In this document: one piece after another, positions 1 to 59,829 of the stretch
How the letters are laid out: each line of letters opens with the position of its first letter
Numbering within the stretch: position 1 is the stretch's first letter
The notes under the pieces: model-generated
Seen by the model: only the letters and a program-made list of their open reading frames with translations
Told to the model about the DNA's origin: nothing
The model's database searches: none
Made by a program: the position numbers and the translations under genes
From: an uncultured Methanobrevibacter sp.
GTDB lineage: Archaea > Methanobacteriota > Methanobacteria > Methanobacteriales > Methanobacteriaceae
Assembly: GCA_902771225.1 (NCBI GenBank)
Contig: CACXWH010000011.1
Coordinates: forward strand, 1 to 59,829
Direction of reading: 5' to 3'
Length of the DNA: 59,829 nucleotides

Positions 1-41
1 CCCCATCCACATAAAAAAAAATATAGACACTATCCACTAAA

Positions 42-88
42 ATGTGCAATTCATCCCCGGCTTAAAGAAGCCGGAGAATTCTTGCACA
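42..88 (+). repeat. IS200/IS605-like right-end hairpin (solo remnant)
   Basis: A perfect stem (ccggctt / aagccgg with a short loop) is framed by 'attcatcc' on the left and 'gaattcttgc' on the right. This layout is typical of the 3' end of IS200/IS605 (TnpB-type) elements. No transposase gene is visible inside the window, so this is either a solo end or the right end of an element lying to the left. A degenerate copy in the same orientation lies at 1341-1390. Confidence 0.5.
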
Positions 89-1221
89 ATAAAGTTAAAC
101 TAATTAAGATGATGATTATACCCCTTGTTTTTTGTTCAATAGTTGTAGGCGTATCTTCAATTTCAGATGTAAAGACATTAGGAAAAATTGGGGGAAACAC
201 TATTCTCCTTTACCTGATTACAACAGCCATAGCAATAATAATAGCTCTTGCAATATCAAACATGTTGGAGCCAGGTTTAGGATTAAATTTTGCAGGTGTC
301 GAATATGGAAACAAAGCTACAATGAACCAGACATTTGCAGACACCATGTTAAATATAATACCTGAAAATCTCATTGAATCAATGGCTGACGGAGAAATGG
401 TTCCAATAATCATTTTTGCAACGCTTGTAGGTATATTCTTAACAAAATTCAAGGAAGAAACCAAAACTGTTAATAATTTTTTTAAAGAAGCCAACAAACT
501 TGTTATGGAAATTACCGGTTTTATAATGAAGTTTGCTCCAATTGGTATTTTCTGTTTGATGGCGAAAACTTTCGATTCACTGGGCTTTGATGTGCTCATT
601 CCACTGCTTTCATTTATTGGATGTGTAATACTATGCCTGGCCATCCAAATGTTTATAATCTATCCGATTATTCTGATTTCCATAACCGGATTAGATCCCA
701 GAATCTTTTACAGGAGATTTTTCCCGGTAATGCTATTTGCATTCAATTCATGCTCTTCCAATGCGACAATTCCGATTAATTTAGAAAAATTATATGAGTT
801 GGGCGTTAAAAGCGAAGTTTCATCTTTTTCAATACCTTTAGGAGCTACAATCAATATGGACGGTACATCAATTTTTCAAGTATGTGCCGTGATGTTTACC
901 GCACAGGCTTTTGGCATTCATTTCGGACCTCAAATGATGCTTTTAATAATCATTACAATTATGCTGATGTCCATTGGAACTCCAGGCATACCAAGTGCAG
1001 GAGTAGTTACTTTAAACACTGTAATGCTTTCAGTAGGTTTGCCGTTAAGTACCATCGGCCTTTTCTTGGGAATAGACCATATTGTAAATATGTTTAGAAT
1101 CGTTTCCAATGTTGTTGGTGATGCAATCTGTACCATATGCGTTTCATTTAAAAACGGTTATATGGATACTGACGTTTATAATGGAAAAAAATCCCCTTAT
1201 TTTGAGGAATATAAAAATTGA
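82..1221 (+). pseudogene. 5'-truncated dicarboxylate/amino acid:cation symporter (DAACS family)
   Basis: The product resembles sodium- or proton-coupled dicarboxylate/glutamate symporters (GltP/SdcS type) of the cell membrane. Visible family signatures are IKMMIIPLVF near the start of the preserved part, the SSNATIP hairpin motif, NMDGTSIFQ in the substrate site, GTPGIPSAG, and NVVGDA near the end. Homology begins abruptly around base 88, right after an IS605-like hairpin. The family's first two membrane segments (roughly 50-60 residues) are absent. The frame stays open to the window's first base but encodes a charged, non-hydrophobic peptide there. The only start near the break is a TTG at 82 without a ribosome binding site. 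I therefore infer a gene broken by a mobile element. A shortened but expressed protein cannot be excluded. Confidence 0.6.
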
Positions 1222-1340
1222 GAATGATAATAATTTGAGAAAATATCAATAAATTAAAAATAAACATAAACATGTGGCATTTGACAAGAAATATCATACT
1301 TAAAGAATGAAAAATTCTAAAAAAGTATGAGAAACCTTTA

Positions 1341-1390
1341 AAATGCAATTCATCTCCAGCCTGCAAGAGCCTGAAAATTCCTTCACAAAA
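1341..1390 (+). repeat. Degenerate second copy of the IS605-like end
   Basis: This copy shares 'gcaattcat', the central aag-containing loop region and the 'aattc' end with the copy at 42-88, in the same orientation, but its stem pairs poorly. With the first copy it brackets the truncated symporter at about 1.3 kb spacing, which suggests an old insertion or a deletion scar. Confidence 0.4.
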
Positions 1391-1397
1391 ATGTTAA

Positions 1398-1410
1398 ATT
1401 AAAAAAAAAG
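1398..1410 (-). terminator. T-run terminator after the nucleotide-sugar dehydratase
   Basis: On the minus strand a run of nine T lies about 20 bases after the stop of the gene at 1430-2413. This is the usual form of an archaeal transcription terminator. No hairpin is needed or seen. Confidence 0.35.
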
Positions 1411-1429
1411 ATATTTAATAAAGGCAAAA

Positions 1430-2413
1430 TTATTCTTCAATTGCCTTTAATATTTCTAAAACTTCTTCTTTAGATAATAATTCTATTTCAGAAGAATTAT
1501 ATATGAAATCTAAATGATTTTCAACAGTATCCCTATGAATAATATACAAATCATCTATTTCTTCAGCGTGATATATTTCATTAGGATTCATTAAATCTTC
1601 ATTTAGCTTTTCACCGACTCTCATTCCAATGAGTTTTGTCTCAATGTCTTCAGGTTTATAACCGTATTTCGGTGCATAATATTCAATCATTACTTCTGCA
1701 ATGTCTGTCACTTTAACTGCAGGCATTTTCAAGATAAATATTTCTCCTCCTTCAGCAATGCTGACCGCATCCAAAATCAATTTGGCAGCTTCATGAATAT
1801 TCATGATGAAACGGGTCATTTCCACATCAGTAATGGTTACGGGACCGCCTTTTTTGATTTGCTTTTTAAATATAGGAATGACTGATCCTCTTGAATTCAA
1901 TACATTTCCAAATCTTACACATGCAAATTTAGTTCCATTTTCACCACTATAAACATTTGAAGAAATCATGACTCTCTCAGCAAGCAGTTTGGTAGCGCCC
2001 ATTACATTAACAGGATTCACTGCCTTGTCTGTACTGATTAATATCACCTTTTCAACATCACAAACAAGAGCTGCATCTATAATATTTTGTGTTCCAGAAA
2101 CATTTGTCTCCACTGCTTCCATAGGATTATATTCACATGAAGGAACATGCTTATAAGCAGCTGCATGAAGGACAATATCCACATCTCTGAAAACTCTTTT
2201 CAATCCATCTAACTGCTTTACATCACCTACAACAGTTTTAAGTTTTGGAGATTTTAAATCAAGTTCTAAATCAAATAATCCTGTTTCGTTATTATCAAAA
2301 GCCTTTACAATTTCAACATCATATTTTAATAATTCTGCAACAATCTTTTTACCGATTGAACCACAACCACCTGTAACAAGAACCCTTTTTCCTTTATAGT
2401 AATCATTTAACAT
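1430..2413 (-). CDS. UDP-GlcNAc 4,6-dehydratase-like polysaccharide biosynthesis protein (CapD/FlaA1 family)
   Basis: This is an extended short-chain dehydrogenase of 327 residues. The N-terminal nucleotide-binding loop reads TGGCGSIG (about residues 14-21). DNNE follows the second strand, HAAAYKHVP marks the substrate region, and ISTDKAVNP leads to VMGATKLLAE, where the usual catalytic Tyr is replaced by Met as in CapD/WbpM-type dehydratases. The family forms UDP-4-keto-6-deoxy sugars for surface polysaccharide or glycoprotein glycan synthesis in the cytoplasm. A GAGGG ribosome binding site lies just upstream of the ATG. The gene stands alone, with no other sugar-modifying genes beside it, so the final sugar cannot be told. 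PseB-type function is less likely because of the missing Tyr. Confidence 0.85.
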   Translation of the reverse strand: MLNDYYKGKRVLVTGGCGSIGKKIVAELLKYDVEIVKAFDNNETGLFDLELDLKSPKLKTVVGDVKQLDGLKRVFRDVDIVLHAAAYKHVPSCEYNPMEAVETNVSGTQNIIDAALVCDVEKVILISTDKAVNPVNVMGATKLLAERVMISSNVYSGENGTKFACVRFGNVLNSRGSVIPIFKKQIKKGGPVTITDVEMTRFIMNIHEAAKLILDAVSIAEGGEIFILKMPAVKVTDIAEVMIEYYAPKYGYKPEDIETKLIGMRVGEKLNEDLMNPNEIYHAEEIDDLYIIHRDTVENHLDFIYNSSEIELLSKEEVLEILKAIEE

Positions 2414-2635
2414 TTAAACCCTCTGAAAATTTCAAAAATATAAAATCATAACACATACAAAATAATTAATATTAATAAGTTATCACTATAAAATAATATA
2501 ATTTTTTTTATTATTAAATATTTGGGAACTGCCAATATAAATCTGTTTTTTGTATGAATCCACAACTCATTTAAAAGTAAAAAATTTCTCATATAAACAA
2601 TATATCAAATAAGTTGTCTAAAAAAGATAAATCTT

Positions 2636-2692
2636 AAACATATATATAATTAAACAAATATAACATTAAATTGGTTTATTCACCATAGGAGA
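2636..2692 (+). promoter_or_regulatory. Promoter and RBS of the F420-ligase family gene
   Basis: A TATA-like stretch (acatatatataatt) lies at about 2638-2651, and AGGAGA at 2687-2692 sits eight bases before the ATG at 2700. The remaining DNA back to 2414 is A+T-rich, and I see nothing else in it. Confidence 0.4.
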
Positions 2693-2699
2693 AATTTAA

Positions 2700-3884
2700 A
2701 TGAGATGCGTTGGTACAGTAGTACGTGGAATAAGAACCCCGATTATTAAAGAAAATGATGATTTGGCATCAATTGTAGTAGATTCATTGATGGCTGCAAA
2801 AGAAAGTGAAGGATTCGAATTCAGAGATAAAGATGTTGTCGCAATCACAGAAGCTGTTGTAGGAATTTCAGAAGGAAACTATGTAACAGTAGATGATGTT
2901 GCAAAAGATGTTGAAAACAAATTCCCATCCAAAAACATAGGAGTCGTAAATCCGATTTTAAGCAGAAACAGATTTTCAATTATCTTAAAAGGTATTGCAA
3001 GAGGAATGGATAAAATAACATTATTAACATCATTTCCTGCAGATGAAGTTGGAAACGGTATTTTAGATGAAGAAATTTTAGAAAAAAGTGAATATAACCT
3101 GGGAAGCATCATTTCTGAAGATGAATACACAGAAACTTTCGGCTCATGGATTCATCCATTCACTGGAATCAACATGATTGATTTTTACAGGGAATTAATT
3201 GAAAGTGAAGACTGTGAAGTAGAATTTGTATTTTCAAATGATGTAAAAACAATCCTTGACTATAACAAAGATGTTTTAACCTGTGATATTCACACAAGAG
3301 AAAAAACCACAAAATTACTTAAAGAATTAGGCGCAACAGTATACGGCCTACATCAAATTTTAACCGAACCTATTGGAGAGTCCGGATGTAATCCGGATTA
3401 CGGTTTACTCGGTTCAAACAAATCAACTGAAGAAAAACTAAAATTATTCCCAAAAACCGGAGACACATTAGTTAGAGAAGTTCAGAAAAGATTAATTGAT
3501 TTGACTGGAAAACAAATAGAAGTAATGGTTTACGGAGATGGTGCATTTAAAGATCCTGTTGGAAAAATCTGGGAATTAGCAGATCCTGTTGTATCACCAG
3601 CACATACCGACGGATTAGTGGGAACACCAAACGAAATCAAATTAAAATATGTTTCTGACAATAAGTTCGCTGATTTAAAAGGCGATGAATTAAAAGAAGC
3701 AATTAAAGAAGAAATAAAATCCAAAGATAAAGATTTAACTGGACAAATGATTACCGAAGGAACAACACCAAGAGTACTGACTGATTTAATCGGTTCATTA
3801 TGTGACTTAACCAGCGGTTCCGGAGATAAAGGAACACCAGTTGTATTTATACAAGGATACTTTGATAATTTAGCAGATGACTAA
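2700..3884 (+). CDS. Long-form coenzyme F420-0:L-glutamate ligase family protein
   Basis: The protein has 394 residues and begins like F420-0 ligases (TVVRGIRTPIIKENDDL, then a DVVAITEAVVGISEGN segment). It has a PAHTDGLVGTPNE segment in the second half. Classical methanogen CofE, which adds glutamates to F420-0 by a GTP-dependent reaction, is about 250 residues. This protein belongs to the longer version also found in bacteria that do not make F420. It may be a paralogue with a different substrate rather than the F420 enzyme. The start is supported by AGGAGA at 2687-2692. It is transcribed toward metK and the two share a hairpin terminator. The family is fairly sure, the reaction is not. Confidence 0.65.
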   Translation: MRCVGTVVRGIRTPIIKENDDLASIVVDSLMAAKESEGFEFRDKDVVAITEAVVGISEGNYVTVDDVAKDVENKFPSKNIGVVNPILSRNRFSIILKGIARGMDKITLLTSFPADEVGNGILDEEILEKSEYNLGSIISEDEYTETFGSWIHPFTGINMIDFYRELIESEDCEVEFVFSNDVKTILDYNKDVLTCDIHTREKTTKLLKELGATVYGLHQILTEPIGESGCNPDYGLLGSNKSTEEKLKLFPKTGDTLVREVQKRLIDLTGKQIEVMVYGDGAFKDPVGKIWELADPVVSPAHTDGLVGTPNEIKLKYVSDNKFADLKGDELKEAIKEEIKSKDKDLTGQMITEGTTPRVLTDLIGSLCDLTSGSGDKGTPVVFIQGYFDNLADD

Positions 3885-3913
3885 ATTATCCAAAAACCTC
3901 ACCATTTAAATTT

Positions 3914-3963
3914 AAAAAAAAAGAAGTTAAAAAAAAACTTACTAAAAAGTAAGTTTATTTTTT
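3914..3963. terminator. Bidirectional hairpin terminator
   Basis: Perfect 8-bp arms aaacttac (3935-3942) and gtaagttt (3949-3956) are separated by six bases. They are followed by T-rich DNA on the plus strand and by long T runs on the minus strand. The hairpin lies between the convergent F420-ligase-like gene and metK and could serve both. Confidence 0.6.
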
Positions 3964-5130
3964 TATATATTTAGCTAAATCGTCAGCTTTATCAGTTTTT
4001 TCCCATGAACGGCCTTCGATACCGAAGTGTCCATATTTAGCAGTTGGTTTGTATTCGGCATCTCTAAGTTTGAGAGTTTCGATGATTCCGTCTGGAGTTA
4101 ACTTGAAGTTTTCACGTACAATTTCATCCATTGTCTTATCTCCAGTGTCTGCACCAGTTCCGAATGTGTCTACCATTACGGATGTTGGTTCAGCAACTCC
4201 TATTGCATAGGATAGTTGAATTTCACATTTTTCTGCTAATCCGCTTGCTACGATGTTTTTTGCAATATATCTTGCCATGTAGCATGCGCTTCTATCTACT
4301 TTAGTGCAGTCTTTTCCTGAGAAAGCTCCTCCACCATGTCTTGCATATCCTCCATAGGTGTCTACAATGATTTTACGACCAGTTAATCCTGCATCCCCGT
4401 GAGGTCCTCCTATTTCAAATTTTCCGGTTGGATTAATGTGTTCTTTGGTGTTTTCTGTCATCAATTCTTCAGGAATTACTTCTTTGAATAGTTTTTCGCG
4501 AATGTCTGCTTTTAGTTGTTCTTGATTGTCAGACATTGATTCATCATGCTGGGTTGATAAAACTACAGCATCTAAAGAGACAACATTTCCATCTTTATCA
4601 TAGTTTACGGATACTTGTGCTTTTCCGTCAGGCCTTAAATAAGGGATTTCTCCGCTTTCTCTTAGTTCTGTTAATTTGTTTGTAAGTTTACGTGCCAAGT
4701 CAATTGGGTATGGCATTAATGATTCGGTTTCGTTTGTTGCAAATCCAAACATCATCCCCTGATCTCCTGCACCGGTTTCTGCATCTTCCCTGTCTACTCC
4801 CTGATTAATGTCTGGAGATTGTGCATGGAGTCTGTTTACGACTTCACATTTATGACCATCAAATTCTAAATCAGGATTATCATAACCGATTTCAATGATT
4901 GTATCCCTAATAATTTTTTCAATATCTTCATCTGAAATGTCAGCAGTTGATGTTATTTCACCAAATACCATACAAAAATCAGTTGTTACACAAGTTTCAC
5001 ATGCAACATGAGAATTTTTATCTTGCATCATATATGCATCTAATATTGCATCAGAAATTATATCTGCGACTTTATCAGGATGCCCCTGAGTTACAGACTC
5101 TGATGTGAATGTTCTATATATCTCACTCAT
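3955..5130 (-). CDS. metK: S-adenosylmethionine synthetase, bacterial/eukaryotic type
   Basis: The enzyme makes S-adenosylmethionine from methionine and ATP in the cytoplasm. Signatures are GHPDK with preceding [41 protein letters not shown] and GGGAFSGKD, all marks of the bacterial/eukaryotic MetK family. The archaeal MAT family, with its different sequence and GLGHPDS motif, is not what is encoded here. I place the start at the Met that begins MSEIYRTF (5130), which gives 391 residues, a normal length. The longer reading from 5160 adds ten residues unlike the family. The DNA before the chosen start reads GTGATAAT, a plausible weak ribosome binding site. The gene converges on the F420-ligase-like gene. 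Acquisition from bacteria is likely. Confidence 0.93.
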
Positions 5131-5256
5131 ATTATCACGACAAAAAAAATAATCTTTCAATATAATATTAATTTACTGTATAAATATACTTTTTTATTAT
5201 TAGGCTCATTTCACAATTAATAAGAATTATTTACTATTAAAAATATAATTTTCACT

Positions 5257-6675
5257 ATGAAAAAATTAAATATTTTTGGCATAGCTCTTATCATCTGTAT
5301 AATAGCTATCATAGGTTTTCATGTGTTTATAAACCATGCTCCAATTGATCCTAATGCAAAAATCGTTGATGCGAATGCTTTAGGTGAGAAAGGAGTTATA
5401 AAGCTAGAAAATGAATCAAAAAATGAAAATGGTGGAATATTTTCTTCAACTAAAAGTGATGAGAATAGTGTCTTTTTAAATAAATCAAGTATTATGAAGA
5501 TAACAAAATCATTTATTAATAAAACTGGAGACACAGCCACTTCAGGTGATGGCGCTGACTTTTATGGAGTTAATTCTGCTGTTTTAGTTAAAGATAAAAG
5601 TCAGTTGACTATTGAAGACTGTGAGATTGTGACCAATTCCAAAGGATCCAATGGTATTTTTGTAACAAATACTGATACTGGTCAAGGTCAGGGCGGAGCT
5701 CCTGGAGGAACACCTCCAGAAAACGGAGGAGAAGTTCCTGAAAAACCACCTGAACAAATGAAAACATCCAAATCCACAGAAGATACAATAGCCACCATTA
5801 ATAATGTTAAAATAACAACCCATCAAGATAAATCACGGGGACTTGATGCTACTTTTGGAGGCATAATTAACGCCAACAATGTTATAATTAATACTGACGG
5901 CAATAGCTGTGCCGGACTTGCAACTGACCGTGGTGAAGGTAACGTGACTGTTGCAAACTCAATTATAAACACTGGCGTTAGTAAAGAAACCGGTCGGGGT
6001 TCCCCTATAATTTATTCTACAGGAAACATTACACTTGAAAATTCAAAAGGTACATCCCATGTATCACAAATTGCATGTATTGAGGGTAAAAACTCAATTA
6101 CCTTGGAAAATTCAAAATTAACCGGTTTTGGTGAAGGTAATCGTAAAGATGGAGATAATTATGTTGATTTAGCGGGAATATTCATTTATCAAAGTATGAG
6201 TGGAGATGCAGGCGTTGGAACATCCACCTTTGAGTGTAAAAACTCAGATTTAAGTATTGATGAATCATCCAATTACTACAAACAGGTTCCGATGTTTCAT
6301 GTAACCAATACCAAAGCGAATATTAATCTTGAAGCATCTAACTTTAAGTTTGGAAGTGGAATATTATTTGACATTTCTTCCCAAAATCAATGGGGCAAAA
6401 ATGGTACCAATGGAGGGCATGTTAATTTAACCAGTAGCAATGAAGACTTGAAAGGAGATATTATTGTTGATTCTATAAGTTCTCTTAACTTTACATTAAA
6501 AAGCAAAACTTTTGAAGGTGCGGTTAACTCTACTGGAAACACACATATAACCATTGAAAAAGATGGAACTTGGAGTTTAACCGGAGACAGCAATATTACA
6601 TCTCTTAAAAACTCCGGAAAAATTAACTTAAACTACCATAAACTTCTTGTTAATGGTAAAGAATATAAAGGATAG
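5257..6675 (+). CDS. Membrane-anchored beta-helix-like surface protein, function unknown
   Basis: The protein has 472 residues. Residues about 5-26 form one hydrophobic segment that serves as an uncleaved anchor or signal peptide. After it come repeated short strands rich in Asn, Ser and Thr (for example NNVKITTHQD, NVTVANSIINTG, NITLENSKG). This is the pattern of a parallel beta-helix. A Gly/Pro/Glu-rich linker occurs around residues 145-168. The last part, including a GTWSLTGDSNITSL segment ending in KLLVNGKEYKG, resembles C-terminal repeats of bacterial carbohydrate-binding-like surface proteins. It is probably displayed outside the cell. No catalytic residues can be named. No ribosome binding site is seen, so the transcript may be leaderless. 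A hairpin terminator overlaps the stop codon. Confidence 0.65.
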   Translation: MKKLNIFGIALIICIIAIIGFHVFINHAPIDPNAKIVDANALGEKGVIKLENESKNENGGIFSSTKSDENSVFLNKSSIMKITKSFINKTGDTATSGDGADFYGVNSAVLVKDKSQLTIEDCEIVTNSKGSNGIFVTNTDTGQGQGGAPGGTPPENGGEVPEKPPEQMKTSKSTEDTIATINNVKITTHQDKSRGLDATFGGIINANNVIINTDGNSCAGLATDRGEGNVTVANSIINTGVSKETGRGSPIIYSTGNITLENSKGTSHVSQIACIEGKNSITLENSKLTGFGEGNRKDGDNYVDLAGIFIYQSMSGDAGVGTSTFECKNSDLSIDESSNYYKQVPMFHVTNTKANINLEASNFKFGSGILFDISSQNQWGKNGTNGGHVNLTSSNEDLKGDIIVDSISSLNFTLKSKTFEGAVNSTGNTHITIEKDGTWSLTGDSNITSLKNSGKINLNYHKLLVNGKEYKG

Positions 6676-6699
6676 ATTTTTTCTATCCTACTTTTTTTA
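6670..6699 (+). terminator. Hairpin terminator of the small beta-helix gene
   Basis: Arms ggatag (6670-6675, containing the stop codon) and ctatcc (6683-6688) are followed by a seven-T run. Confidence 0.6.
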
Positions 6700-6727
6700 A
6701 AATCCAAAAATTATATTTACAAAGTAT

Positions 6728-7243
6728 TTAGCATTTCTTACCTGCCAAATATACTTCAGATTTTATATCCTCTTGATTGGATACATCGCCAACAACAGTA
6801 AAAACTGCCTTTTCAGTTGGATTTTTAGAAAAACTAATAAAATCACGAATACCAGTTAAGGCATTTCCATTTGATGATCCAACAGCAGTGATAATGTAGT
6901 AATCTTTGTTTTCTAAGTGATTGAAAATTGGATAGCATCTATCAAAGAATCTTTTTAGTGTTCCGTTCATTGAATAGTAATAAATAGGAGTTGCATATAC
7001 AATTACATCAGCTTTCATCATGTCATCTAGGATAATTGATATCTCATCTTCCTGATAGCATTCTCTTTCAGGGGTTTTACAAGACAAACAAGCTTTACAG
7101 GATCCAAATTCCATATCTTCCAAAAAGTATTTGGTTACCTTGTTTCCACCATCAGCAGCACCTCGAACGAATTCATCACATAATGTATCGGAGTTTCCAC
7201 CTTTTCTTGGTGAAGAACTAATCACTACTACTTTTTTTGCCAT
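6728..7243 (-). CDS. Flavodoxin-fold NAD(P)H-dependent FMN reductase / iron-sulfur flavoprotein-like
   Basis: This 171-residue cytoplasmic protein has the FMN-phosphate loop SSSPRKGGNSD near the N-terminus, the cluster CKACLSCKTPERECY (about residues 52-66) and the flavin-contacting ATPIYYYSMNGTLK segment. The Cys spacing resembles methanogen iron-sulfur flavoproteins that reduce O2, peroxide or small acceptors, but part of the usual compact four-Cys motif is altered, so a bound [4Fe-4S] cluster is uncertain. The start has a clear GGTGAT ribosome binding site. The gene stands alone and diverges from hemD across about 250 bases of very A+T-rich DNA. Confidence 0.8.
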   Translation of the reverse strand: MAKKVVVISSSPRKGGNSDTLCDEFVRGAADGGNKVTKYFLEDMEFGSCKACLSCKTPERECYQEDEISIILDDMMKADVIVYATPIYYYSMNGTLKRFFDRCYPIFNHLENKDYYIITAVGSSNGNALTGIRDFISFSKNPTEKAVFTVVGDVSNQEDIKSEVYLAGKKC

Positions 7244-7492
7244 TAATAATCACCGTCCAAAATTTTTTAAAAAACAACTTGATAAAAAGTATCAATTAAA
7301 ACTTGATAATTTATGATGTATATATTTATTGATTTGATTGAAAGACAAAATATTTTATGCAAAAAAGAATTTCGATAAAAGAGTATACGATAAAAAAATT
7401 AATATATAAACCCAACATTGAAAATTTACACAAATAATATAAACAAACAAAATCAAAATATATAACATTATAAGTTATTGAAGGTAAATATA

Positions 7493-8266
7493 ATGAAAAA
7501 GCCCGTTGTTGCAATTACAAGACCTGCGGATAGAGCTAAAAAAGCCTGTGAAATTGTAGAAAAATTAGGTGGAAGTGCAGTGCTTGCACCAACACTTGAC
7601 TTGAAACCTGTTAACAGCGATTCCTTAAAGGATTTAGTTAAAAATAAAGATTCTCTTGATTGGATTGTCTTTACCTCTCCAACAACAATTGATTCTTTTA
7701 ATTTATTTTATCCTGATTTTTTCAATGATTTGGATTGTAAAGTTGCTGTTATTGGAAACAAGACAGGTTCAATTCTTGAAAAACAAGGCATCCATCCGAA
7801 TTTAATACCCTGTGATTTTACTGCTGAAGGATTGGTTGAAGAATTTAGCCAGTTAAACATTAGAAACAAAATCATTGGTATACCGAGAACGGCTTCTGCA
7901 AGGGATACATTACCTAAAGGATTAGAAGAACTTGATAATGAGGTTATTATAGCTGAAGCTTACAAATCATTGTTTCCAATGGACGATGAAAGTGTCAAAG
8001 AGTTGATTTCAAAAATTGAAAACAGTGAAATTGATGCAATTACCTTTACAAGTCCCCTAACTGTGCATAATTTCTTTAAAATTTCTCAAGGCAATGAAAA
8101 ACTAGCAGGATTATTATCTGATAAATTGTTAACTGTTGCAATAGGCCCTATTACTGGAAAAGTCCTTGATGAGTATGATGTTAAACATATTTACCCCGAT
8201 ACTTACACGGTTCCAGACATGATGGAATTGTTATTTAAAGAATGGAGAGATTCTAATGGAAGATAA
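7493..8266 (+). CDS. hemD: Uroporphyrinogen-III synthase
   Basis: This is a 257-residue HemD-fold protein. It has an N-terminal VAITRPADRAKKA segment, DWIVFTSPTTIDSF, IPRTASARDTLPKGLEEL, and a second-domain AITFTSPLTVHNFF followed by VAIGPITGKVL. It cyclises hydroxymethylbilane to uroporphyrinogen III, the common precursor of coenzyme F430, cobalamin and siroheme. I take the ATG at 7493, preceded by AAGGT. The reading from a TTG at 7478 would run through that ribosome binding site. The gene opens an overlapping cluster: its end overlaps the next start by 11 bases. hemB of the same pathway is encoded separately at 29.7-30.7 kb. Confidence 0.9.
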   Translation: MKKPVVAITRPADRAKKACEIVEKLGGSAVLAPTLDLKPVNSDSLKDLVKNKDSLDWIVFTSPTTIDSFNLFYPDFFNDLDCKVAVIGNKTGSILEKQGIHPNLIPCDFTAEGLVEEFSQLNIRNKIIGIPRTASARDTLPKGLEELDNEVIIAEAYKSLFPMDDESVKELISKIENSEIDAITFTSPLTVHNFFKISQGNEKLAGLLSDKLLTVAIGPITGKVLDEYDVKHIYPDTYTVPDMMELLFKEWRDSNGR

Positions 8267-9359
8267 AATAAGTATTATTCTACCAATTTTTAATGTTGGT
8301 GACCACCTTCGAGGAGGAATCGACTCTTTAATTAACCAGACAATAGGAAATGAGAATTTAGAAATAATTATGGTTAATGATTGTTCAACTGACGGATCAG
8401 ATAAGATTATTGATGAATATGCTGAAAAATACGAGTGTTGTATTGCAATTCATCATGAAAAAAACTCTGGTGCTGCATATACTCCACGTAACACCGGTAT
8501 TGAAGCATGTACTGGTGATTACATTATGTTTTTAGATCCTGACGACAGATATACACCAGACTGCTGTGAGGTATTATATAAAGCAGTGACTGAAAATAAT
8601 GCCCAAATGGGTTTTGCAAGATTTAGACGCATATTTGAATATGGGGGACATGTTCAAAAGTCTTATTCACCCTATGAAGATGATTTAGAACACGCTTATC
8701 CTGATGAAATTTTTGAAACTGCCAATTTTTTAAATGTTTCCGATTTTCTATGGGATAACTTTATTGAAAGATTTCTTTATGGAAAAGATTTAGAAAGGAC
8801 CTATAAAAGAGATGGTCCAATAGATACCATTATTATTGACAATATAGAAGAAGAACCTGATTTATTGAAAATGGCTCCTTCCGTTTGGAGTAAAATTTAT
8901 AAAAGAGAATTGATTATGGATAATAATATTCGTTTCCAGCCTTTTATTTCCGGAGACGATATGGCATTTACCTTAGAAGCTTTTCTAAATGCAAAAGGAA
9001 TTGTTTATTTAAACAATTTTATGTGCTATGATTATTATATAAGAGATTTGCCTGACGACAAGTCAATTACAAATACTGTTAATGTTAGGCTGCTTGATGA
9101 GTTAATGGAGTCATATATTTATTGTAGAAGAAAGACAGAAAGTTTTTCAAAAGAAGTTCAAACTGCTTCCATAAACCCGCATTTATTGCATTGGATAAAT
9201 ACCTGGAGAACTTCCCCATTTACAAAAGCTGAAAACAGATTGCTTTTAAAAAAGGTTAATGAACTTAAAAAAATACATAAAAGTGATATGAAATCCAAAA
9301 TGTTGTTATCTTCAATGACAACAGCAATTGAATCATCAATTTATACTTCAAAAGCGTGA
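8256..9359 (+). CDS. Family-2 glycosyltransferase
   Basis: The 367-residue protein begins with the GT-A signature ISIILPIFNVGDHL, continues with IIMVNDCSTDGSDKI, and has the metal-binding FLDPDDRY motif near residue 92. KNSGAAYTPRNTGI corresponds to the acceptor-side loop. The C-terminal half (IPF-type SGDDMAF region, then a long helical tail) has no membrane helices, so it acts on the cytoplasmic face. Its start lies inside the end of hemD, and its stop is one base before the next gene's ATG. The UDP-galactopyranose mutase that follows supplies UDP-galactofuranose, so a galactofuranosyltransferase role is a reasonable inference. The true donor is unknown. Confidence 0.85.
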   Translation: MEDKISIILPIFNVGDHLRGGIDSLINQTIGNENLEIIMVNDCSTDGSDKIIDEYAEKYECCIAIHHEKNSGAAYTPRNTGIEACTGDYIMFLDPDDRYTPDCCEVLYKAVTENNAQMGFARFRRIFEYGGHVQKSYSPYEDDLEHAYPDEIFETANFLNVSDFLWDNFIERFLYGKDLERTYKRDGPIDTIIIDNIEEEPDLLKMAPSVWSKIYKRELIMDNNIRFQPFISGDDMAFTLEAFLNAKGIVYLNNFMCYDYYIRDLPDDKSITNTVNVRLLDELMESYIYCRRKTESFSKEVQTASINPHLLHWINTWRTSPFTKAENRLLLKKVNELKKIHKSDMKSKMLLSSMTTAIESSIYTSKA

Positions 9360-9360
9360 T

Positions 9361-10461
9361 ATGATGGAATTTGATTATGTGATAGTTGGGGCTGGCCTGT
9401 CCGGTTTAACATTAGCTGAGAGAATCGCTAATGAATTAGATGAAAAAGTCTTGATTATTGAAAAAAGAGACCATATTGGTGGAAATGTTTATGATTTCTA
9501 TGAGAATGGTATTTTAATTCAAAAATACGGACCGCATATTTTCCATACTAAAGAAAAGAAAGTTTATGATTATTTATCAAAATTTACTCAATGGATTGAC
9601 TATGAACATAGAGTTTTAAGTTATGTTGACGGTAAGTTGGTGGTAATGCCAATCTGCATAGATACTTTAAATAAATTATATGATCTTGATTTGGATGAAG
9701 ATTCAATGCGTGATTGGATAAATGAACATAAAGAGGATATTGGAGAGATTAAATCCTCTGAAGATGTTGTTTTAGCTAATGCTGGCCGCGACATTTACAA
9801 TAAACTATTTAAAAATTACACTGAAAAACAATGGGGAACATCAGCGGCTAATTTAAGTCCTTCTGTTATATCAAGAATTCCTTTTAGATTTAATCATGAC
9901 GACAGGTATTTTGAAGATGCATATCAGGGAATGCCAAAAGATGGCTATACCAAAATGTGTGAACGCATGATTGAATCTGATAACATCCATGTTGGTCTTA
10001 AAGCAGATTACAAAACATACATCAATAAAATCAATTACTCCAAAAAGTTAATCTACACCGGCCCTATTGATTACTTTTATGATTATAAATACGGCGAATT
10101 ACTTTACAGGTGTCTTAATTTCGTTTATGAGTTTCTGGATGAAGATTCCTATCAGGATGTAGCTGTTGTTAATTATCCGAATGACCCTTATTTTACTCGC
10201 ATTACTGAGTTTAAGAAGTTAACCGGACAAGTTGTTAAAGGCAAAACTGCAATAATGCGTGAATATCCTGGTTTTAATGGTGAGAAATGTTATCCTTACC
10301 CTACACAGGAATATTTGGATAAATTTAAATTATACGAAGCTGAAATGGAAAAAGAAGAGAATGTCATATTTGCTGGGCGTTTAGCTAAATATAAATATTA
10401 TAATATGGATTTAGTTGTTAAAGAAGCCCTGGAAATATTTGAAAAGGAGATAAAACAATGA
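9361..10461 (+). CDS. glf: UDP-galactopyranose mutase
   Basis: This flavoenzyme has 366 residues. The FAD-binding GxGxxG-type sequence VGAGLSGLTLAERIA is at the N-terminus, followed by IEKRDHIGGNVYD and KYGPHIFHT. The later TEKQWG, RIPFRFNHDDRYF and YTGPIDYFYDY motifs are typical of Glf. It interconverts UDP-galactopyranose and UDP-galactofuranose for surface glycans. The start is one of two adjacent ATGs (9361, 9364). A longer frame from 9328 would sit inside the glycosyltransferase and add unrelated residues. It overlaps the SRP19 gene by four bases (ATGA), so the genes are translationally coupled. Confidence 0.95.
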   Translation: MMEFDYVIVGAGLSGLTLAERIANELDEKVLIIEKRDHIGGNVYDFYENGILIQKYGPHIFHTKEKKVYDYLSKFTQWIDYEHRVLSYVDGKLVVMPICIDTLNKLYDLDLDEDSMRDWINEHKEDIGEIKSSEDVVLANAGRDIYNKLFKNYTEKQWGTSAANLSPSVISRIPFRFNHDDRYFEDAYQGMPKDGYTKMCERMIESDNIHVGLKADYKTYINKINYSKKLIYTGPIDYFYDYKYGELLYRCLNFVYEFLDEDSYQDVAVVNYPNDPYFTRITEFKKLTGQVVKGKTAIMREYPGFNGEKCYPYPTQEYLDKFKLYEAEMEKEENVIFAGRLAKYKYYNMDLVVKEALEIFEKEIKQ

Positions 10462-10727
10462 TTACTATCTGGCCACAATATTTAGATAAAAATTTAACTT
10501 TAGGTGAAGGAAGAAAAATATCAAAAGAAAATGCAGTATCATCCCCTACAATAGAGGAAATCGAAAGAGCATTGAAAAGATTAGGTTTTACATATGAAGT
10601 TCAAAAGGGAATAGCTTATCCTGGAAAATGGTATGAAAAATCAGGTCGTGCTTTAGTCGAATATGATAAAACAAAATTAGAGCTTATTAAAGAGATTAGT
10701 TTAAAAATTAAAGAAATCAGGAACTGA
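10458..10727 (+). CDS. srp19: Signal recognition particle 19 kDa protein
   Basis: The protein has 89 residues and the usual archaeal SRP19 features: an N-terminal IWPQYLDKNLTLGEGRKIS segment that contacts SRP RNA, a helix with PTIEEIERALKRLGF, and the PGKWYEKSGRALVEY segment. It helps assemble SRP54 on 7S RNA for co-translational membrane targeting. The ATG overlaps the stop of glf. The next gene starts five bases after its stop, so it lies in the middle of a plus-strand operon of mixed functions. Confidence 0.93.
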   Translation: MITIWPQYLDKNLTLGEGRKISKENAVSSPTIEEIERALKRLGFTYEVQKGIAYPGKWYEKSGRALVEYDKTKLELIKEISLKIKEIRN

Positions 10728-10732
10728 TTTAA

Positions 10733-12334
10733 ATGGAAATTCCTCCTTTAATGGCCAAACAATACAAAGAAGCTAAAAAACTAATTGAAAACTCCAAAAG
10801 CATTAAAATTTACTCACATATTGACTGTGATGGAATATGCTCCGGCGCGATTTTGTCAACAATTCTTGATAGGACAAATAAAGCCCATGACATTGATTTT
10901 GTAAATCTTGATGTGTTGGATAATATTGATTTAAACCATGAGTTAACTATTTTTTCTGATTTAGGTTCAGGACAAAATATAGATGCTAAAGCAACTAAAG
11001 ACAATAATATTTTAATTTTAGACCATCATCCCCCACTTAGAGATTTGGATTATAAAAACGATAAAGATTATACTTATTTGGAGATTAATCCACTACACCA
11101 TGGAATTGACGGGTCATATTATGTTTGTGGTGGAGGATTATGTTATTTTCTTGCAAAAGAATTTGGATTTACTGATTTAAGCTGGATTGGAGTTTTATCC
11201 GCAATTGGTGATATGCAAAATACACATAGTGGACATTTTGAAGGATTAAATAGAATTATACAATCAGATGCCATAAATGAAGGTTATTTGGATGTGCATG
11301 AAAGTGATTTAAACATTTATGGACGTAACACCAGAGAGTTGTTTATTGCTCTTTCCTATTTTAGTGATGTCAAGCTACCAATAACCAATAATCAAAATGA
11401 ATCAAAAGCCCTTTTAGATGAATTGGGTATTGATTCAACTATAAAAAGAGTTACTCCTGAAGAATCAGAGGTTTTGGAAAAAATTGGTATTTTATGTGAA
11501 GCCGGCAGTGATTATACTCTAACAAGACAGGACCGTGCCATGCTGAATAAAGAACTTGATTCCATTAAAAATGCACAAACTCTACCCCCATATCTATCAA
11601 AAGATGAATTCATGATATTATTCCAAACACAAAAAAGGATTAAAAGAAAGACATTATCTGATTTAACAGATGCAGAAAAGGGAAAGCTTTACAATGCTTT
11701 AAACCGAATGATTATTAATGAAGTTCCTCCCAAATACTATGAACATATTCCAAAAATCTTAATTGGAGATTCATATACTTTCCTTCTAGAAGATCCAGGT
11801 AGTTTTTTAAGAGATGGAGCTGAATTTTCAACTGCAATGAATGCTTGTGGTAGAAATCATGAAGAAAAAATAGCTATGGAAGTCTTAAAAGGCAATAGAG
11901 ACTGGGCATTAGTTGAACTTGAAGAGATCAGTAGAAAGCACCGTTATAATCTTGCCACATCTATGGAAAAAGTTGCTGATGGTGATGAAATCATTGAACT
12001 TGAAAACCTCCAATACTTTGACGGAACTGGTATCAAACCGGAGATTGTTGGAACAATTACGGGAATGATTTTAGGTTATTGTAATTGGAGAAAACCTATT
12101 ATCGGTTTTACACAAATTGAAGATACAGAAGGAATTAAGGTATCTTTAAGGTGTTCCAGATTTTTATCATATGACGGGATTCATTTTGGTAACATTATTC
12201 GTGAAGTCTCAGGAGAAGTTGGTGGTACAGGCGGAGGCCATGCCATGGCTTGTGGGGCATACATTCCACTGGATAGGAAAGAAGAATTTATCCAAAAGTT
12301 TAATATATTATTAAATGAAAATATATCAATATAA
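10733..12334 (+). CDS. recJ: Archaeal RecJ-like DHH-family single-strand nuclease
   Basis: The protein has 533 residues. The DHH catalytic domain is at the N-terminus: SHIDCDGICSG (about residues 28-38), FSDLGSGQ, and DHHPP, which supply the metal-binding Asp and His residues. Near the C-terminus GGTGGGHAMACGAYIP is the DHHA1-type substrate-binding motif. Archaeal RecJ-like proteins degrade single-stranded nucleic acid and, in the GAN form, associate with the replicative GINS-MCM complex. A CAGGA near the end of srp19 is the probable ribosome binding site. Whether this copy is GAN or a paralogue cannot be decided without comparing all DHH proteins in the genome. Confidence 0.88.
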   Translation: MEIPPLMAKQYKEAKKLIENSKSIKIYSHIDCDGICSGAILSTILDRTNKAHDIDFVNLDVLDNIDLNHELTIFSDLGSGQNIDAKATKDNNILILDHHPPLRDLDYKNDKDYTYLEINPLHHGIDGSYYVCGGGLCYFLAKEFGFTDLSWIGVLSAIGDMQNTHSGHFEGLNRIIQSDAINEGYLDVHESDLNIYGRNTRELFIALSYFSDVKLPITNNQNESKALLDELGIDSTIKRVTPEESEVLEKIGILCEAGSDYTLTRQDRAMLNKELDSIKNAQTLPPYLSKDEFMILFQTQKRIKRKTLSDLTDAEKGKLYNALNRMIINEVPPKYYEHIPKILIGDSYTFLLEDPGSFLRDGAEFSTAMNACGRNHEEKIAMEVLKGNRDWALVELEEISRKHRYNLATSMEKVADGDEIIELENLQYFDGTGIKPEIVGTITGMILGYCNWRKPIIGFTQIEDTEGIKVSLRCSRFLSYDGIHFGNIIREVSGEVGGTGGGHAMACGAYIPLDRKEEFIQKFNILLNENISI

Positions 12335-12384
12335 TTTTATAAAATTATCAAAAAAAATTTAATAAAATAAGAGGAATGGATAAA

Positions 12385-13188
12385 ATGAAAGCATTTAAAA
12401 AAAGAGGTGCGCTAACTCACTTTCAAATATTAAGTGAAATATCTAAACAAGATCCACACCTTAAACAAAAAGATTTGGCTGAAAAATTAGATATAACCAT
12501 TCAGGCTGTTTCAGAAAACATTAAAACATTAATTGAGTTAGGCTACATCAATTCAAAAGATGGTAGATCACCATATAAAATAACACAAAAGGGCATTGAT
12601 AAAGTTAAAAGAGATGCAATTAGCCTAAGAAAATACTCTGATTCTGTTTTAGAAACAATGAATCACTATAAAACAATTTGGCCGGCCATTGCAAGTGAAA
12701 ACTTAGAAAAAAATCAAATAGTAGGTCTTTACATGGAAGATGGTGTTTTATATGCTCATAAAAAAAATGAAGCTGCAACAGGTATTGTTATAGATGATGC
12801 TGAAGCAGGTTCAGATGTAGCATTAACCAATTTAACAGGTATAATTGACATGACTGTTGGAGAAGCAACCATTATCAATTTACCAACCATTAAAGAAGGC
12901 GGATCTAAAGCCACTGATATTAATTTAATTCAAAATGTCTATGAAAAAGGTACTAAAAATAATAAAAAAATAGATAAAATTGCTGTTGCAGGTACAATTG
13001 CCCGAGTTATTGCTGATAAGCTTGGTCTAGACATTAATATTCAGTTTGCTGCTCCACAAGCAACTGCAAATGCAGCACGTAAAGGTTTAAATGTTTTGGT
13101 ATTATGTGTTGGAGACATGACCAAATCATTTGTACGTGAGCTTGAAGGAGAAAAAATCAAATATAATATTATTGATGGAAGAAAATAG
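12385..13188 (+). CDS. Winged-helix transcriptional regulator with a methanogen-specific C-terminal domain
   Basis: The first 70 or so residues form a MarR-like winged helix-turn-helix (LKQKDLAEKLDITIQAVSENIKTLIELGYI, quoted in part: QKDLAEKLDITIQAVSENI). The remaining 200 residues are a domain I recognise only as conserved in methanogen regulators. It contains a GTIARVIADKLGLDI segment and may bind a ligand. I choose the ATG at 12385, nine bases after GAGGA at 12371-12375. An ATG at 12376 directly abuts that GAGGA and is less likely. The gene follows recJ after about 50 bases and ends exactly against the oppositely oriented helicase gene. DNA target and ligand are unknown. Confidence 0.7.
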   Translation: MKAFKKRGALTHFQILSEISKQDPHLKQKDLAEKLDITIQAVSENIKTLIELGYINSKDGRSPYKITQKGIDKVKRDAISLRKYSDSVLETMNHYKTIWPAIASENLEKNQIVGLYMEDGVLYAHKKNEAATGIVIDDAEAGSDVALTNLTGIIDMTVGEATIINLPTIKEGGSKATDINLIQNVYEKGTKNNKKIDKIAVAGTIARVIADKLGLDINIQFAAPQATANAARKGLNVLVLCVGDMTKSFVRELEGEKIKYNIIDGRK

Positions 13189-14460
13189 TTATTTTTCTCT
13201 CATCATTTTTAATAAAGCGGCCGCAACTTCAGTAGTATTCATTTTAGATGATGTGATAACTTTCAAATAATCGTCCAAATCATTATTTTCTATTAAAACT
13301 TTCACTTCATCCATTATTTTTTTGTTTTTTATTCTTTCAATTTCTTCAAAAGTAGGGATTTTTTTATTTTTTACATTTAAATTATATTTTTTCCTGATTC
13401 TTACTAAATCCTGTGCTTCATATGGTGCAACAATATTAAATGCATAACCTGAGTCACCAGCACGAGCAGTACGGCCAATTCTGTGAATATAATCTTCAGG
13501 ATTTTGCGGAATATCATAATTAACAACAACATCTATTTCACTTACATCAATTCCACGAGCGGCAATATCACTAGCTACCAAAATAGATATATTTCCATTT
13601 CTAAATTTATTCATTACTTTATCTCTGACTTTTTGAGTCATATCCCCATGGATACTGTCAACTTTATATCCGCTTCTTTTGAGATTTCTATAGACAAAAT
13701 CAACCCTTCTGCGAGTATTGCAAAATATTAACCATAAATTAAAATCATAATATTCTATCAACTTTACTAAATCTTCAATTTTATCCCTATCATCACTTTT
13801 AAATGAAAATTGTTTAATTTTAGGAATTGTTTTTCTTGAATCTGAAATTTTAATGAATTTAGGATTGTTTTGATACAGTTTTGTAATTTTTTTAATGTCA
13901 TCTCTCATTGTTGCTGAAAATAATAATGTCTGTCTTTGTTTTGGAGTGTGTCTTAAAATTAATTCAATATCTTCTCTAAAACCCATATCCAACATTTCAT
14001 CAGCTTCATCCAATACAACCGTTTCTATACCAATCAAATCAAGAGTTTCTCTTTCAATATGATCTATTACACGACCGGGAGTTCCAACAATAATATGAAC
14101 CCCTTTATTTAAGACTCTAATTTGCCTCCCAATAGCTTGTCCACCATAAACGGCCAATATTTTTACCTTATCCATATCTTTTGATAATTTTTTAATCTCT
14201 TCAGTTACCTGAATACATAATTCTCTTGTTGGACATAAAATAATAGCTTGTGGAGATTTATCCGGAATAAAGATTTTATTTAATATTGGAATTGAAAAAG
14301 CAAAGGTCTTGCCTGAACCGGTTTGTGCTTGGCCAATAATATCCCTACCAGATAAAGCATCAGGAATTGCTTTTGTTTGAATTGGAGTTAATTTAGAAAA
14401 ACCCATTTTATTAATAGCACTTTTAATGTCATCATTTATTTTTAAATCATCAAAATTCAT
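13189..14460 (-). CDS. DEAD-box ATP-dependent RNA helicase
   Basis: The protein has 423 residues with all helicase motifs in order: the Q motif (FSKLTPIQTKAIP), GQAQTGSGKT (Walker A), PTRELCIQ, GTPGRVIDH, DEADEMLDMGF, SAT, then in the second RecA domain LIFCNTRRRVDFV, ASDIAARGIDVSEIDVVVNY and HRIGRTARAG. It remodels RNA, in ribosome assembly, decay or cold adaptation. A short basic tail follows the core. No ribosome binding site is seen before the ATG, so a leaderless transcript is likely. Its stop codon abuts the stop of the convergent regulator gene with no spacer. Confidence 0.95.
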   Translation of the reverse strand: MNFDDLKINDDIKSAINKMGFSKLTPIQTKAIPDALSGRDIIGQAQTGSGKTFAFSIPILNKIFIPDKSPQAIILCPTRELCIQVTEEIKKLSKDMDKVKILAVYGGQAIGRQIRVLNKGVHIIVGTPGRVIDHIERETLDLIGIETVVLDEADEMLDMGFREDIELILRHTPKQRQTLLFSATMRDDIKKITKLYQNNPKFIKISDSRKTIPKIKQFSFKSDDRDKIEDLVKLIEYYDFNLWLIFCNTRRRVDFVYRNLKRSGYKVDSIHGDMTQKVRDKVMNKFRNGNISILVASDIAARGIDVSEIDVVVNYDIPQNPEDYIHRIGRTARAGDSGYAFNIVAPYEAQDLVRIRKKYNLNVKNKKIPTFEEIERIKNKKIMDEVKVLIENNDLDDYLKVITSSKMNTTEVAAALLKMMREK

Positions 14461-14543
14461 TAGTTTAATATTTGAAAAAATTATTATTTAAATTTTAAAT
14501 ATCTAAAAAGACTAATATTATATTACAATATGGGGATATTTTT

Positions 14544-15128
14544 ATGGATAAGTCATCACTTGAAAATTTAATTAATGATATTAACACCGAGGAAATACTT
14601 AAAGAAAAGCTAGAAGCTAAGATTTCTAGTGAAATCGAGTCAAGAATTGATTCACATATGTATGATGAGTTTATTAATCAGGAAGTTGAGCGCAGGATGC
14701 AAAGCGATGAAGTTAAAAAAATCATGCAAAAACAAGTGGAAGATCAAGTTAAAGTTAAATTAGCAGAAGAAATGGCCGAACAAGTTCTTGAAGACGTGGA
14801 TGAAATTTTATACACTCGTGAAGATGGAGAAACTATTAACGAACGTGGTATTGATATTGGACTTGCTCAAGGCCGCCAAGAAGGAATTGAAATTGGATTT
14901 AAACAAGGTTTTGAAAAAGGCCGAGAAGAAGGAATAAAAATAGGTCGTGAAACTGGATATGAAAAAGCTTTAGAAGAAGATGGGGAATCATCTTACCAGA
15001 AAGGTCTTGAAGACGGAAGAAAACAAGGTCTTGAAAGAGTTGCACGCACCATGTATAAAGACAAATATCCTCTAGAAGAAATTACAAAATTAACCGGACT
15101 CATTTTGAGAAGACCTACCAAAAAATAG
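14544..15128 (+). CDS. Coiled-coil protein with a glycine ladder; partner of the Cas4-like nuclease
   Basis: The protein has 194 residues. The first 90 are strongly charged and helical, with long runs of Glu, Lys and Gln that predict a coiled coil. From about residue 97 to 170 glycines recur every four residues (as in GIDIGLAQGRQEGIEIGFKQ), a FliH/Yae1-like ladder that favours close helix packing. The final part (VARTMYKDKYPLEEITKLTG) resembles the C-terminal tail of Rpn/PD-(D/E)XK transposase-like nucleases, but no nuclease domain is present. The Cas4-like gene starts 11 bases after its stop, so the two are probably co-transcribed and may work together. Function is unknown. Confidence 0.65.
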   Translation: MDKSSLENLINDINTEEILKEKLEAKISSEIESRIDSHMYDEFINQEVERRMQSDEVKKIMQKQVEDQVKVKLAEEMAEQVLEDVDEILYTREDGETINERGIDIGLAQGRQEGIEIGFKQGFEKGREEGIKIGRETGYEKALEEDGESSYQKGLEDGRKQGLERVARTMYKDKYPLEEITKLTGLILRRPTKK

Positions 15129-15139
15129 GGAAAATTAAG

Positions 15140-15823
15140 ATGGAAAATAAACTCATTTTAAATGAAAGTTACGTTAAGGAAAATCATCCTACAATCGAAG
15201 GCATCCAAATAATTGAAGGTAAAAACAATTTCCCAATTAGCTGGTTAAACCAACAAGGATATTGTGAATACCAGATATATCTCCAGTACATGAAAGGTAT
15301 AAAAACACCAGAAACTAAAGCCATGAAAAAAGGTACCGCCATCCACAGCCAGCTTGAAGATGAATTCAACCAAACCGCAACACCGGCAACATTCGAAGAA
15401 GTTCTTGAAATATCAAAAGAACAAAAAACCATCACAAGAGAATGCTTTGTACTGTCAAAAGAAGATGGAATAAGAGGATTCATTGACGAAATATGGATGA
15501 TGCCTGAAGAAATTATAATAATAGATGATAAACCCGGTTCAAAAGCATATCCATCAACAATAAATCAGGTAAGAGCATATTGTCTTGCATTTAAAAAAAT
15601 GAGTGAAGACGAAAGACCAATAAAAGGAGCTCTAAGACAAAGAGGTACAGACAATATCTTTTGGAGTGAAGAATTTGATAAAAATATAGAAAAAGAAATA
15701 AAATTCAAAATAAATCGAATGCACTCCTTATTTGAAGGTCAAAAACCTTTCATAGCAACTAAAAATCCAAATAAATGTCGCTCCTGCAGATATCAAAGTT
15801 ATTGTAAAGAGTGCAAATTATAA
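15140..15823 (+). CDS. Stand-alone Cas4-like PD-(D/E)XK nuclease with iron-sulfur cysteines
   Basis: The protein has 227 residues. Motifs in order are Cys in QQGYCEYQIYLQY, KKGTAIHSQLE (GxxxH), GFIDEIW (motif II Asp), IIIDDKPG (DxK catalytic core), INQVRAYCLAF (QxxxY) and C-terminal CRSCRYQSYCKEC. With the first Cys this gives the four-Cys arrangement that holds a [4Fe-4S] cluster in Cas4/AddB-type nucleases. No CRISPR array and no cas1/cas2 are in the window, so this is a solo Cas4, of a type linked to DNA end processing or repair. It follows the glycine-ladder gene closely. The short gap and weak ribosome binding site suggest coupling. Confidence 0.8.
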   Translation: MENKLILNESYVKENHPTIEGIQIIEGKNNFPISWLNQQGYCEYQIYLQYMKGIKTPETKAMKKGTAIHSQLEDEFNQTATPATFEEVLEISKEQKTITRECFVLSKEDGIRGFIDEIWMMPEEIIIIDDKPGSKAYPSTINQVRAYCLAFKKMSEDERPIKGALRQRGTDNIFWSEEFDKNIEKEIKFKINRMHSLFEGQKPFIATKNPNKCRSCRYQSYCKECKL

Positions 15824-15824
15824 T

Positions 15825-16475
15825 CTAAATAACGCGATTTAAGCCCAAATACAGTTTATTTTTCTTATACATCTTATCCAGAATTTCATTCCACTCATCT
15901 ATAGTGATTCTTCCTTTATTGGGAATTAAAGAATCAAGTGATGCCTCGTTAATATTTAAAATATCAGATAATATATGGGCCAAAGTTCTTCCAGTTAAAG
16001 ACAACTCATATGGGTCATAACCCGTTACCATTAATACCCAAACATTATCCTTTGAAGAACTATTATACTCTTTTTTAAGCTGATCATACCAGTGGGTAAT
16101 TATATTTTCCTTATCTCCAATGTCTCCATCACCGACAGAAATGTAATAACCCTCTTCAGTAAAATCAATAGTTTTTAATCCATCAGATATTTTGGAGTTA
16201 AGTTCCGGAGAATTGATTTCCAAATCAAATTCATTGTTGGTAATATAATCTTTAAGATAATTTTCCACTTCTTTTTTGTTCTTAAAATACCCAATCGGCT
16301 CTAATCTATCTGGATCTCTATCACATAAATCATAGATTAAATCTTCATCAACCTCACAGATTTCATATCCGTCAATTTTATGTGATTGATATGGCTTGAA
16401 ATCCAAGCAATAATTTTCCAAATCATCTTTGTTTAAATACCACAGAACCTGAACTCTTTTAACCATATGAATCAA
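15825..16475 (-). CDS. Hypothetical protein, last gene of the hypE operon
   Basis: The protein has 216 residues, is acidic, and has no membrane segments. I do not recognise it. Repeated Asp/Glu/Tyr-rich stretches (YEICEVDEDLIYDLCDRDPD) and a central GYYISVGDGDIGDKENI loop are visible. The start may be 16475, overlapping the RDD gene by four bases, or the Met at 16466; neither has a good ribosome binding site. Overlap with the RDD gene implies translational coupling. It converges with the Cas4-like gene with one base between stops. Confidence 0.6.
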   Translation of the reverse strand: MIHMVKRVQVLWYLNKDDLENYCLDFKPYQSHKIDGYEICEVDEDLIYDLCDRDPDRLEPIGYFKNKKEVENYLKDYITNNEFDLEINSPELNSKISDGLKTIDFTEEGYYISVGDGDIGDKENIITHWYDQLKKEYNSSSKDNVWVLMVTGYDPYELSLTGRTLAHILSDILNINEASLDSLIPNKGRITIDEWNEILDKMYKKNKLYLGLNRVI

Positions 16476-16879
16476 TATTGAATTTCATTAACAACCATTG
16501 TTTTTGTAAAAGTACCGAAAAGCCTATCATTTGATTTGAAAATCTTACCAAGAACCCAATCAAAAATAATAGGGAACCAGAAAATTTTAGTTAAATTTCT
16601 AACAATAGCTTGAATCCAAGTAATAGGATAACCATTTCTAGAAACAACCTGCAAATACATTAAAGATTTACCAACAGTAGCCTGTTTTGTTTTTTCCAGG
16701 TAAACAAAGTAGATTAATCCAATAATTGGAGTAACATATCCTAAGTAATTATAGGGTTGAAAAGTTCCATACGGATTGATAAATATTGATAATAAAAAAG
16801 AAATAATCCACATAAACGCTGAAACAACAAAGAAATCTATAACATATGCAATTACTCTTCTTGTAAATACAGTAGCCAT
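16472..16879 (-). CDS. RDD family integral membrane protein
   Basis: The protein has 135 residues. RRVIAYVIDFFVV near the start is the RDD signature (Arg, Asp), and three hydrophobic helices follow (about residues 10-35, 50-70 and 90-115). KATVGKSLMYLQVV and an internal VRNLTKIFW are typical of the family. Its role is unknown; RDD proteins have been proposed as transporters or membrane accessory factors. I take the start at 16879, where GAGGTG stands six bases upstream. A longer frame to 16897 would overlap the hypE stop. It follows hypE by 11 bases. Confidence 0.8.
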   Translation of the reverse strand: MATVFTRRVIAYVIDFFVVSAFMWIISFLLSIFINPYGTFQPYNYLGYVTPIIGLIYFVYLEKTKQATVGKSLMYLQVVSRNGYPITWIQAIVRNLTKIFWFPIIFDWVLGKIFKSNDRLFGTFTKTMVVNEIQY

Positions 16880-16890
16880 TTTAAAACACC

Positions 16891-17910
16891 TCAACACACT
16901 CTAGGAACAGGATCAGCTATAGGGGCTTCAAGGATACGTTCACCACCGATAGGTGTATTGACAATAACATAATCACCTTCAACAACTTCACCTATAATAG
17001 CTGCATTTTCCCCATATTTTTCACTTTTTATAGCTTCAAGAACTTCTTCTGCCTTATCCGCCTTAACACCCATTACAACTTTACCCTCATTAGCAACTTC
17101 AAATGGATCAATACCTAACATTTCACTAACAGCATGAACCTCATCTCTAATTGGGATTGCATCCTGTTCAAGGACAATACCATTTCCAGACTTAGAAGCC
17201 ATCTCATTAATAGCATTAGCAAAACCGCCACGAGTAGGATCTTTCATAGCAGTAACTCCACCAACATCTAAAGCTTTTTTAATAATATTCCACATTGGAG
17301 CCACATCAGATTTTAAATCAGTGTCAAATCCAAAACCCTCTCTAAAAGACATTAAACTCATACCATGGTCACCTAAACTACCTGTAATAATGATTTTATC
17401 TCCAACTTCCAAACCACTATCACGAACAACTTCACCTTTTTTAGCTATTCCAATACCTGTTGTAACCATAACAATACCGTCAAGTTTATCTTGAGGCATG
17501 ACCTTAGTATCTCCAGTAATAACAGCAACATCAACTTCTTCACAGGCTTCGTTTAAAGATTTCATGATTTTATCTAAATCTTCAATAGGAAAACCTTCCT
17601 GCATGATAATTGCATTAGAAATAGCTAATGGTTTAGCTCCCATTACAGAAACATCATTAATAGTTCCTGCAGCAGAAATTCTACCAATATCACCGCCAGG
17701 GAAGAATAATGGATCAATAGTATGACCATCAGTAGTCATGACAATTTCATAATCGCCTAATGGTATGGATGCTCCGTCATCAAGGGCATCTAAACTAATA
17801 CCTCCATTCACACTCTTATTAGTAATGTTATCTAAGATTGTGGATGAGATTAAATTAGCCATCACTTCTCCGCCGGCACCATGATTCATATTAATTTTAT
17901 CATCTGACAT
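16891..17910 (-). CDS. hypE: Hydrogenase maturation factor HypE
   Basis: The protein has 339 residues. It starts with an NMNHGAGGEVMANLI segment and has the ATP-site motifs of the PurM-like fold (TTDGHTIDPLFFPGGDIGR, AVITGDTKVMP, PTRGGFANAINEMA). It ends in PVPRVC, and the terminal Cys is the residue that is carbamoylated by HypF and dehydrated to thiocyanate. It thus supplies the cyanide ligands of [NiFe] hydrogenases, which methanogens need for H2 use. It heads a minus-strand operon with an RDD protein and a hypothetical protein. No other hyp gene is in the window. Confidence 0.95.
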   Translation of the reverse strand: MSDDKINMNHGAGGEVMANLISSTILDNITNKSVNGGISLDALDDGASIPLGDYEIVMTTDGHTIDPLFFPGGDIGRISAAGTINDVSVMGAKPLAISNAIIMQEGFPIEDLDKIMKSLNEACEEVDVAVITGDTKVMPQDKLDGIVMVTTGIGIAKKGEVVRDSGLEVGDKIIITGSLGDHGMSLMSFREGFGFDTDLKSDVAPMWNIIKKALDVGGVTAMKDPTRGGFANAINEMASKSGNGIVLEQDAIPIRDEVHAVSEMLGIDPFEVANEGKVVMGVKADKAEEVLEAIKSEKYGENAAIIGEVVEGDYVIVNTPIGGERILEAPIADPVPRVC

Positions 17911-18024
17911 TTTATATCGCCTTAGTAAAATTTATGTAAAAACAAGTATATTAAAGTTTTTTAAAAAAGGAATATTTGAATAATCCATTACTTTTAAATT
18001 TTTTTAGATTAAAGATTTGAAATC

Positions 18025-18048
18025 CGAACCTATTAAAAAAAATAAATA
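18025..18048 (-). terminator. T-run, possible terminator
   Basis: On the minus strand an eight-T run follows the gene at 18137-18463. The surrounding sequence (cctattaaaaaaaataa) recurs at 37041-37057 after another minus-strand gene remnant, which supports a terminator role. A short hairpin (gggttt / aaaccc, 18103-18120) lies closer to the gene. Confidence 0.3.
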
Positions 18049-18136
18049 TTTCATTTATCAGACTATATAACGTGAGTTTACAATTATTACCCATTGAATA
18101 AAGGGTTTCTATTGAAACCCAGCAAGCATTAACAGA

Positions 18137-18463
18137 TTAAATAATTCTTCTCACTTCATCAAGATTCGAATTGATGAAATCTTTATTAGATGGATCGGCC
18201 AATATTTTAAATTGTTTTTTACCTGTCTTTAGATATGCTTCATTCATTACATTCTGCAAATCATCAATATCTGCATTTAAGAGAATATTCAATTTTTTCC
18301 TTTGATTATCACTTAAATTATCTATATACGCTTTAACTCTTGATTCAAACTTTTTGACAAGACTTGAATTTCTTTTAGCCATTCTTCCCAATAAAAATGC
18401 CGGAACCTTGTTTATCAAATGTTGATATTGTTCAATATCCTCCAAAGTAATTTTTTCTTCCAT
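18137..18463 (-). CDS. Small hypothetical helical protein
   Basis: The protein has 108 residues, is all-helical in appearance and rich in Lys, Asn and Leu (LINKVPAFLLGRMAKRNSSLV near the start). It has no membrane segment or metal motif. I do not recognise the family. A GGTGAA ribosome binding site six bases before the ATG supports it as a real gene. It is flanked by the TMEM175-like gene upstream on the same strand, with a 62-base gap. Confidence 0.55.
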   Translation of the reverse strand: MEEKITLEDIEQYQHLINKVPAFLLGRMAKRNSSLVKKFESRVKAYIDNLSDNQRKKLNILLNADIDDLQNVMNEAYLKTGKKQFKILADPSNKDFINSNLDEVRRII

Positions 18464-18525
18464 ATGTTCACCACATATTACAGTATGTTAAATTTAGCAA
18501 TAAACCTATATAAATTTTAAATAAT

Positions 18526-19677
18526 TTAGATTAACCTGAGAATGTTTATTTTCTTTATCATGAATATCCAAGTTACAATAATTGAAAATATACATGATAT
18601 ACTTATTAGTGGAGGATAGTAGAAGTAACCAAGAATTATGAAAATAACTGTAAATAAAATGTTTAAAATAATTGTATTATAATTCTGGAATGCTTCCTGT
18701 AAAAATTTGTTAGATTTATCTATTCTTTTCATTTCATAAGTGGCGAAAAAAGAACAAATATTAATAATAATAAAATCTATTCCATACAGGCACTGAGGTA
18801 CAAAGTAATTAAAATTCATAGAAAGATAAGTTGTTAAATAAGGAATTAATGATAAAAAGAATAATCCCATGGATATTGCCCAAATACATTTATAATTAAT
18901 CTTATTAACAATAGAAAATAAATTGTAAGTAAAATTCCACATGTTAAAACAAATGACAAAACTGACTGCATATGCGATAAATTCAAGTTTTAATTCCAAT
19001 AAACCTGCCAAATCACCATTTACAGCAGTTGGAATTTCAAGGACAATGATGGTTATAATAATAGCTATAATTGCATCAATCAATGCTTCAAATCTTCCAG
19101 TATCCTCAATTCCTTCATTTCGTCTTCTATTATAGAAAATACTTAAAATTACAGCAACCAAACTTGTTAGATAAATTCCTGGAGTAAAAACCGTAAATGT
19201 TATTATAAAACCAAACAGCAGAACGATTAAAGGAATGATAAAATGAATTTTTTTAATATTTAATTCCTGTAATTTCTCATTGGATTTATTAGCTCCAAAA
19301 ACTACAACCACGGATATAATATGAGAAATATTAGCAAAAACCATGAGTAATCCAAAAATTACCTCAGCAGTTAAAGAATACACATTCAATGAAAGCCATG
19401 ATGCAAAATACGGAAACAGTGAAAATAAAAAAATGGAAAACCCATATGAAACTAAAGCTTTATTATTAATGTATTTAATATGCTGGAATAATCTCTGATT
19501 ACTATACCAGATATTAATAATTGATAAGAATACTATTAAATATGTCACTATATTTAAAAAATTTGAAAAAAAAGCTCCCCATTCAGGAGTTAACGGCTGC
19601 GGAATCTTTAACACTAAAATCGTTATGACAATTGCCAAAATTGCATCATAAAATGTTTCAAATCTTTCCGTATCCAT
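18526..19677 (-). CDS. Two-repeat TMEM175-type (DUF1211) potassium channel-like membrane protein
   Basis: The protein has 383 residues with about 11-12 hydrophobic helices in two similar halves. Repeat 1 begins RFETFYDAILAIVITILVLKIP, quoted in part as FYDAILAIVITILVL, and repeat 2 begins GRFEALIDAIIAIIITIIVL (about residue 195). These match the TMEM175 first-helix motif, with changes from the usual FSD. Each half also has a Trp-Asn/Tyr rich third helix (INIWYSNQRLF and FNMWNFTYNLF). TMEM175 channels conduct K+; bacterial ones are usually single-repeat tetramers, while animal ones are two-repeat dimers. No ribosome binding site is visible. Ion selectivity cannot be read from the sequence. Confidence 0.75.
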   Translation of the reverse strand: MDTERFETFYDAILAIVITILVLKIPQPLTPEWGAFFSNFLNIVTYLIVFLSIINIWYSNQRLFQHIKYINNKALVSYGFSIFLFSLFPYFASWLSLNVYSLTAEVIFGLLMVFANISHIISVVVVFGANKSNEKLQELNIKKIHFIIPLIVLLFGFIITFTVFTPGIYLTSLVAVILSIFYNRRRNEGIEDTGRFEALIDAIIAIIITIIVLEIPTAVNGDLAGLLELKLEFIAYAVSFVICFNMWNFTYNLFSIVNKINYKCIWAISMGLFFLSLIPYLTTYLSMNFNYFVPQCLYGIDFIIINICSFFATYEMKRIDKSNKFLQEAFQNYNTIILNILFTVIFIILGYFYYPPLISISCIFSIIVTWIFMIKKINILRLI

Positions 19678-19741
19678 ATCTATTAATATATTTTAATGAG
19701 TAAATAAACTTTATTTTTTTAAGGGAAATAAGTAAAATAAT

Positions 19742-19772
19742 AAAAAAAGAGTAAAGATAAGTTAATATCTTT
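19742..19772 (-). terminator. Hairpin plus T-run after rps8e
   Basis: Arms aaagata (19753-19759) and tatcttt (19766-19772) are followed on the minus strand by a seven-T run (19742-19748). Confidence 0.5.
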
Positions 19773-20148
19773 AGATTAAAATTCCGTTAACAACACCATC
19801 TTGACCAGGTCTAGATGTTACTTTAGCATTACCTTCAGGAGTTTCTACAACTGCACCTTTAGTAATAATATTCCTTCTTACGTAGTTAGGGTTTGCATCG
19901 TTTTCGATTACTCCTAAAATATCGGTAATTTGACTTTTACCGGATTTAACATCAGTTAAATTGATTTTATTAGCAGCAGCTAATCTGAGTTTTTCGTTTC
20001 CGCCACGAGTACGGATTTTTCTTAATCTTTTTTCATCTACTCTAGTTTCAGCAGGATCTCTACCTAATTCTGATTTCCTTTTTCCACGGTTTGCAACATT
20101 TCTTGCACCAGATGGACTTCTAATTGATTTTCCTTGAGAAATTGCCAT
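19771..20148 (-). CDS. rps8e: 30S ribosomal protein S8e
   Basis: The protein has 125 residues. It starts MAISQGKSIRSPSGARNV, has a basic KRKSELGRDPAETR segment, and ends with PEGNAKVTSRPGQDGVVNG, which are characteristic of archaeal S8e. It binds the small ribosomal subunit. An AGGTGA ribosome binding site is present. It stands alone with its own terminator hairpin. Confidence 0.96.
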   Translation of the reverse strand: MAISQGKSIRSPSGARNVANRGKRKSELGRDPAETRVDEKRLRKIRTRGGNEKLRLAAANKINLTDVKSGKSQITDILGVIENDANPNYVRRNIITKGAVVETPEGNAKVTSRPGQDGVVNGILI

Positions 20149-20312
20149 TATTTCACCTAAATAAGTATAATTAATTATATAATAATCGCTGTCAAAAAGC
20201 CTCTTTCCTGTAAATTGAAGGACAAGAAAAATAACAATTTACATTATGAGAGCAAAAAAGAGTCTTAATGAATAATGATAATTAAATATTACTTTCTCAT
20301 TATATATAAACT

Positions 20313-20687
20313 TTATTTTTTTAAGGATTTTTTGTCTTCATGAGAAACAAATGAAAATTTTAAATTGCAAAGTGGACAGTAATTACCCTCCAAAAGACTG
20401 CTGCCACATTTGGGGCATTTATCCGGAGATCGGGTTAAGTAAATAAATCCTTGTTCAGTGCTTGATTCTTGAGGAATTAATGGTTCTGAAACTCTTGAAA
20501 TCTCTTTGGTTTTAGATTTTGCAAGTATTTCATCAACAATATAATCAAAATCCTCTTCAGTAATTTGATCATCACCACTTGCTACTAAAATCTTTTCAAT
20601 ATCATCATCAGTGATTTTTTCGCCCAAAACATCTTTAAGCAAATCTATTAAATCATTATCTTCAATGTAATATTCCTCATTATCCAT
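20313..20687 (-). CDS. Small acidic protein with a C-terminal zinc ribbon
   Basis: The protein has 124 residues. The N-terminal 70 are acidic and helical (EDNDLIDLLKDVLGEKITDDD). The C-terminus carries CPKCGSSLLEGNYCPLC, a four-Cys zinc ribbon. I do not recognise a family with a known function. It is the last of three small minus-strand genes (21337 to 20313) with short gaps, so they are probably one transcript. Confidence 0.6.
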   Translation of the reverse strand: MDNEEYYIEDNDLIDLLKDVLGEKITDDDIEKILVASGDDQITEEDFDYIVDEILAKSKTKEISRVSEPLIPQESSTEQGFIYLTRSPDKCPKCGSSLLEGNYCPLCNLKFSFVSHEDKKSLKK

Positions 20688-20716
20688 GAAAATAAATATG
20701 TGGATAATAATTTATA

Positions 20717-20983
20717 TTATTTTTCCACAAAATCCAATATGTTATCTTTCGGCTCTAATTTTTCAAGTATTTCATCAGGAATTCTTTTTTCTTCAAATCC
20801 AAAATCAATATCCTCAGATGGTTCAAAAGGAATATAGTCATCAGGATTTTCAAAAATATAATCTGAAATATTGTTTTTTAGATTGGCTATTATCTTATCC
20901 ACATCAATTTCTTGAAGTTCATCTTCATATTCATACTGAAACTCTTCCAGTAATTCTTCGTCCAATTCGTTTAAATAGCTCAT
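20717..20983 (-). CDS. Small acidic hypothetical protein
   Basis: The protein has 88 residues with a very high share of Asp and Glu (ELDEELLEEFQYEYEDELQE) and no recognisable domain. AAGGTGAT lies seven bases before the ATG, so it is translated. It follows the DUF2283-like gene by nine bases. Such acidic partners often bind the neighbouring protein, but here that is only a guess. Confidence 0.55.
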   Translation of the reverse strand: MSYLNELDEELLEEFQYEYEDELQEIDVDKIIANLKNNISDYIFENPDDYIPFEPSEDIDFGFEEKRIPDEILEKLEPKDNILDFVEK

Positions 20984-20992
20984 TCTATCACC

Positions 20993-21337
20993 TTAATTCG
21001 TTTTAATCAGATAACTGAATTTGGGACTGTTAAAAACATTTGAGCTTTTAGTGTTGTAAAGTATTTCATCAGCGATGCATAATTTAAAATTTATGTCCCG
21101 ACCATCACAATCAATAAATATTGATACGTCACAGTATTCTAAAAGGTATTTTTTAACATTTAACACATTTGATGCATTATTGATGTGAACTGATACCGGC
21201 AAATTATTTTTATCCATATTTAAAAATATGCCATTTGAAATATCATAATTTGCATAGTATCCATCTTTTTCAGATATTTTACCAACGAATATGTCATTTG
21301 TTTCATCATAACTTGAAATTAATTCTTTTATTTTCAT
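20993..21337 (-). CDS. DUF2283-like small protein
   Basis: The protein has 114 residues. The N-terminal half (SSYDETNDIFVGKI, then ISNGIFLNMDKNNLPVSVHI, then NNASNVLNV) matches the pattern of DUF2283: YDEEx-D at the start and a hydrophobic 'ILNAS' strand at the end. The C-terminal half (CDVSIFIDCDGRDINF) is unfamiliar. Function is unknown. A GAGGT ribosome binding site is present. It heads the three-gene acidic cluster and diverges from polB2. Confidence 0.55.
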   Translation of the reverse strand: MKIKELISSYDETNDIFVGKISEKDGYYANYDISNGIFLNMDKNNLPVSVHINNASNVLNVKKYLLEYCDVSIFIDCDGRDINFKLCIADEILYNTKSSNVFNSPKFSYLIKTN

Positions 21338-21462
21338 AATATCAAACCTCTACTAATATTATATCCAAAAAGTAATATAAATTAATTCCTAGAGCATTTG
21401 ACAAGTAATATGATTTTATTTTAATAAAATATTTATTTTACAGGAGATAAATATTTCCTTAA

Positions 21463-22203
21463 GTGAAAAAAATTGCTTTTAGTGAAAACTATTTTAAATA
21501 CTTTAATCAAAAATATTTAATGATGAAAGAAACCCCTGAACAACTCCAATTAGAAGCTGAGATTAAATCCCAGGCACAAGTTTTCTTAAAGGATTTCAAT
21601 GCAAATATACCTGAAAGCATGGAACTTGAATACGAAGGATTTTATAGAAGAGGCTTTTTTGTAACTAAAAAAAGATATGCCGTGATTGAAGACGGAGAAA
21701 TAATAGCTAAAGGATTGGAATTAGTTAGAAGAGACTGGGCTCCTATTGTAAAACAAACCCAAGAAGCAGTTCTTATGGCATTACTTCGAGATGGTGACGC
21801 TGAAAAAGCAATTGCCGAGGTGAAAAAAGTTTTAAAAAGGATTAGAAAAGGGGATGTTGAGAATAAAGAATTAATCATCCACACACAAATAAACAAACCA
21901 TTAAAAGAATATAAACAAGTTGGTCCCCACGTGGTAGCTGCCCAAATTATAGAAGACCACGGGATTAAGGTAACACGCGGAACCATCATCCAATACATAA
22001 TAAAAAAAGGAAAAGGTTCAATTAGCCAAAGAGCAGTTCCATATGAATATAGTCAAGGAGTTACATACGATAAAGAATACTATATTAATAATCAGATAAT
22101 TCCTGCTGTTGGACGGATAATGGAACCATTAGGTTATACAAAAGAAGATTTGCAAGACTTATCTGTTGGTGAAAAACAGCAAAGCCTTGATGCATTCTTC
22201 TAA
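21463..22203 (+). CDS. polB2: Split family-B DNA polymerase, small subunit (PolB2)
   Basis: The protein has 246 residues and corresponds to only the C-terminal part of a family-B polymerase: [11 protein letters not shown] and [17 protein letters not shown] are the conserved regions that follow the catalytic YxDTD motif, which itself is absent. This matches PolB2 of the two-piece replicative polymerase of Methanobacteriales, where the larger PolB1 is encoded elsewhere. The final QQSLDAFF is a PCNA-interacting (PIP) box. I use the GTG start at 21463, which directly follows an in-frame stop. AGGAGA lies 15 bases before it, rather far, so the ATGs at 21520-21523 are alternatives. It converges on the HAD gene with no spacer. 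Confidence 0.88.
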
Positions 22204-22902
22204 CTATAAAATAGTGTTTACATCACCAATATCATCAATGATTGTAATATCCAACTGTTCATTTTTAATATAAATCCTATCTTCTTCAGTGACATCAGAA
22301 TTGACTAAAATAGCACTCATACCTGCATTAACTGCACCCAAAGCATCAGCCCTGAATTTATTTCCAATCATCACTGATTTTTCAGGGTCCCCTTTCATTT
22401 TCCTTAAAGCAACATCAAAAATTAATTTATCCGGTTTTTCCTTACCGACCTCTTCAGATGTAATTACCTCATCAAAAAAGGAATAAACATTTAAACGAAC
22501 AAGTTTTTCCCATTGTTTAATAGTAATACCATTAGATATAACTGCCAAACGATATCCCTGACTTTTAAGATAAATTAAAGTGTCAATTGTATCTGCAAAA
22601 GGCCTTAAAAGTGAAAATTTCACATTATGATAAGTAATCATACCCAAAGCAACAAGCATTGGATCTTCATGACCCAAAACAACTTGAGTCAATACGTTAA
22701 AATGTCCGCCATAATTGGAACCTTTTTCACGAATAATTGTTTTTAAAACACCATATGCCTCATCCTTATCTAAAGGCAAGCCATTATCAACCATTAATTC
22801 AATAGCTGCTTTTCTTGCAGTTTGTGCGAAAGTAGAAGTATCCAACAATGTATCATCTACATCAAAAAATACAACACGATCGTCATCATTATTCATAGTC
22901 AT
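22204..22902 (-). CDS. HAD-superfamily hydrolase
   Basis: The protein has 232 residues with the four HAD motifs: FFDVDDTLLDT (nucleophile Asp), ISNG (motif II), a Lys in GKEKPDKLIFD (motif III) and MIGNKFRADALGA (motif IV). The helical cap between motifs I and II places it in subfamily I. It probably hydrolyses a small phosphorylated metabolite; the substrate is unknown. GGGAG precedes the ATG at 22902. It follows xthA by two bases and is the third gene of the pheS-xthA operon. Confidence 0.88.
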   Translation of the reverse strand: MTMNNDDDRVVFFDVDDTLLDTSTFAQTARKAAIELMVDNGLPLDKDEAYGVLKTIIREKGSNYGGHFNVLTQVVLGHEDPMLVALGMITYHNVKFSLLRPFADTIDTLIYLKSQGYRLAVISNGITIKQWEKLVRLNVYSFFDEVITSEEVGKEKPDKLIFDVALRKMKGDPEKSVMIGNKFRADALGAVNAGMSAILVNSDVTEEDRIYIKNEQLDITIIDDIGDVNTIL

Positions 22903-22904
22903 TA

Positions 22905-23690
22905 TTAACTCCCTCTATTAAAATCAAGTTCTAAAGTGACAGGACAGTGATCTGAACCATAAATGTCACTTAAAATAGCTGCTGATTTAACATTATCTTT
23001 AATTTCTTCATTTACATAAAAGTAATCAAGTCTCCAGCCAGCATTTCGCTCACGGGCACGTGTACGATAACTCCACCAGGTGAAATTATTCTCACCCTCA
23101 TCAAATAAACGGAAAGTATCAATGAACCCTGCTTCTTCAAGCTGGTCCAACCATGCGCGTTCTTCCGGAAGATAACCTGATTTTCCTTCACAATTTTTAG
23201 GATTATAAACATCAATCGGGTGATGTGCAATATTATAATCTCCTGTAATAACAAGATTTTTACCTTGACTTTTAAGCTCTTTTAATTCATCAAGAAGGGC
23301 ATTGCAAAAATCTACTTTAAAATCCAGACGTTTTGCATTCATTCCACTGTTTGGGAAATAAATATTGTAAAGTAAAAAGTCTTCATATTCTATTTTTAAA
23401 ACTCTGCCTTCACCGTCAAGCTCTTCAATTCCAAGACCTCGGCAAACATTTACAGGTTTGATTTTGGAATATGTGCCAACACCACTATATCCCTTCTTTT
23501 CTGCTTCATTAAAATAAGATTCAAAACCACTTACATTAGCTAATTTCTTTGGAATATCTTCACTGGTAGCCCTTACTTCCTGAAAATTAATAATATCAGC
23601 ATCAGTATTATCAAACCAGTTCCAAAACTCTTCTTTTTTGGCTGCAGCCCTAATTCCATTCACATTCCAAGAAACTAACTTTAATGACAT
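22905..23690 (-). CDS. xthA: Exodeoxyribonuclease III / AP endonuclease (Mth212-like)
   Basis: The protein has 261 residues. It has the EEP-fold motifs LVSWNVNGIRA, INFQEVRA (metal Glu), YFPNSG, ITGDYNIAHHPIDV (catalytic Asp and Asn), WRLDYFYVNE and GSDHCPVTLEL (catalytic His). It cuts abasic sites and digests 3' ends. Its relative in Methanothermobacter (Mth212) also nicks next to uracil in DNA and replaces uracil glycosylase there; whether this protein does so cannot be read from the sequence. Its ATG overlaps the pheS stop by one base. Confidence 0.93.
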   Translation of the reverse strand: MSLKLVSWNVNGIRAAAKKEEFWNWFDNTDADIINFQEVRATSEDIPKKLANVSGFESYFNEAEKKGYSGVGTYSKIKPVNVCRGLGIEELDGEGRVLKIEYEDFLLYNIYFPNSGMNAKRLDFKVDFCNALLDELKELKSQGKNLVITGDYNIAHHPIDVYNPKNCEGKSGYLPEERAWLDQLEEAGFIDTFRLFDEGENNFTWWSYRTRARERNAGWRLDYFYVNEEIKDNVKSAAILSDIYGSDHCPVTLELDFNRGS

Positions 23691-25231
23691 TACAATTTCA
23701 CCCCATTAGCTAAGTTTAATTCACGTAGCCATTTAATATCACTTTTGTAAAGCATACGAATATCAGAAACATCATATCTAATCATAGCTAATCTTTCAAT
23801 ACCTAAACCGAAAGCCAATGCAGGCTGGTTTATGCCTAATGGTTTTAATACTTCAGGCCTGAACATTCCGGCTCCACCAAGTTCAATCCAACTTTCCTTT
23901 TCTTCCAAATAGATTTCAGTTTCTGTGGATAAGTAAGTATAAGGGAAATAAGCAGGTCTGAATCTAACTTCAAAACCTAATTTTTTATAAAACTCTTTTA
24001 AAGTACCTAAAAGATTTTGAAAACTGATTCCTTCATCACAAACAAGTCCCTCTACCTGATGGAATTCCGGTAAGTGTTTATAGTCAAAAGTTTCTCTTCT
24101 AAATACCCGGCCGACAGAAAACATCTTAATTGGAGGTTCATGTTCAAATAAATGTTTGGTTGAAATTCCAGTAGTATGTGTTCTTAAAACACTTTGACGA
24201 GCAATATCTTCACTCCAATCATATTTCCAACCAATAGAACCTGTTCCACCACCAGTTTCATGAGTTTCAGCAGTTAATTTAACTAAATCTTCATCAGGCA
24301 AGTCACAGGTTAAAGGATTTTTAAGATAAAATGTATCCTGCATTTCACGAGCTGCATGATCCTGTGGCTGGAAGAGTGAATCAAAGTTCCAGAATGCAGA
24401 TTCAACATAACTTCCCTTGTCTTCTGAAAATCCCATATTTAAAAATATTTCACGAATTTCATCAATGATAACTCTTAAAGGATGTTTTTTGCCTGCAAAG
24501 AAAATCGGAGCTTCAGCATTAATATCATATGGACGATATTGTAAGCTTTTCCATTCTCCATCTTTTAATTGTTGGTGTGTTAATTGAGTAGCTTGTTCCT
24601 GTATAGTAAAACCATGTTTAAGAATTTCTTCACCTTTAGGTAATATTTTAAATGAATGTGAGGTTTCTTTTTTAATATTTAAAATATTTTTCCTACTTGT
24701 GAGTTTTTTAAAACCATCCCTCAAATCATCAGTGAAAAGTTTAACACCATCAGCATTAGCTTTAAGATAGTTAAGGACTTCTTCATCATTGTCAAGTTTA
24801 TCTGCAAATTCTTTACCAAAATCTGTAATATTAAGTACGCCTTTATCAATTTGAGCCCAATCTTTACGGCGTAACCATCCAAGAGCAATATTAGCCTCTT
24901 TTTTATCAATACCAGTTTCACTGGCCAAATCCTTCATTCGAATTTGTCTTTTTTCAGCCAAAACATCTAATATTTTTCTTTCAGGAAGGCCTTGATTCGC
25001 ATAATGAATGCCGTCTTCTGTTAAAGAGTAGGTTTCTTGAACTTCTTTGTCTACTTCAATAATATTTTTAGATGCAAGAGAACCGGCAGCACTCATAACT
25101 GATTTAATGTCCATTCCAGCATTATCAGCAATTTCTTCAGGAGTTGCATCAGGATTTGCTTCCAGTTCTTTTAAAAGTTTCTTTTCATAAATATGTAATT
25201 CGTTAATGGTTTTAGTAATATCCTCACTCAT
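23690..25231 (-). CDS. pheS: Phenylalanyl-tRNA synthetase alpha subunit, archaeal type
   Basis: The protein has 513 residues. About 200 N-terminal residues form winged-helix units typical of archaeal/eukaryotic PheS. The class II catalytic core has motif 2 ([19 protein letters not shown]) and motif 3 ([21 protein letters not shown], quoted in part: [13 protein letters not shown]). It charges tRNA-Phe as part of an alpha2beta2 enzyme; pheT is not in the window. A GGTG ribosome binding site lies upstream of the start at 25231. Its stop overlaps the xthA start, so synthetase and repair nuclease share a transcript. Confidence 0.95.
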
Positions 25232-25374
25232 TCAAACACCATAATATTCATCATTAATAATAGTATAATATATATTTTAAATTATTAATAAAGATATTGC
25301 AAAAACACGAAAAAAAGTAAATTTAAAAAAAAATAAAATCAATTACTTTTTAAGTAACAATCAACAAATAATAT

Positions 25375-26751
25375 ATGAAGTTGATTATTATGGAAGCGAA
25401 TGAAGATATAGATTTAATCGTCAATCATCCGAAAAAGGCAATAAACAAGTTGGCAGTTCCTATTATCATAAGTAACCTATTCATGATATTGAATAACATT
25501 ATTGATGGAATTTGGGTTGGTGGAATTGGAGCTAATGCACTGGCAGCCATAGGATTTGTAACACCATTATTTTTAACATTAGTTGGTTTTGCAAACGGTC
25601 TTGGAGCAGGTTCCAATAGTCTTATTGCAAGATACATTGGAGCTGAAAAATATGAAAAAGCAGGAAACAGTGCAATACACTCAATAATACTAAGCGTTAT
25701 CGTTGCCATAATAACAACAATTTTACTTTTAATTGTCTTGAAACCATTGCTTTTAAAAATGGGAGCTGGTGAAGTAATAAACGATGCGGCCACTTACGGA
25801 TATATTATACTAGCCGGATGTTTTTCTATTTTCATACCTGCAATGCTGTCTGCAATATTTAGATCACAGGGTGAAATTAAAAGAGCATCATATCCATTAA
25901 TGTATACTGCTATCATTAACATGATTCTAGATCCGATATTCATTTATATCTTAAATTTAGGAGTTGCCGGAGCTGCAATAGCAACTTTAATAGCAGCAAC
26001 AATACCTATGTTTCAAATGATATATTGGATGTTTATTAAAAGAGACAGTTTTTTAAAAATTAAAATGAGCGAATATAAAAGGGATTTAAACATATATAAG
26101 GATATTCTGGTTGTTGGTATTCCGGCCAGTTTAGAACAGTTCATCCTAGCATTCGTATCCATTTTAATGAATTATTGGTTAACGTTACTTTCAGGAACAA
26201 TAGCTGTAGCATCATATACTGCAACATGGAGACTGCTTTCAGTTGGATTTGCACCATTAATCGGTATTGGAGTGGCAGCACTGACAGTAGGCGGTGCGGC
26301 CTACGGTGCTAAAAACTACGAAAATATGAAAATAGCTGAAAATTACGGAATTAAAATAGGTTTAATATCATCAGTAGCAATATGGTTAATATGCTTTTCC
26401 TTTGCTGAGTCATTATCCCACATCTTTGCATATTCAGCAAACAGTGCTATTTTATCCCAAAGAATAACTGAAGCAATAAGAATCCTATCTTTCTTTTTAT
26501 TATTAATGCCATTTGGAATAATGGCCGGAAACTTGTTCCAAAGTATGGGAAAAGGAACAATAGCATTATTCTTTACAATATTAAGATCAGCGATTCTTGA
26601 AATAATATTTGCAGGATTATTTGGATTTATTTTAGGGCTAAAAGATATAGGAATATATGCAGGTTTAGTATGTGGAATGAGTGTTGGTTCAATATTATCT
26701 TACCTATACCTTAACTTCTACCTTAAAAAGCGAAGAAAATACTTTAAATAA
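25375..26751 (+). CDS. MATE-family multidrug/sodium antiporter
   Basis: The protein has 458 residues with about 12 hydrophobic helices in two bundles. MATE-type signatures are VPIIISNLFMILNNIIDGIWVGGIG-like helix 1 (quoted in part: NNIIDGIWVGGIGANAL), GAGSNSLIARYIGA, and ATWRLLSVGFAPLIGIGVA in the second half. It exports cationic compounds in exchange for Na+ or H+. The start may be 25375 or the Met at 25390; no ribosome binding site is seen. It is flanked on the right by the TetR-GNAT regulator operon, in convergent orientation. Confidence 0.92.
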   Translation: MKLIIMEANEDIDLIVNHPKKAINKLAVPIIISNLFMILNNIIDGIWVGGIGANALAAIGFVTPLFLTLVGFANGLGAGSNSLIARYIGAEKYEKAGNSAIHSIILSVIVAIITTILLLIVLKPLLLKMGAGEVINDAATYGYIILAGCFSIFIPAMLSAIFRSQGEIKRASYPLMYTAIINMILDPIFIYILNLGVAGAAIATLIAATIPMFQMIYWMFIKRDSFLKIKMSEYKRDLNIYKDILVVGIPASLEQFILAFVSILMNYWLTLLSGTIAVASYTATWRLLSVGFAPLIGIGVAALTVGGAAYGAKNYENMKIAENYGIKIGLISSVAIWLICFSFAESLSHIFAYSANSAILSQRITEAIRILSFFLLLMPFGIMAGNLFQSMGKGTIALFFTILRSAILEIIFAGLFGFILGLKDIGIYAGLVCGMSVGSILSYLYLNFYLKKRRKYFK

Positions 26752-26796
26752 ATTAAACGTTTCTATAATCAATCTTTTTATTTTTAAAATTAATGA

Positions 26797-27525
26797 TTAC
26801 ATGACCGATTTAAAGAATTTGAATATGATTTTTGCAAAGAGTTTCTTTAAAATATTCAGTTTAACTTCAGGCCCGTAATCACAGTTAACTAAACCAGTGC
26901 TTTTCCAGAACTCAGCATCAGCTTCTATAGGTTCATCAGATACTGCCAAGGATTTCCATAAATTGAAATAAAATACATCACCAAATTTTGGAGAGTGCAA
27001 TTTTCTTGATTCAACATCCTTTTTAAACCTAATGGCCTCCTTATCGATTTTTGAGGTTTCAAGACTTTCCTTGCCTCCACAAGCCAAAGCGATTTTATAG
27101 ACCTTATTTATACCCCAATGCCTTAAAGTTTCATCAATATATTTAGCTACTTTTTTATGGCCTGCACCGGCTGTTGAAACAACAACCAAAGCCTTTTTTG
27201 TAAAAAATTGAGGCCTATGATAGAGATAAGCAGTATGATCGAAGAAATTTTTCAAAAGAGCAGATACGTTCATCGCATACACAGGAGATGAAATAATAAT
27301 TCCATCACATTCTCTCATCTTTTCTATAATCGGCTGAACTTTATCATAATGAGGACATTTATCCTCTCCAACCACAATACAATTCATACAACCCAAACAC
27401 ATTGGAATTTGCTTTTCTATTAAATGCACTTCTTCAAATTCACCATCCAAATTACTTTCTGCCTGTTTTATAATTTTGTAAGTATTTTTCCTTCTTGGAG
27501 AACCATTAATTATTAAATATTTCAT
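26797..27525 (-). CDS. Flavodoxin-fold NAD(P)H-dependent FMN reductase with an extra C-terminal region
   Basis: The protein has 242 residues. The N-terminus INGSPRRKNTYKI binds FMN phosphate; CLGCMNCIVVGEDKCP (about residues 43-58) resembles the Cys cluster of iron-sulfur flavoproteins. SSPVYAMNVSALLKNFFDH is the flavin-ring segment. About 60 extra residues at the C-terminus follow the usual fold and end in a Lys/Phe-rich helix. The ATG directly follows the stop of the TetR-GNAT gene with zero spacing, so the regulator and the reductase are co-transcribed. Confidence 0.85.
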   Translation of the reverse strand: MKYLIINGSPRRKNTYKIIKQAESNLDGEFEEVHLIEKQIPMCLGCMNCIVVGEDKCPHYDKVQPIIEKMRECDGIIISSPVYAMNVSALLKNFFDHTAYLYHRPQFFTKKALVVVSTAGAGHKKVAKYIDETLRHWGINKVYKIALACGGKESLETSKIDKEAIRFKKDVESRKLHSPKFGDVFYFNLWKSLAVSDEPIEADAEFWKSTGLVNCDYGPEVKLNILKKLFAKIIFKFFKSVM

Positions 27526-28755
27526 TTAAACACCCAATTGACCTTCTAAAACTAATTTTTCCCTATATTCAAAATTTTCATCAAACTCATCAACATCTTT
27601 CTGGTTTACATTAAAAATTTCCGGATTAAAAAATATTCCATGATTATTTTCAAGTTTCTTTTCACCAAATATATTAATCATGAAAAATGGACATTCTTCT
27701 TTTGAATCTGTACCATGCAAATACAAATTATACTTGGATGCACTTTCAAAACCAAATCTATGATAATAGTTTTCATCACCTATTACAAAAACAAACGGAA
27801 ATGTATCTCTGGCGATATCAAGGGTATGCTCTATTAATCTGGAGCCCAAGCCCTGGTTTTGATAATCCTTATGAATAGCTATTGGACCTAAGACAAGTGC
27901 ATCAATTTCCTTACTTCCATAATCTATTAAACCCATCGAATAATTGATATGACCTATTATTTTATTATCGCTTTCAATAACATAAGCCAGACTAGGAATG
28001 AAAGCATCATCATCCCTCAGGTTATGTACAATATAATGCTCAAATGCACCTGGACGGTATACATTCCAAAAGGAATCTCTTACAAGATTTTCAACTTCCA
28101 GATAATCCTTTTTATCTTCCAATCTTATGTTAATAGTATTTTCCCTATCAATTTTTACAGAGTCATAAATCAGTTTAATATGATTATATGAATCCTGAGC
28201 CATCTTTTCTAAAAATTCCACATCGTTTTCCGGATAATTGATAATGTAATGTTCATATAAAAGGAAAAGTCCATATTTGTAGAAAGATTGAGCCAGTTGA
28301 TTGGAATCGGCATCTTTTTTTATCAATTTTTTGGATTTCATCAAGTCAAATAAAACAATCCATCCATTAACAGCATCTTCAATTATGCTCTTTTTCATGA
28401 ATTCTCTAATTTTTTCATTGTGAAATGACTCGATTAAAATTAGTCTTGTAATTTTAGACATTTCCTCATCTTTTAGCTGTGAGAGAAACGCATTAAGGCC
28501 CGCTTTGTAAAAGCAATCAAAGCCCTCATCCATATTTGTGCTGACCTGATTTAATGGAATATCGTTAGCCATCATCCTTTCAATATAATAATCCAGAATT
28601 GAATCTAGAATAGATTCTTTACTTTTATAATGATTGTATATTGAACTTTCCTTTATTCCAACTTCACTTGCGATTTTACGAATGGAAACACCATCATATC
28701 CATATTTTGAAAATAAATCAATGGAAACATGGAAAATTTTTTCTTTATTATTCAT
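27526..28755 (-). CDS. TetR-family regulator fused to a GNAT acetyltransferase
   Basis: The protein has 409 residues. Residues 1-50 are a TetR helix-turn-helix (ASEVGIKESSIYNHYKSKES). A TetR ligand-binding helical region runs to about 195. A complete GNAT domain follows (about 210-380) with the acetyl-CoA loop as PIAIHKDYQNQGLGSRLIEH and a late VIGDENYYHRFGFE motif of the N-acetyltransferase YhbS type. The fusion implies that sensing and acetylation are coupled, with an unknown small-molecule or protein substrate. A perfect inverted repeat lies 7-26 bases upstream of the start, so it probably represses itself and the downstream flavoprotein. No ribosome binding site is seen. Confidence 0.85.
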   Translation of the reverse strand: MNNKEKIFHVSIDLFSKYGYDGVSIRKIASEVGIKESSIYNHYKSKESILDSILDYYIERMMANDIPLNQVSTNMDEGFDCFYKAGLNAFLSQLKDEEMSKITRLILIESFHNEKIREFMKKSIIEDAVNGWIVLFDLMKSKKLIKKDADSNQLAQSFYKYGLFLLYEHYIINYPENDVEFLEKMAQDSYNHIKLIYDSVKIDRENTINIRLEDKKDYLEVENLVRDSFWNVYRPGAFEHYIVHNLRDDDAFIPSLAYVIESDNKIIGHINYSMGLIDYGSKEIDALVLGPIAIHKDYQNQGLGSRLIEHTLDIARDTFPFVFVIGDENYYHRFGFESASKYNLYLHGTDSKEECPFFMINIFGEKKLENNHGIFFNPEIFNVNQKDVDEFDENFEYREKLVLEGQLGV

Positions 28756-28761
28756 AATATC

Positions 28762-28781
28762 AAACTAACACTTGTTAGTTT
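28762..28781. promoter_or_regulatory. Probable TetR operator
   Basis: A perfect inverted repeat: aaactaac and gttagttt with a 4-base centre. It starts seven bases upstream of the start codon of the TetR-GNAT gene, where a bound repressor would block transcription or translation start. Confidence 0.7.
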
Positions 28782-28811
28782 AACATTGGACTTAATGAAA
28801 TATAAAAGTAG

Positions 28812-28838
28812 CGATGAAAAAAATTAAAAAAGTAAAGT
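28812..28838 (-). terminator. T-run after the CitG-like gene
   Basis: On the minus strand, runs of T lie in the 30 bases after the stop of the gene at 28841-29713. No hairpin is apparent. Confidence 0.3.
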
Positions 28839-28840
28839 AA

Positions 28841-29713
28841 TTAAAAGTGATCTTTTAAATTACTTACAAAAATTGAAGCTGCAGTTAAATCAGCAGTTGT
28901 ACCTGGATTATAACCATTATCAAACAGATAATCGTCAAATTCTGCGAGTTTTTGGTTAAAATCACTTTCATCCTTAAGTTTAAGCAAATCTCTTGTCATC
29001 ATAGAGACTTTTAAAGCAGTATCTGCATCTTCCTCTCTTGAGATTAATGTATCCGGAACTTCGGATAAAATAGTTAGAAATGTCATGACACATGCTTCAT
29101 TTAAAGATTTATTTTTTAATTCATGATAAGTAGGATATCCCAATTCAAAAACAACCGGCATGTCTGAGGTCATTTCACGGCCTAACATATCATACGGAGC
29201 AGATATTTTTAAAACATCATACATTGTTTGGTTATTCTTCCTTAACTCATCCTTAGCACTGTCTGATGTTACATCATATTCATCTACTTCACCCATTCCG
29301 CCGGCAGATGCAATAGCAATTGCATCATAGAGGTCACATGCATCATCAACTGATGTATTTTTCATTAATTTAACAATATTTGGGCGAAGTTCATCAAAGC
29401 TTTCACTGATGGCTGCTGAAACGGCAATCGGTGTTGTCATCATTACAATTCCCAAATTGGTATTGTTATGTATCCATCTGTCAGTTTCTTTAACTGCATC
29501 GACAATACACTTTCCCAATTTAGGGTTTTCAACATCAACGTCAGTGCAGACTTCACGTATAGCATCCCCAATTACAATTCCACTAATTACAAAGTCTTCA
29601 AACACCATATCATCATAATCACGGGTTCTGTGGACATTACCAGGTTTTGGATAACCACTAACCTCAAGTGCTGAAGATATTTGTGCTAGTTTTACTATAT
29701 CTTCCACATTCAT
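28841..29713 (-). CDS. Triphosphoribosyl-dephospho-CoA synthase-like protein (CitG/MdcB family)
   Basis: The protein has 290 residues. The start [22 protein letters not shown] carries the PKPGNV motif of CitG; quoted in part: [16 protein letters not shown]. Later [18 protein letters not shown] and [14 protein letters not shown] are family hallmarks. In bacteria the enzyme makes the prosthetic-group precursor of citrate or malonate lyase acyl-carrier protein. No citrate-lyase genes are in the window, so the archaeal substrate may differ. The ATG overlaps the end of hemB by four bases (ATGA). Confidence 0.8.
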
Positions 29714-30714
29714 TCTATCATATCCTCCAACAGTACTTTAGGTGCAAAATTTGTAATAATCAAATCAGCCCCTGCTCTTTTAATTGAAAGTAATGATTCC
29801 ATAATTGCCCTTTCAGTTAAATATCCTTTTTCAATAGCTGCCATTATCATTGCATATTCTCCGCTTACATTATAAGCAACCAGCGGCAACATGAATTCCT
29901 CCCTAACAGACCTTACAACATCCAAATAAGGCAAAGCCGGTTTAACCATTAAAAAATCACAGCCTTCAATTACATCCAGTTCACATTCACGTATTGCTTC
30001 AACAGCATTTGCAGGATCCATCTGATAACTTTTCCTATCACCTTTATGGGGTGATGAGCATGCTGCCTGACGGAAGGGTTCATAAAATGCAGAAGCGTAT
30101 TTGGCTGAATAAGACATTATCATAACATTATAATAGCCATTTTCATCCAACACGTGCCTAATAGCTCCGACTCTTCCATCCATCATGTCGGATGGAGCTA
30201 CAATATCTGCACCTGCACGGGCATGGGATAAAGCTACTTTTGCAATGTATTCAAGTGATTCATCGTTTAATATTTCAATTCCATCATCAGTATCATCATT
30301 TTCTACGATTAATCCGCAATGGCCATGAGAAGTGTACTGGCATAAGCATACATCACTTATTACAACAAGATTAGTTTGCTTTTTAAGTTCACGAATTGCC
30401 TTTTGAACAATACCCGTATCAGCATAATCCGGTGTTGCAATTTCATCCTTTTCATCTTCCGGAGGAATACCAAATACGATTATTGATTTTAATCCTTTTG
30501 ATTCTAATTTTTTTGCAAATTCGACACCACTTTTTAAAGAGTATCTGAATTCACCTGGAAGTGAAGATATCTCTTCTTTCTCATCACCTTCCAAATCTTG
30601 TTTAAAATAAATCGGATAGATTAAATCTTCTTTTTGAAGTTTTGTTTCACGTACAATGTCACGTATCTTAGAATTTTTTCTTAATCTTCTCATTCTAGTA
30701 ACTGGAAACTGCAT
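29710..30714 (-). CDS. hemB: Porphobilinogen synthase (delta-aminolevulinate dehydratase)
   Basis: The protein has 334 residues. Condensing two 5-aminolevulinates, it makes porphobilinogen for F430 and corrinoid synthesis. The N-terminus ([20 protein letters not shown]) is typical. The zinc-binding Cys cluster is [14 protein letters not shown]. The two active-site Lys residues lie in [16 protein letters not shown] and [12 protein letters not shown]. An AAGGTG ribosome binding site lies seven bases before the ATG. It is coupled to the downstream CitG-like gene by overlap. Confidence 0.95.
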
Positions 30715-30731
30715 TTATTTCACCTTATATA

Positions 30732-31427
30732 TTACTTTACTTTAAAATTATTTAAAACATTATCATTAACCCCATAAGGTTTTTTGAGATAATGATTTTT
30801 AGCATGCTCTACAATTAATGCATGATATTCCTGATAATCATTAACGTCACCATCAAAATTATCTTCAAACATCTTTTTAATTTTATTATAAGAATCATTT
30901 TCATTAATTAATCCCAAATAGGAAAAAATACGGCGGGTATAAGCATCAACAACAAACTCTTTTTCACCATATGCATATAAAAGTATTGAATCGGCAGTTT
31001 CAGGACCTATCCCCTTAACTGAAAGTAAATCTTTTCTTTCAGGAGTTTTGCCCTCAAGAGATATGTAAAACTCAGAAACATTTTTTAAGTAATTATATTT
31101 TTGATTGAAATATCCTGAAGGTTTTATTGCTAGTTTAAAATCATTTTCAGCTAAATCTAAAACTTCATAAGGTGTTGGATTGATTAATTCTTTAATGTTA
31201 ATTATGGACTTTTCAACCTGAGGCCATGAAGTATTCTGGGTTAGAATAGCTCCTATAATTATTTCAAATTGTTCTAAAGAATTCCTCGGAAAAGAATAAT
31301 CTGCAGGATGATAACCCTGTGTTGATCCGGTTTTTGTTGGGTTTATCCCATCATAATCTGTAATTGGCCACCATCCCTGATAAGAATAAGTACATAAAAG
31401 TTTTTTAAAAATTTCATTAAAAACCAT
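30732..31427 (-). CDS. Endonuclease III-related HhH-GPD DNA glycosylase (COG2231 type)
   Basis: The protein has 231 residues. The helix-hairpin-helix reads LLSVKGIGPETADSILLYA, with Glu where EndoIII has its catalytic Lys, and the following FVVDAYTRRI carries the conserved Asp. There is no C-terminal four-Cys iron-sulfur loop. These features match the EndoIII-related group that includes the bacterial 3-methyladenine glycosylase MagIII, so alkylated-base removal is more likely than thymine glycol cleavage. No ribosome binding site; a leaderless transcript is likely. It diverges from aroC across only 38 bases. Confidence 0.8.
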   Translation of the reverse strand: MVFNEIFKKLLCTYSYQGWWPITDYDGINPTKTGSTQGYHPADYSFPRNSLEQFEIIIGAILTQNTSWPQVEKSIINIKELINPTPYEVLDLAENDFKLAIKPSGYFNQKYNYLKNVSEFYISLEGKTPERKDLLSVKGIGPETADSILLYAYGEKEFVVDAYTRRIFSYLGLINENDSYNKIKKMFEDNFDGDVNDYQEYHALIVEHAKNHYLKKPYGVNDNVLNNFKVK

Positions 31428-31465
31428 GTTTAACTATTAATAGTTTAAATTAAATATAAATTATT
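31428..31465. promoter_or_regulatory. Compact divergent promoter between the glycosylase gene and aroC
   Basis: Only 38 bases separate the two start codons. They contain the perfect palindrome aactattaatagtt (31432-31445) and the TATA-like aaatataaatt (about 31450-31460). With so little room, both transcripts must be leaderless or start inside the neighbouring gene. Confidence 0.4.
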
Positions 31466-32560
31466 ATGTCAAATAAAATTGGGGAAAAATTTCAAATAAC
31501 AAGTTTTGGTTCAAGTCATGGTGTTGCCGTTGGAGCTGTTGTTGACGGCTGTCCTGCTAATCTTGAACTTACACAAGAAGACATTCAAAAAGAATTGGAT
31601 AAAAGAAAACCGGGAACCAGCAGTGTAACCACACCAAGAAAAGAATCAGATGAAGTTCAAATATTATCTGGGATTTTTGAAGGAAAAACAGATGGTACAC
31701 CCATTACGGGAATTGTTTTTAATAAAAACCAACATTCCAAAGATTATTCCATGTTCAAATCAACACCACGCCCTTCACATGGAGATTATGGTTGGATGGT
31801 GAAATATGGAAACTACGATTATAATGGCGGAGGCCGTGGAAGTGGGAGAGTAACCATTGGCCATGTTATTGGTGGTGCAATAGCTAAAAAACTATTAAAA
31901 ACAAACAATATTGAAATTATTTCTCATGTAACTCAAATTGGAGATATTAAAGCTAGAGAACTTACATTTGATGAGATAAAAGAAAATATTGAAAAAAATC
32001 CTATTCGCTGTGGTGATTTAAAAGCCGCAAAAGAAATGGAAGATTTGATTTTAGCCAAAAAATCCGAAGGAGATTCCGTCGGAGGCATTGTGGAAACTAT
32101 TGCAATTAATATTCCTGCAGGTTTAGGCGAACCAGTATTTGGAAGAATAGATGGTGATTTAGCTAGAATTTTAATGAATATTGGTGCTGTTAAAGGTGTT
32201 GAAATAGGCTTAGGCTTTGATGCTGCAAAAAAAAGCGGTTCTGAAATTAATGATGAATATTGCATTGAAGAGAATAATATCAAAACAAAAACAAATAATT
32301 CCGGTGGCATAATTGGCGGTATGAGCAATGGAATGCCAATCATATCCAGAATTGCTGTAAAACCGACCCCATCTATTTCAAAATGTCAGAACAGTATTGA
32401 TTTAGAAAATATGGAAAATAAAAAAATAGAAATAAAAGGAAGACATGATCCCTGCATTTGTCCTAGAGTGACTGTTGTGGCAGAATCCTCTACTGCAATT
32501 GTTCTTGCAGATCATATGATACGTTCAGGTTTTATTCATCCAAGCAATTTAGACCATTAA
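31466..32560 (+). CDS. aroC: Chorismate synthase
   Basis: The protein has 364 residues. Signatures are [47 protein letters not shown] and, near the end, [19 protein letters not shown]. It turns 5-enolpyruvylshikimate-3-phosphate into chorismate, the last common step to aromatic amino acids, and needs reduced FMN. No ribosome binding site is seen. It overlaps the convergent MBL gene by four bases. No other aro genes are nearby. Confidence 0.96.
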
Positions 32561-33486
32561 TGTCTATTTCGTTTAATTAGAGAGAATTCATCAGCTTCCC
32601 TATTTTTAATTGCAAGTTTATTTATATTTTTCCTTTCAAAATTTGATAAATTTGGATTTGAACCATGATATGGTGCATCAACATCCTTTAAGGATAATAT
32701 TCGTGCTTTTGCAGGATTATTGTAATTAATATCTAAAGACATTCCATCAAAAGCAGCTAAAGTTTTAACACCAGTCAATTTAGTTATTCGTTTAGCCTCA
32801 CCAATCGGATTATTCGAAATCATTTTAAGACCCAAATGGGTCATAATAGCCAATCTTGGTTTAATCTCTTTTATTAATTTAATAAATCCTGATGAGCATA
32901 AATGTCCTTTAATAGATTTGCTGCCGGGACGAAGAACACTGGCTATCAAAATGTCGGCGCCTTCATGCTCCTTCGATAATTCAGGAAAATAAGAAGTGTC
33001 TGCAGTATAAGATATTTTAAAGTCTTTAAATTCGATTTGAAAACCTATAGCTTTAGGATCACCATGATAAGTTGATGTAGCCCTAACTAAACAATTATCA
33101 AAATACCTTATATCCCCATCTTCAAGTTCCAATACATTAGATTTGGATTGATGATATGATGAAATGCACGGACCCCATTGCTCAAAACCGGATAAAACAC
33201 TTTTTGAACCAATAATATGGCCCTGATTCTGGGTCATCCCTTTAGTCATTGCTTCAATTAATATTTCAGCATCATTATAATGGTCCGTATGTGCGTGAGA
33301 AACAAAGACTCCATTAATATTTCTTGGATCCAGACCAAATTGATATGTTCTAACTAAAGCTCCAGGTCCAGGGTCAACATGATAATTTTTTCCGCCCAAA
33401 TTATCTATCCTAAATCCACCAGTCATTCTTCTTTGGTTGATGGCTGAAAATCTCCCTCCACCAGTTCCTAAGAATATTAGTTTCAT
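32557..33486 (-). CDS. Metallo-beta-lactamase fold hydrolase
   Basis: The protein has 309 residues. The metal ligands are in [13 protein letters not shown] (HxHxDH) near residue 65, with later THLGLK and an [12 protein letters not shown] segment supplying further His/Asp ligands. It starts [19 protein letters not shown]. RNase Z-like or phosphodiesterase activity is possible but not shown. GAGGA precedes the start. It follows the DUF2121 gene by nine bases. Confidence 0.85.
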
Positions 33487-33495
33487 TTAATTTCC

Positions 33496-34410
33496 TCATA
33501 GTGAACATAAGATAATATTACATGACAATGGAGAACTATTTTTCTTAAGACATAAAACCTCATTTTTAATTACGACTTTATCGCCAGTTTCAATATCATC
33601 GCTATCAGTGAACATAATGACATTTTGATTAGGACCTGCCAGCGGCTTCCAGTTAAAATTAAAAGCTTGTGTTTTATCATTTAACTTTACTTCGACCATT
33701 TTACCATCGATGGATATTACATTACCGATTGGTCCGTCATTAATGATTTTATTAGCTAATTCGATTTCTCTATTTTTTTGAATCAGTTCTTCAGTTAATT
33801 GCTGACGATATTTATTTAAGACCTTAATATCAGCATCAATTGTGATGTTAAGATGTTTTTGAGCTTCAGAAGGGTCAAATTTAGGTTGCTGAATTAAAAC
33901 ATCATGTTCTTTACCTATTGTTGGTGTTTTTTGAGCAATGACAGACAATATTTCCCCAAAAATATCCCCCATTAATCTTAAACTGTGTGAAGCTTTCCAT
34001 CTTTTTTGAATTAAATTTTCAGCCTGTTTCTTAGCAAAGTCATTGCCGAATAAAATAATTCCTTTTTCACCTGCTTGGCGTGATTTAGTCTCAGATCCAA
34101 TTAATTCTACAATTTGATAACCATTAGTTGTTCCATAAATCCTTTTACGTTTTGTTTCGTGTGTCCCTTTAGTACTTACTTCGCCTCTAATAGTATTTCC
34201 AACAATTCTCAATTTATCCGCATCATCAGATATTTTAATTGGAACGTCGAGTTCTTTAGATCTTTTATAAAGTTCTTCATCTGTTGTAATACTTCCGTTA
34301 TATAATTCATCCTCTAAAGCTTGCCTATTATTACCAAAATAAGCAATACGCCTTTTATCACTGGCCATAACACAGCCTTTTTTGCCTACATATGCTATGA
34401 TTAAACTCAT
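33496..34410 (-). CDS. DUF2121 methanogen protein with an Ntn-hydrolase-like N-terminus
   Basis: The protein has 304 residues and belongs to a family conserved in methanogens (DUF2121/COG4079). The N-terminus SLIIAYVGKKGCVMASDKRR resembles the start of proteasome-beta-type Ntn hydrolases, with Ser at position 2 where a nucleophile would stand after removal of Met. A coiled stretch (about residues 190-220) and a small beta-rich C-terminal domain follow. Function is unknown. It is the first gene of a two-gene unit with the MBL hydrolase. Confidence 0.7.
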   Translation of the reverse strand: MSLIIAYVGKKGCVMASDKRRIAYFGNNRQALEDELYNGSITTDEELYKRSKELDVPIKISDDADKLRIVGNTIRGEVSTKGTHETKRKRIYGTTNGYQIVELIGSETKSRQAGEKGIILFGNDFAKKQAENLIQKRWKASHSLRLMGDIFGEILSVIAQKTPTIGKEHDVLIQQPKFDPSEAQKHLNITIDADIKVLNKYRQQLTEELIQKNREIELANKIINDGPIGNVISIDGKMVEVKLNDKTQAFNFNWKPLAGPNQNVIMFTDSDDIETGDKVVIKNEVLCLKKNSSPLSCNIILCSL

Positions 34411-34571
34411 AATCCTCCTCGCTTTAATTAATTATAAATTATTTATATGTATGTTTATTGATTCTAATATTAAATCATTTCCTAAAAAGCAAATATTTTT
34501 TAAATTAAATAATCGTTAAAAATATTTTAATTTAAATATAAAGGTTTTTAATTAAGTATTTAAACAATATG

Positions 34572-34658
34572 TTTATATAATAATAAAATGAAATATAACA
34601 ATATAAATAATTGTTAATTATTTATCATTATAAATTATAGTGTTAAATATAAAGGAGA
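34572..34658 (+). promoter_or_regulatory. Promoter region and RBS of the ADP-forming acyl-CoA synthetase gene
   Basis: A TATA-like tttatataa lies at 34572-34580 and AGGAGA at 34653-34658, seven bases before the ATG. If that TATA is used the leader would be about 60 bases. The rest of 34411-34665 is A+T-rich without other visible signals. Confidence 0.4.
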
Positions 34659-34665
34659 AAAGTCT

Positions 34666-36762
34666 ATGAAAGATCTCAATAAGATGTTTAAACCTGAATC
34701 CGTTGCGGTTATTGGAGCTTCAAACCAACCAGGAAAAGTTGGATACATCATCGTGGACAATTTGATAAACGATGGATTTGAAGGAAAAATATACCCAGTA
34801 AACCCTAAAGGCGGAGAAATCTTAGGTAAACAAGCGTATGCAAGTATAAAAGACATACCTGAAAAAGTAGATTTGGTAATAATAACAATCCCATCAGTCT
34901 TTGTTAATGAAACAGTAAAAGACTGTGGAGAAGCTGGCGTAGAAAACATGGTTGTAATTACGGCAGGTTTTAAAGAAATTGGTGGAGAAGGAGTTAAATT
35001 AGAAGAAGAATTAACTGCACTCGGTGAAAAATACAACATCAATATCATTGGACCTAACAGTTTAGGAATTACCGATTCACACACACCATTAAACGGATCA
35101 TTCTCACAAATGATGCCACCGAAAGGAAACATTGCATTCATCTCACAAAGTGGAGCAATGATGGTAGCGATTATCGATTGGAGTGTAACTTCAGGAATTG
35201 GATTCAGTAAAGTAATCAGTCTTGGAAACAAAGCTGGAGTTAATGAAATTGAATTATTGCAATACCTGGCTGAAGACGATGAAACAAATGTAATCATCTG
35301 TTATTTAGAATCAATTTCAGACAATGATGACTTTGTCAGAACCATGAGAGAAACTGCAGTCAAAAAACCAATTATCGTTCTTAAATCAGGATCATCATCT
35401 GCAGGAGCAGAAGCTGCATCTTCACACACAGGTGCACTAGCAGGCAGTGACTTGGCATTTGACACAGCATTCAAACAATCCGGAATTATGCGTGTAGAAA
35501 CAATGGCAGAATTATTTGATTTAGGATTAGCATTCTCCAAAGCACCTCTCCCAGAAGGCAGTAATGTAGCTATCATTACAAATGCCGGAGGCGGAGGAGT
35601 TTTAACCGTAGATGCAATGGAAAAAGCCGGTTTGGATCTCGTTAAATTTGATGAAGAAACCACTGCAAAGTTAAAAGGATGTATTCCTGAGGAAGGTAGT
35701 GCAAATAACCCTATTGACGTATTAGGTGACGCTCCCGTACAAAGGTATCAGGAATCACTTGACATCGTATTGCATGATGAACTGGTTGACAGTTTAATTG
35801 TTATGGTATGTCCTACCGCTTCAGCAGACCCTGACGGAATTGCTCAAGCAATTTTAAATGGTAGAAAAGAATCCGAAAAACCAATTATTGTAGTTAACAT
35901 GGGCGGACCATCATTTGAAGATGCAAATGAACTTTTAAGAGAAAATGGCATTCCAACTTATGTTTTCCCTGAAACTGCTGTTCAAGCATTATCCGCGATG
36001 ACTAAATTCGCAAAATTAGGCGATAGAAAATATGACGATGTTGTTGATAAAATCACAGATGTGGATAAAGATGCAGTGCAGGCAATATTTGAAAAAGTAA
36101 AAGCAGACGGAAGAGACACCTTGCTTGGAAGTGAAGCTTACGCTGTTGCAGAAGCATATGGAATTTCTGCAGCACCAATCAAATTATCAACAAGTGCAGA
36201 TGAAGCAGCCGAATTGGCTGAAGAAATGGAATTCCCTGTTGTACTTAAAATCGCATCTGATAAAATCTTGCACAAGTCAGATATTGGCGGAGTAAAAGTC
36301 GGAATTTCAAGTGCTGAAGAAGCAAAAGAAACTTATGAAGAAATCATAGCTAATGCCAATAAAGCTCACCCAGATATTGTTCCTGATGGTGTGGAAGTAC
36401 AGAAAATGATGGATTCCGGTGAAGAAGTCATTGTAGGTATGATTAGAGACAAGCAATTTGGACCAATGATTGCATTCGGTATGGGTGGAATATATGTTAA
36501 CCTTATTGAAGATGTATCATTCAAATTAGCTAAAGGATTGTCATCTGATGAAATCGATGAACAAATCGACTCTACCAAAGTTTCTAAATTACTTGAAGGT
36601 TACAGAGGCGAAGCCCCATGTGATGTCGAAGAAGTAAGAGAAGCTATTAAAAGAGTAGCCAGATTAACTTTAGACTTCCCAGAAATATCTGAACTTGATA
36701 TTAACCCGATTTTCGTATATGAAGAAGGTTCAAGTGCATTAGATATTAAAATCAAATTATAA
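34666..36762 (+). CDS. ADP-forming acetate/acyl-CoA synthetase, fused alpha-beta
   Basis: The protein has 698 residues. Domains in order are a CoA-binding Rossmann unit (VAVIGASNQPGKVG), a succinyl-CoA-ligase-like unit with the phospho-His site in SSHTGALAGSD (about residue 248), and a C-terminal ATP-grasp unit (FPVVLKIASDKILHKSDIGG, MIRDKQFGPMIAFGMGG). It interconverts acetyl- or acyl-CoA + ADP + Pi with acid + CoA + ATP. In methanogens it may activate acetate or organic acids for biosynthesis or recover ATP. It is a single fused chain, unlike the split enzymes of some archaea. A hairpin terminator follows the stop. Confidence 0.93.
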   Translation: MKDLNKMFKPESVAVIGASNQPGKVGYIIVDNLINDGFEGKIYPVNPKGGEILGKQAYASIKDIPEKVDLVIITIPSVFVNETVKDCGEAGVENMVVITAGFKEIGGEGVKLEEELTALGEKYNINIIGPNSLGITDSHTPLNGSFSQMMPPKGNIAFISQSGAMMVAIIDWSVTSGIGFSKVISLGNKAGVNEIELLQYLAEDDETNVIICYLESISDNDDFVRTMRETAVKKPIIVLKSGSSSAGAEAASSHTGALAGSDLAFDTAFKQSGIMRVETMAELFDLGLAFSKAPLPEGSNVAIITNAGGGGVLTVDAMEKAGLDLVKFDEETTAKLKGCIPEEGSANNPIDVLGDAPVQRYQESLDIVLHDELVDSLIVMVCPTASADPDGIAQAILNGRKESEKPIIVVNMGGPSFEDANELLRENGIPTYVFPETAVQALSAMTKFAKLGDRKYDDVVDKITDVDKDAVQAIFEKVKADGRDTLLGSEAYAVAEAYGISAAPIKLSTSADEAAELAEEMEFPVVLKIASDKILHKSDIGGVKVGISSAEEAKETYEEIIANANKAHPDIVPDGVEVQKMMDSGEEVIVGMIRDKQFGPMIAFGMGGIYVNLIEDVSFKLAKGLSSDEIDEQIDSTKVSKLLEGYRGEAPCDVEEVREAIKRVARLTLDFPEISELDINPIFVYEEGSSALDIKIKL

Positions 36763-36801
36763 TTTCTCTTAATTGAGAAATTTAACTCTTTTTTTATTTT
36801 T
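36761..36801 (+). terminator. Hairpin terminator of the acyl-CoA synthetase gene
   Basis: Arms aatttctc (36761-36768) and gagaaatt (36775-36782) are followed by a seven-T run. From here to 37068 (about 270 bases) the DNA is A+T-rich, and I see no gene in it. Confidence 0.6.
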
Positions 36802-37068
36802 CAAAATAATTCCAAAAACACCAAAAATTTAGATGCCATTTTAAATAAAATAATGATTAATTAAATTAAAATTTTTAATAAAATATATTGAATAATTAAA
36901 TGTTAATTTAAAATAATGGCAGTGTTATACTAAATATGATTAAGGAAACGTTGACATACACATGAACTTACAATATTATTGATTATTACAACAATTTACT
37001 TTATAGGCAAAATAATCAAATTAATAATTTATTGACAACCTATTAAAAAAAATAATATTTGGAATGAA

Positions 37069-37910
37069 TTATTTTCCATCCCAGAATAATTGATCATGTG
37101 AAATAGGATGTTTTAATAAACCTAAATCTACTTCTATTTTCATGAAATTATCTATATCAGATTTGAACGTATCATTTAATCCATAAACAAATGGAAAACT
37201 CTCCAATGATTTTGCTTCAACATCTTTATTAGAAACAATGTCATTAGGCAATAAATCTACAACAGCACTGGTGTTGTTTTTAACATTATTATTTATAAAT
37301 TCAGTAGCATTTTCATGAATTGCCACCATTTGCTTGGGAGGAACTCACATATGGTTGGAAAGTTACACAGGCATCAATTGTATTGGATTTGATTGCATCA
37401 TTGATTGAAGGAGTTTTCATTACAGAAGAATTTACTTGTTTAATAGATAAACCGTTTTTATTTAAGTAATAGTTTAATAAAACATATTGAATAGATGCTT
37501 CACCAGGAGTTGCAATAATTTTACCCCTTAAATCTGAAACTGTAGAAATCTTTGAGTCTTTGGAAAGTATAATTCCACTACCTTCAGACTGTGCAGCAGA
37601 AATGATTTTTACTGGAACCTCTTTTTCAACCGCTGCCAAAACAGGAGATATACCAACATAACCAATATCAACTTTTCCACTTGCCATAGCAACCATTAAA
37701 TCTCCACCACTGTTAAACTGCACTAATTCCACAGTTATATTTTTTCTTTAAATAAACCTTGCTTATCAGCGACAAATAAAGCTGCATTATGGTCAGAAGG
37801 CAAATGCCCTATAGTTACCGTATTATCAGAATTTTTACTACTTGAAAAATTAAAAACGCCTGCATTAAAATATACTATAGCAAGTAAAGCGATTAAAACT
37901 ACAATTTCAT
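37069..37910 (-). pseudogene. Decayed NitT/TauT-type ABC transporter solute-binding protein
   Basis: The remnant matches the intact protein at 38032-38973 from start to end but is broken at least twice. Near 37740 a run of A (minus strand) has lost a base, so NITVELVQFNSGG falls out of frame with VTIGHLPSDHNAALF. Near 37320 the frame changes again and about 35 residues (the counterpart of LLINSDELMPDHPNC and what follows) are deleted between QANGG and IHENATEF. The start near 37908 is also out of frame. Preserved parts include the binding-protein segments DLRGKIIATPGEASIQYVLL and DACVTFQPYV. It is a dead tandem duplicate. Confidence 0.85.
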
Positions 37911-38009
37911 TAAATCAACCTATCTTTAATAAAAACAGCTTATAAGATTTTAATAAATACAATAGCTGAATTTATACTGATAAGTATTATTTTTATGAAA
38001 TATAAATAT

Positions 38010-38043
38010 AATGAAAATTAAAGGTAGATAATTAACTACCTTT
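38010..38043 (-). terminator. Hairpin at the stop of the solute-binding protein gene
   Basis: Perfect 8-bp arms aaaggtag (38020-38027) and ctaccttt (38036-38043) span the stop codon and are followed on the minus strand by T-rich DNA. Confidence 0.5.
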
Positions 38044-38973
38044 CCAAAAAAGCTTATCATGAGATATAGGTTCTTTTAAAATACCCAAATCAACTTCAAT
38101 TTTCATAAACTCATCAATTTTTTCTTTGAAAGTATCATTTAATCCATAAACCAAAGAAACATTATTTAAATATTCCTTTTTTATTTCACGGTTAACAACT
38201 TTATCCATAGGAATTAAACCAATTGCACTATCCGAATTATTGTTAATATAATTCGTTGCGTTTTCATGAATCTTGACAAGATTTTCAACATCATCAGGAT
38301 GTCTGGAAATAAATTCATCTGAGGCTATTAAAACACAATTAGGATGATCAGGCATTAACTCATCAGAATTAATTAAAAGTTTACTTCCATTATTTTGACT
38401 AATAGCCACATAAGGCTGATATGAAATTGCCCCATCAAGTTTACCTTTTTTAATTGATTTATCCATTTCAGAACATGAACATGAAGATGCATTCAAATCA
38501 TCTATTGACATACCATGTTTTTTTAAATAATTACTAAGCAATACATACTGAATTGAGTCTTCACCAGGCATGGCAATATTTTTACCCTTCAAATCTGAAA
38601 CAGAATTAATTCCAGACATATTAGAAACAAATAATCCACTTCCACCATTTTGTGAAGCTGAAATAATTTTAATTGGAACTCCTTTTTCAGCACTCTGCAA
38701 TACAAACCTTATATCCATATATGCAGCATCAATATCACCGGATGCTATAGCATTAATTAATTCATAATCATTATTATAAACAACTATTTTGGTTTTAAGA
38801 CCCTGAGCATTAAACATGTCTGTTTTATTAGCCACCGTTAAAGCAGGATCATAATCTGCTAGCAAATAACCTATTGTGACAACATCATCGTCCTGTACAA
38901 AATTAATATATGTACTAATTGCTATTGCAATAATTACAATACCTGCAAGAATTGCAATAAATTTTTTATCCAT
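38032..38973 (-). CDS. Membrane-anchored NitT/TauT-type ABC transporter solute-binding protein
   Basis: The protein has 313 residues. A hydrophobic segment at residues 5-23 anchors or exports it. TIGYLLADYDPALTVA, KNIAMPGEDSIQYVLL and GAISYQPYVAISQ are typical of the NMT1/SsuA-like family that binds nitrate, sulfonates, thiamine precursors or related compounds. SSCSCSEMD contains two close Cys, unusual for this family. No permease or ATPase gene is in the window, so it must work with components encoded elsewhere. AGGTGA precedes the start. A broken copy lies just downstream. Confidence 0.85.
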   Translation of the reverse strand: MDKKFIAILAGIVIIAIAISTYINFVQDDDVVTIGYLLADYDPALTVANKTDMFNAQGLKTKIVVYNNDYELINAIASGDIDAAYMDIRFVLQSAEKGVPIKIISASQNGGSGLFVSNMSGINSVSDLKGKNIAMPGEDSIQYVLLSNYLKKHGMSIDDLNASSCSCSEMDKSIKKGKLDGAISYQPYVAISQNNGSKLLINSDELMPDHPNCVLIASDEFISRHPDDVENLVKIHENATNYINNNSDSAIGLIPMDKVVNREIKKEYLNNVSLVYGLNDTFKEKIDEFMKIEVDLGILKEPISHDKLFWKGS

Positions 38974-39180
38974 ATAATTTCACCTATTAAATATTTTATC
39001 AAAGCATGAATATAAATTTATAGTAAAAAATGAGATAGAAATTCAAATGAATATTCTTAGAATAAGGAACGATAATTTAAATAGAACAAGAAAAATTAGT
39101 TAATATAATCCAATGATCTTTCAATAATATCAAAGTAATGAAAAATAATTAAAAATAACTGGTTGTACATGTATCATATA

Positions 39181-39211
39181 ATAAATAAAAAATAAAAAGT
39201 TAAAAAAAATT
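39181..39211 (-). terminator. T-run terminator of the giant adhesin gene
   Basis: On the minus strand, T runs of eight, five and six bases follow the last stop codon within 45 bases. Between this point and 38974 the DNA is A+T-rich without visible genes. Confidence 0.5.
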
Positions 39212-39225
39212 AGCAATAGAAGAAG

Positions 39226-41424
39226 TTACTCTCCTATTGTAATTGTATTTGATTTGCTTTCCTCTCCATATTTTGAAGTAATTATATATTTACCTGACGG
39301 TAAATTAATATTTAATCCAGCTTCCCCTACATCATTAGTCATACGGGAATATAATATTCCATTAATGTTAAATGAAACATTTTGATGAGGAGCAGGATTA
39401 CCCTGACCATCTAAAGTTTTTACAACAAATTTAGATCCATCATGATACTTCATGTTTAAATCTGAAGTAACTAACTTAGAAAGTACTTTAACATTATTAC
39501 TTTTACGGGCATTTTTGTAAAATGCTGTAATAATATAATCTCCAGGAGGTAAATTAATATTTAATTTTACATGGCCTGTTTCATTAGTTTGGCGAGTATA
39601 GAATACACCATTAATGTTAAATGTTACATCTACACCAGCTTTAACCCAGCCACCATCGTCAGAGTGGATACGTGCAATAAATTGAGTACCATTTTTGTAA
39701 TATTTTACTAAATCACCGGATTCAATCAAATTAAATACAGTAACATTATTAGTCCTCATTTCACCAGTGACAGGGTTTATTGCAGTTAATATATATTTTC
39801 CTTCTGGAAGGTTAATATTTAATTTAGCCCAACCTGATGCATTAGTAGTTCTAGTGTAGAATACACCATTAATATTGAAATTAACCTCAGTATTAGCTAA
39901 TGGGTTACCTTGACCATCTAGGAACAATCCATAATAATGAGTTCCATTTTTAAAGACTTTAAGTACATCTTTTGCATAGATAGTAGGGAGAATTTCAACA
40001 GTTGAATTAATGCTTTGAGGTTTAAATTCATCATTACCATCAAAGTCAACTTTAACAGTGTAATTTCTACTAATTAAGTTTAATGCAATAGAAGCTTCAC
40101 CATTTTCACTAGTTCTAGTGTAAGTTTTGCCATTAATGGTTATTTTAACTTCCAAACCACTTAACTTATTACCTTTATTATCTGTTAGATAGACAATAAA
40201 TCTCTCAGAACCACTGTAATATTTTACTACAGCAGGAGCAGTCATGATAAGATAGCGTTCTTTGACAATAGTTCCGTTAACAGTTTTTGAAGCATATTTA
40301 TCATTACCTGGATAGGTAACTTCAAAGTTATGACTACCCTCAGGCAAATCAGAGATATCAATGACAGCTTTACCATCTTTAATAGGAACAGTATATGATT
40401 TACCATCAATAGTTACTTTTACATCACCAGTAGCATCCTCAGGAACTGTAACAATAAATTTATCATCAGTATTGGATATGTCAATTGGATAATCAACTAT
40501 CTTAGGAATTTCAAAGCTGGTTGAATTGGAAGCTGAAGGATATTTATCGTCACCAGAGTAAGTAACATCAACAGTGTAATTGCCAGGTTCCAAATCGGAA
40601 ATATTTACAACAGCTTTACCATCAATAACCGGCACAGTTTGAGTTTTTCCGTTGATAGATACTGTCACATTTCCAGTAGCATCTTCAGGCAATTCAACAA
40701 CAATTTCATCGCCTTCAACTTTAATGTCCACAGGAACTTTTTCATCCACAACTTTAAATGAATCTTTTACTGTTTTTGATTCATATTTATCGTTTCCAGG
40801 GAATGTAACAACAGCATCATAAGATCCTGGTTTTAAATCAAGTGGTAACTCTATATGAGCAACACCATTAGTTACAGTTACATAATATCCGACACCACCA
40901 ATATCAACTAATACCTGACCGTTTATATCTTTAGGTAAGTTTACAGTTATATTAGTTTTTTGTCCAACATTAATGTCTTCAGCTATTACTTCGAATGGAT
41001 AATCAACGACTTTCGGAATGTCGACGATTGTTGCATTAGATACTGGAGCATATTTATCATCACCAGGATAGGTTACTTCAACACCATGTTTACCCGGTTC
41101 TAAACCGGAAATATCCACAACAGCCTTACCATCTTCAACAGGAACAGTTTGAGGCTTACCATCAATGGATACAGTCACACTACCAGTAGCATCATCAGGA
41201 ACAGTGATAACTAATTTACCGTCTTCTTCAGTTATGTCAATTGGATAATCTGAAACTTTAGGAACTTCAAAGCTGGTTGAGTTTGAAACAGGATCATAAT
41301 TGTCATCACCAGGATAAGTTACATCAACAGTATGTTGACCAGGTTCTAAACCGGAAATATCCACAACAGCCCTACCGCCTGTAACAGGAACAGTTTGAGG
41401 CTTACCGTCAATAGATACAGTCAC
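39226..41424 (-). CDS. C-terminal segment of the giant adhesin-like protein, separated by a frameshift
   Basis: This frame gives 732 residues from a GTG that overlaps the upstream stop (GTGA, 41421-41424). It has no signal peptide and starts mid-repeat (VTVSIDGKPQTVPV). It continues the Ig-like repeats of the upstream frame for about 390 residues (units such as VDVTYPGDDNYDPVSNS). It then has four C-terminal repeats of about 85 residues, with FNINGVFYTRTTN and LNINLPxGKYIITA motifs in the last three. It ends ESKSNTITIGE with no membrane helix or sorting signal. I read it as the true C-terminus of the upstream protein, detached by a frameshift. Independent translation by coupling is possible but would leave it unsecreted. 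Confidence 0.75.
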   Translation of the reverse strand: MTVSIDGKPQTVPVTGGRAVVDISGLEPGQHTVDVTYPGDDNYDPVSNSTSFEVPKVSDYPIDITEEDGKLVITVPDDATGSVTVSIDGKPQTVPVEDGKAVVDISGLEPGKHGVEVTYPGDDKYAPVSNATIVDIPKVVDYPFEVIAEDINVGQKTNITVNLPKDINGQVLVDIGGVGYYVTVTNGVAHIELPLDLKPGSYDAVVTFPGNDKYESKTVKDSFKVVDEKVPVDIKVEGDEIVVELPEDATGNVTVSINGKTQTVPVIDGKAVVNISDLEPGNYTVDVTYSGDDKYPSASNSTSFEIPKIVDYPIDISNTDDKFIVTVPEDATGDVKVTIDGKSYTVPIKDGKAVIDISDLPEGSHNFEVTYPGNDKYASKTVNGTIVKERYLIMTAPAVVKYYSGSERFIVYLTDNKGNKLSGLEVKITINGKTYTRTSENGEASIALNLISRNYTVKVDFDGNDEFKPQSINSTVEILPTIYAKDVLKVFKNGTHYYGLFLDGQGNPLANTEVNFNINGVFYTRTTNASGWAKLNINLPEGKYILTAINPVTGEMRTNNVTVFNLIESGDLVKYYKNGTQFIARIHSDDGGWVKAGVDVTFNINGVFYTRQTNETGHVKLNINLPPGDYIITAFYKNARKSNNVKVLSKLVTSDLNMKYHDGSKFVVKTLDGQGNPAPHQNVSFNINGILYSRMTNDVGEAGLNINLPSGKYIITSKYGEESKSNTITIGE

Positions 41425-42130
41425 ATTACCAGTATTGAAGTTTCTTTAGCATCAATTTCAAATGAAGTAGTATTTCTATTTGGTGCATATTTATCATCAC
41501 CAGGATATTTTACAACAACATCATATTTTCCTTTAGATAAGTCATCTAAGTGTAATTTAGCCTGACCGCCTGTTGCATTTGCATAGTATCCAACACCATT
41601 AACATCAATAAGTACAGGACCAGTTACATCTTTAGGTACACTTACAGTAATATCAACAGAAGATCCATCCACTTTAGCATTAGCAGTGATTTTATAATCA
41701 TCAACTTTTGGAATATCGACGATTGTTACATTGGATAGTGGAGCATATTTATCATCACCAGGATAGGTTACTTCAACACCATGTTTACCAGGTTCTAAAC
41801 CAGAAATATCCACAACAGCCCTACCACCTTCAACAGGAACAGTTTGAGGCTTACCATCAATAGATACAGTCACACTACCAGTAGCATCATCAGGAACACT
41901 AATGACTAATTTACCGTCTTCTTCAGTCATATTAATTGAATAATCTGAAATTTTAGGAACTTCAAAGCTGGTTGAGTTTGAAGCCGGACCATAATTGTCA
42001 TCACCAGGATAAGTTACATCAACAGTATGCTGACCAGGTTCTAAACCGGAAATATCCACAACAGCCCTACCGCCTGTAACAGGAACAGTTTGAGGCTTAC
42101 CGTCAATAGATACAGTCACATTACCAGTAG
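40740..42130 (-). repeat. 695-bp tandem duplication spanning the frameshift
   Basis: The stretch reading cttaccgtcaatagatacag occurs at 41401 and again at 42096, and both copies run on with near-identical DNA. The period is 695 bp, which is one base short of 232 codons. This explains why the reading frame changes at the junction near 41,423. Confidence 0.7.
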
Positions 42131-45100
42131 TTGTATTTCCATTAGGTGCATAGTAATCGTCACCAGGATATTTTACAACAACATTATGTTCTCCTTTAGA
42201 CAAGTCATCCAAGTGTAATTTAGCCTGACCGCCTGTTACATTAGCATAATATCCAACACCATCAACATCAATAAGTACAGGACCAGTTACATCTTTAGGT
42301 ACACTTACAGTAATATCAACAGAAGATCCATCCACTTTAGCATCGACATTGATTTTATAATCATCAACTTTTGGAACTTCAACATCATTGATTTTTGAAG
42401 CAGGAGTGAAGTATTTATCACCAGAATAAATCACTTCAACAGTGTGATTTCCTGGTTTTAAATCACCAATACCAATAGTAACCGGAATTTCAGTAATATC
42501 AGTTACATTATAGACTTTACCGTCAATGACAACAGTTACATTACCAGTAACACCATCAGGTAACACAACAGTTGCAATACCTTTTTCCACATCAATGTCA
42601 ACAGACATTTCAGTGACCGTTTTTCCTTCAACTTTTAAAGTTACAGTGTTTGAAGTGCTTCCGATGTATTTAGTATCACCAGCATATGTTGCATTAATGG
42701 TGTAGGTGCCTTCAGTCAAATCACTTAAAGTTAAACTGCCTTTACCATTTACAAGACCAACAACATGATTTTCTCCATTAACTTTAACAGTTACAGCAGT
42801 AGTAATTGATTTATCCAATTCAACACTGACAACAGCCTTATCGCCGACGATTATAGTGGTCTTATCTAATTTAATGGATAATTTAGTAGGAACTTGATTA
42901 ACAACTAACTTTTTAGTAGCAGAAGAACTGCCAGTATACTTATCATCACAGGTAAATACTGCTTTAACATTGTAAGTAGCTTTAACCAAATTAGATACAG
43001 TGTAGTTACCTTTACCATTAACAACAGCAACATCATATGATTTGCTGCCAACGATTAACTTAACAGTAGCATTAATGCCCGGATTCATTGTAACTTTAAA
43101 TATTGCATCATCGCCAACAACAATAGGAGAGTCAACACTTACATCAACAGAAGTAGATATTTTATTGACTTTTAAAGTTACAGTGTTTGAAGTGTTTCCT
43201 AGATATTTGTCGGTTTCAGCAAATGTAGCGTTAATTGTGTATGTTGCATTTGCCAAATCACTTAAAGTTAAACTGCCTTCACCATTAGTTAATGATACTG
43301 TGTATTCCTTACCATTTACTTTAACAGTTACTGTAGCGTTGATTTTTTGATTGAGTTTAATATTAACAACACTTGTTCCATCAACCCTAATCACAGCTTC
43401 ACTAAGAGTTACAGTTAAGTTGGTTGGGATTTTATTAACAGCTAAGTGTTTAACAGCTGAAGCAGATCCTGTGAAGTTCACATCACCAGCAAATGAAGCA
43501 CTTATACTATATGTTTTATTGATTAAATCACCAATATTATAGCTTCCTTTACCATTTTTGACATATACAGTGTAGTTATTATTATCAACATGCAATGTTA
43601 CAGTTCCGTTTACTTTCTGATTTAATTCCACATTAACTATTACATTGTCTCCAACGAATTTAGGAGTTGTAAATTTAACATCGATTGTAGTGGATGCTCT
43701 TGCAACTGTGAAAGTAGTACTGTTTGAACGAGCATCGTATTCCATATCACCAGGATAAGATGCAATTACTGCATGTAATCCACCAGATAAATTATTCAAT
43801 CTTAAAGTAGCAATTCCAGTTGTAGTGTTTGCTTTAACAGAGTATGGAACACCATCAACTGTAATTGTTACATTATTTTCAACATCATTAGGAACAGTTA
43901 CATTAATAATTGAATATTCACCATAAGGATGGCTTTCAACATTTATCTTGATGTCATAAACACTTGTTCCAGTTACTCTAAATTTAGTTCCGTTCTTGTC
44001 TTTAGCAGAGTATTTGCCGTCACCTTTATAAGTGACATTGACTTCATACTCACCAGGCTGTAAATTAGGAATAACTGCAGTAGCAATACCGTTTACCATA
44101 GTGTACTCATATGGAATGTCGCTGTTGTTGACTTTAATTACCAAATTAGTTGAATTAACATCACTTGGTAAAACAACTGTGACAGTAGCATTTTGACCAA
44201 AGGTAATGTTTGTAGCAGTTACATTAATTGCATAATCATCAATCTTATTGACTGTTAAAGTAGTGTAATTAGTAGCATAAGCATACTTTGTATCGCCTGC
44301 AAATGTTACAATTACATTATAAGTATTATAAGCCAATCCAGATACATTTTGTGAACCTTTACCGTTAACAACAGCAACATCATAAGTTTTATCGCCAACT
44401 TTAACTTGAACAGTAGCATTGATTGTAACATTCATGTTAACTGTAAAGACTGCATTTTCACCAACTTTAATCGGTGAACCGACAGTTACATTAATATCAG
44501 TAGATATTTTATTAACTGTGAATTCTTTTGAAGCGGATTTGACACCATTATAATTATTATCACCAGTAAATGTAGCAATAACAGTAATTGTAGAATTATC
44601 TACCGGAGTGTAGTCATAAGTAGCAACATCCTTACCATTAACATGTACAGTGTAGTTAGCACCATTAATAGTAAATATCACATCACCAGTAACGGTTTCA
44701 TTCAAGTTAGCAGTGAATTTTACAGGAGTGCCCACAACAATTCTACTAGGAACAGTAGTATCATTAACACTAATAGTCACATTATTTTTAACAACCTTAA
44801 ACGTAGCATTATCAGTAGATCCAGTGTAATTCTTATCACCAGCTAAAACAGCATTAATAATATAATCACCAGCTCCAAGACCACCAGAAATAGTAACTTT
44901 CTTACCCTCAACCTTGTACGCTTTACCATTAATAGTAACATTAATAGCACCAGTTGAATTAACAGTATTTAAAGTAATTTCAATCTTATCTCCAACTTTA
45001 TAAATTGACTCAACAGAAATTGAAATACTTGAAGTATTCTTATTAATAGTAAATTTAGCACTGGAAGTCACATTACTGTTATAATCATCAGCAGTGAAGA

Positions 45101-48100
45101 ACTCAACAGTAGCAACTTTACTACCAGCAGACAAACCAGTCAAATTAACACTAACTTTACCATTAGACACAGTTCCTTTAAAGACCCTACCATCAACAGT
45201 AACATTAACAGTACCATTAGCCTTATTACCCACATTAATAACAGCAGTAGCATTAGCCGGATAAGTCACATCAAGAATAGCCACATCAATAGCAGGAGTA
45301 ACCCTTAAAACAGTAAATTTAACATTATTTAAAGTTAATTTATTATAATTACTGTCACCATAGAAGACCACAGTAGCGACATAATTGCCTGCAAGCAATT
45401 TAGCACCATCAACTATAGTTTTAACAGTACCATTGTACAATACTTTGTCTCCAACTTTAATTGAAACATTTCCTTTAAAGTCATCAGCAACATTAATAAC
45501 AAATGAAGTATTCTGTTCAACAGTGACATTTAAACCAGTTACATCAGCAGCTAAATCAGCAGGATTGACAGTGAATGAAACAGTATCATTAATACTTGGA
45601 GCATACCTGTTATCACCAGCATAAGTCACATTTACACCATAATTATCTGCATTTAAGTCAGATACATTCAATTTACCTTCACCATCAACGACAACAACAT
45701 CATAAGTTATACCATCAACTTTAACTTTAACAGTAGCATTAATGGAAGGATTCATAGTAACTGTAATAACAGCCACACCACCATAAGTTACAGGAACCTT
45801 AACATCCACACTAACATCAGTAGGAACTCTGTTAACCACAAAGTCTTTACTAGTTGAATTACCGTTATACATATCATTGCCTGTGAATGTAGCCACAACA
45901 GTTAAAGTTTTGTTATTAACCGGAGTGTATTCACAAGTAGCAAATCTTGCATTGACAACATTTACAGTGTAGTTAGCGCCATTAATAGTAAATATCACAT
46001 CACCAGTAACGGTTTCATTCAATGTAGCGTTGAAGATGACTTTATTTCCAACATAAATTATGGAAGTAATGTCTTTTATATCAATTGTAACGTTTTGTTT
46101 TTCTATTTCGAAGGTTTCCATTGTTCTTGCACTAGTGTAATTTTTATCACCGTTGTAAATAGCCACAACATCATTTAATCCAAATGTTAAATTATTTTTC
46201 AAGGTTGCATTACCGTTGACAAGATTAATTGTGTATTCTTTGCCTCTAGTGTAGAATGTTACATTACCAGTTGTGTTTCCGCTGACAGTAGCAATCACAT
46301 CAGTACCGTTTTGGATTAATTTAATTGTAGGAACAGCCTGAGGTATATTAGGACGTATTACCTGTGATATATTTTTATAGTTTGCGTCACCATCATAAAT
46401 CACAAATCCTGAATGTGGGCCTGCAGAAAGATTATTCAATCTTAAATTAGCCGTACCGGTAGTCTTATTGATAGGAATAATATAGTCAACATTATCAATT
46501 CTTATAGTTATATTATCTCCTAAAATATCCTTAGGTATGCCTGTTACATTGATTGTTGAATATTCACCATAAGGTTTGTATTCCACATGAGTTACATCCA
46601 CTTTCCAAGATGGATTTGGATTTACAGCAAAGATTGTGTTGTTATCTTTAGGAGCATATCTTGGACCACCATTGTAAGTAACATTAACAACATGCTGACC
46701 ACCAACCAAACCAGGAACAACCAATGTTGCTACACCATTAGTAAGGTTAACAGTACCTCGGTTAACTCTATCAACATAAATTGTAACATTTCCAATAGCA
46801 TCAGTAGCAACCAATACCCTTACAGTAGCATTTTCACCATAGGTAATGTTGTCAACTTTTACATTGATTGTAAAGTCATCAGTTGGACTGACAGTGAAAT
46901 TAATATAAGTTGTGTTAGTAAGGAAATTATCATCACCACTGTAAATAACAGGAATATTTACATATTTACCCGGAGCTAAACCAGAAATATTAAATAATAC
47001 TGTTCCATTAGCCTCAATAGGAATTGTATATCTATGATTTGCAATAATAATAGCAATATAACCAGTTGCATTTTTATTAACAGTCACATTAATAATTTCA
47101 TCATGACCCCAAGTAATATTAGTAGGAGTAGCATTTACAAATGTTCCATATTTATCAATAGTAAATGTATCCCAAACTGAAACTTTAGTGTGATTATTAT
47201 CACCATTATACTCAGCCACAACAATAGATGATCCAGGAGTTAAATTATTAACCAAAGTAGCACTACCATTCACAAGAACAACAGTATAAGTTTTATCATG
47301 AATATGGAAAGTAATATTACCAGTCACATTTCCACTAACAGTAGCAACAACATCAGTACCATTCTGAGTTAAAGTAACAACAGGAGTTGCCTTAGCAATA
47401 TTAATATGAACACTTTGTGTTTTACTGGAATAGTTAGCAATACCAACATAACTTACAGTAGCATCATGCACACCAGCAGAAAGATTATTCAAAGTCAAAG
47501 TTCCCACATAATTGGTAAGATTTACAACATAAGAAATACCATCAATTACAACAGTCACATTCTTACCATCAACATGATAAGGTAAAGTTGAAATAGTAAT
47601 AACAGTATTTTCACCATAAGGCTCTTCATCAACTGTAATATTCATCATCCAATCAACATTAGGCTTAACAGTAAATATCTTATTGTTTAAATCTTTAGGA
47701 GTGTATCTTGGACCACCATTATAAGTAACATTAACAACATGCTGACCACCAGCCAAACCAGGAACAACCAATGTTGCTACACCATCAGTAAGATTTACAA
47801 TTTCTATAATTTTTCCATCAACATTAATAGTCACATTACCAACAGCATCAGTAGCAACCAATACCCTAATAGTAGCATTATCACCATAGAAAATATCATC
47901 AACAATTACACTCATAGGATAATCGCCAGTAGGATTAACAGTAAATGTAATATTAGTTGCATTTGCATTAAAGTGATTATCACCAGGGAATGTTATGGTA
48001 GCATTATAAGTTCCGGCAGGCAAGTTTTGAATATTGAAACGAGCAATTCCATCCCTAATAATTGCAACATAAACATTTTCACCAATACGTAGTGCAATAT

Positions 48101-51100
48101 AACCAGTTGCGGTTTTATTTACAGTTACATTGATTAATTCATTTTTACCATAGGTGATATTTGTATAGTTTATATTAAGAGGAGTATCTAATTTAAATAC
48201 ATTGAAGAATGAATAATTAGTTTGCTCTCCATAATATGTACCATTATAAAACCTTACTGAAATAATATGATTTCCCGGCTCTATTAATGATGTGTAATTT
48301 TCATTAGGTAATCTGTATACCAAAGAACCGTCCGGATTAAGATGTAGCGGAATGCTTACTTCCCTACCGTCTATAGTAATAATTACCCTACCGTTTTCAG
48401 TGTTCGTAGCATTGGAATTTACATTTACAATAAGTGTCTGTCCATAGAAGATATCCTGTGCATGAACTTTAATCCATATTGGACGTGAGAATAAAGCCAG
48501 TACGGTTGAATTTTGAGAAGCTTCGTGGAAAGTATCTCCTTCATAAACTGCAGTAATTGTGTATGTTCCAACTCTCATATGAGTCTTTGTGAAATTAGCA
48601 TATACAACACTCCATTTATTACCAAGACCTGAAAATATTATATCCGCATTAGGAATCACCTGATCATTGATCTTAATTACTAATTTATTAATATCAAAGG
48701 TATAATTACTTTGAACAGGTACAGATATTCTAACAGAGAAATCAATTTTTTCATCATGTTCTTTATCATAAGTTACTGTAAGTTCAGTAGGCATTTTTAC
48801 ATTAACATGGCCAAAGTAAACAGTATTCTTCTTAAGACCACTGTCCTGACCTAAAATAGTGAAGTTACCTTGATATATCATTCTTGTATTCACTAATGCA
48901 TTGTATGGCATTGGATAGTGAGGATCATCAGGGAACACATCATTCCAAGTATCTAATGTATGTACTGAAATGATTGTATTGTTATTATCATCTGTAATGT
49001 TAGCAAAGAATGTGAAAGTCTCATTCCAGGTCTCATTCCAGGTCTGATTATTAAGAATCCAAGTTGTAGTATTGGTCCATATGGTTCCGTTATTGAATAT
49101 TAAGTAATCAAAGGTATTGTTATAGAGATATAAATCACCATCATTCCATACGGCATAGTCATATTTATTGTATCTTGCATCATATGGCTTTTCCAGATAA
49201 GTAATATTCTTATTTGGATTTGACCCAGTAATATAATTATTAATTAAGTATGCAATAGCACTTTCATTAACCCATATTGCATCAGGACCATTGAATTTTG
49301 AGTTAGCAATTGTTGAATTACCAGCATATACAAATATACCACCAGCATAATCTTCAGCAGCCATATAACTTTCGAATGAAAGATTATTAAAAGTTGCATT
49401 ACCGTTTACAAAGATTCCTCCACCGTTACCGTATAATGCGTGAGTATTGCTGAAATTGGAGTTTGAAACATTAAAGTTATCAATGTTATATAAGAAAATT
49501 GCTCCACCGTTATATGATGCAGCAGAATCGAAAAAGTCACATAAATCAATTATTCCGTTAGTTGAGTTAACCCATGAAATGGAACCTCCGTTCCTTATTG
49601 TAATAGCACCCTTAAATGTTACATTATATATCTTTGAATCATTACAGTTTACAAGAGATAATGCACCGTTTGAGTGGGATTCCGTATCTATAATCTTTAA
49701 GTTTAAGAAATTAAGATTAGTGGCATTTTCCCAGTAAATTGTTCCACCGGAACCATAAACTCTATTTGATGAATCCAAATAACCTGATCCTACATTTTTA
49801 TTGAATATACAATCAATAATTAATGCATTATTAGCATTATGACCTGAAATTGCTCCACCATTTACAAATGCTGCTGAATATGAGAAGTTTGATTTCGTGA
49901 TATTTGCATTATCTCCTCCGATATAAAGTGTACCTCCTTCAGTAGCAAATGAATTTAAGAATGTTGAATTTAAAACGGTAGCATTTTCTCCAAGCCAGTA
50001 AATTGCTCCACCTTGACCTCTTCTAATATCAATAATATAATTATTATCAAAGTAGGAATTACGTACTTTACAGTTAGGACTGTCTCCCCTTACATAAATA
50101 GCTCCACCATATAAATTAGCAGTGTTATTTATGAATCTGTATTTGTTAATGTTAATTCCGTCTACACCTAACCAAGCAAGAGCAGCACCACCAATATCAG
50201 CATGGTTTTTAATGAAAGTGTTGTTTCCACCGTATCCACCGGTAGCATTAGCTTCCCTACATAAAGCACCACCATACTCACCGGCAACATTTTCTTCAAA
50301 TAAAACGTTGTTAAGACCCATCATACTAGCATTACAGTCAATAGCACCACCATTCATTGTAGCTCTATTTGCCCTAAAGTAAATGCTTTCTAAACTTGAA
50401 TTACTTGAAACACCATTTAAGTATAATGCACCACCATAATTAGCTTCATTTCCTATGAAATTAATATATTTGAAAATACCTGCAGATGCAAGCCAGTCAA
50501 TAGCACCACCATGATCTCCTGCTGTGTTATATTCAAATGAGGAGTAATAAATAGTATTATTAGTACCTGTACCTCCAGCATAAAGTGCACCACCATGACG
50601 TACTGCAGTGTTGGATTTGAATATTGTATTATTGATAGATAATGAAGATGCTTTAAATCCAATAGCACCACCATCACCATAAGCATAGTTGGAAGTGAAA
50701 TTAGAATCAAATATATGAACATCTTTGGAAAATGCACCTACATAGATTGCACCACCGGTAAATGCACCATTATTTGTAAAGATAACAGTATCAATTGTTA
50801 AGTTTTCACCTCTACAGTCAATTGCACCACCATAGTGGAAATCAGACATGTTGGTCAAGTGGTTTCCTTCAAATGTACAGTTTTCAATTATATCATTGTC
50901 ACTGCCCTCAGCAATGTATATGGCTCCACCACTGTCTCCAGCAGTGTTATCAATGAAGGTATAATCAATAATATGAATATTATCTACACCCATCCATGCA
51001 AGAGCCGCACCGGCAATTCCTGCGTGGTTGTTTTTGAATAAATTATGACTACCGTTACCGGATGTTGCGCCAATTTCCCTACATAAAGCAGCACCATACT

Positions 51101-54100
51101 CACCTGCAATATTTGAATCAAATATAAGGTTGTAAATTCCAACGTGAGTTGCATTACATTCTATAGCACCACCATTTTTGAGAGCTGTGTTTGATGTGAA
51201 ATTTGTATTTGTAATGTTGGTATTACTTGATCTTCCATCCAAGTAAATACCTCCACCATATTCAGCCAAGTTTCTGGTGAATGAGGAATTAACAATTTCT
51301 CCTTCATAAGCAATCCAATAGATACCTCCACCGTAACCGGTTGCATTGTTTCCTACAAAGATGGATTCGTGGACTTTGTTTTCAGTACCTACACCACCTA
51401 CATATAATGCACTACCGTTTATAGCAAGGTTATCATAGAATTTACCATCATCAATATGTACGCCTGAAGCGTGTAAGTTTATAGCTCCACCACGTTCATA
51501 AGCAACATTATTTCTCCACACTGAGACATTAATTATAGTGTTACCAGAATCAGCACCTACATATATTCCTCCACCTAATCTGGCGGTATTTCTCGTGAAA
51601 TTAGTGTTTTTAATTGTTGCATTAGATGCTAAAATATTCATTGCACCTCCAACAGCCAACTCTTCAGGATATGTATTCACTTCATAGTAGAATACAGTTT
51701 CTTTAGGATACATACGTGTTTTATTAATCAATGGATCTCCTTTGTCTAAGTATTGGATAGTATATGTCATTTCAGTACCGTCCCATGCAATCCAATTGAA
51801 TTGGTCATTCCATTCAATAGTCTTATTGGATACATAATTATCTACAAAGTTACAGTCAATTACTGAACAGTTATGGCTGTCTGGACTTACATAAATTGCT
51901 CCACCACTAACATCTGCAGAGTTATTTATGAAGGTATAGTTAGTAATTTTAATACCTACTGATCCCATCCATCCTAATGCAGCACCTGAAACATATGCAT
52001 GGTTATTTTTGAATGTATTATTTTCACCGGAACCACTTTTTGCATGGATTTCCCTACATAAAGCAGCACCGAACTGTGCATAATTGCCATCAAATAATGT
52101 ATTGGTTAAATACATTGAGGATGAATTACAGTCAATTGCTCCACCATTATATTTTGCATGGTTATCAGTAAATACACAATTTGTAATTACACTTTTATCT
52201 GATTTTCCACCAAAGTATATTCCACCACCGTAATCAGCACAGTTACTGGTAAACTCTGAATCAATGATATATCCTGAAGAAGCAACCCAATCAATAGCTC
52301 CACCAAGACCGTTCATGTCTTCTCCAGTACCTATAGCTTTATTTCCTTTGAAAACAGAGGAATATACATAATTAGTAGTACCACTTCCACCTACATATAA
52401 TGCACCGCCTTTAATAGCTGTATTATCATAGAAATTAGATCCGTTAACAGTAATAGAGGATGCTTCAATACTAATAGCACCACCATAATTGGCCGCATGG
52501 TTTTCACGGAATGTGGAGTTAGTAATGTTGATTTCACCAGATTCACTACCCATATAAATTGCTCCACCATCATATGCACGGTTATTGTAGAAAGTGGAAT
52601 TTACGAGTTTACCTTTATCTGAATAGGCTACAATAGCACCACCACAGCCAGTAGGATTATCCACATAATTGTCTCCAAAGACACAGTTAATTATTTCACA
52701 ATTCTTACTGCCTTCACCAACATAGATTGCTCCACCACTGAAACCTGCACTATTACCATAGAAGTAATATGTGTCAATACTAATATTTGTTGCATTTAAC
52801 CATGCAAGTGCTGCTCCAGAAGTTTCTGCAACATTATCTATGAATGTATTATTGAAACCCTTACCGCCGGTAGCATTAATTTCCCTACATAAAGCTGCAC
52901 CATAATTTGCATGATTAGATATGAATCTTGTATTGGTAAGAACCATTCCACTGGCATTACAATCAATAGCTCCACCATTGGTGAGCGCATAGTTATTTGA
53001 AAATGTTGTATTAATAATTTTAGCTCCTAATGCAGAAGAATTATAATATAATCCTCCTCCTATCTTTGCAACATTATTATCAAATAAACAATTAATTAAT
53101 GTACCGTTTTGTCCTGCCCAGTAGATACCTCCACCTATATCACCGTCACGATATCTAGGGTCACCATATGTACCGTTAGCATTACCATTAATAAATTCAA
53201 CATTAAGGAATGTAATATCATTTGAAGTGATATTGAATACTCTACAATATCCTTTTGCATCAATAACAACACCCTGACCATGAATAATCATTGGCTTATC
53301 AACATTTGTAAGATTTATACAACGGTCATCCAATGGTTCACCATTAGGACCAAATGGGGTAAATACATAAGAAGACCTTGTCTCTGTAATTAAATAAATT
53401 TCATAATGGTCTTGGCTTGCTTGATCACGCATTTGTCTTTCAATTAAAGCTTGAAGAACTTGGAAATCACCCATTAACGTACCATGTGCCTGATCAGTTA
53501 TGTTTGTTTCTTTATACATATAATTTTCATCCATAAATCCAACAGTTATATTGTAAGTTTCATTAACCTTAAGATTACGGAAAGATACGAATACTTGTTT
53601 TCTGTATGGGTTATAATGAGCAGTGAAATTTTCTTCAGTTACAATAACCTGTTGAACAAGATGACCTGTAGAATCAGTTAAATTAGCAATTAAATAGATT
53701 GATTGACTTCTGATATCCCTAGGCCTGTCTAAATAAACTGTAATAACAGGAGTCTCAATATCTGAATAATGAGTAATAGCAAATTCATAATCTTCATTTA
53801 ATTCAAATAATGATTCAGAAATGAACTTATTTGTTGTGCCCTGCATAGTAACATCAGTTCTTTTAGATGGTAAAATAACTCCTCTTCCATCAAAATTATT
53901 GTAATCCCTATATGCCAATAATCCACTATTAATAAGATATAAAACCGCACCACCATTATAGTATGCAATGTTTTTAATGAATGTACAATTTTCAATTTTA
54001 AGATTTGGATTACTTAAAGATGCATAATAATATACTGCTCCACCATCACCAGCATAGGATTTTACAAATGTAGAATCTTGAATAAAGATATTATTATAAT

Positions 54101-57100
54101 CTGCTACATAAATAGCTCCACCTCTATCGGATGCATTGTTTCCTTCAAAAATACAGTTAAGTACTTTATGATTATTGTTTCCAATATAAATTGCACCACC
54201 ATATCTGTCAGCAGTGTTGTTAGTGAAATTACAAAGGGAAATGGTATGATAGTTATTATTACTATTAAAACCTGCAGCATAAATTGCACCACCATCTAAG
54301 AAAGCATGGTTTTTGCTGAAAGATGAATGGGATATGCTAATAATCTTACCACTTACTTTTGGTGTGTAAATAGCTCCACCATAATAAGCAGTATTGCCGG
54401 TAAAATTATTATATGAAATGTCAATATTATTAGCATTACCTTTAAAGTTTGAAAATATAGCACTTCCATTGTAAGCACTATTATTGGTGAAATTGTTTTT
54501 AGAAATCGTTACAGGATTAGCATTAATATAAATGGCACCGCCGCTAGCAGAATTTAAAGCCTTATTTCCAATGAAAACATTATCGGTAATAGTACTCTTA
54601 TACGGAACATATATAGCACCACCACCTTCTGTTGCTGTGTTATTTATAAATATAATATTCTTAATTATTTTAATAGGATCGCTGTTACCACGGTTATAGA
54701 AATATAATCCACCACCTATTCTTGCAGTGTTGTTTATGAAAGTTAAATTATTATATTCTAAATAATTAGTATATAATCCACCACCAATGTTGGCTGCAAC
54801 ACCGCCAATAATTTTAGCATTATATAATTTAAGAAGAGAACTGGCAGCCCATATATTTCCACCGTTTTCTGAAGCTTCATTACCTATGAAAGTACAGTTT
54901 TCAACTATAACCCCATTTTCAGCCTTTTCAAAAATAACAAGTCCACCACCTTTATTTGCAGTGTTGTTTATGAAAGTAACATTTAATAAGTAAGCATTTT
55001 TACATTCTTTAACTTGGGCACCGCCACCACCATTATTGTTGGCTGATCCTATAGAAAGTACAGTATTGTTTATTAATGTTACATTTATCATACGGATATC
55101 CTTAGGTAAATATACATAATCGGTTTTAAGATTATTGTTGGAGAAATATATTCCGCCTGCTTCTTTAGAACAAACACTATTTTTAATTACACAATTACTT
55201 ATGGTGAAATTACCTGATCTCAATAAACAAGCTCCTCCTTGAGTCCAATCCTGATTTATATTAGTGGTATAAGCACAATTCCCATCAAAGTAACATCCAT
55301 CAAGTATTCCATTATAACTTCTATCCCATAAGATAGCTCCACCATCAGCCTTAGAGGTAGAATTAACAATATTGCCAATGAAAGTAGAATTTTTAACAAC
55401 ACCATTATATCCACCTAATGACCAGAAAATAGCTCCACCACCTTTAGTATTTAAACCAGCGAATGCATAAGCAGTATTATTTATGAAGTTACACCCTACG
55501 ACGGTGTTAAATTTAGAATTAGCTCCACCATACCACAAAATACCTCCGCCATTAGCTTCAGCAATATTGTATGTGAAGTTAGAATAATATACATTAGAAT
55601 ATGAACTGACGGAATAAATTGCACCACCACCGTAAACACTATCCTTATCAGTAGACGTACTATAAGCATGACCTCTTTCAAAGGAAGAATTGGTAACATT
55701 ACAATAATCACCAAACAAGTAAACGATTCCTCCATGATATGCCTGACCATTGGCAAATCTGGAACCTATAATACTAGCATCGTTACCGTGAATATATACT
55801 ATACCACCCAAATTACTAGCAGTATATGATGAACCTTTTGCAACAGCATTGCTTAAGTTTGAATTTTCAATAGTTGCATACTGACCTTCAATATATACTG
55901 CACCACCGGAAAGGGTTGCGTTGGACATTGATATTTCGGAATTATTAATTAGAGCATTTAAACCAAATATATAAACTGATCCGCCGGAAGTAGATACAAA
56001 ACTACGATTAGATGTAATATTATCAACAATTGCATCATTTCCGTGAATATACAAGGTACCACCTATTCTAGCGTTAGTTTGGTCGAAAGTGGAATTTGCA
56101 ATTAAAGTGTGATTACCTTGAACATATATAGCGCCTCCACCATGGTCATACTTTGCTTCATAAGTGTGTGAAACATTACATTTATTGAATGATGAATCTG
56201 TAATATTAATATAATTACCTGTAGCATAGATAGCTCCACCATCAACAGCTGCGGAAGTCATTTGGAATTTGGATTTTGTAATAACAGAATAATCACCAAT
56301 TACATTAACTGCACCACCTTTGGAATGATGTCCGTTTAAACCTACTGCATTGGTAATTGTAAAAGTACTGTTATAGATTAAACCTCTTTGACCTATCCAT
56401 AAAATTGCACCACCATCATCTCCTGCAAGGATACGAAGGAAAGTGGAATTATAAACTTTACAGTCTAAACCTTCTACAACAATTGCTCCACCTTCTCCAG
56501 CAGAATTACAGTCTGTAAATGTACAGTTGATAAAAGTAGTAAGGTCACCTATAATTTTTACTGCTCCTGCCTGATTAGGTGCATAACATCTGTCAAATTT
56601 TGAATTTGAAACTGTTGTATTTTCACCAGTAATAAATATTGCACCTGCATCAGTTTCATTAAGTTTACCTTTATTATGTAATACAGTACCTAATGTGAAC
56701 TTTGATTCAGTTATAGTAACATTATCACCAGTAAGACAAATTATTCCCCCTTTTGAAGTAGATGCTCCAGTTTCAGGATCAGCAAAAGCTACACCAGTAT
56801 TATTGTAACAGGTAATATTTTTAACATGACCTAAATTACCTTCCCAGTTTATAGCTCCACCATCGTCACCACAGGAATTGTTTGTAAATATACAATCTTC
56901 AATAGTAGCATTGAATGAATTTTCCGCGATGTTAATTGCACCGCCGTCACGACGAGCATAGTTATATATGAATTCAGACTTTTTAATTACAACATCATGA
57001 GCACCTACATCAAATGCAATTGCTCCACCATGACCAGTTAATTTATAATCAAGTTTAGTATCAGGATTATTATCATCTCTGTTTTTAGTGTAATCCTTCC

Positions 57101-59829
57101 AGGTATTGGTAGCAATACCTAATGCTTCATCACCAATGAACTTACAGGAATCAAAAGTAATATTACTGTTATCCTGCAAGAACACAGCTCCTCCACGGCC
57201 CTGTGAAGTTGTGTTGATGAAAGTTGCATTGTAAACATATTCATGGTCACCTGTAAACATGATAGCGCCGGCGTCACCACCAGTAGTATTGGTATCCCAG
57301 TGACTTGCATCCCAACCGGCATAAATAACATTATTTCTGCCGTATGTACTGTGTTTTAAAGTTCCACCATAAGATTTGGTATTGATAACAGTAATGTTTT
57401 CAATTCTACCGTAATCACCGTCGTAGTAGATTGCACCGGCTGAACGGGCAGCACGGGTATTGTTGAAAGTACAGTTTATTACTCTACCATAGTTTGCACC
57501 AGCTAACCAGTCAAGACCTCCACCATTAGTACCTGAAGTACAGTTTTCAAAGTATGAGTTTTTAAATACAATGTTGTCTGAACCTGTCATGTATGCTCCA
57601 CCACCACGACGAGCGGAGTTGGAGTCAATGAATCTACAGTTGTCCACAGTACCGTTATCTCCTGTCCAAAAGATTGTACCACCGTCACCACCAAAGTATT
57701 CATCAGTAACCCAATCAGTAGGAGAAGGACCGGTTTCTGTAGTAAATTCCAATATAGTCCATTCATCATTATCCGGATTGATTGAATACAATGTGTAACT
57801 AACCTTTTGATCACCATTATACTGAATAAGAACAAAGACCTTATTTAAACCAAAACTATCTTTATCCGGTAGGGAAGTTCCATATTTAATTTGATTGAGA
57901 TCTGTCAAATTTAAAAACAAGGTACTGATATCTGTACCTAATGCAGCATTGTTTGTAAAGTTACAATTGGTCATAGTACCGTTGGTACCGTCCCAGGAAA
58001 TTGCTCCTCCTGAACGGTATGCTGTGTTGTCATCAAATGTTGAATCTGAAATAATAGTGTCAAATGAACCTTTACCGAAACTGATTGCACCACCAAGACG
58101 TACAGCGGTGTTGTTAATGAATTGGGATTTTTTAATTACTCCCCTGTGTGCACCTACATCAAATGCGATAGCTCCACCGTAACCGGTTAACCAAGCATTT
58201 GTTCCACTTGATATATCTTTATCATCAACATATGTGTTATTTGCAGTACCTGCTGCAAAGTTGTTTATAAATTTACAGGTATCGAATGTAACATCATGAT
58301 TGTCCTGCAGGAACACTGCTCCTCCACGGCCAGATCCATTACAGTTAATGAAAGTTACATTATATAGGTATTCATGGCTACCGGTAAACATAATAGCACC
58401 AGCGTCACCACCAGTGGTATTGGTATCCCAGTGACTTGAATCCCAACCGGCATAATTAACTCTACGATCATCACTTGTTTTTAAAGCTCCACCCCATGAT
58501 TGAGTATTGATAATAGTAACATTTTCCATTCTACCATACCAACCATCGTAGTAGATTGCACCAGCAGAACGGGCAGCCCTAGTATTATTAAAGGTACAGT
58601 TTAAAATTTTACCGTGGTTTGCACCAGCTAACCAGTCTACTCCTCCACCGTTAGTACCTGAAGTACATTTTTCAAAGTAACAGTCTTTATATGTAACATT
58701 GTCACTTCCTGTCATGTATGCTCCACCACCACGACGTGCGGAGTTTGAATCAGTAAAAGTACAATTTTCTACAAGACCTATATCACCACTCCAGAGGATA
58801 GTACCACCGTCACCACCGAAGTACTGATCTATTGCCCAATCAACAGGAGAAATAATTGATTGTGAAACAAGAATACTAGTTTCATCCAACATCTTCCAGG
58901 TATATTCTGTAGTAGTACCGTTTACTACAACATAAGATTCGAACTTGAGAACATTATCATAGGTATAATTGAGCACAACTAGCTTATCTATATAATCTGA
59001 TATAGATGAATCGATAGGTAAACTGCTTTGTTGAAGGACAACTATATTACCTAAAGTCAAGGTTCCGTTTTCTCCAACAATAATTTTATCACCCATATTT
59101 ATAGTCAAGTTGTATTCCCAAGCTTCACCGGTAGCTCTGTTGTTTATGAATTTGGAGTTTTTGACTGTACCGTCTTCACCGTGCCAGAATATTGCACCAC
59201 CATTACGTTTTGCAGTGTTATTAATAAATATTGCATTTAAAACATTACCGTGTTTTGCACCTTCATTCCAATCAATAGCACCACCATTAGTGCCTGCAAC
59301 GTTATTTTCAAAATATGAATATTCGAAATGTGTATTATCTGAAGTTTCCGTGGCAGCACTTTGCAGGAATACTGCTCCACCACGTTTAGCTGCGGTGTTA
59401 TTGACAAAATTGGAATGTAAAGCATAACCGTCTGCACCAGACCATATTACAGCACCACCATCACCACCATAGGTGACATCACCACGAACACTAGTAGCAT
59501 TGGTAATACCTAATGCATGATTATCATAAAACTTGGAGAATAAAATAGTACCATTGTGACCATTCCAGAATATTGCACCACCGGACCTATTAGCGATATT
59601 ATGAATGAATGTACAATCATCTACCAAACCGTCATATGCTCCGGCATACCAGTCAAGAGCCCCACCATTAGTACCTGCATTATTATCTTTAAAGTATGAA
59701 CCAGTAATAGTAATGTTTCTGTTTCCATGTTCACATGAACCTAAATACATCGCACCACCACGACCACTAGTATTATTATTAATATTCTTTACAGCCTTAT
59801 TGCTTATGAACCTGTCATTAATTAAAGTA
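41421..59829 (-). CDS. Giant adhesin-like surface protein (main frame; 5' end beyond the window)
   Basis: The frame is open from the window's right edge to a TGA at 41421-41423, 6135 residues without its N-terminus. Order in the protein: a first right-handed beta-helix module (59,829 to about 53,950) of short units such as GGAIFWNGHNGTI and NCTFINN; a spacer of about 210 residues with LQALIERQ and INLTNVDKPMIIHGQGVVID; a second beta-helix module (about 53,230-49,250); a linker with IWTNTTTWILNNQTW; then a long array of Ig-like units (about 48,800 onward) with TVDVTYPGDD-like endings. Asn-X-Ser/Thr sites are very frequent, so heavy N-glycosylation is possible. Such proteins in Methanobrevibacter are thought to mediate attachment to other cells or host surfaces. 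The next frame (39226-41424) holds the C-terminus. Confidence 0.9.
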   Translation of the reverse strand, partial: TLINDRFISNKAVKNINNNTSGRGGAMYLGSCEHGNRNITITGSYFKDNNAGTNGGALDWYAGAYDGLVDDCTFIHNIANRSGGAIFWNGHNGTILFSKFYDNHALGITNATSVRGDVTYGGDGGAVIWSGADGYALHSNFVNNTAAKRGGAVFLQSAATETSDNTHFEYSYFENNVAGTNGGAIDWNEGAKHGNVLNAIFINNTAKRNGGAIFWHGEDGTVKNSKFINNRATGEAWEYNLTINMGDKIIVGENGTLTLGNIVVLQQSSLPIDSSISDYIDKLVVLNYTYDNVLKFESYVVVNGTTTEYTWKMLDETSILVSQSIISPVDWAIDQYFGGDGGTILWSGDIGLVENCTFTDSNSARRGGGAYMTGSDNVTYKDCYFEKCTSGTNGGGVDWLAGANHGKILNCTFNNTRAARSAGAIYYDGWYGRMENVTIINTQSWGGALKTSDDRRVNYAGWDSSHWDTNTTGGDAGAIMFTGSHEYLYNVTFINCNGSGRGGAVFLQDNHDVTFDTCKFINNFAAGTANNTYVDDKDISSGTNAWLTGYGGAIAFDVGAHRGVIKKSQFINNTAVRLGGAISFGKGSFDTIISDSTFDDNTAYRSGGAISWDGTNGTMTNCNFTNNAALGTDISTLFLNLTDLNQIKYGTSLPDKDSFGLNKVFVLIQYNGDQKVSYTLYSINPDNDEWTILEFTTETGPSPTDWVTDEYFGGDGGTIFWTGDNGTVDNCRFIDSNSARRGGGAYMTGSDNIVFKNSYFENCTSGTNGGGLDWLAGANYGRVINCTFNNTRAARSAGAIYYDGDYGRIENITVINTKSYGGTLKHSTYGRNNVIYAGWDASHWDTNTTGGDAGAIMFTGDHEYVYNATFINTTSQGRGGAVFLQDNSNITFDSCKFIGDEALGIATNTWKDYTKNRDDNNPDTKLDYKLTGHGGAIAFDVGAHDVVIKKSEFIYNYARRDGGAINIAENSFNATIEDCIFTNNSCGDDGGAINWEGNLGHVKNITCYNNTGVAFADPETGASTSKGGIICLTGDNVTITESKFTLGTVLHNKGKLNETDAGAIFITGENTTVSNSKFDRCYAPNQAGAVKIIGDLTTFINCTFTDCNSAGEGGAIVVEGLDCKVYNSTFLRILAGDDGGAILWIGQRGLIYNSTFTITNAVGLNGHHSKGGAVNVIGDYSVITKSKFQMTSAAVDGGAIYATGNYINITDSSFNKCNVSHTYEAKYDHGGGAIYVQGNHTLIANSTFDQTNARIGGTLYIHGNDAIVDNITSNRSFVSTSGGSVYIFGLNALINNSEISMSNATLSGGAVYIEGQYATIENSNLSNAVAKGSSYTASNLGGIVYIHGNDASIIGSRFANGQAYHGGIVYLFGDYCNVTNSSFERGHAYSTSTDKDSVYGGGAIYSVSSYSNVYYSNFTYNIAEANGGGILWYGGANSKFNTVVGCNFINNTAYAFAGLNTKGGGAIFWSLGGYNGVVKNSTFIGNIVNSTSKADGGAILWDRSYNGILDGCYFDGNCAYTTNINQDWTQGGACLLRSGNFTISNCVIKNSVCSKEAGGIYFSNNNLKTDYVYLPKDIRMINVTLINNTVLSIGSANNNGGGGAQVKECKNAYLLNVTFINNTANKGGGLVIFEKAENGVIVENCTFIGNEASENGGNIWAASSLLKLYNAKIIGGVAANIGGGLYTNYLEYNNLTFINNTARIGGGLYFYNRGNSDPIKIIKNIIFINNTATEGGGAIYVPYKSTITDNVFIGNKALNSASGGAIYINANPVTISKNNFTNNSAYNGSAIFSNFKGNANNIDISYNNFTGNTAYYGGAIYTPKVSGKIISISHSSFSKNHAFLDGGAIYAAGFNSNNNYHTISLCNFTNNTADRYGGAIYIGNNNHKVLNCIFEGNNASDRGGAIYVADYNNIFIQDSTFVKSYAGDGGAVYYYASLSNPNLKIENCTFIKNIAYYNGGAVLYLINSGLLAYRDYNNFDGRGVILPSKRTDVTMQGTTNKFISESLFELNEDYEFAITHYSDIETPVITVYLDRPRDIRSQSIYLIANLTDSTGHLVQQVIVTEENFTAHYNPYRKQVFVSFRNLKVNETYNITVGFMDENYMYKETNITDQAHGTLMGDFQVLQALIERQMRDQASQDHYEIYLITETRSSYVFTPFGPNGEPLDDRCINLTNVDKPMIIHGQGVVIDAKGYCRVFNITSNDITFLNVEFINGNANGTYGDPRYRDGDIGGGIYWAGQNGTLINCLFDNNVAKIGGGLYYNSSALGAKIINTTFSNNYALTNGGAIDCNASGMVLTNTRFISNHANYGAALCREINATGGKGFNNTFIDNVAETSGAALAWLNATNISIDTYYFYGNSAGFSGGAIYVGEGSKNCEIINCVFGDNYVDNPTGCGGAIVAYSDKGKLVNSTFYNNRAYDGGAIYMGSESGEINITNSTFRENHAANYGGAISIEASSITVNGSNFYDNTAIKGGALYVGGSGTTNYVYSSVFKGNKAIGTGEDMNGLGGAIDWVASSGYIIDSEFTSNCADYGGGIYFGGKSDKSVITNCVFTDNHAKYNGGAIDCNSSSMYLTNTLFDGNYAQFGAALCREIHAKSGSGENNTFKNNHAYVSGAALGWMGSVGIKITNYTFINNSADVSGGAIYVSPDSHNCSVIDCNFVDNYVSNKTIEWNDQFNWIAWDGTEMTYTIQYLDKGDPLINKTRMYPKETVFYYEVNTYPEELAVGGAMNILASNATIKNTNFTRNTARLGGGIYVGADSGNTIINVSVWRNNVAYERGGAINLHASGVHIDDGKFYDNLAINGSALYVGGVGTENKVHESIFVGNNATGYGGGIYWIAYEGEIVNSSFTRNLAEYGGGIYLDGRSSNTNITNTNFTSNTALKNGGAIECNATHVGIYNLIFDSNIAGEYGAALCREIGATSGNGSHNLFKNNHAGIAGAALAWMGVDNIHIIDYTFIDNTAGDSGGAIYIAEGSDNDIIENCTFEGNHLTNMSDFHYGGAIDCRGENLTIDTVIFTNNGAFTGGAIYVGAFSKDVHIFDSNFTSNYAYGDGGAIGFKASSLSINNTIFKSNTAVRHGGALYAGGTGTNNTIYYSSFEYNTAGDHGGAIDWLASAGIFKYINFIGNEANYGGALYLNGVSSNSSLESIYFRANRATMNGGAIDCNASMMGLNNVLFEENVAGEYGGALCREANATGGYGGNNTFIKNHADIGGAALAWLGVDGININKYRFINNTANLYGGAIYVRGDSPNCKVRNSYFDNNYIIDIRRGQGGAIYWLGENATVLNSTFLNSFATEGGTLYIGGDNANITKSNFSYSAAFVNGGAISGHNANNALIIDCIFNKNVGSGYLDSSNRVYGSGGTIYWENATNLNFLNLKIIDTESHSNGALSLVNCNDSKIYNVTFKGAITIRNGGSISWVNSTNGIIDLCDFFDSAASYNGGAIFLYNIDNFNVSNSNFSNTHALYGNGGGIFVNGNATFNNLSFESYMAAEDYAGGIFVYAGNSTIANSKFNGPDAIWVNESAIAYLINNYITGSNPNKNITYLEKPYDARYNKYDYAVWNDGDLYLYNNTFDYLIFNNGTIWTNTTTWILNNQTWNETWNETFTFFANITDDNNNTIISVHTLDTWNDVFPDDPHYPMPYNALVNTRMIYQGNFTILGQDSGLKKNTVYFGHVNVKMPTELTVTYDKEHDEKIDFSVRISVPVQSNYTFDINKLVIKINDQVIPNADIIFSGLGNKWSVVYANFTKTHMRVGTYTITAVYEGDTFHEASQNSTVLALFSRPIWIKVHAQDIFYGQTLIVNVNSNATNTENGRVIITIDGREVSIPLHLNPDGSLVYRLPNENYTSLIEPGNHIISVRFYNGTYYGEQTNYSFFNVFKLDTPLNINYTNITYGKNELINVTVNKTATGYIALRIGENVYVAIIRDGIARFNIQNLPAGTYNATITFPGDNHFNANATNITFTVNPTGDYPMSVIVDDIFYGDNATIRVLVATDAVGNVTINVDGKIIEIVNLTDGVATLVVPGLAGGQHVVNVTYNGGPRYTPKDLNNKIFTVKPNVDWMMNITVDEEPYGENTVITISTLPYHVDGKNVTVVIDGISYVVNLTNYVGTLTLNNLSAGVHDATVSYVGIANYSSKTQSVHINIAKATPVVTLTQNGTDVVATVSGNVTGNITFHIHDKTYTVVLVNGSATLVNNLTPGSSIVVAEYNGDNNHTKVSVWDTFTIDKYGTFVNATPTNITWGHDEIINVTVNKNATGYIAIIIANHRYTIPIEANGTVLFNISGLAPGKYVNIPVIYSGDDNFLTNTTYINFTVSPTDDFTINVKVDNITYGENATVRVLVATDAIGNVTIYVDRVNRGTVNLTNGVATLVVPGLVGGQHVVNVTYNGGPRYAPKDNNTIFAVNPNPSWKVDVTHVEYKPYGEYSTINVTGIPKDILGDNITIRIDNVDYIIPINKTTGTANLRLNNLSAGPHSGFVIYDGDANYKNISQVIRPNIPQAVPTIKLIQNGTDVIATVSGNTTGNVTFYTRGKEYTINLVNGNATLKNNLTFGLNDVVAIYNGDKNYTSARTMETFEIEKQNVTIDIKDITSIIYVGNKVIFNATLNETVTGDVIFTINGANYTVNVVNARFATCEYTPVNNKTLTVVATFTGNDMYNGNSTSKDFVVNRVPTDVSVDVKVPVTYGGVAVITVTMNPSINATVKVKVDGITYDVVVVDGEGKLNVSDLNADNYGVNVTYAGDNRYAPSINDTVSFTVNPADLAADVTGLNVTVEQNTSFVINVADDFKGNVSIKVGDKVLYNGTVKTIVDGAKLLAGNYVATVVFYGDSNYNKLTLNNVKFTVLRVTPAIDVAILDVTYPANATAVINVGNKANGTVNVTVDGRVFKGTVSNGKVSVNLTGLSAGSKVATVEFFTADDYNSNVTSSAKFTINKNTSSISISVESIYKVGDKIEITLNTVNSTGAINVTINGKAYKVEGKKVTISGGLGAGDYIINAVLAGDKNYTGSTDNATFKVVKNNVTISVNDTTVPSRIVVGTPVKFTANLNETVTGDVIFTINGANYTVHVNGKDVATYDYTPVDNSTITVIATFTGDNNYNGVKSASKEFTVNKISTDINVTVGSPIKVGENAVFTVNMNVTINATVQVKVGDKTYDVAVVNGKGSQNVSGLAYNTYNVIVTFAGDTKYAYATNYTTLTVNKIDDYAINVTATNITFGQNATVTVVLPSDVNSTNLVIKVNNSDIPYEYTMVNGIATAVIPNLQPGEYEVNVTYKGDGKYSAKDKNGTKFRVTGTSVYDIKINVESHPYGEYSIINVTVPNDVENNVTITVDGVPYSVKANTTTGIATLRLNNLSGGLHAVIASYPGDMEYDARSNSTTFTVARASTTIDVKFTTPKFVGDNVIVNVELNQKVNGTVTLHVDNNNYTVYVKNGKGSYNIGDLINKTYSISASFAGDVNFTGSASAVKHLAVNKIPTNLTVTLSEAVIRVDGTSVVNIKLNQKINATVTVKVNGKEYTVSLTNGEGSLTLSDLANATYTINATFAETDKYLGNTSNTVTLKVNKISTSVDVSVDSPIVVGDDAIFKVTMNPGINATVKLIVGSKSYDVAVVNGKGNYTVSNLVKATYNVKAVFTCDDKYTGSSSATKKLVVNQVPTKLSIKLDKTTIIVGDKAVVSVELDKSITTAVTVKVNGENHVVGLVNGKGSLTLSDLTEGTYTINATYAGDTKYIGSTSNTVTLKVEGKTVTEMSVDIDVEKGIATVVLPDGVTGNVTVVIDGKVYNVTDITEIPVTIGIGDLKPGNHTVEVIYSGDKYFTPASKINDVEVPKVDDYKINVDAKVDGSSVDITVSVPKDVTGPVLIDVDGVGYYANVTGGQAKLHLDDLSKGEHNVVVKYPGDDYYAPNGNTTTGNVTVSIDGKPQTVPVTGGRAVVDISGLEPGQHTVDVTYPGDDNYGPASNSTSFEVPKISDYSINMTEEDGKLVISVPDDATGSVTVSIDGKPQTVPVEGGRAVVDISGLEPGKHGVEVTYPGDDKYAPLSNVTIVDIPKVDDYKITANAKVDGSSVDITVSVPKDVTGPVLIDVNGVGYYANATGGQAKLHLDDLSKGKYDVVVKYPGDDKYAPNRNTTSFEIDAKETSILVM
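46090..48190 (-). repeat. Two copies of a 1047-bp, multi-domain Ig-like block
   Basis: The block from an ITYGKNELINVTVNK unit to a DTFTIDK/ETFEIEK end occurs twice in a row. Matching DNA (tcagtagcaaccaatacc) lies at 46801 and 47848, a period of 1047 bp or 349 codons. Each copy holds about four Ig-like domains in the same order (GQHVVNVTYNGGPRY, NLSAG, GTDVxATVSGN). Confidence 0.75.
53270..53900 (-). other. Inter-module spacer resembling the N-terminal region of another adhesin
   Basis: Between the two beta-helix modules, about 210 residues lack the GGAIY pattern. They contain an Ig-like segment (TPVITVYLDRPRDIRSQSIY), FQVLQALIERQMRDQ and ITETRSSYVFTPFG, then DKPMIIHGQGVVIDAKGYC, which leads into the second helix. 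Phrases like these usually open the beta-helix of separate adhesins. Confidence 0.55.
56810..58831 (-). repeat. 1131-bp duplication inside the first beta-helix module
   Basis: Two consecutive copies share FGGDGGTI, GGGAYMTGSDN, SARRGGG, NNTRAARSAGAIYYDG, DSSHWDTNTTGGDAGAIMF and GGAIAFDVGAH segments. The matching DNA gtgacttg lies at 57300 and 58431, a period of 1131 bp or 377 codons. Each copy also has a loop without the helix pattern that ends before FGGDGG. Confidence 0.75.

Follow-up and report, generated by a model that had tools for sequence, protein, structure and literature searches.

The window, the whole stretch of DNA analysed here (59829 bases), holds most of a minus-strand gene that probably encodes a large extracellular adhesin-like protein, a type widespread among rumen methanogens, and that is a new, frame-broken member of the known giants of Methanobrevibacter. 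Its size is real but not new, an equally large relative having been in print since 2016. The initial annotation had described a minus-strand gene with 6135 residues in one frame and 732 in the next, and both open reading frames were confirmed at the coordinates given below. At the composition of the window, ~450 stops would be expected in 6135 codons, and the coding frame has one, its own terminator, which rules out a chance frame; the other five frames of the long-frame region have 290 to 966 stops each. The window contains no N and is the entire contig C11, one of 122 contigs in a draft genome, so the start of the gene lies outside it. The second piece is out of frame, and translation of the gene as sequenced would therefore end at 41421. 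The gene has the traits of Methanobacteriales adhesin-like proteins (ALPs), being long, repetitive, and rich in Asn and Thr, and also their layout, a right-handed beta-helix followed by Ig-like big domains. The gene and its surroundings comprise the following features:

59828-41421, minus strand: long frame of the giant gene, 6135 codons, stop-free, running off the contig end
41424-39226, minus strand: second piece of the giant gene, -1 frame, 732 codons (739 stop to stop)
53874-59828, minus strand: first beta-helix (Pfam Beta_helix and Chlam_PMP; edges approximate, from motif positions), its N-terminal part outside the window and placed on contig C21 by synteny
53379-53861, minus strand: linker between helix 1 and helix 2, with an FN3/Ig-like beta-sandwich (~53475-53861) and an alpha-helix (~53379-53474)
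49149-53381, minus strand: second beta-helix (Pfam Chlam_PMP 5.8e-45 and Beta_helix 1.2e-23, both in 48200-53048; edges approximate)
48714-49151, minus strand: junction of helix 2 and the Ig stalk, inside a segment 75% identical to genome G020
41427-48713, minus strand: long-frame part of the Ig-like stalk, with 28 units counted by an HMM built from the window (Big_3_5, E 1.3e-193)
42120-42136, minus strand: in-frame joint at 42128, with 84 nt fewer than G020 just before the joint
41421-41445, minus strand: frame break with its joint at 41433; the 98 nt that come next are identical to those after joint 42128; stop at 41421
40255-41424, minus strand: Ig-like stalk in the -1 frame, ~5 units (Pfam Big_3_5, five stretches)
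39226-40254, minus strand: four C-terminal Big_1-like repeats, starting at ~40254, 39984, 39738, and 39483 (Big_1, 2.7e-15); proposed wall anchor
31460-38979, no strand assigned: 3' flanking genes, outside the gene, used as synteny context

Pfam, HMM, and linker-model results agreed with the two beta-helix modules, long Ig-like array, and distinct C-terminal repeats that had been read from the sequence at first. Beta_helix (1.2e-63) and Chlam_PMP repeats were identified in the N-terminal half, and Big_3_5 (6.7e-64) was identified in the second frame, the last 350 residues of which carry the Big_1 match, in keeping with the published description of a weakly Big_1-like C-terminal domain (M1-C type). 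By the window-built HMM, the long frame holds 28 Ig-like units and the second frame nine; the last four of these nine are the Big_1-like repeats, leaving a stalk of ~33 units in total. The Ig region also scored with other beta-sandwich families, including CE2_N and CarboxypepD_reg, scores that we read as Ig-fold cross-matches, with no catalytic domain seen. The 6135 residues of the long frame include 709 Asn, 583 Thr, and 270 N-glycosylation sequons. No tRNAs and no Rfam families at gathering score were found in the window.

The linker between the helices is conserved in relatives. An AlphaFold model of this segment (mean pLDDT 80.9, pTM 0.64) shows a sandwich followed by an alpha-helix and then the opening strands of the second beta-helix, in line with an FN3-like sandwich set between two beta-helices. 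Single FN3 domains fitted the sandwich in Foldseek searches (e.g., 5n48_B, TM 0.77 by target). The top Foldseek match to the linker was the GH28 exopolygalacturonase 2uve (E 5e-4), which we take to be an FN3 domain followed by a beta-helix; its TM score was only 0.27, and the whole linker model thus does not superpose on it. A single-sequence structure of the C-terminal repeats had a mean pLDDT of 59.5. In sequence searches, part of the Ig array (1001 residues) matched no solved structure, and the second helix matched one, chain U2 of 7w5z, described as "Transmembrane protein, putative" (E 1.6e-10).

The size had initially been judged far above that of usual adhesin-like proteins, a view that did not hold within the genus: relatives of 7,800 to 10,000 residues occur in seven of its genomes, SM9 among them. 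The giant frame of SM9 has 7805 codons from its first Met, equal to the printed length of sm9_1600 of Methanobrevibacter millerae SM9 (7805 aa), which was published in 2016 (PMC4987999). In a literature search, this genome paper was the only one found to name sm9_1600, as judged from the available text (PMC4987999). The relative in G020, nearer to the window gene than that of SM9, comes to 9980 residues once its two contigs are joined at an exact overlap of 92 nt. Stop-to-stop frames of 8264 (G029, one contig), 9036 (G044), 8647 (G039), 7811 (G001), and 9172 (G024) codons were also identified, as was a frame of at least 9216 codons in G048 that runs off the fetched contig stretch. A second giant of ~7,500 codons in G044 (C45, 90953-102367 and 102368-113491; L049 and L050) is interrupted by a single in-frame stop. 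The window's own genome has another adhesin-like frame of 3762 codons (G000:C29, 17144-28000; L056), the fetched part of which holds 38 Ig-like units. Among published sizes, adhesin-like proteins of M. smithii are reported to reach 4,691 aa (PMC11532034). Available portions of a survey of huge proteins list seven proteins of 5000 aa or more in Methanobrevibacter sp. YE315 and name Big_3_5 among the domains common in the huge proteins of euryarchaea (PMC11573180).

The start of the gene, annotated as lying beyond the window, was sought on other contigs. Contig C21 ends in an open frame with a signal peptide, recognized by eye, followed by a beta-helix, and is tied to the window by synteny only. 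In SM9, the giant frame is flanked 3' by homologs of the window genes at 31460-38979 and 5' by homologs of two genes from C21, with 84% and 52% protein identity. The giant frame of G020 is likewise preceded by several C21 genes in a row and followed by the flank seen in the window. Two NMT1/THI5-like substrate-binding-protein frames (37313-37732 and 38032-38973, minus strand) adjoin the giant gene in the window. The first has 139 codons and looks decayed, since G020 has two full-length copies there (318 and 345 codons). By synteny, C21 would be the contig that carries the missing gene start with its signal peptide. The last 338 matched bases of C21 are 88% identical to the gene start in the window, and a search for exact overlaps between C21 and the window end, at lengths of 10 to 999 nt, found none; the join of C21 to C11 is accordingly one proposed from synteny. 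The likeness of the two ends could reflect neighboring repeats, strain variants, or paralogs. Joined from the Met on C21, the protein would have 510 + 6135 + 732 = 7377 residues, or ~113 fewer if both contig ends are the same stretch, giving an overall length of roughly 7,300.

We searched for the linker in related genomes using alignment A2. Among the matches listed, full-length matches with E below 1e-70 occurred in 20 of 67 genomes of the genus and near-full matches in two more (1.1e-45 and 1.9e-41). In the rest of the family, 71 genomes of other genera had no full-length match among those listed, the best covering linker positions 147-272 only (4.5e-26). Shorter matches, present in most genomes, are the starts of other beta-helices. 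A pattern-based scan of GTDB species genomes, which may leave out records near the window's genome, found 17 loci, all titled Methanobrevibacter; the source is named in six titles, each a ruminant gut site. The syntenic locus has no giant frame in G009 (C1, 170237-173038; L079) or G035 (C39, 10001-30000; L084), with a 933-codon frame at that place in G009, and the giant has therefore been gained or lost between species.

Comparison of the window gene with its relatives points to mosaicism. The window linker is 45% identical to the linkers of SM9 and G020 and falls outside the group that holds them (support 99/98) in a tree of 17 rows, 8 of whose 14 inner branches have support under 80; its head is thus not of the same lineage as that of sm9_1600. 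The C-terminal piece is 76.5% identical to G020, and the helix-stalk junction is 75% identical to G020 and 38% to SM9. The window gene is accordingly a mosaic relative to its syntenic counterparts, its linker being distant but its C-terminal piece and junction close to G020. Within that supported group, which has seven members, close heads end differently. The giants of G001 and G029 end in TGNP, a hydrophobic stretch, and RRFKK; the G039 giant has a KYKYSATY-type end; and those of SM9 and G020 end in Big_1-like repeats. The ends of the G048, G019, G058, and G027 giants run off contigs or the fetched stretch; for G046, the end was assigned to contig C140 solely by its position, since no exact overlap reached 15 nt. 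A TGNP-type end was found in 38 of 67 genomes of the genus, including one match in the window's genome, and two anchor types therefore appear to coexist in one organism. That match (G000:C87, 2675-2773) is the only TGNP and hydrophobic-stretch end in this genome. Stalk length varies between species by unit counts from the window-built HMM. Heads, stalk lengths, and anchors have apparently been exchanged between giants. We give an even chance to the broader reading, drawn from sequence comparison, in which the giants form a modular family of up to 9980 residues within one Methanobrevibacter genus, with close heads on three C-terminal ends and unequal stalks, a head that can be replaced at a fixed locus, and recombination that changes reach, anchor, and target.

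The break at 41433 sets the window gene apart from the uninterrupted frame of sm9_1600 and could be taken for the boundary of two genes. Two open frames do exist as sequenced, and the second could start at GTG 41424; however, the opening of this frame falls within an Ig unit, and in SM9 and G020 the Ig array runs on through the region without interruption. A second independent gene was rejected on these grounds and is highly improbable. The finished SM9 genome, with a single 7805-codon frame at the same locus, likewise argues for one gene and against a split into several ordinary ones. Programmed frameshifting was also rejected, as no slippery heptamer was seen by eye at the break, and so was the idea that a further copy of this junction in the genome explains the break, matches on other contigs being short and 65 to 80% identical. 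The break instead appears to be a deletion at a repeat edge, either real or an assembly error. Compared with G020, a single gap of 52 nt, derived from aligned coordinates and not a multiple of three, occurs near 41433, where the frame is intact in both SM9 and G020. The assembly is a draft, and since this loss and the one at 42128 both abut the edge of one 98-nt repeat, a misassembly is suggested, and we consider an assembly error slightly better than an even bet. That the break is genuine in this lineage, an out-of-frame deletion before 41433 that yields a defective or shed product without the C-terminal 732 residues, has a nearly even chance. The contig was sequenced that way, a natural frameshift has been reported in an adhesin-like gene of M. 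smithii KB11, and an in-frame stop interrupts a giant frame of G044; the shared repeat at both joints and the intact frames of SM9 and G020 speak against it. This possibility concerns the state of the present copy, not the family. As sequenced, the break would remove the proposed C-terminal anchor.

The best explanation overall is that the gene, at the sm9_1600 locus, likely encodes a giant adhesin-like protein with a proposed wall anchor. The signal peptide would send the chain out of the cell, and the four C-terminal Big_1-like repeats would hold the protein in the pseudomurein wall, making the C terminus the putative anchored end. The ~33 Ig-like units would form a long stalk, and both beta-helices would sit outermost, N-terminal to it, where they may touch glycans or proteins of partner cells such as hydrogen-producing bacteria or protozoa. 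Secretion, the anchored end, binding, and the partner of the window protein are what we infer. Presentation of the helix beyond the wall by an Ig stalk would agree with published models of such proteins. The available text on M. ruminantium M1 describes an M1-C domain in 44 proteins, with weak Big_1 similarity and a proposed role in wall attachment (PMC2812497). The last 150 residues of the window protein had at least 148 matches in the same genome, often several per gene, among the best 150 of 268 candidates. Surface and vesicle enrichment has been published for other proteins of the adhesin-like class, as far as the available sources go. The protein could instead serve as a passive coat on the cell surface that shields it from phage or from rumen enzymes or proteins. 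Its Asn/Thr-rich composition with 270 sequons, a stalk length that varies between species, and the many such proteins in the genome would fit a coat; however, described adhesins are laid out with beta-helix heads on Ig stalks, and a protein of the related class, Mru_1499, is reported in the available text to bind partners. We therefore regard a coat as unlikely and prefer the adhesin-like protein.

In rumen methanogens, adhesin-like proteins make up a notable share of the genome, and vaccines directed at them have been proposed to curb methane emission. The largest of them share a fixed layout; their real lengths are masked in draft assemblies, whose contigs end within them, and heads and anchors appear mixed between species. 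If the modular reading is true, recombination would be a way to change reach, anchor, and target. The window giant is ordinary for its genus, and what merits further attention is that heads, stalk lengths, and anchors have apparently been exchanged.

Among known systems, sm9_1600 occupies the same locus as the window gene on both sides (3' flank on C11, 5' flank on C21) and shares its domain order, a double beta-helix, then the Ig stalk, then the Big_1-like tail, with 41.6% identity over most of the long frame and 61.5% over the C-terminal piece. It differs in its intact frame and in its linker, which is 45% identical and belongs to a supported group without that of the window. The double-helix family is not described in the available portions of the huge-protein survey (PMC11573180). 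The M1-C domain of M. ruminantium M1 and the C-terminal repeats of the window are both Big_1-like, a likeness by description that does not prove domain identity (PMC2812497, available text). Chlamydial polymorphic membrane protein autotransporters have PMP repeats in common with the window gene, whereas their C-terminal autotransporter barrel was not found, with no autotransporter family among the Pfam matches to the window frames at E up to 0.001. The adhesin-like proteins of M. smithii and Methanosphaera stadtmanae, as described in the available text, resemble the window gene in having an N-terminally placed right-handed beta-helix, after which come Ig-like "archaeal big domains", and in being repetitive and rich in Asn and Thr, but those of M. 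smithii reach at most 4,691 aa, compared with ~7,300 to 10,000 for the window gene and its counterparts (PMC11532034).
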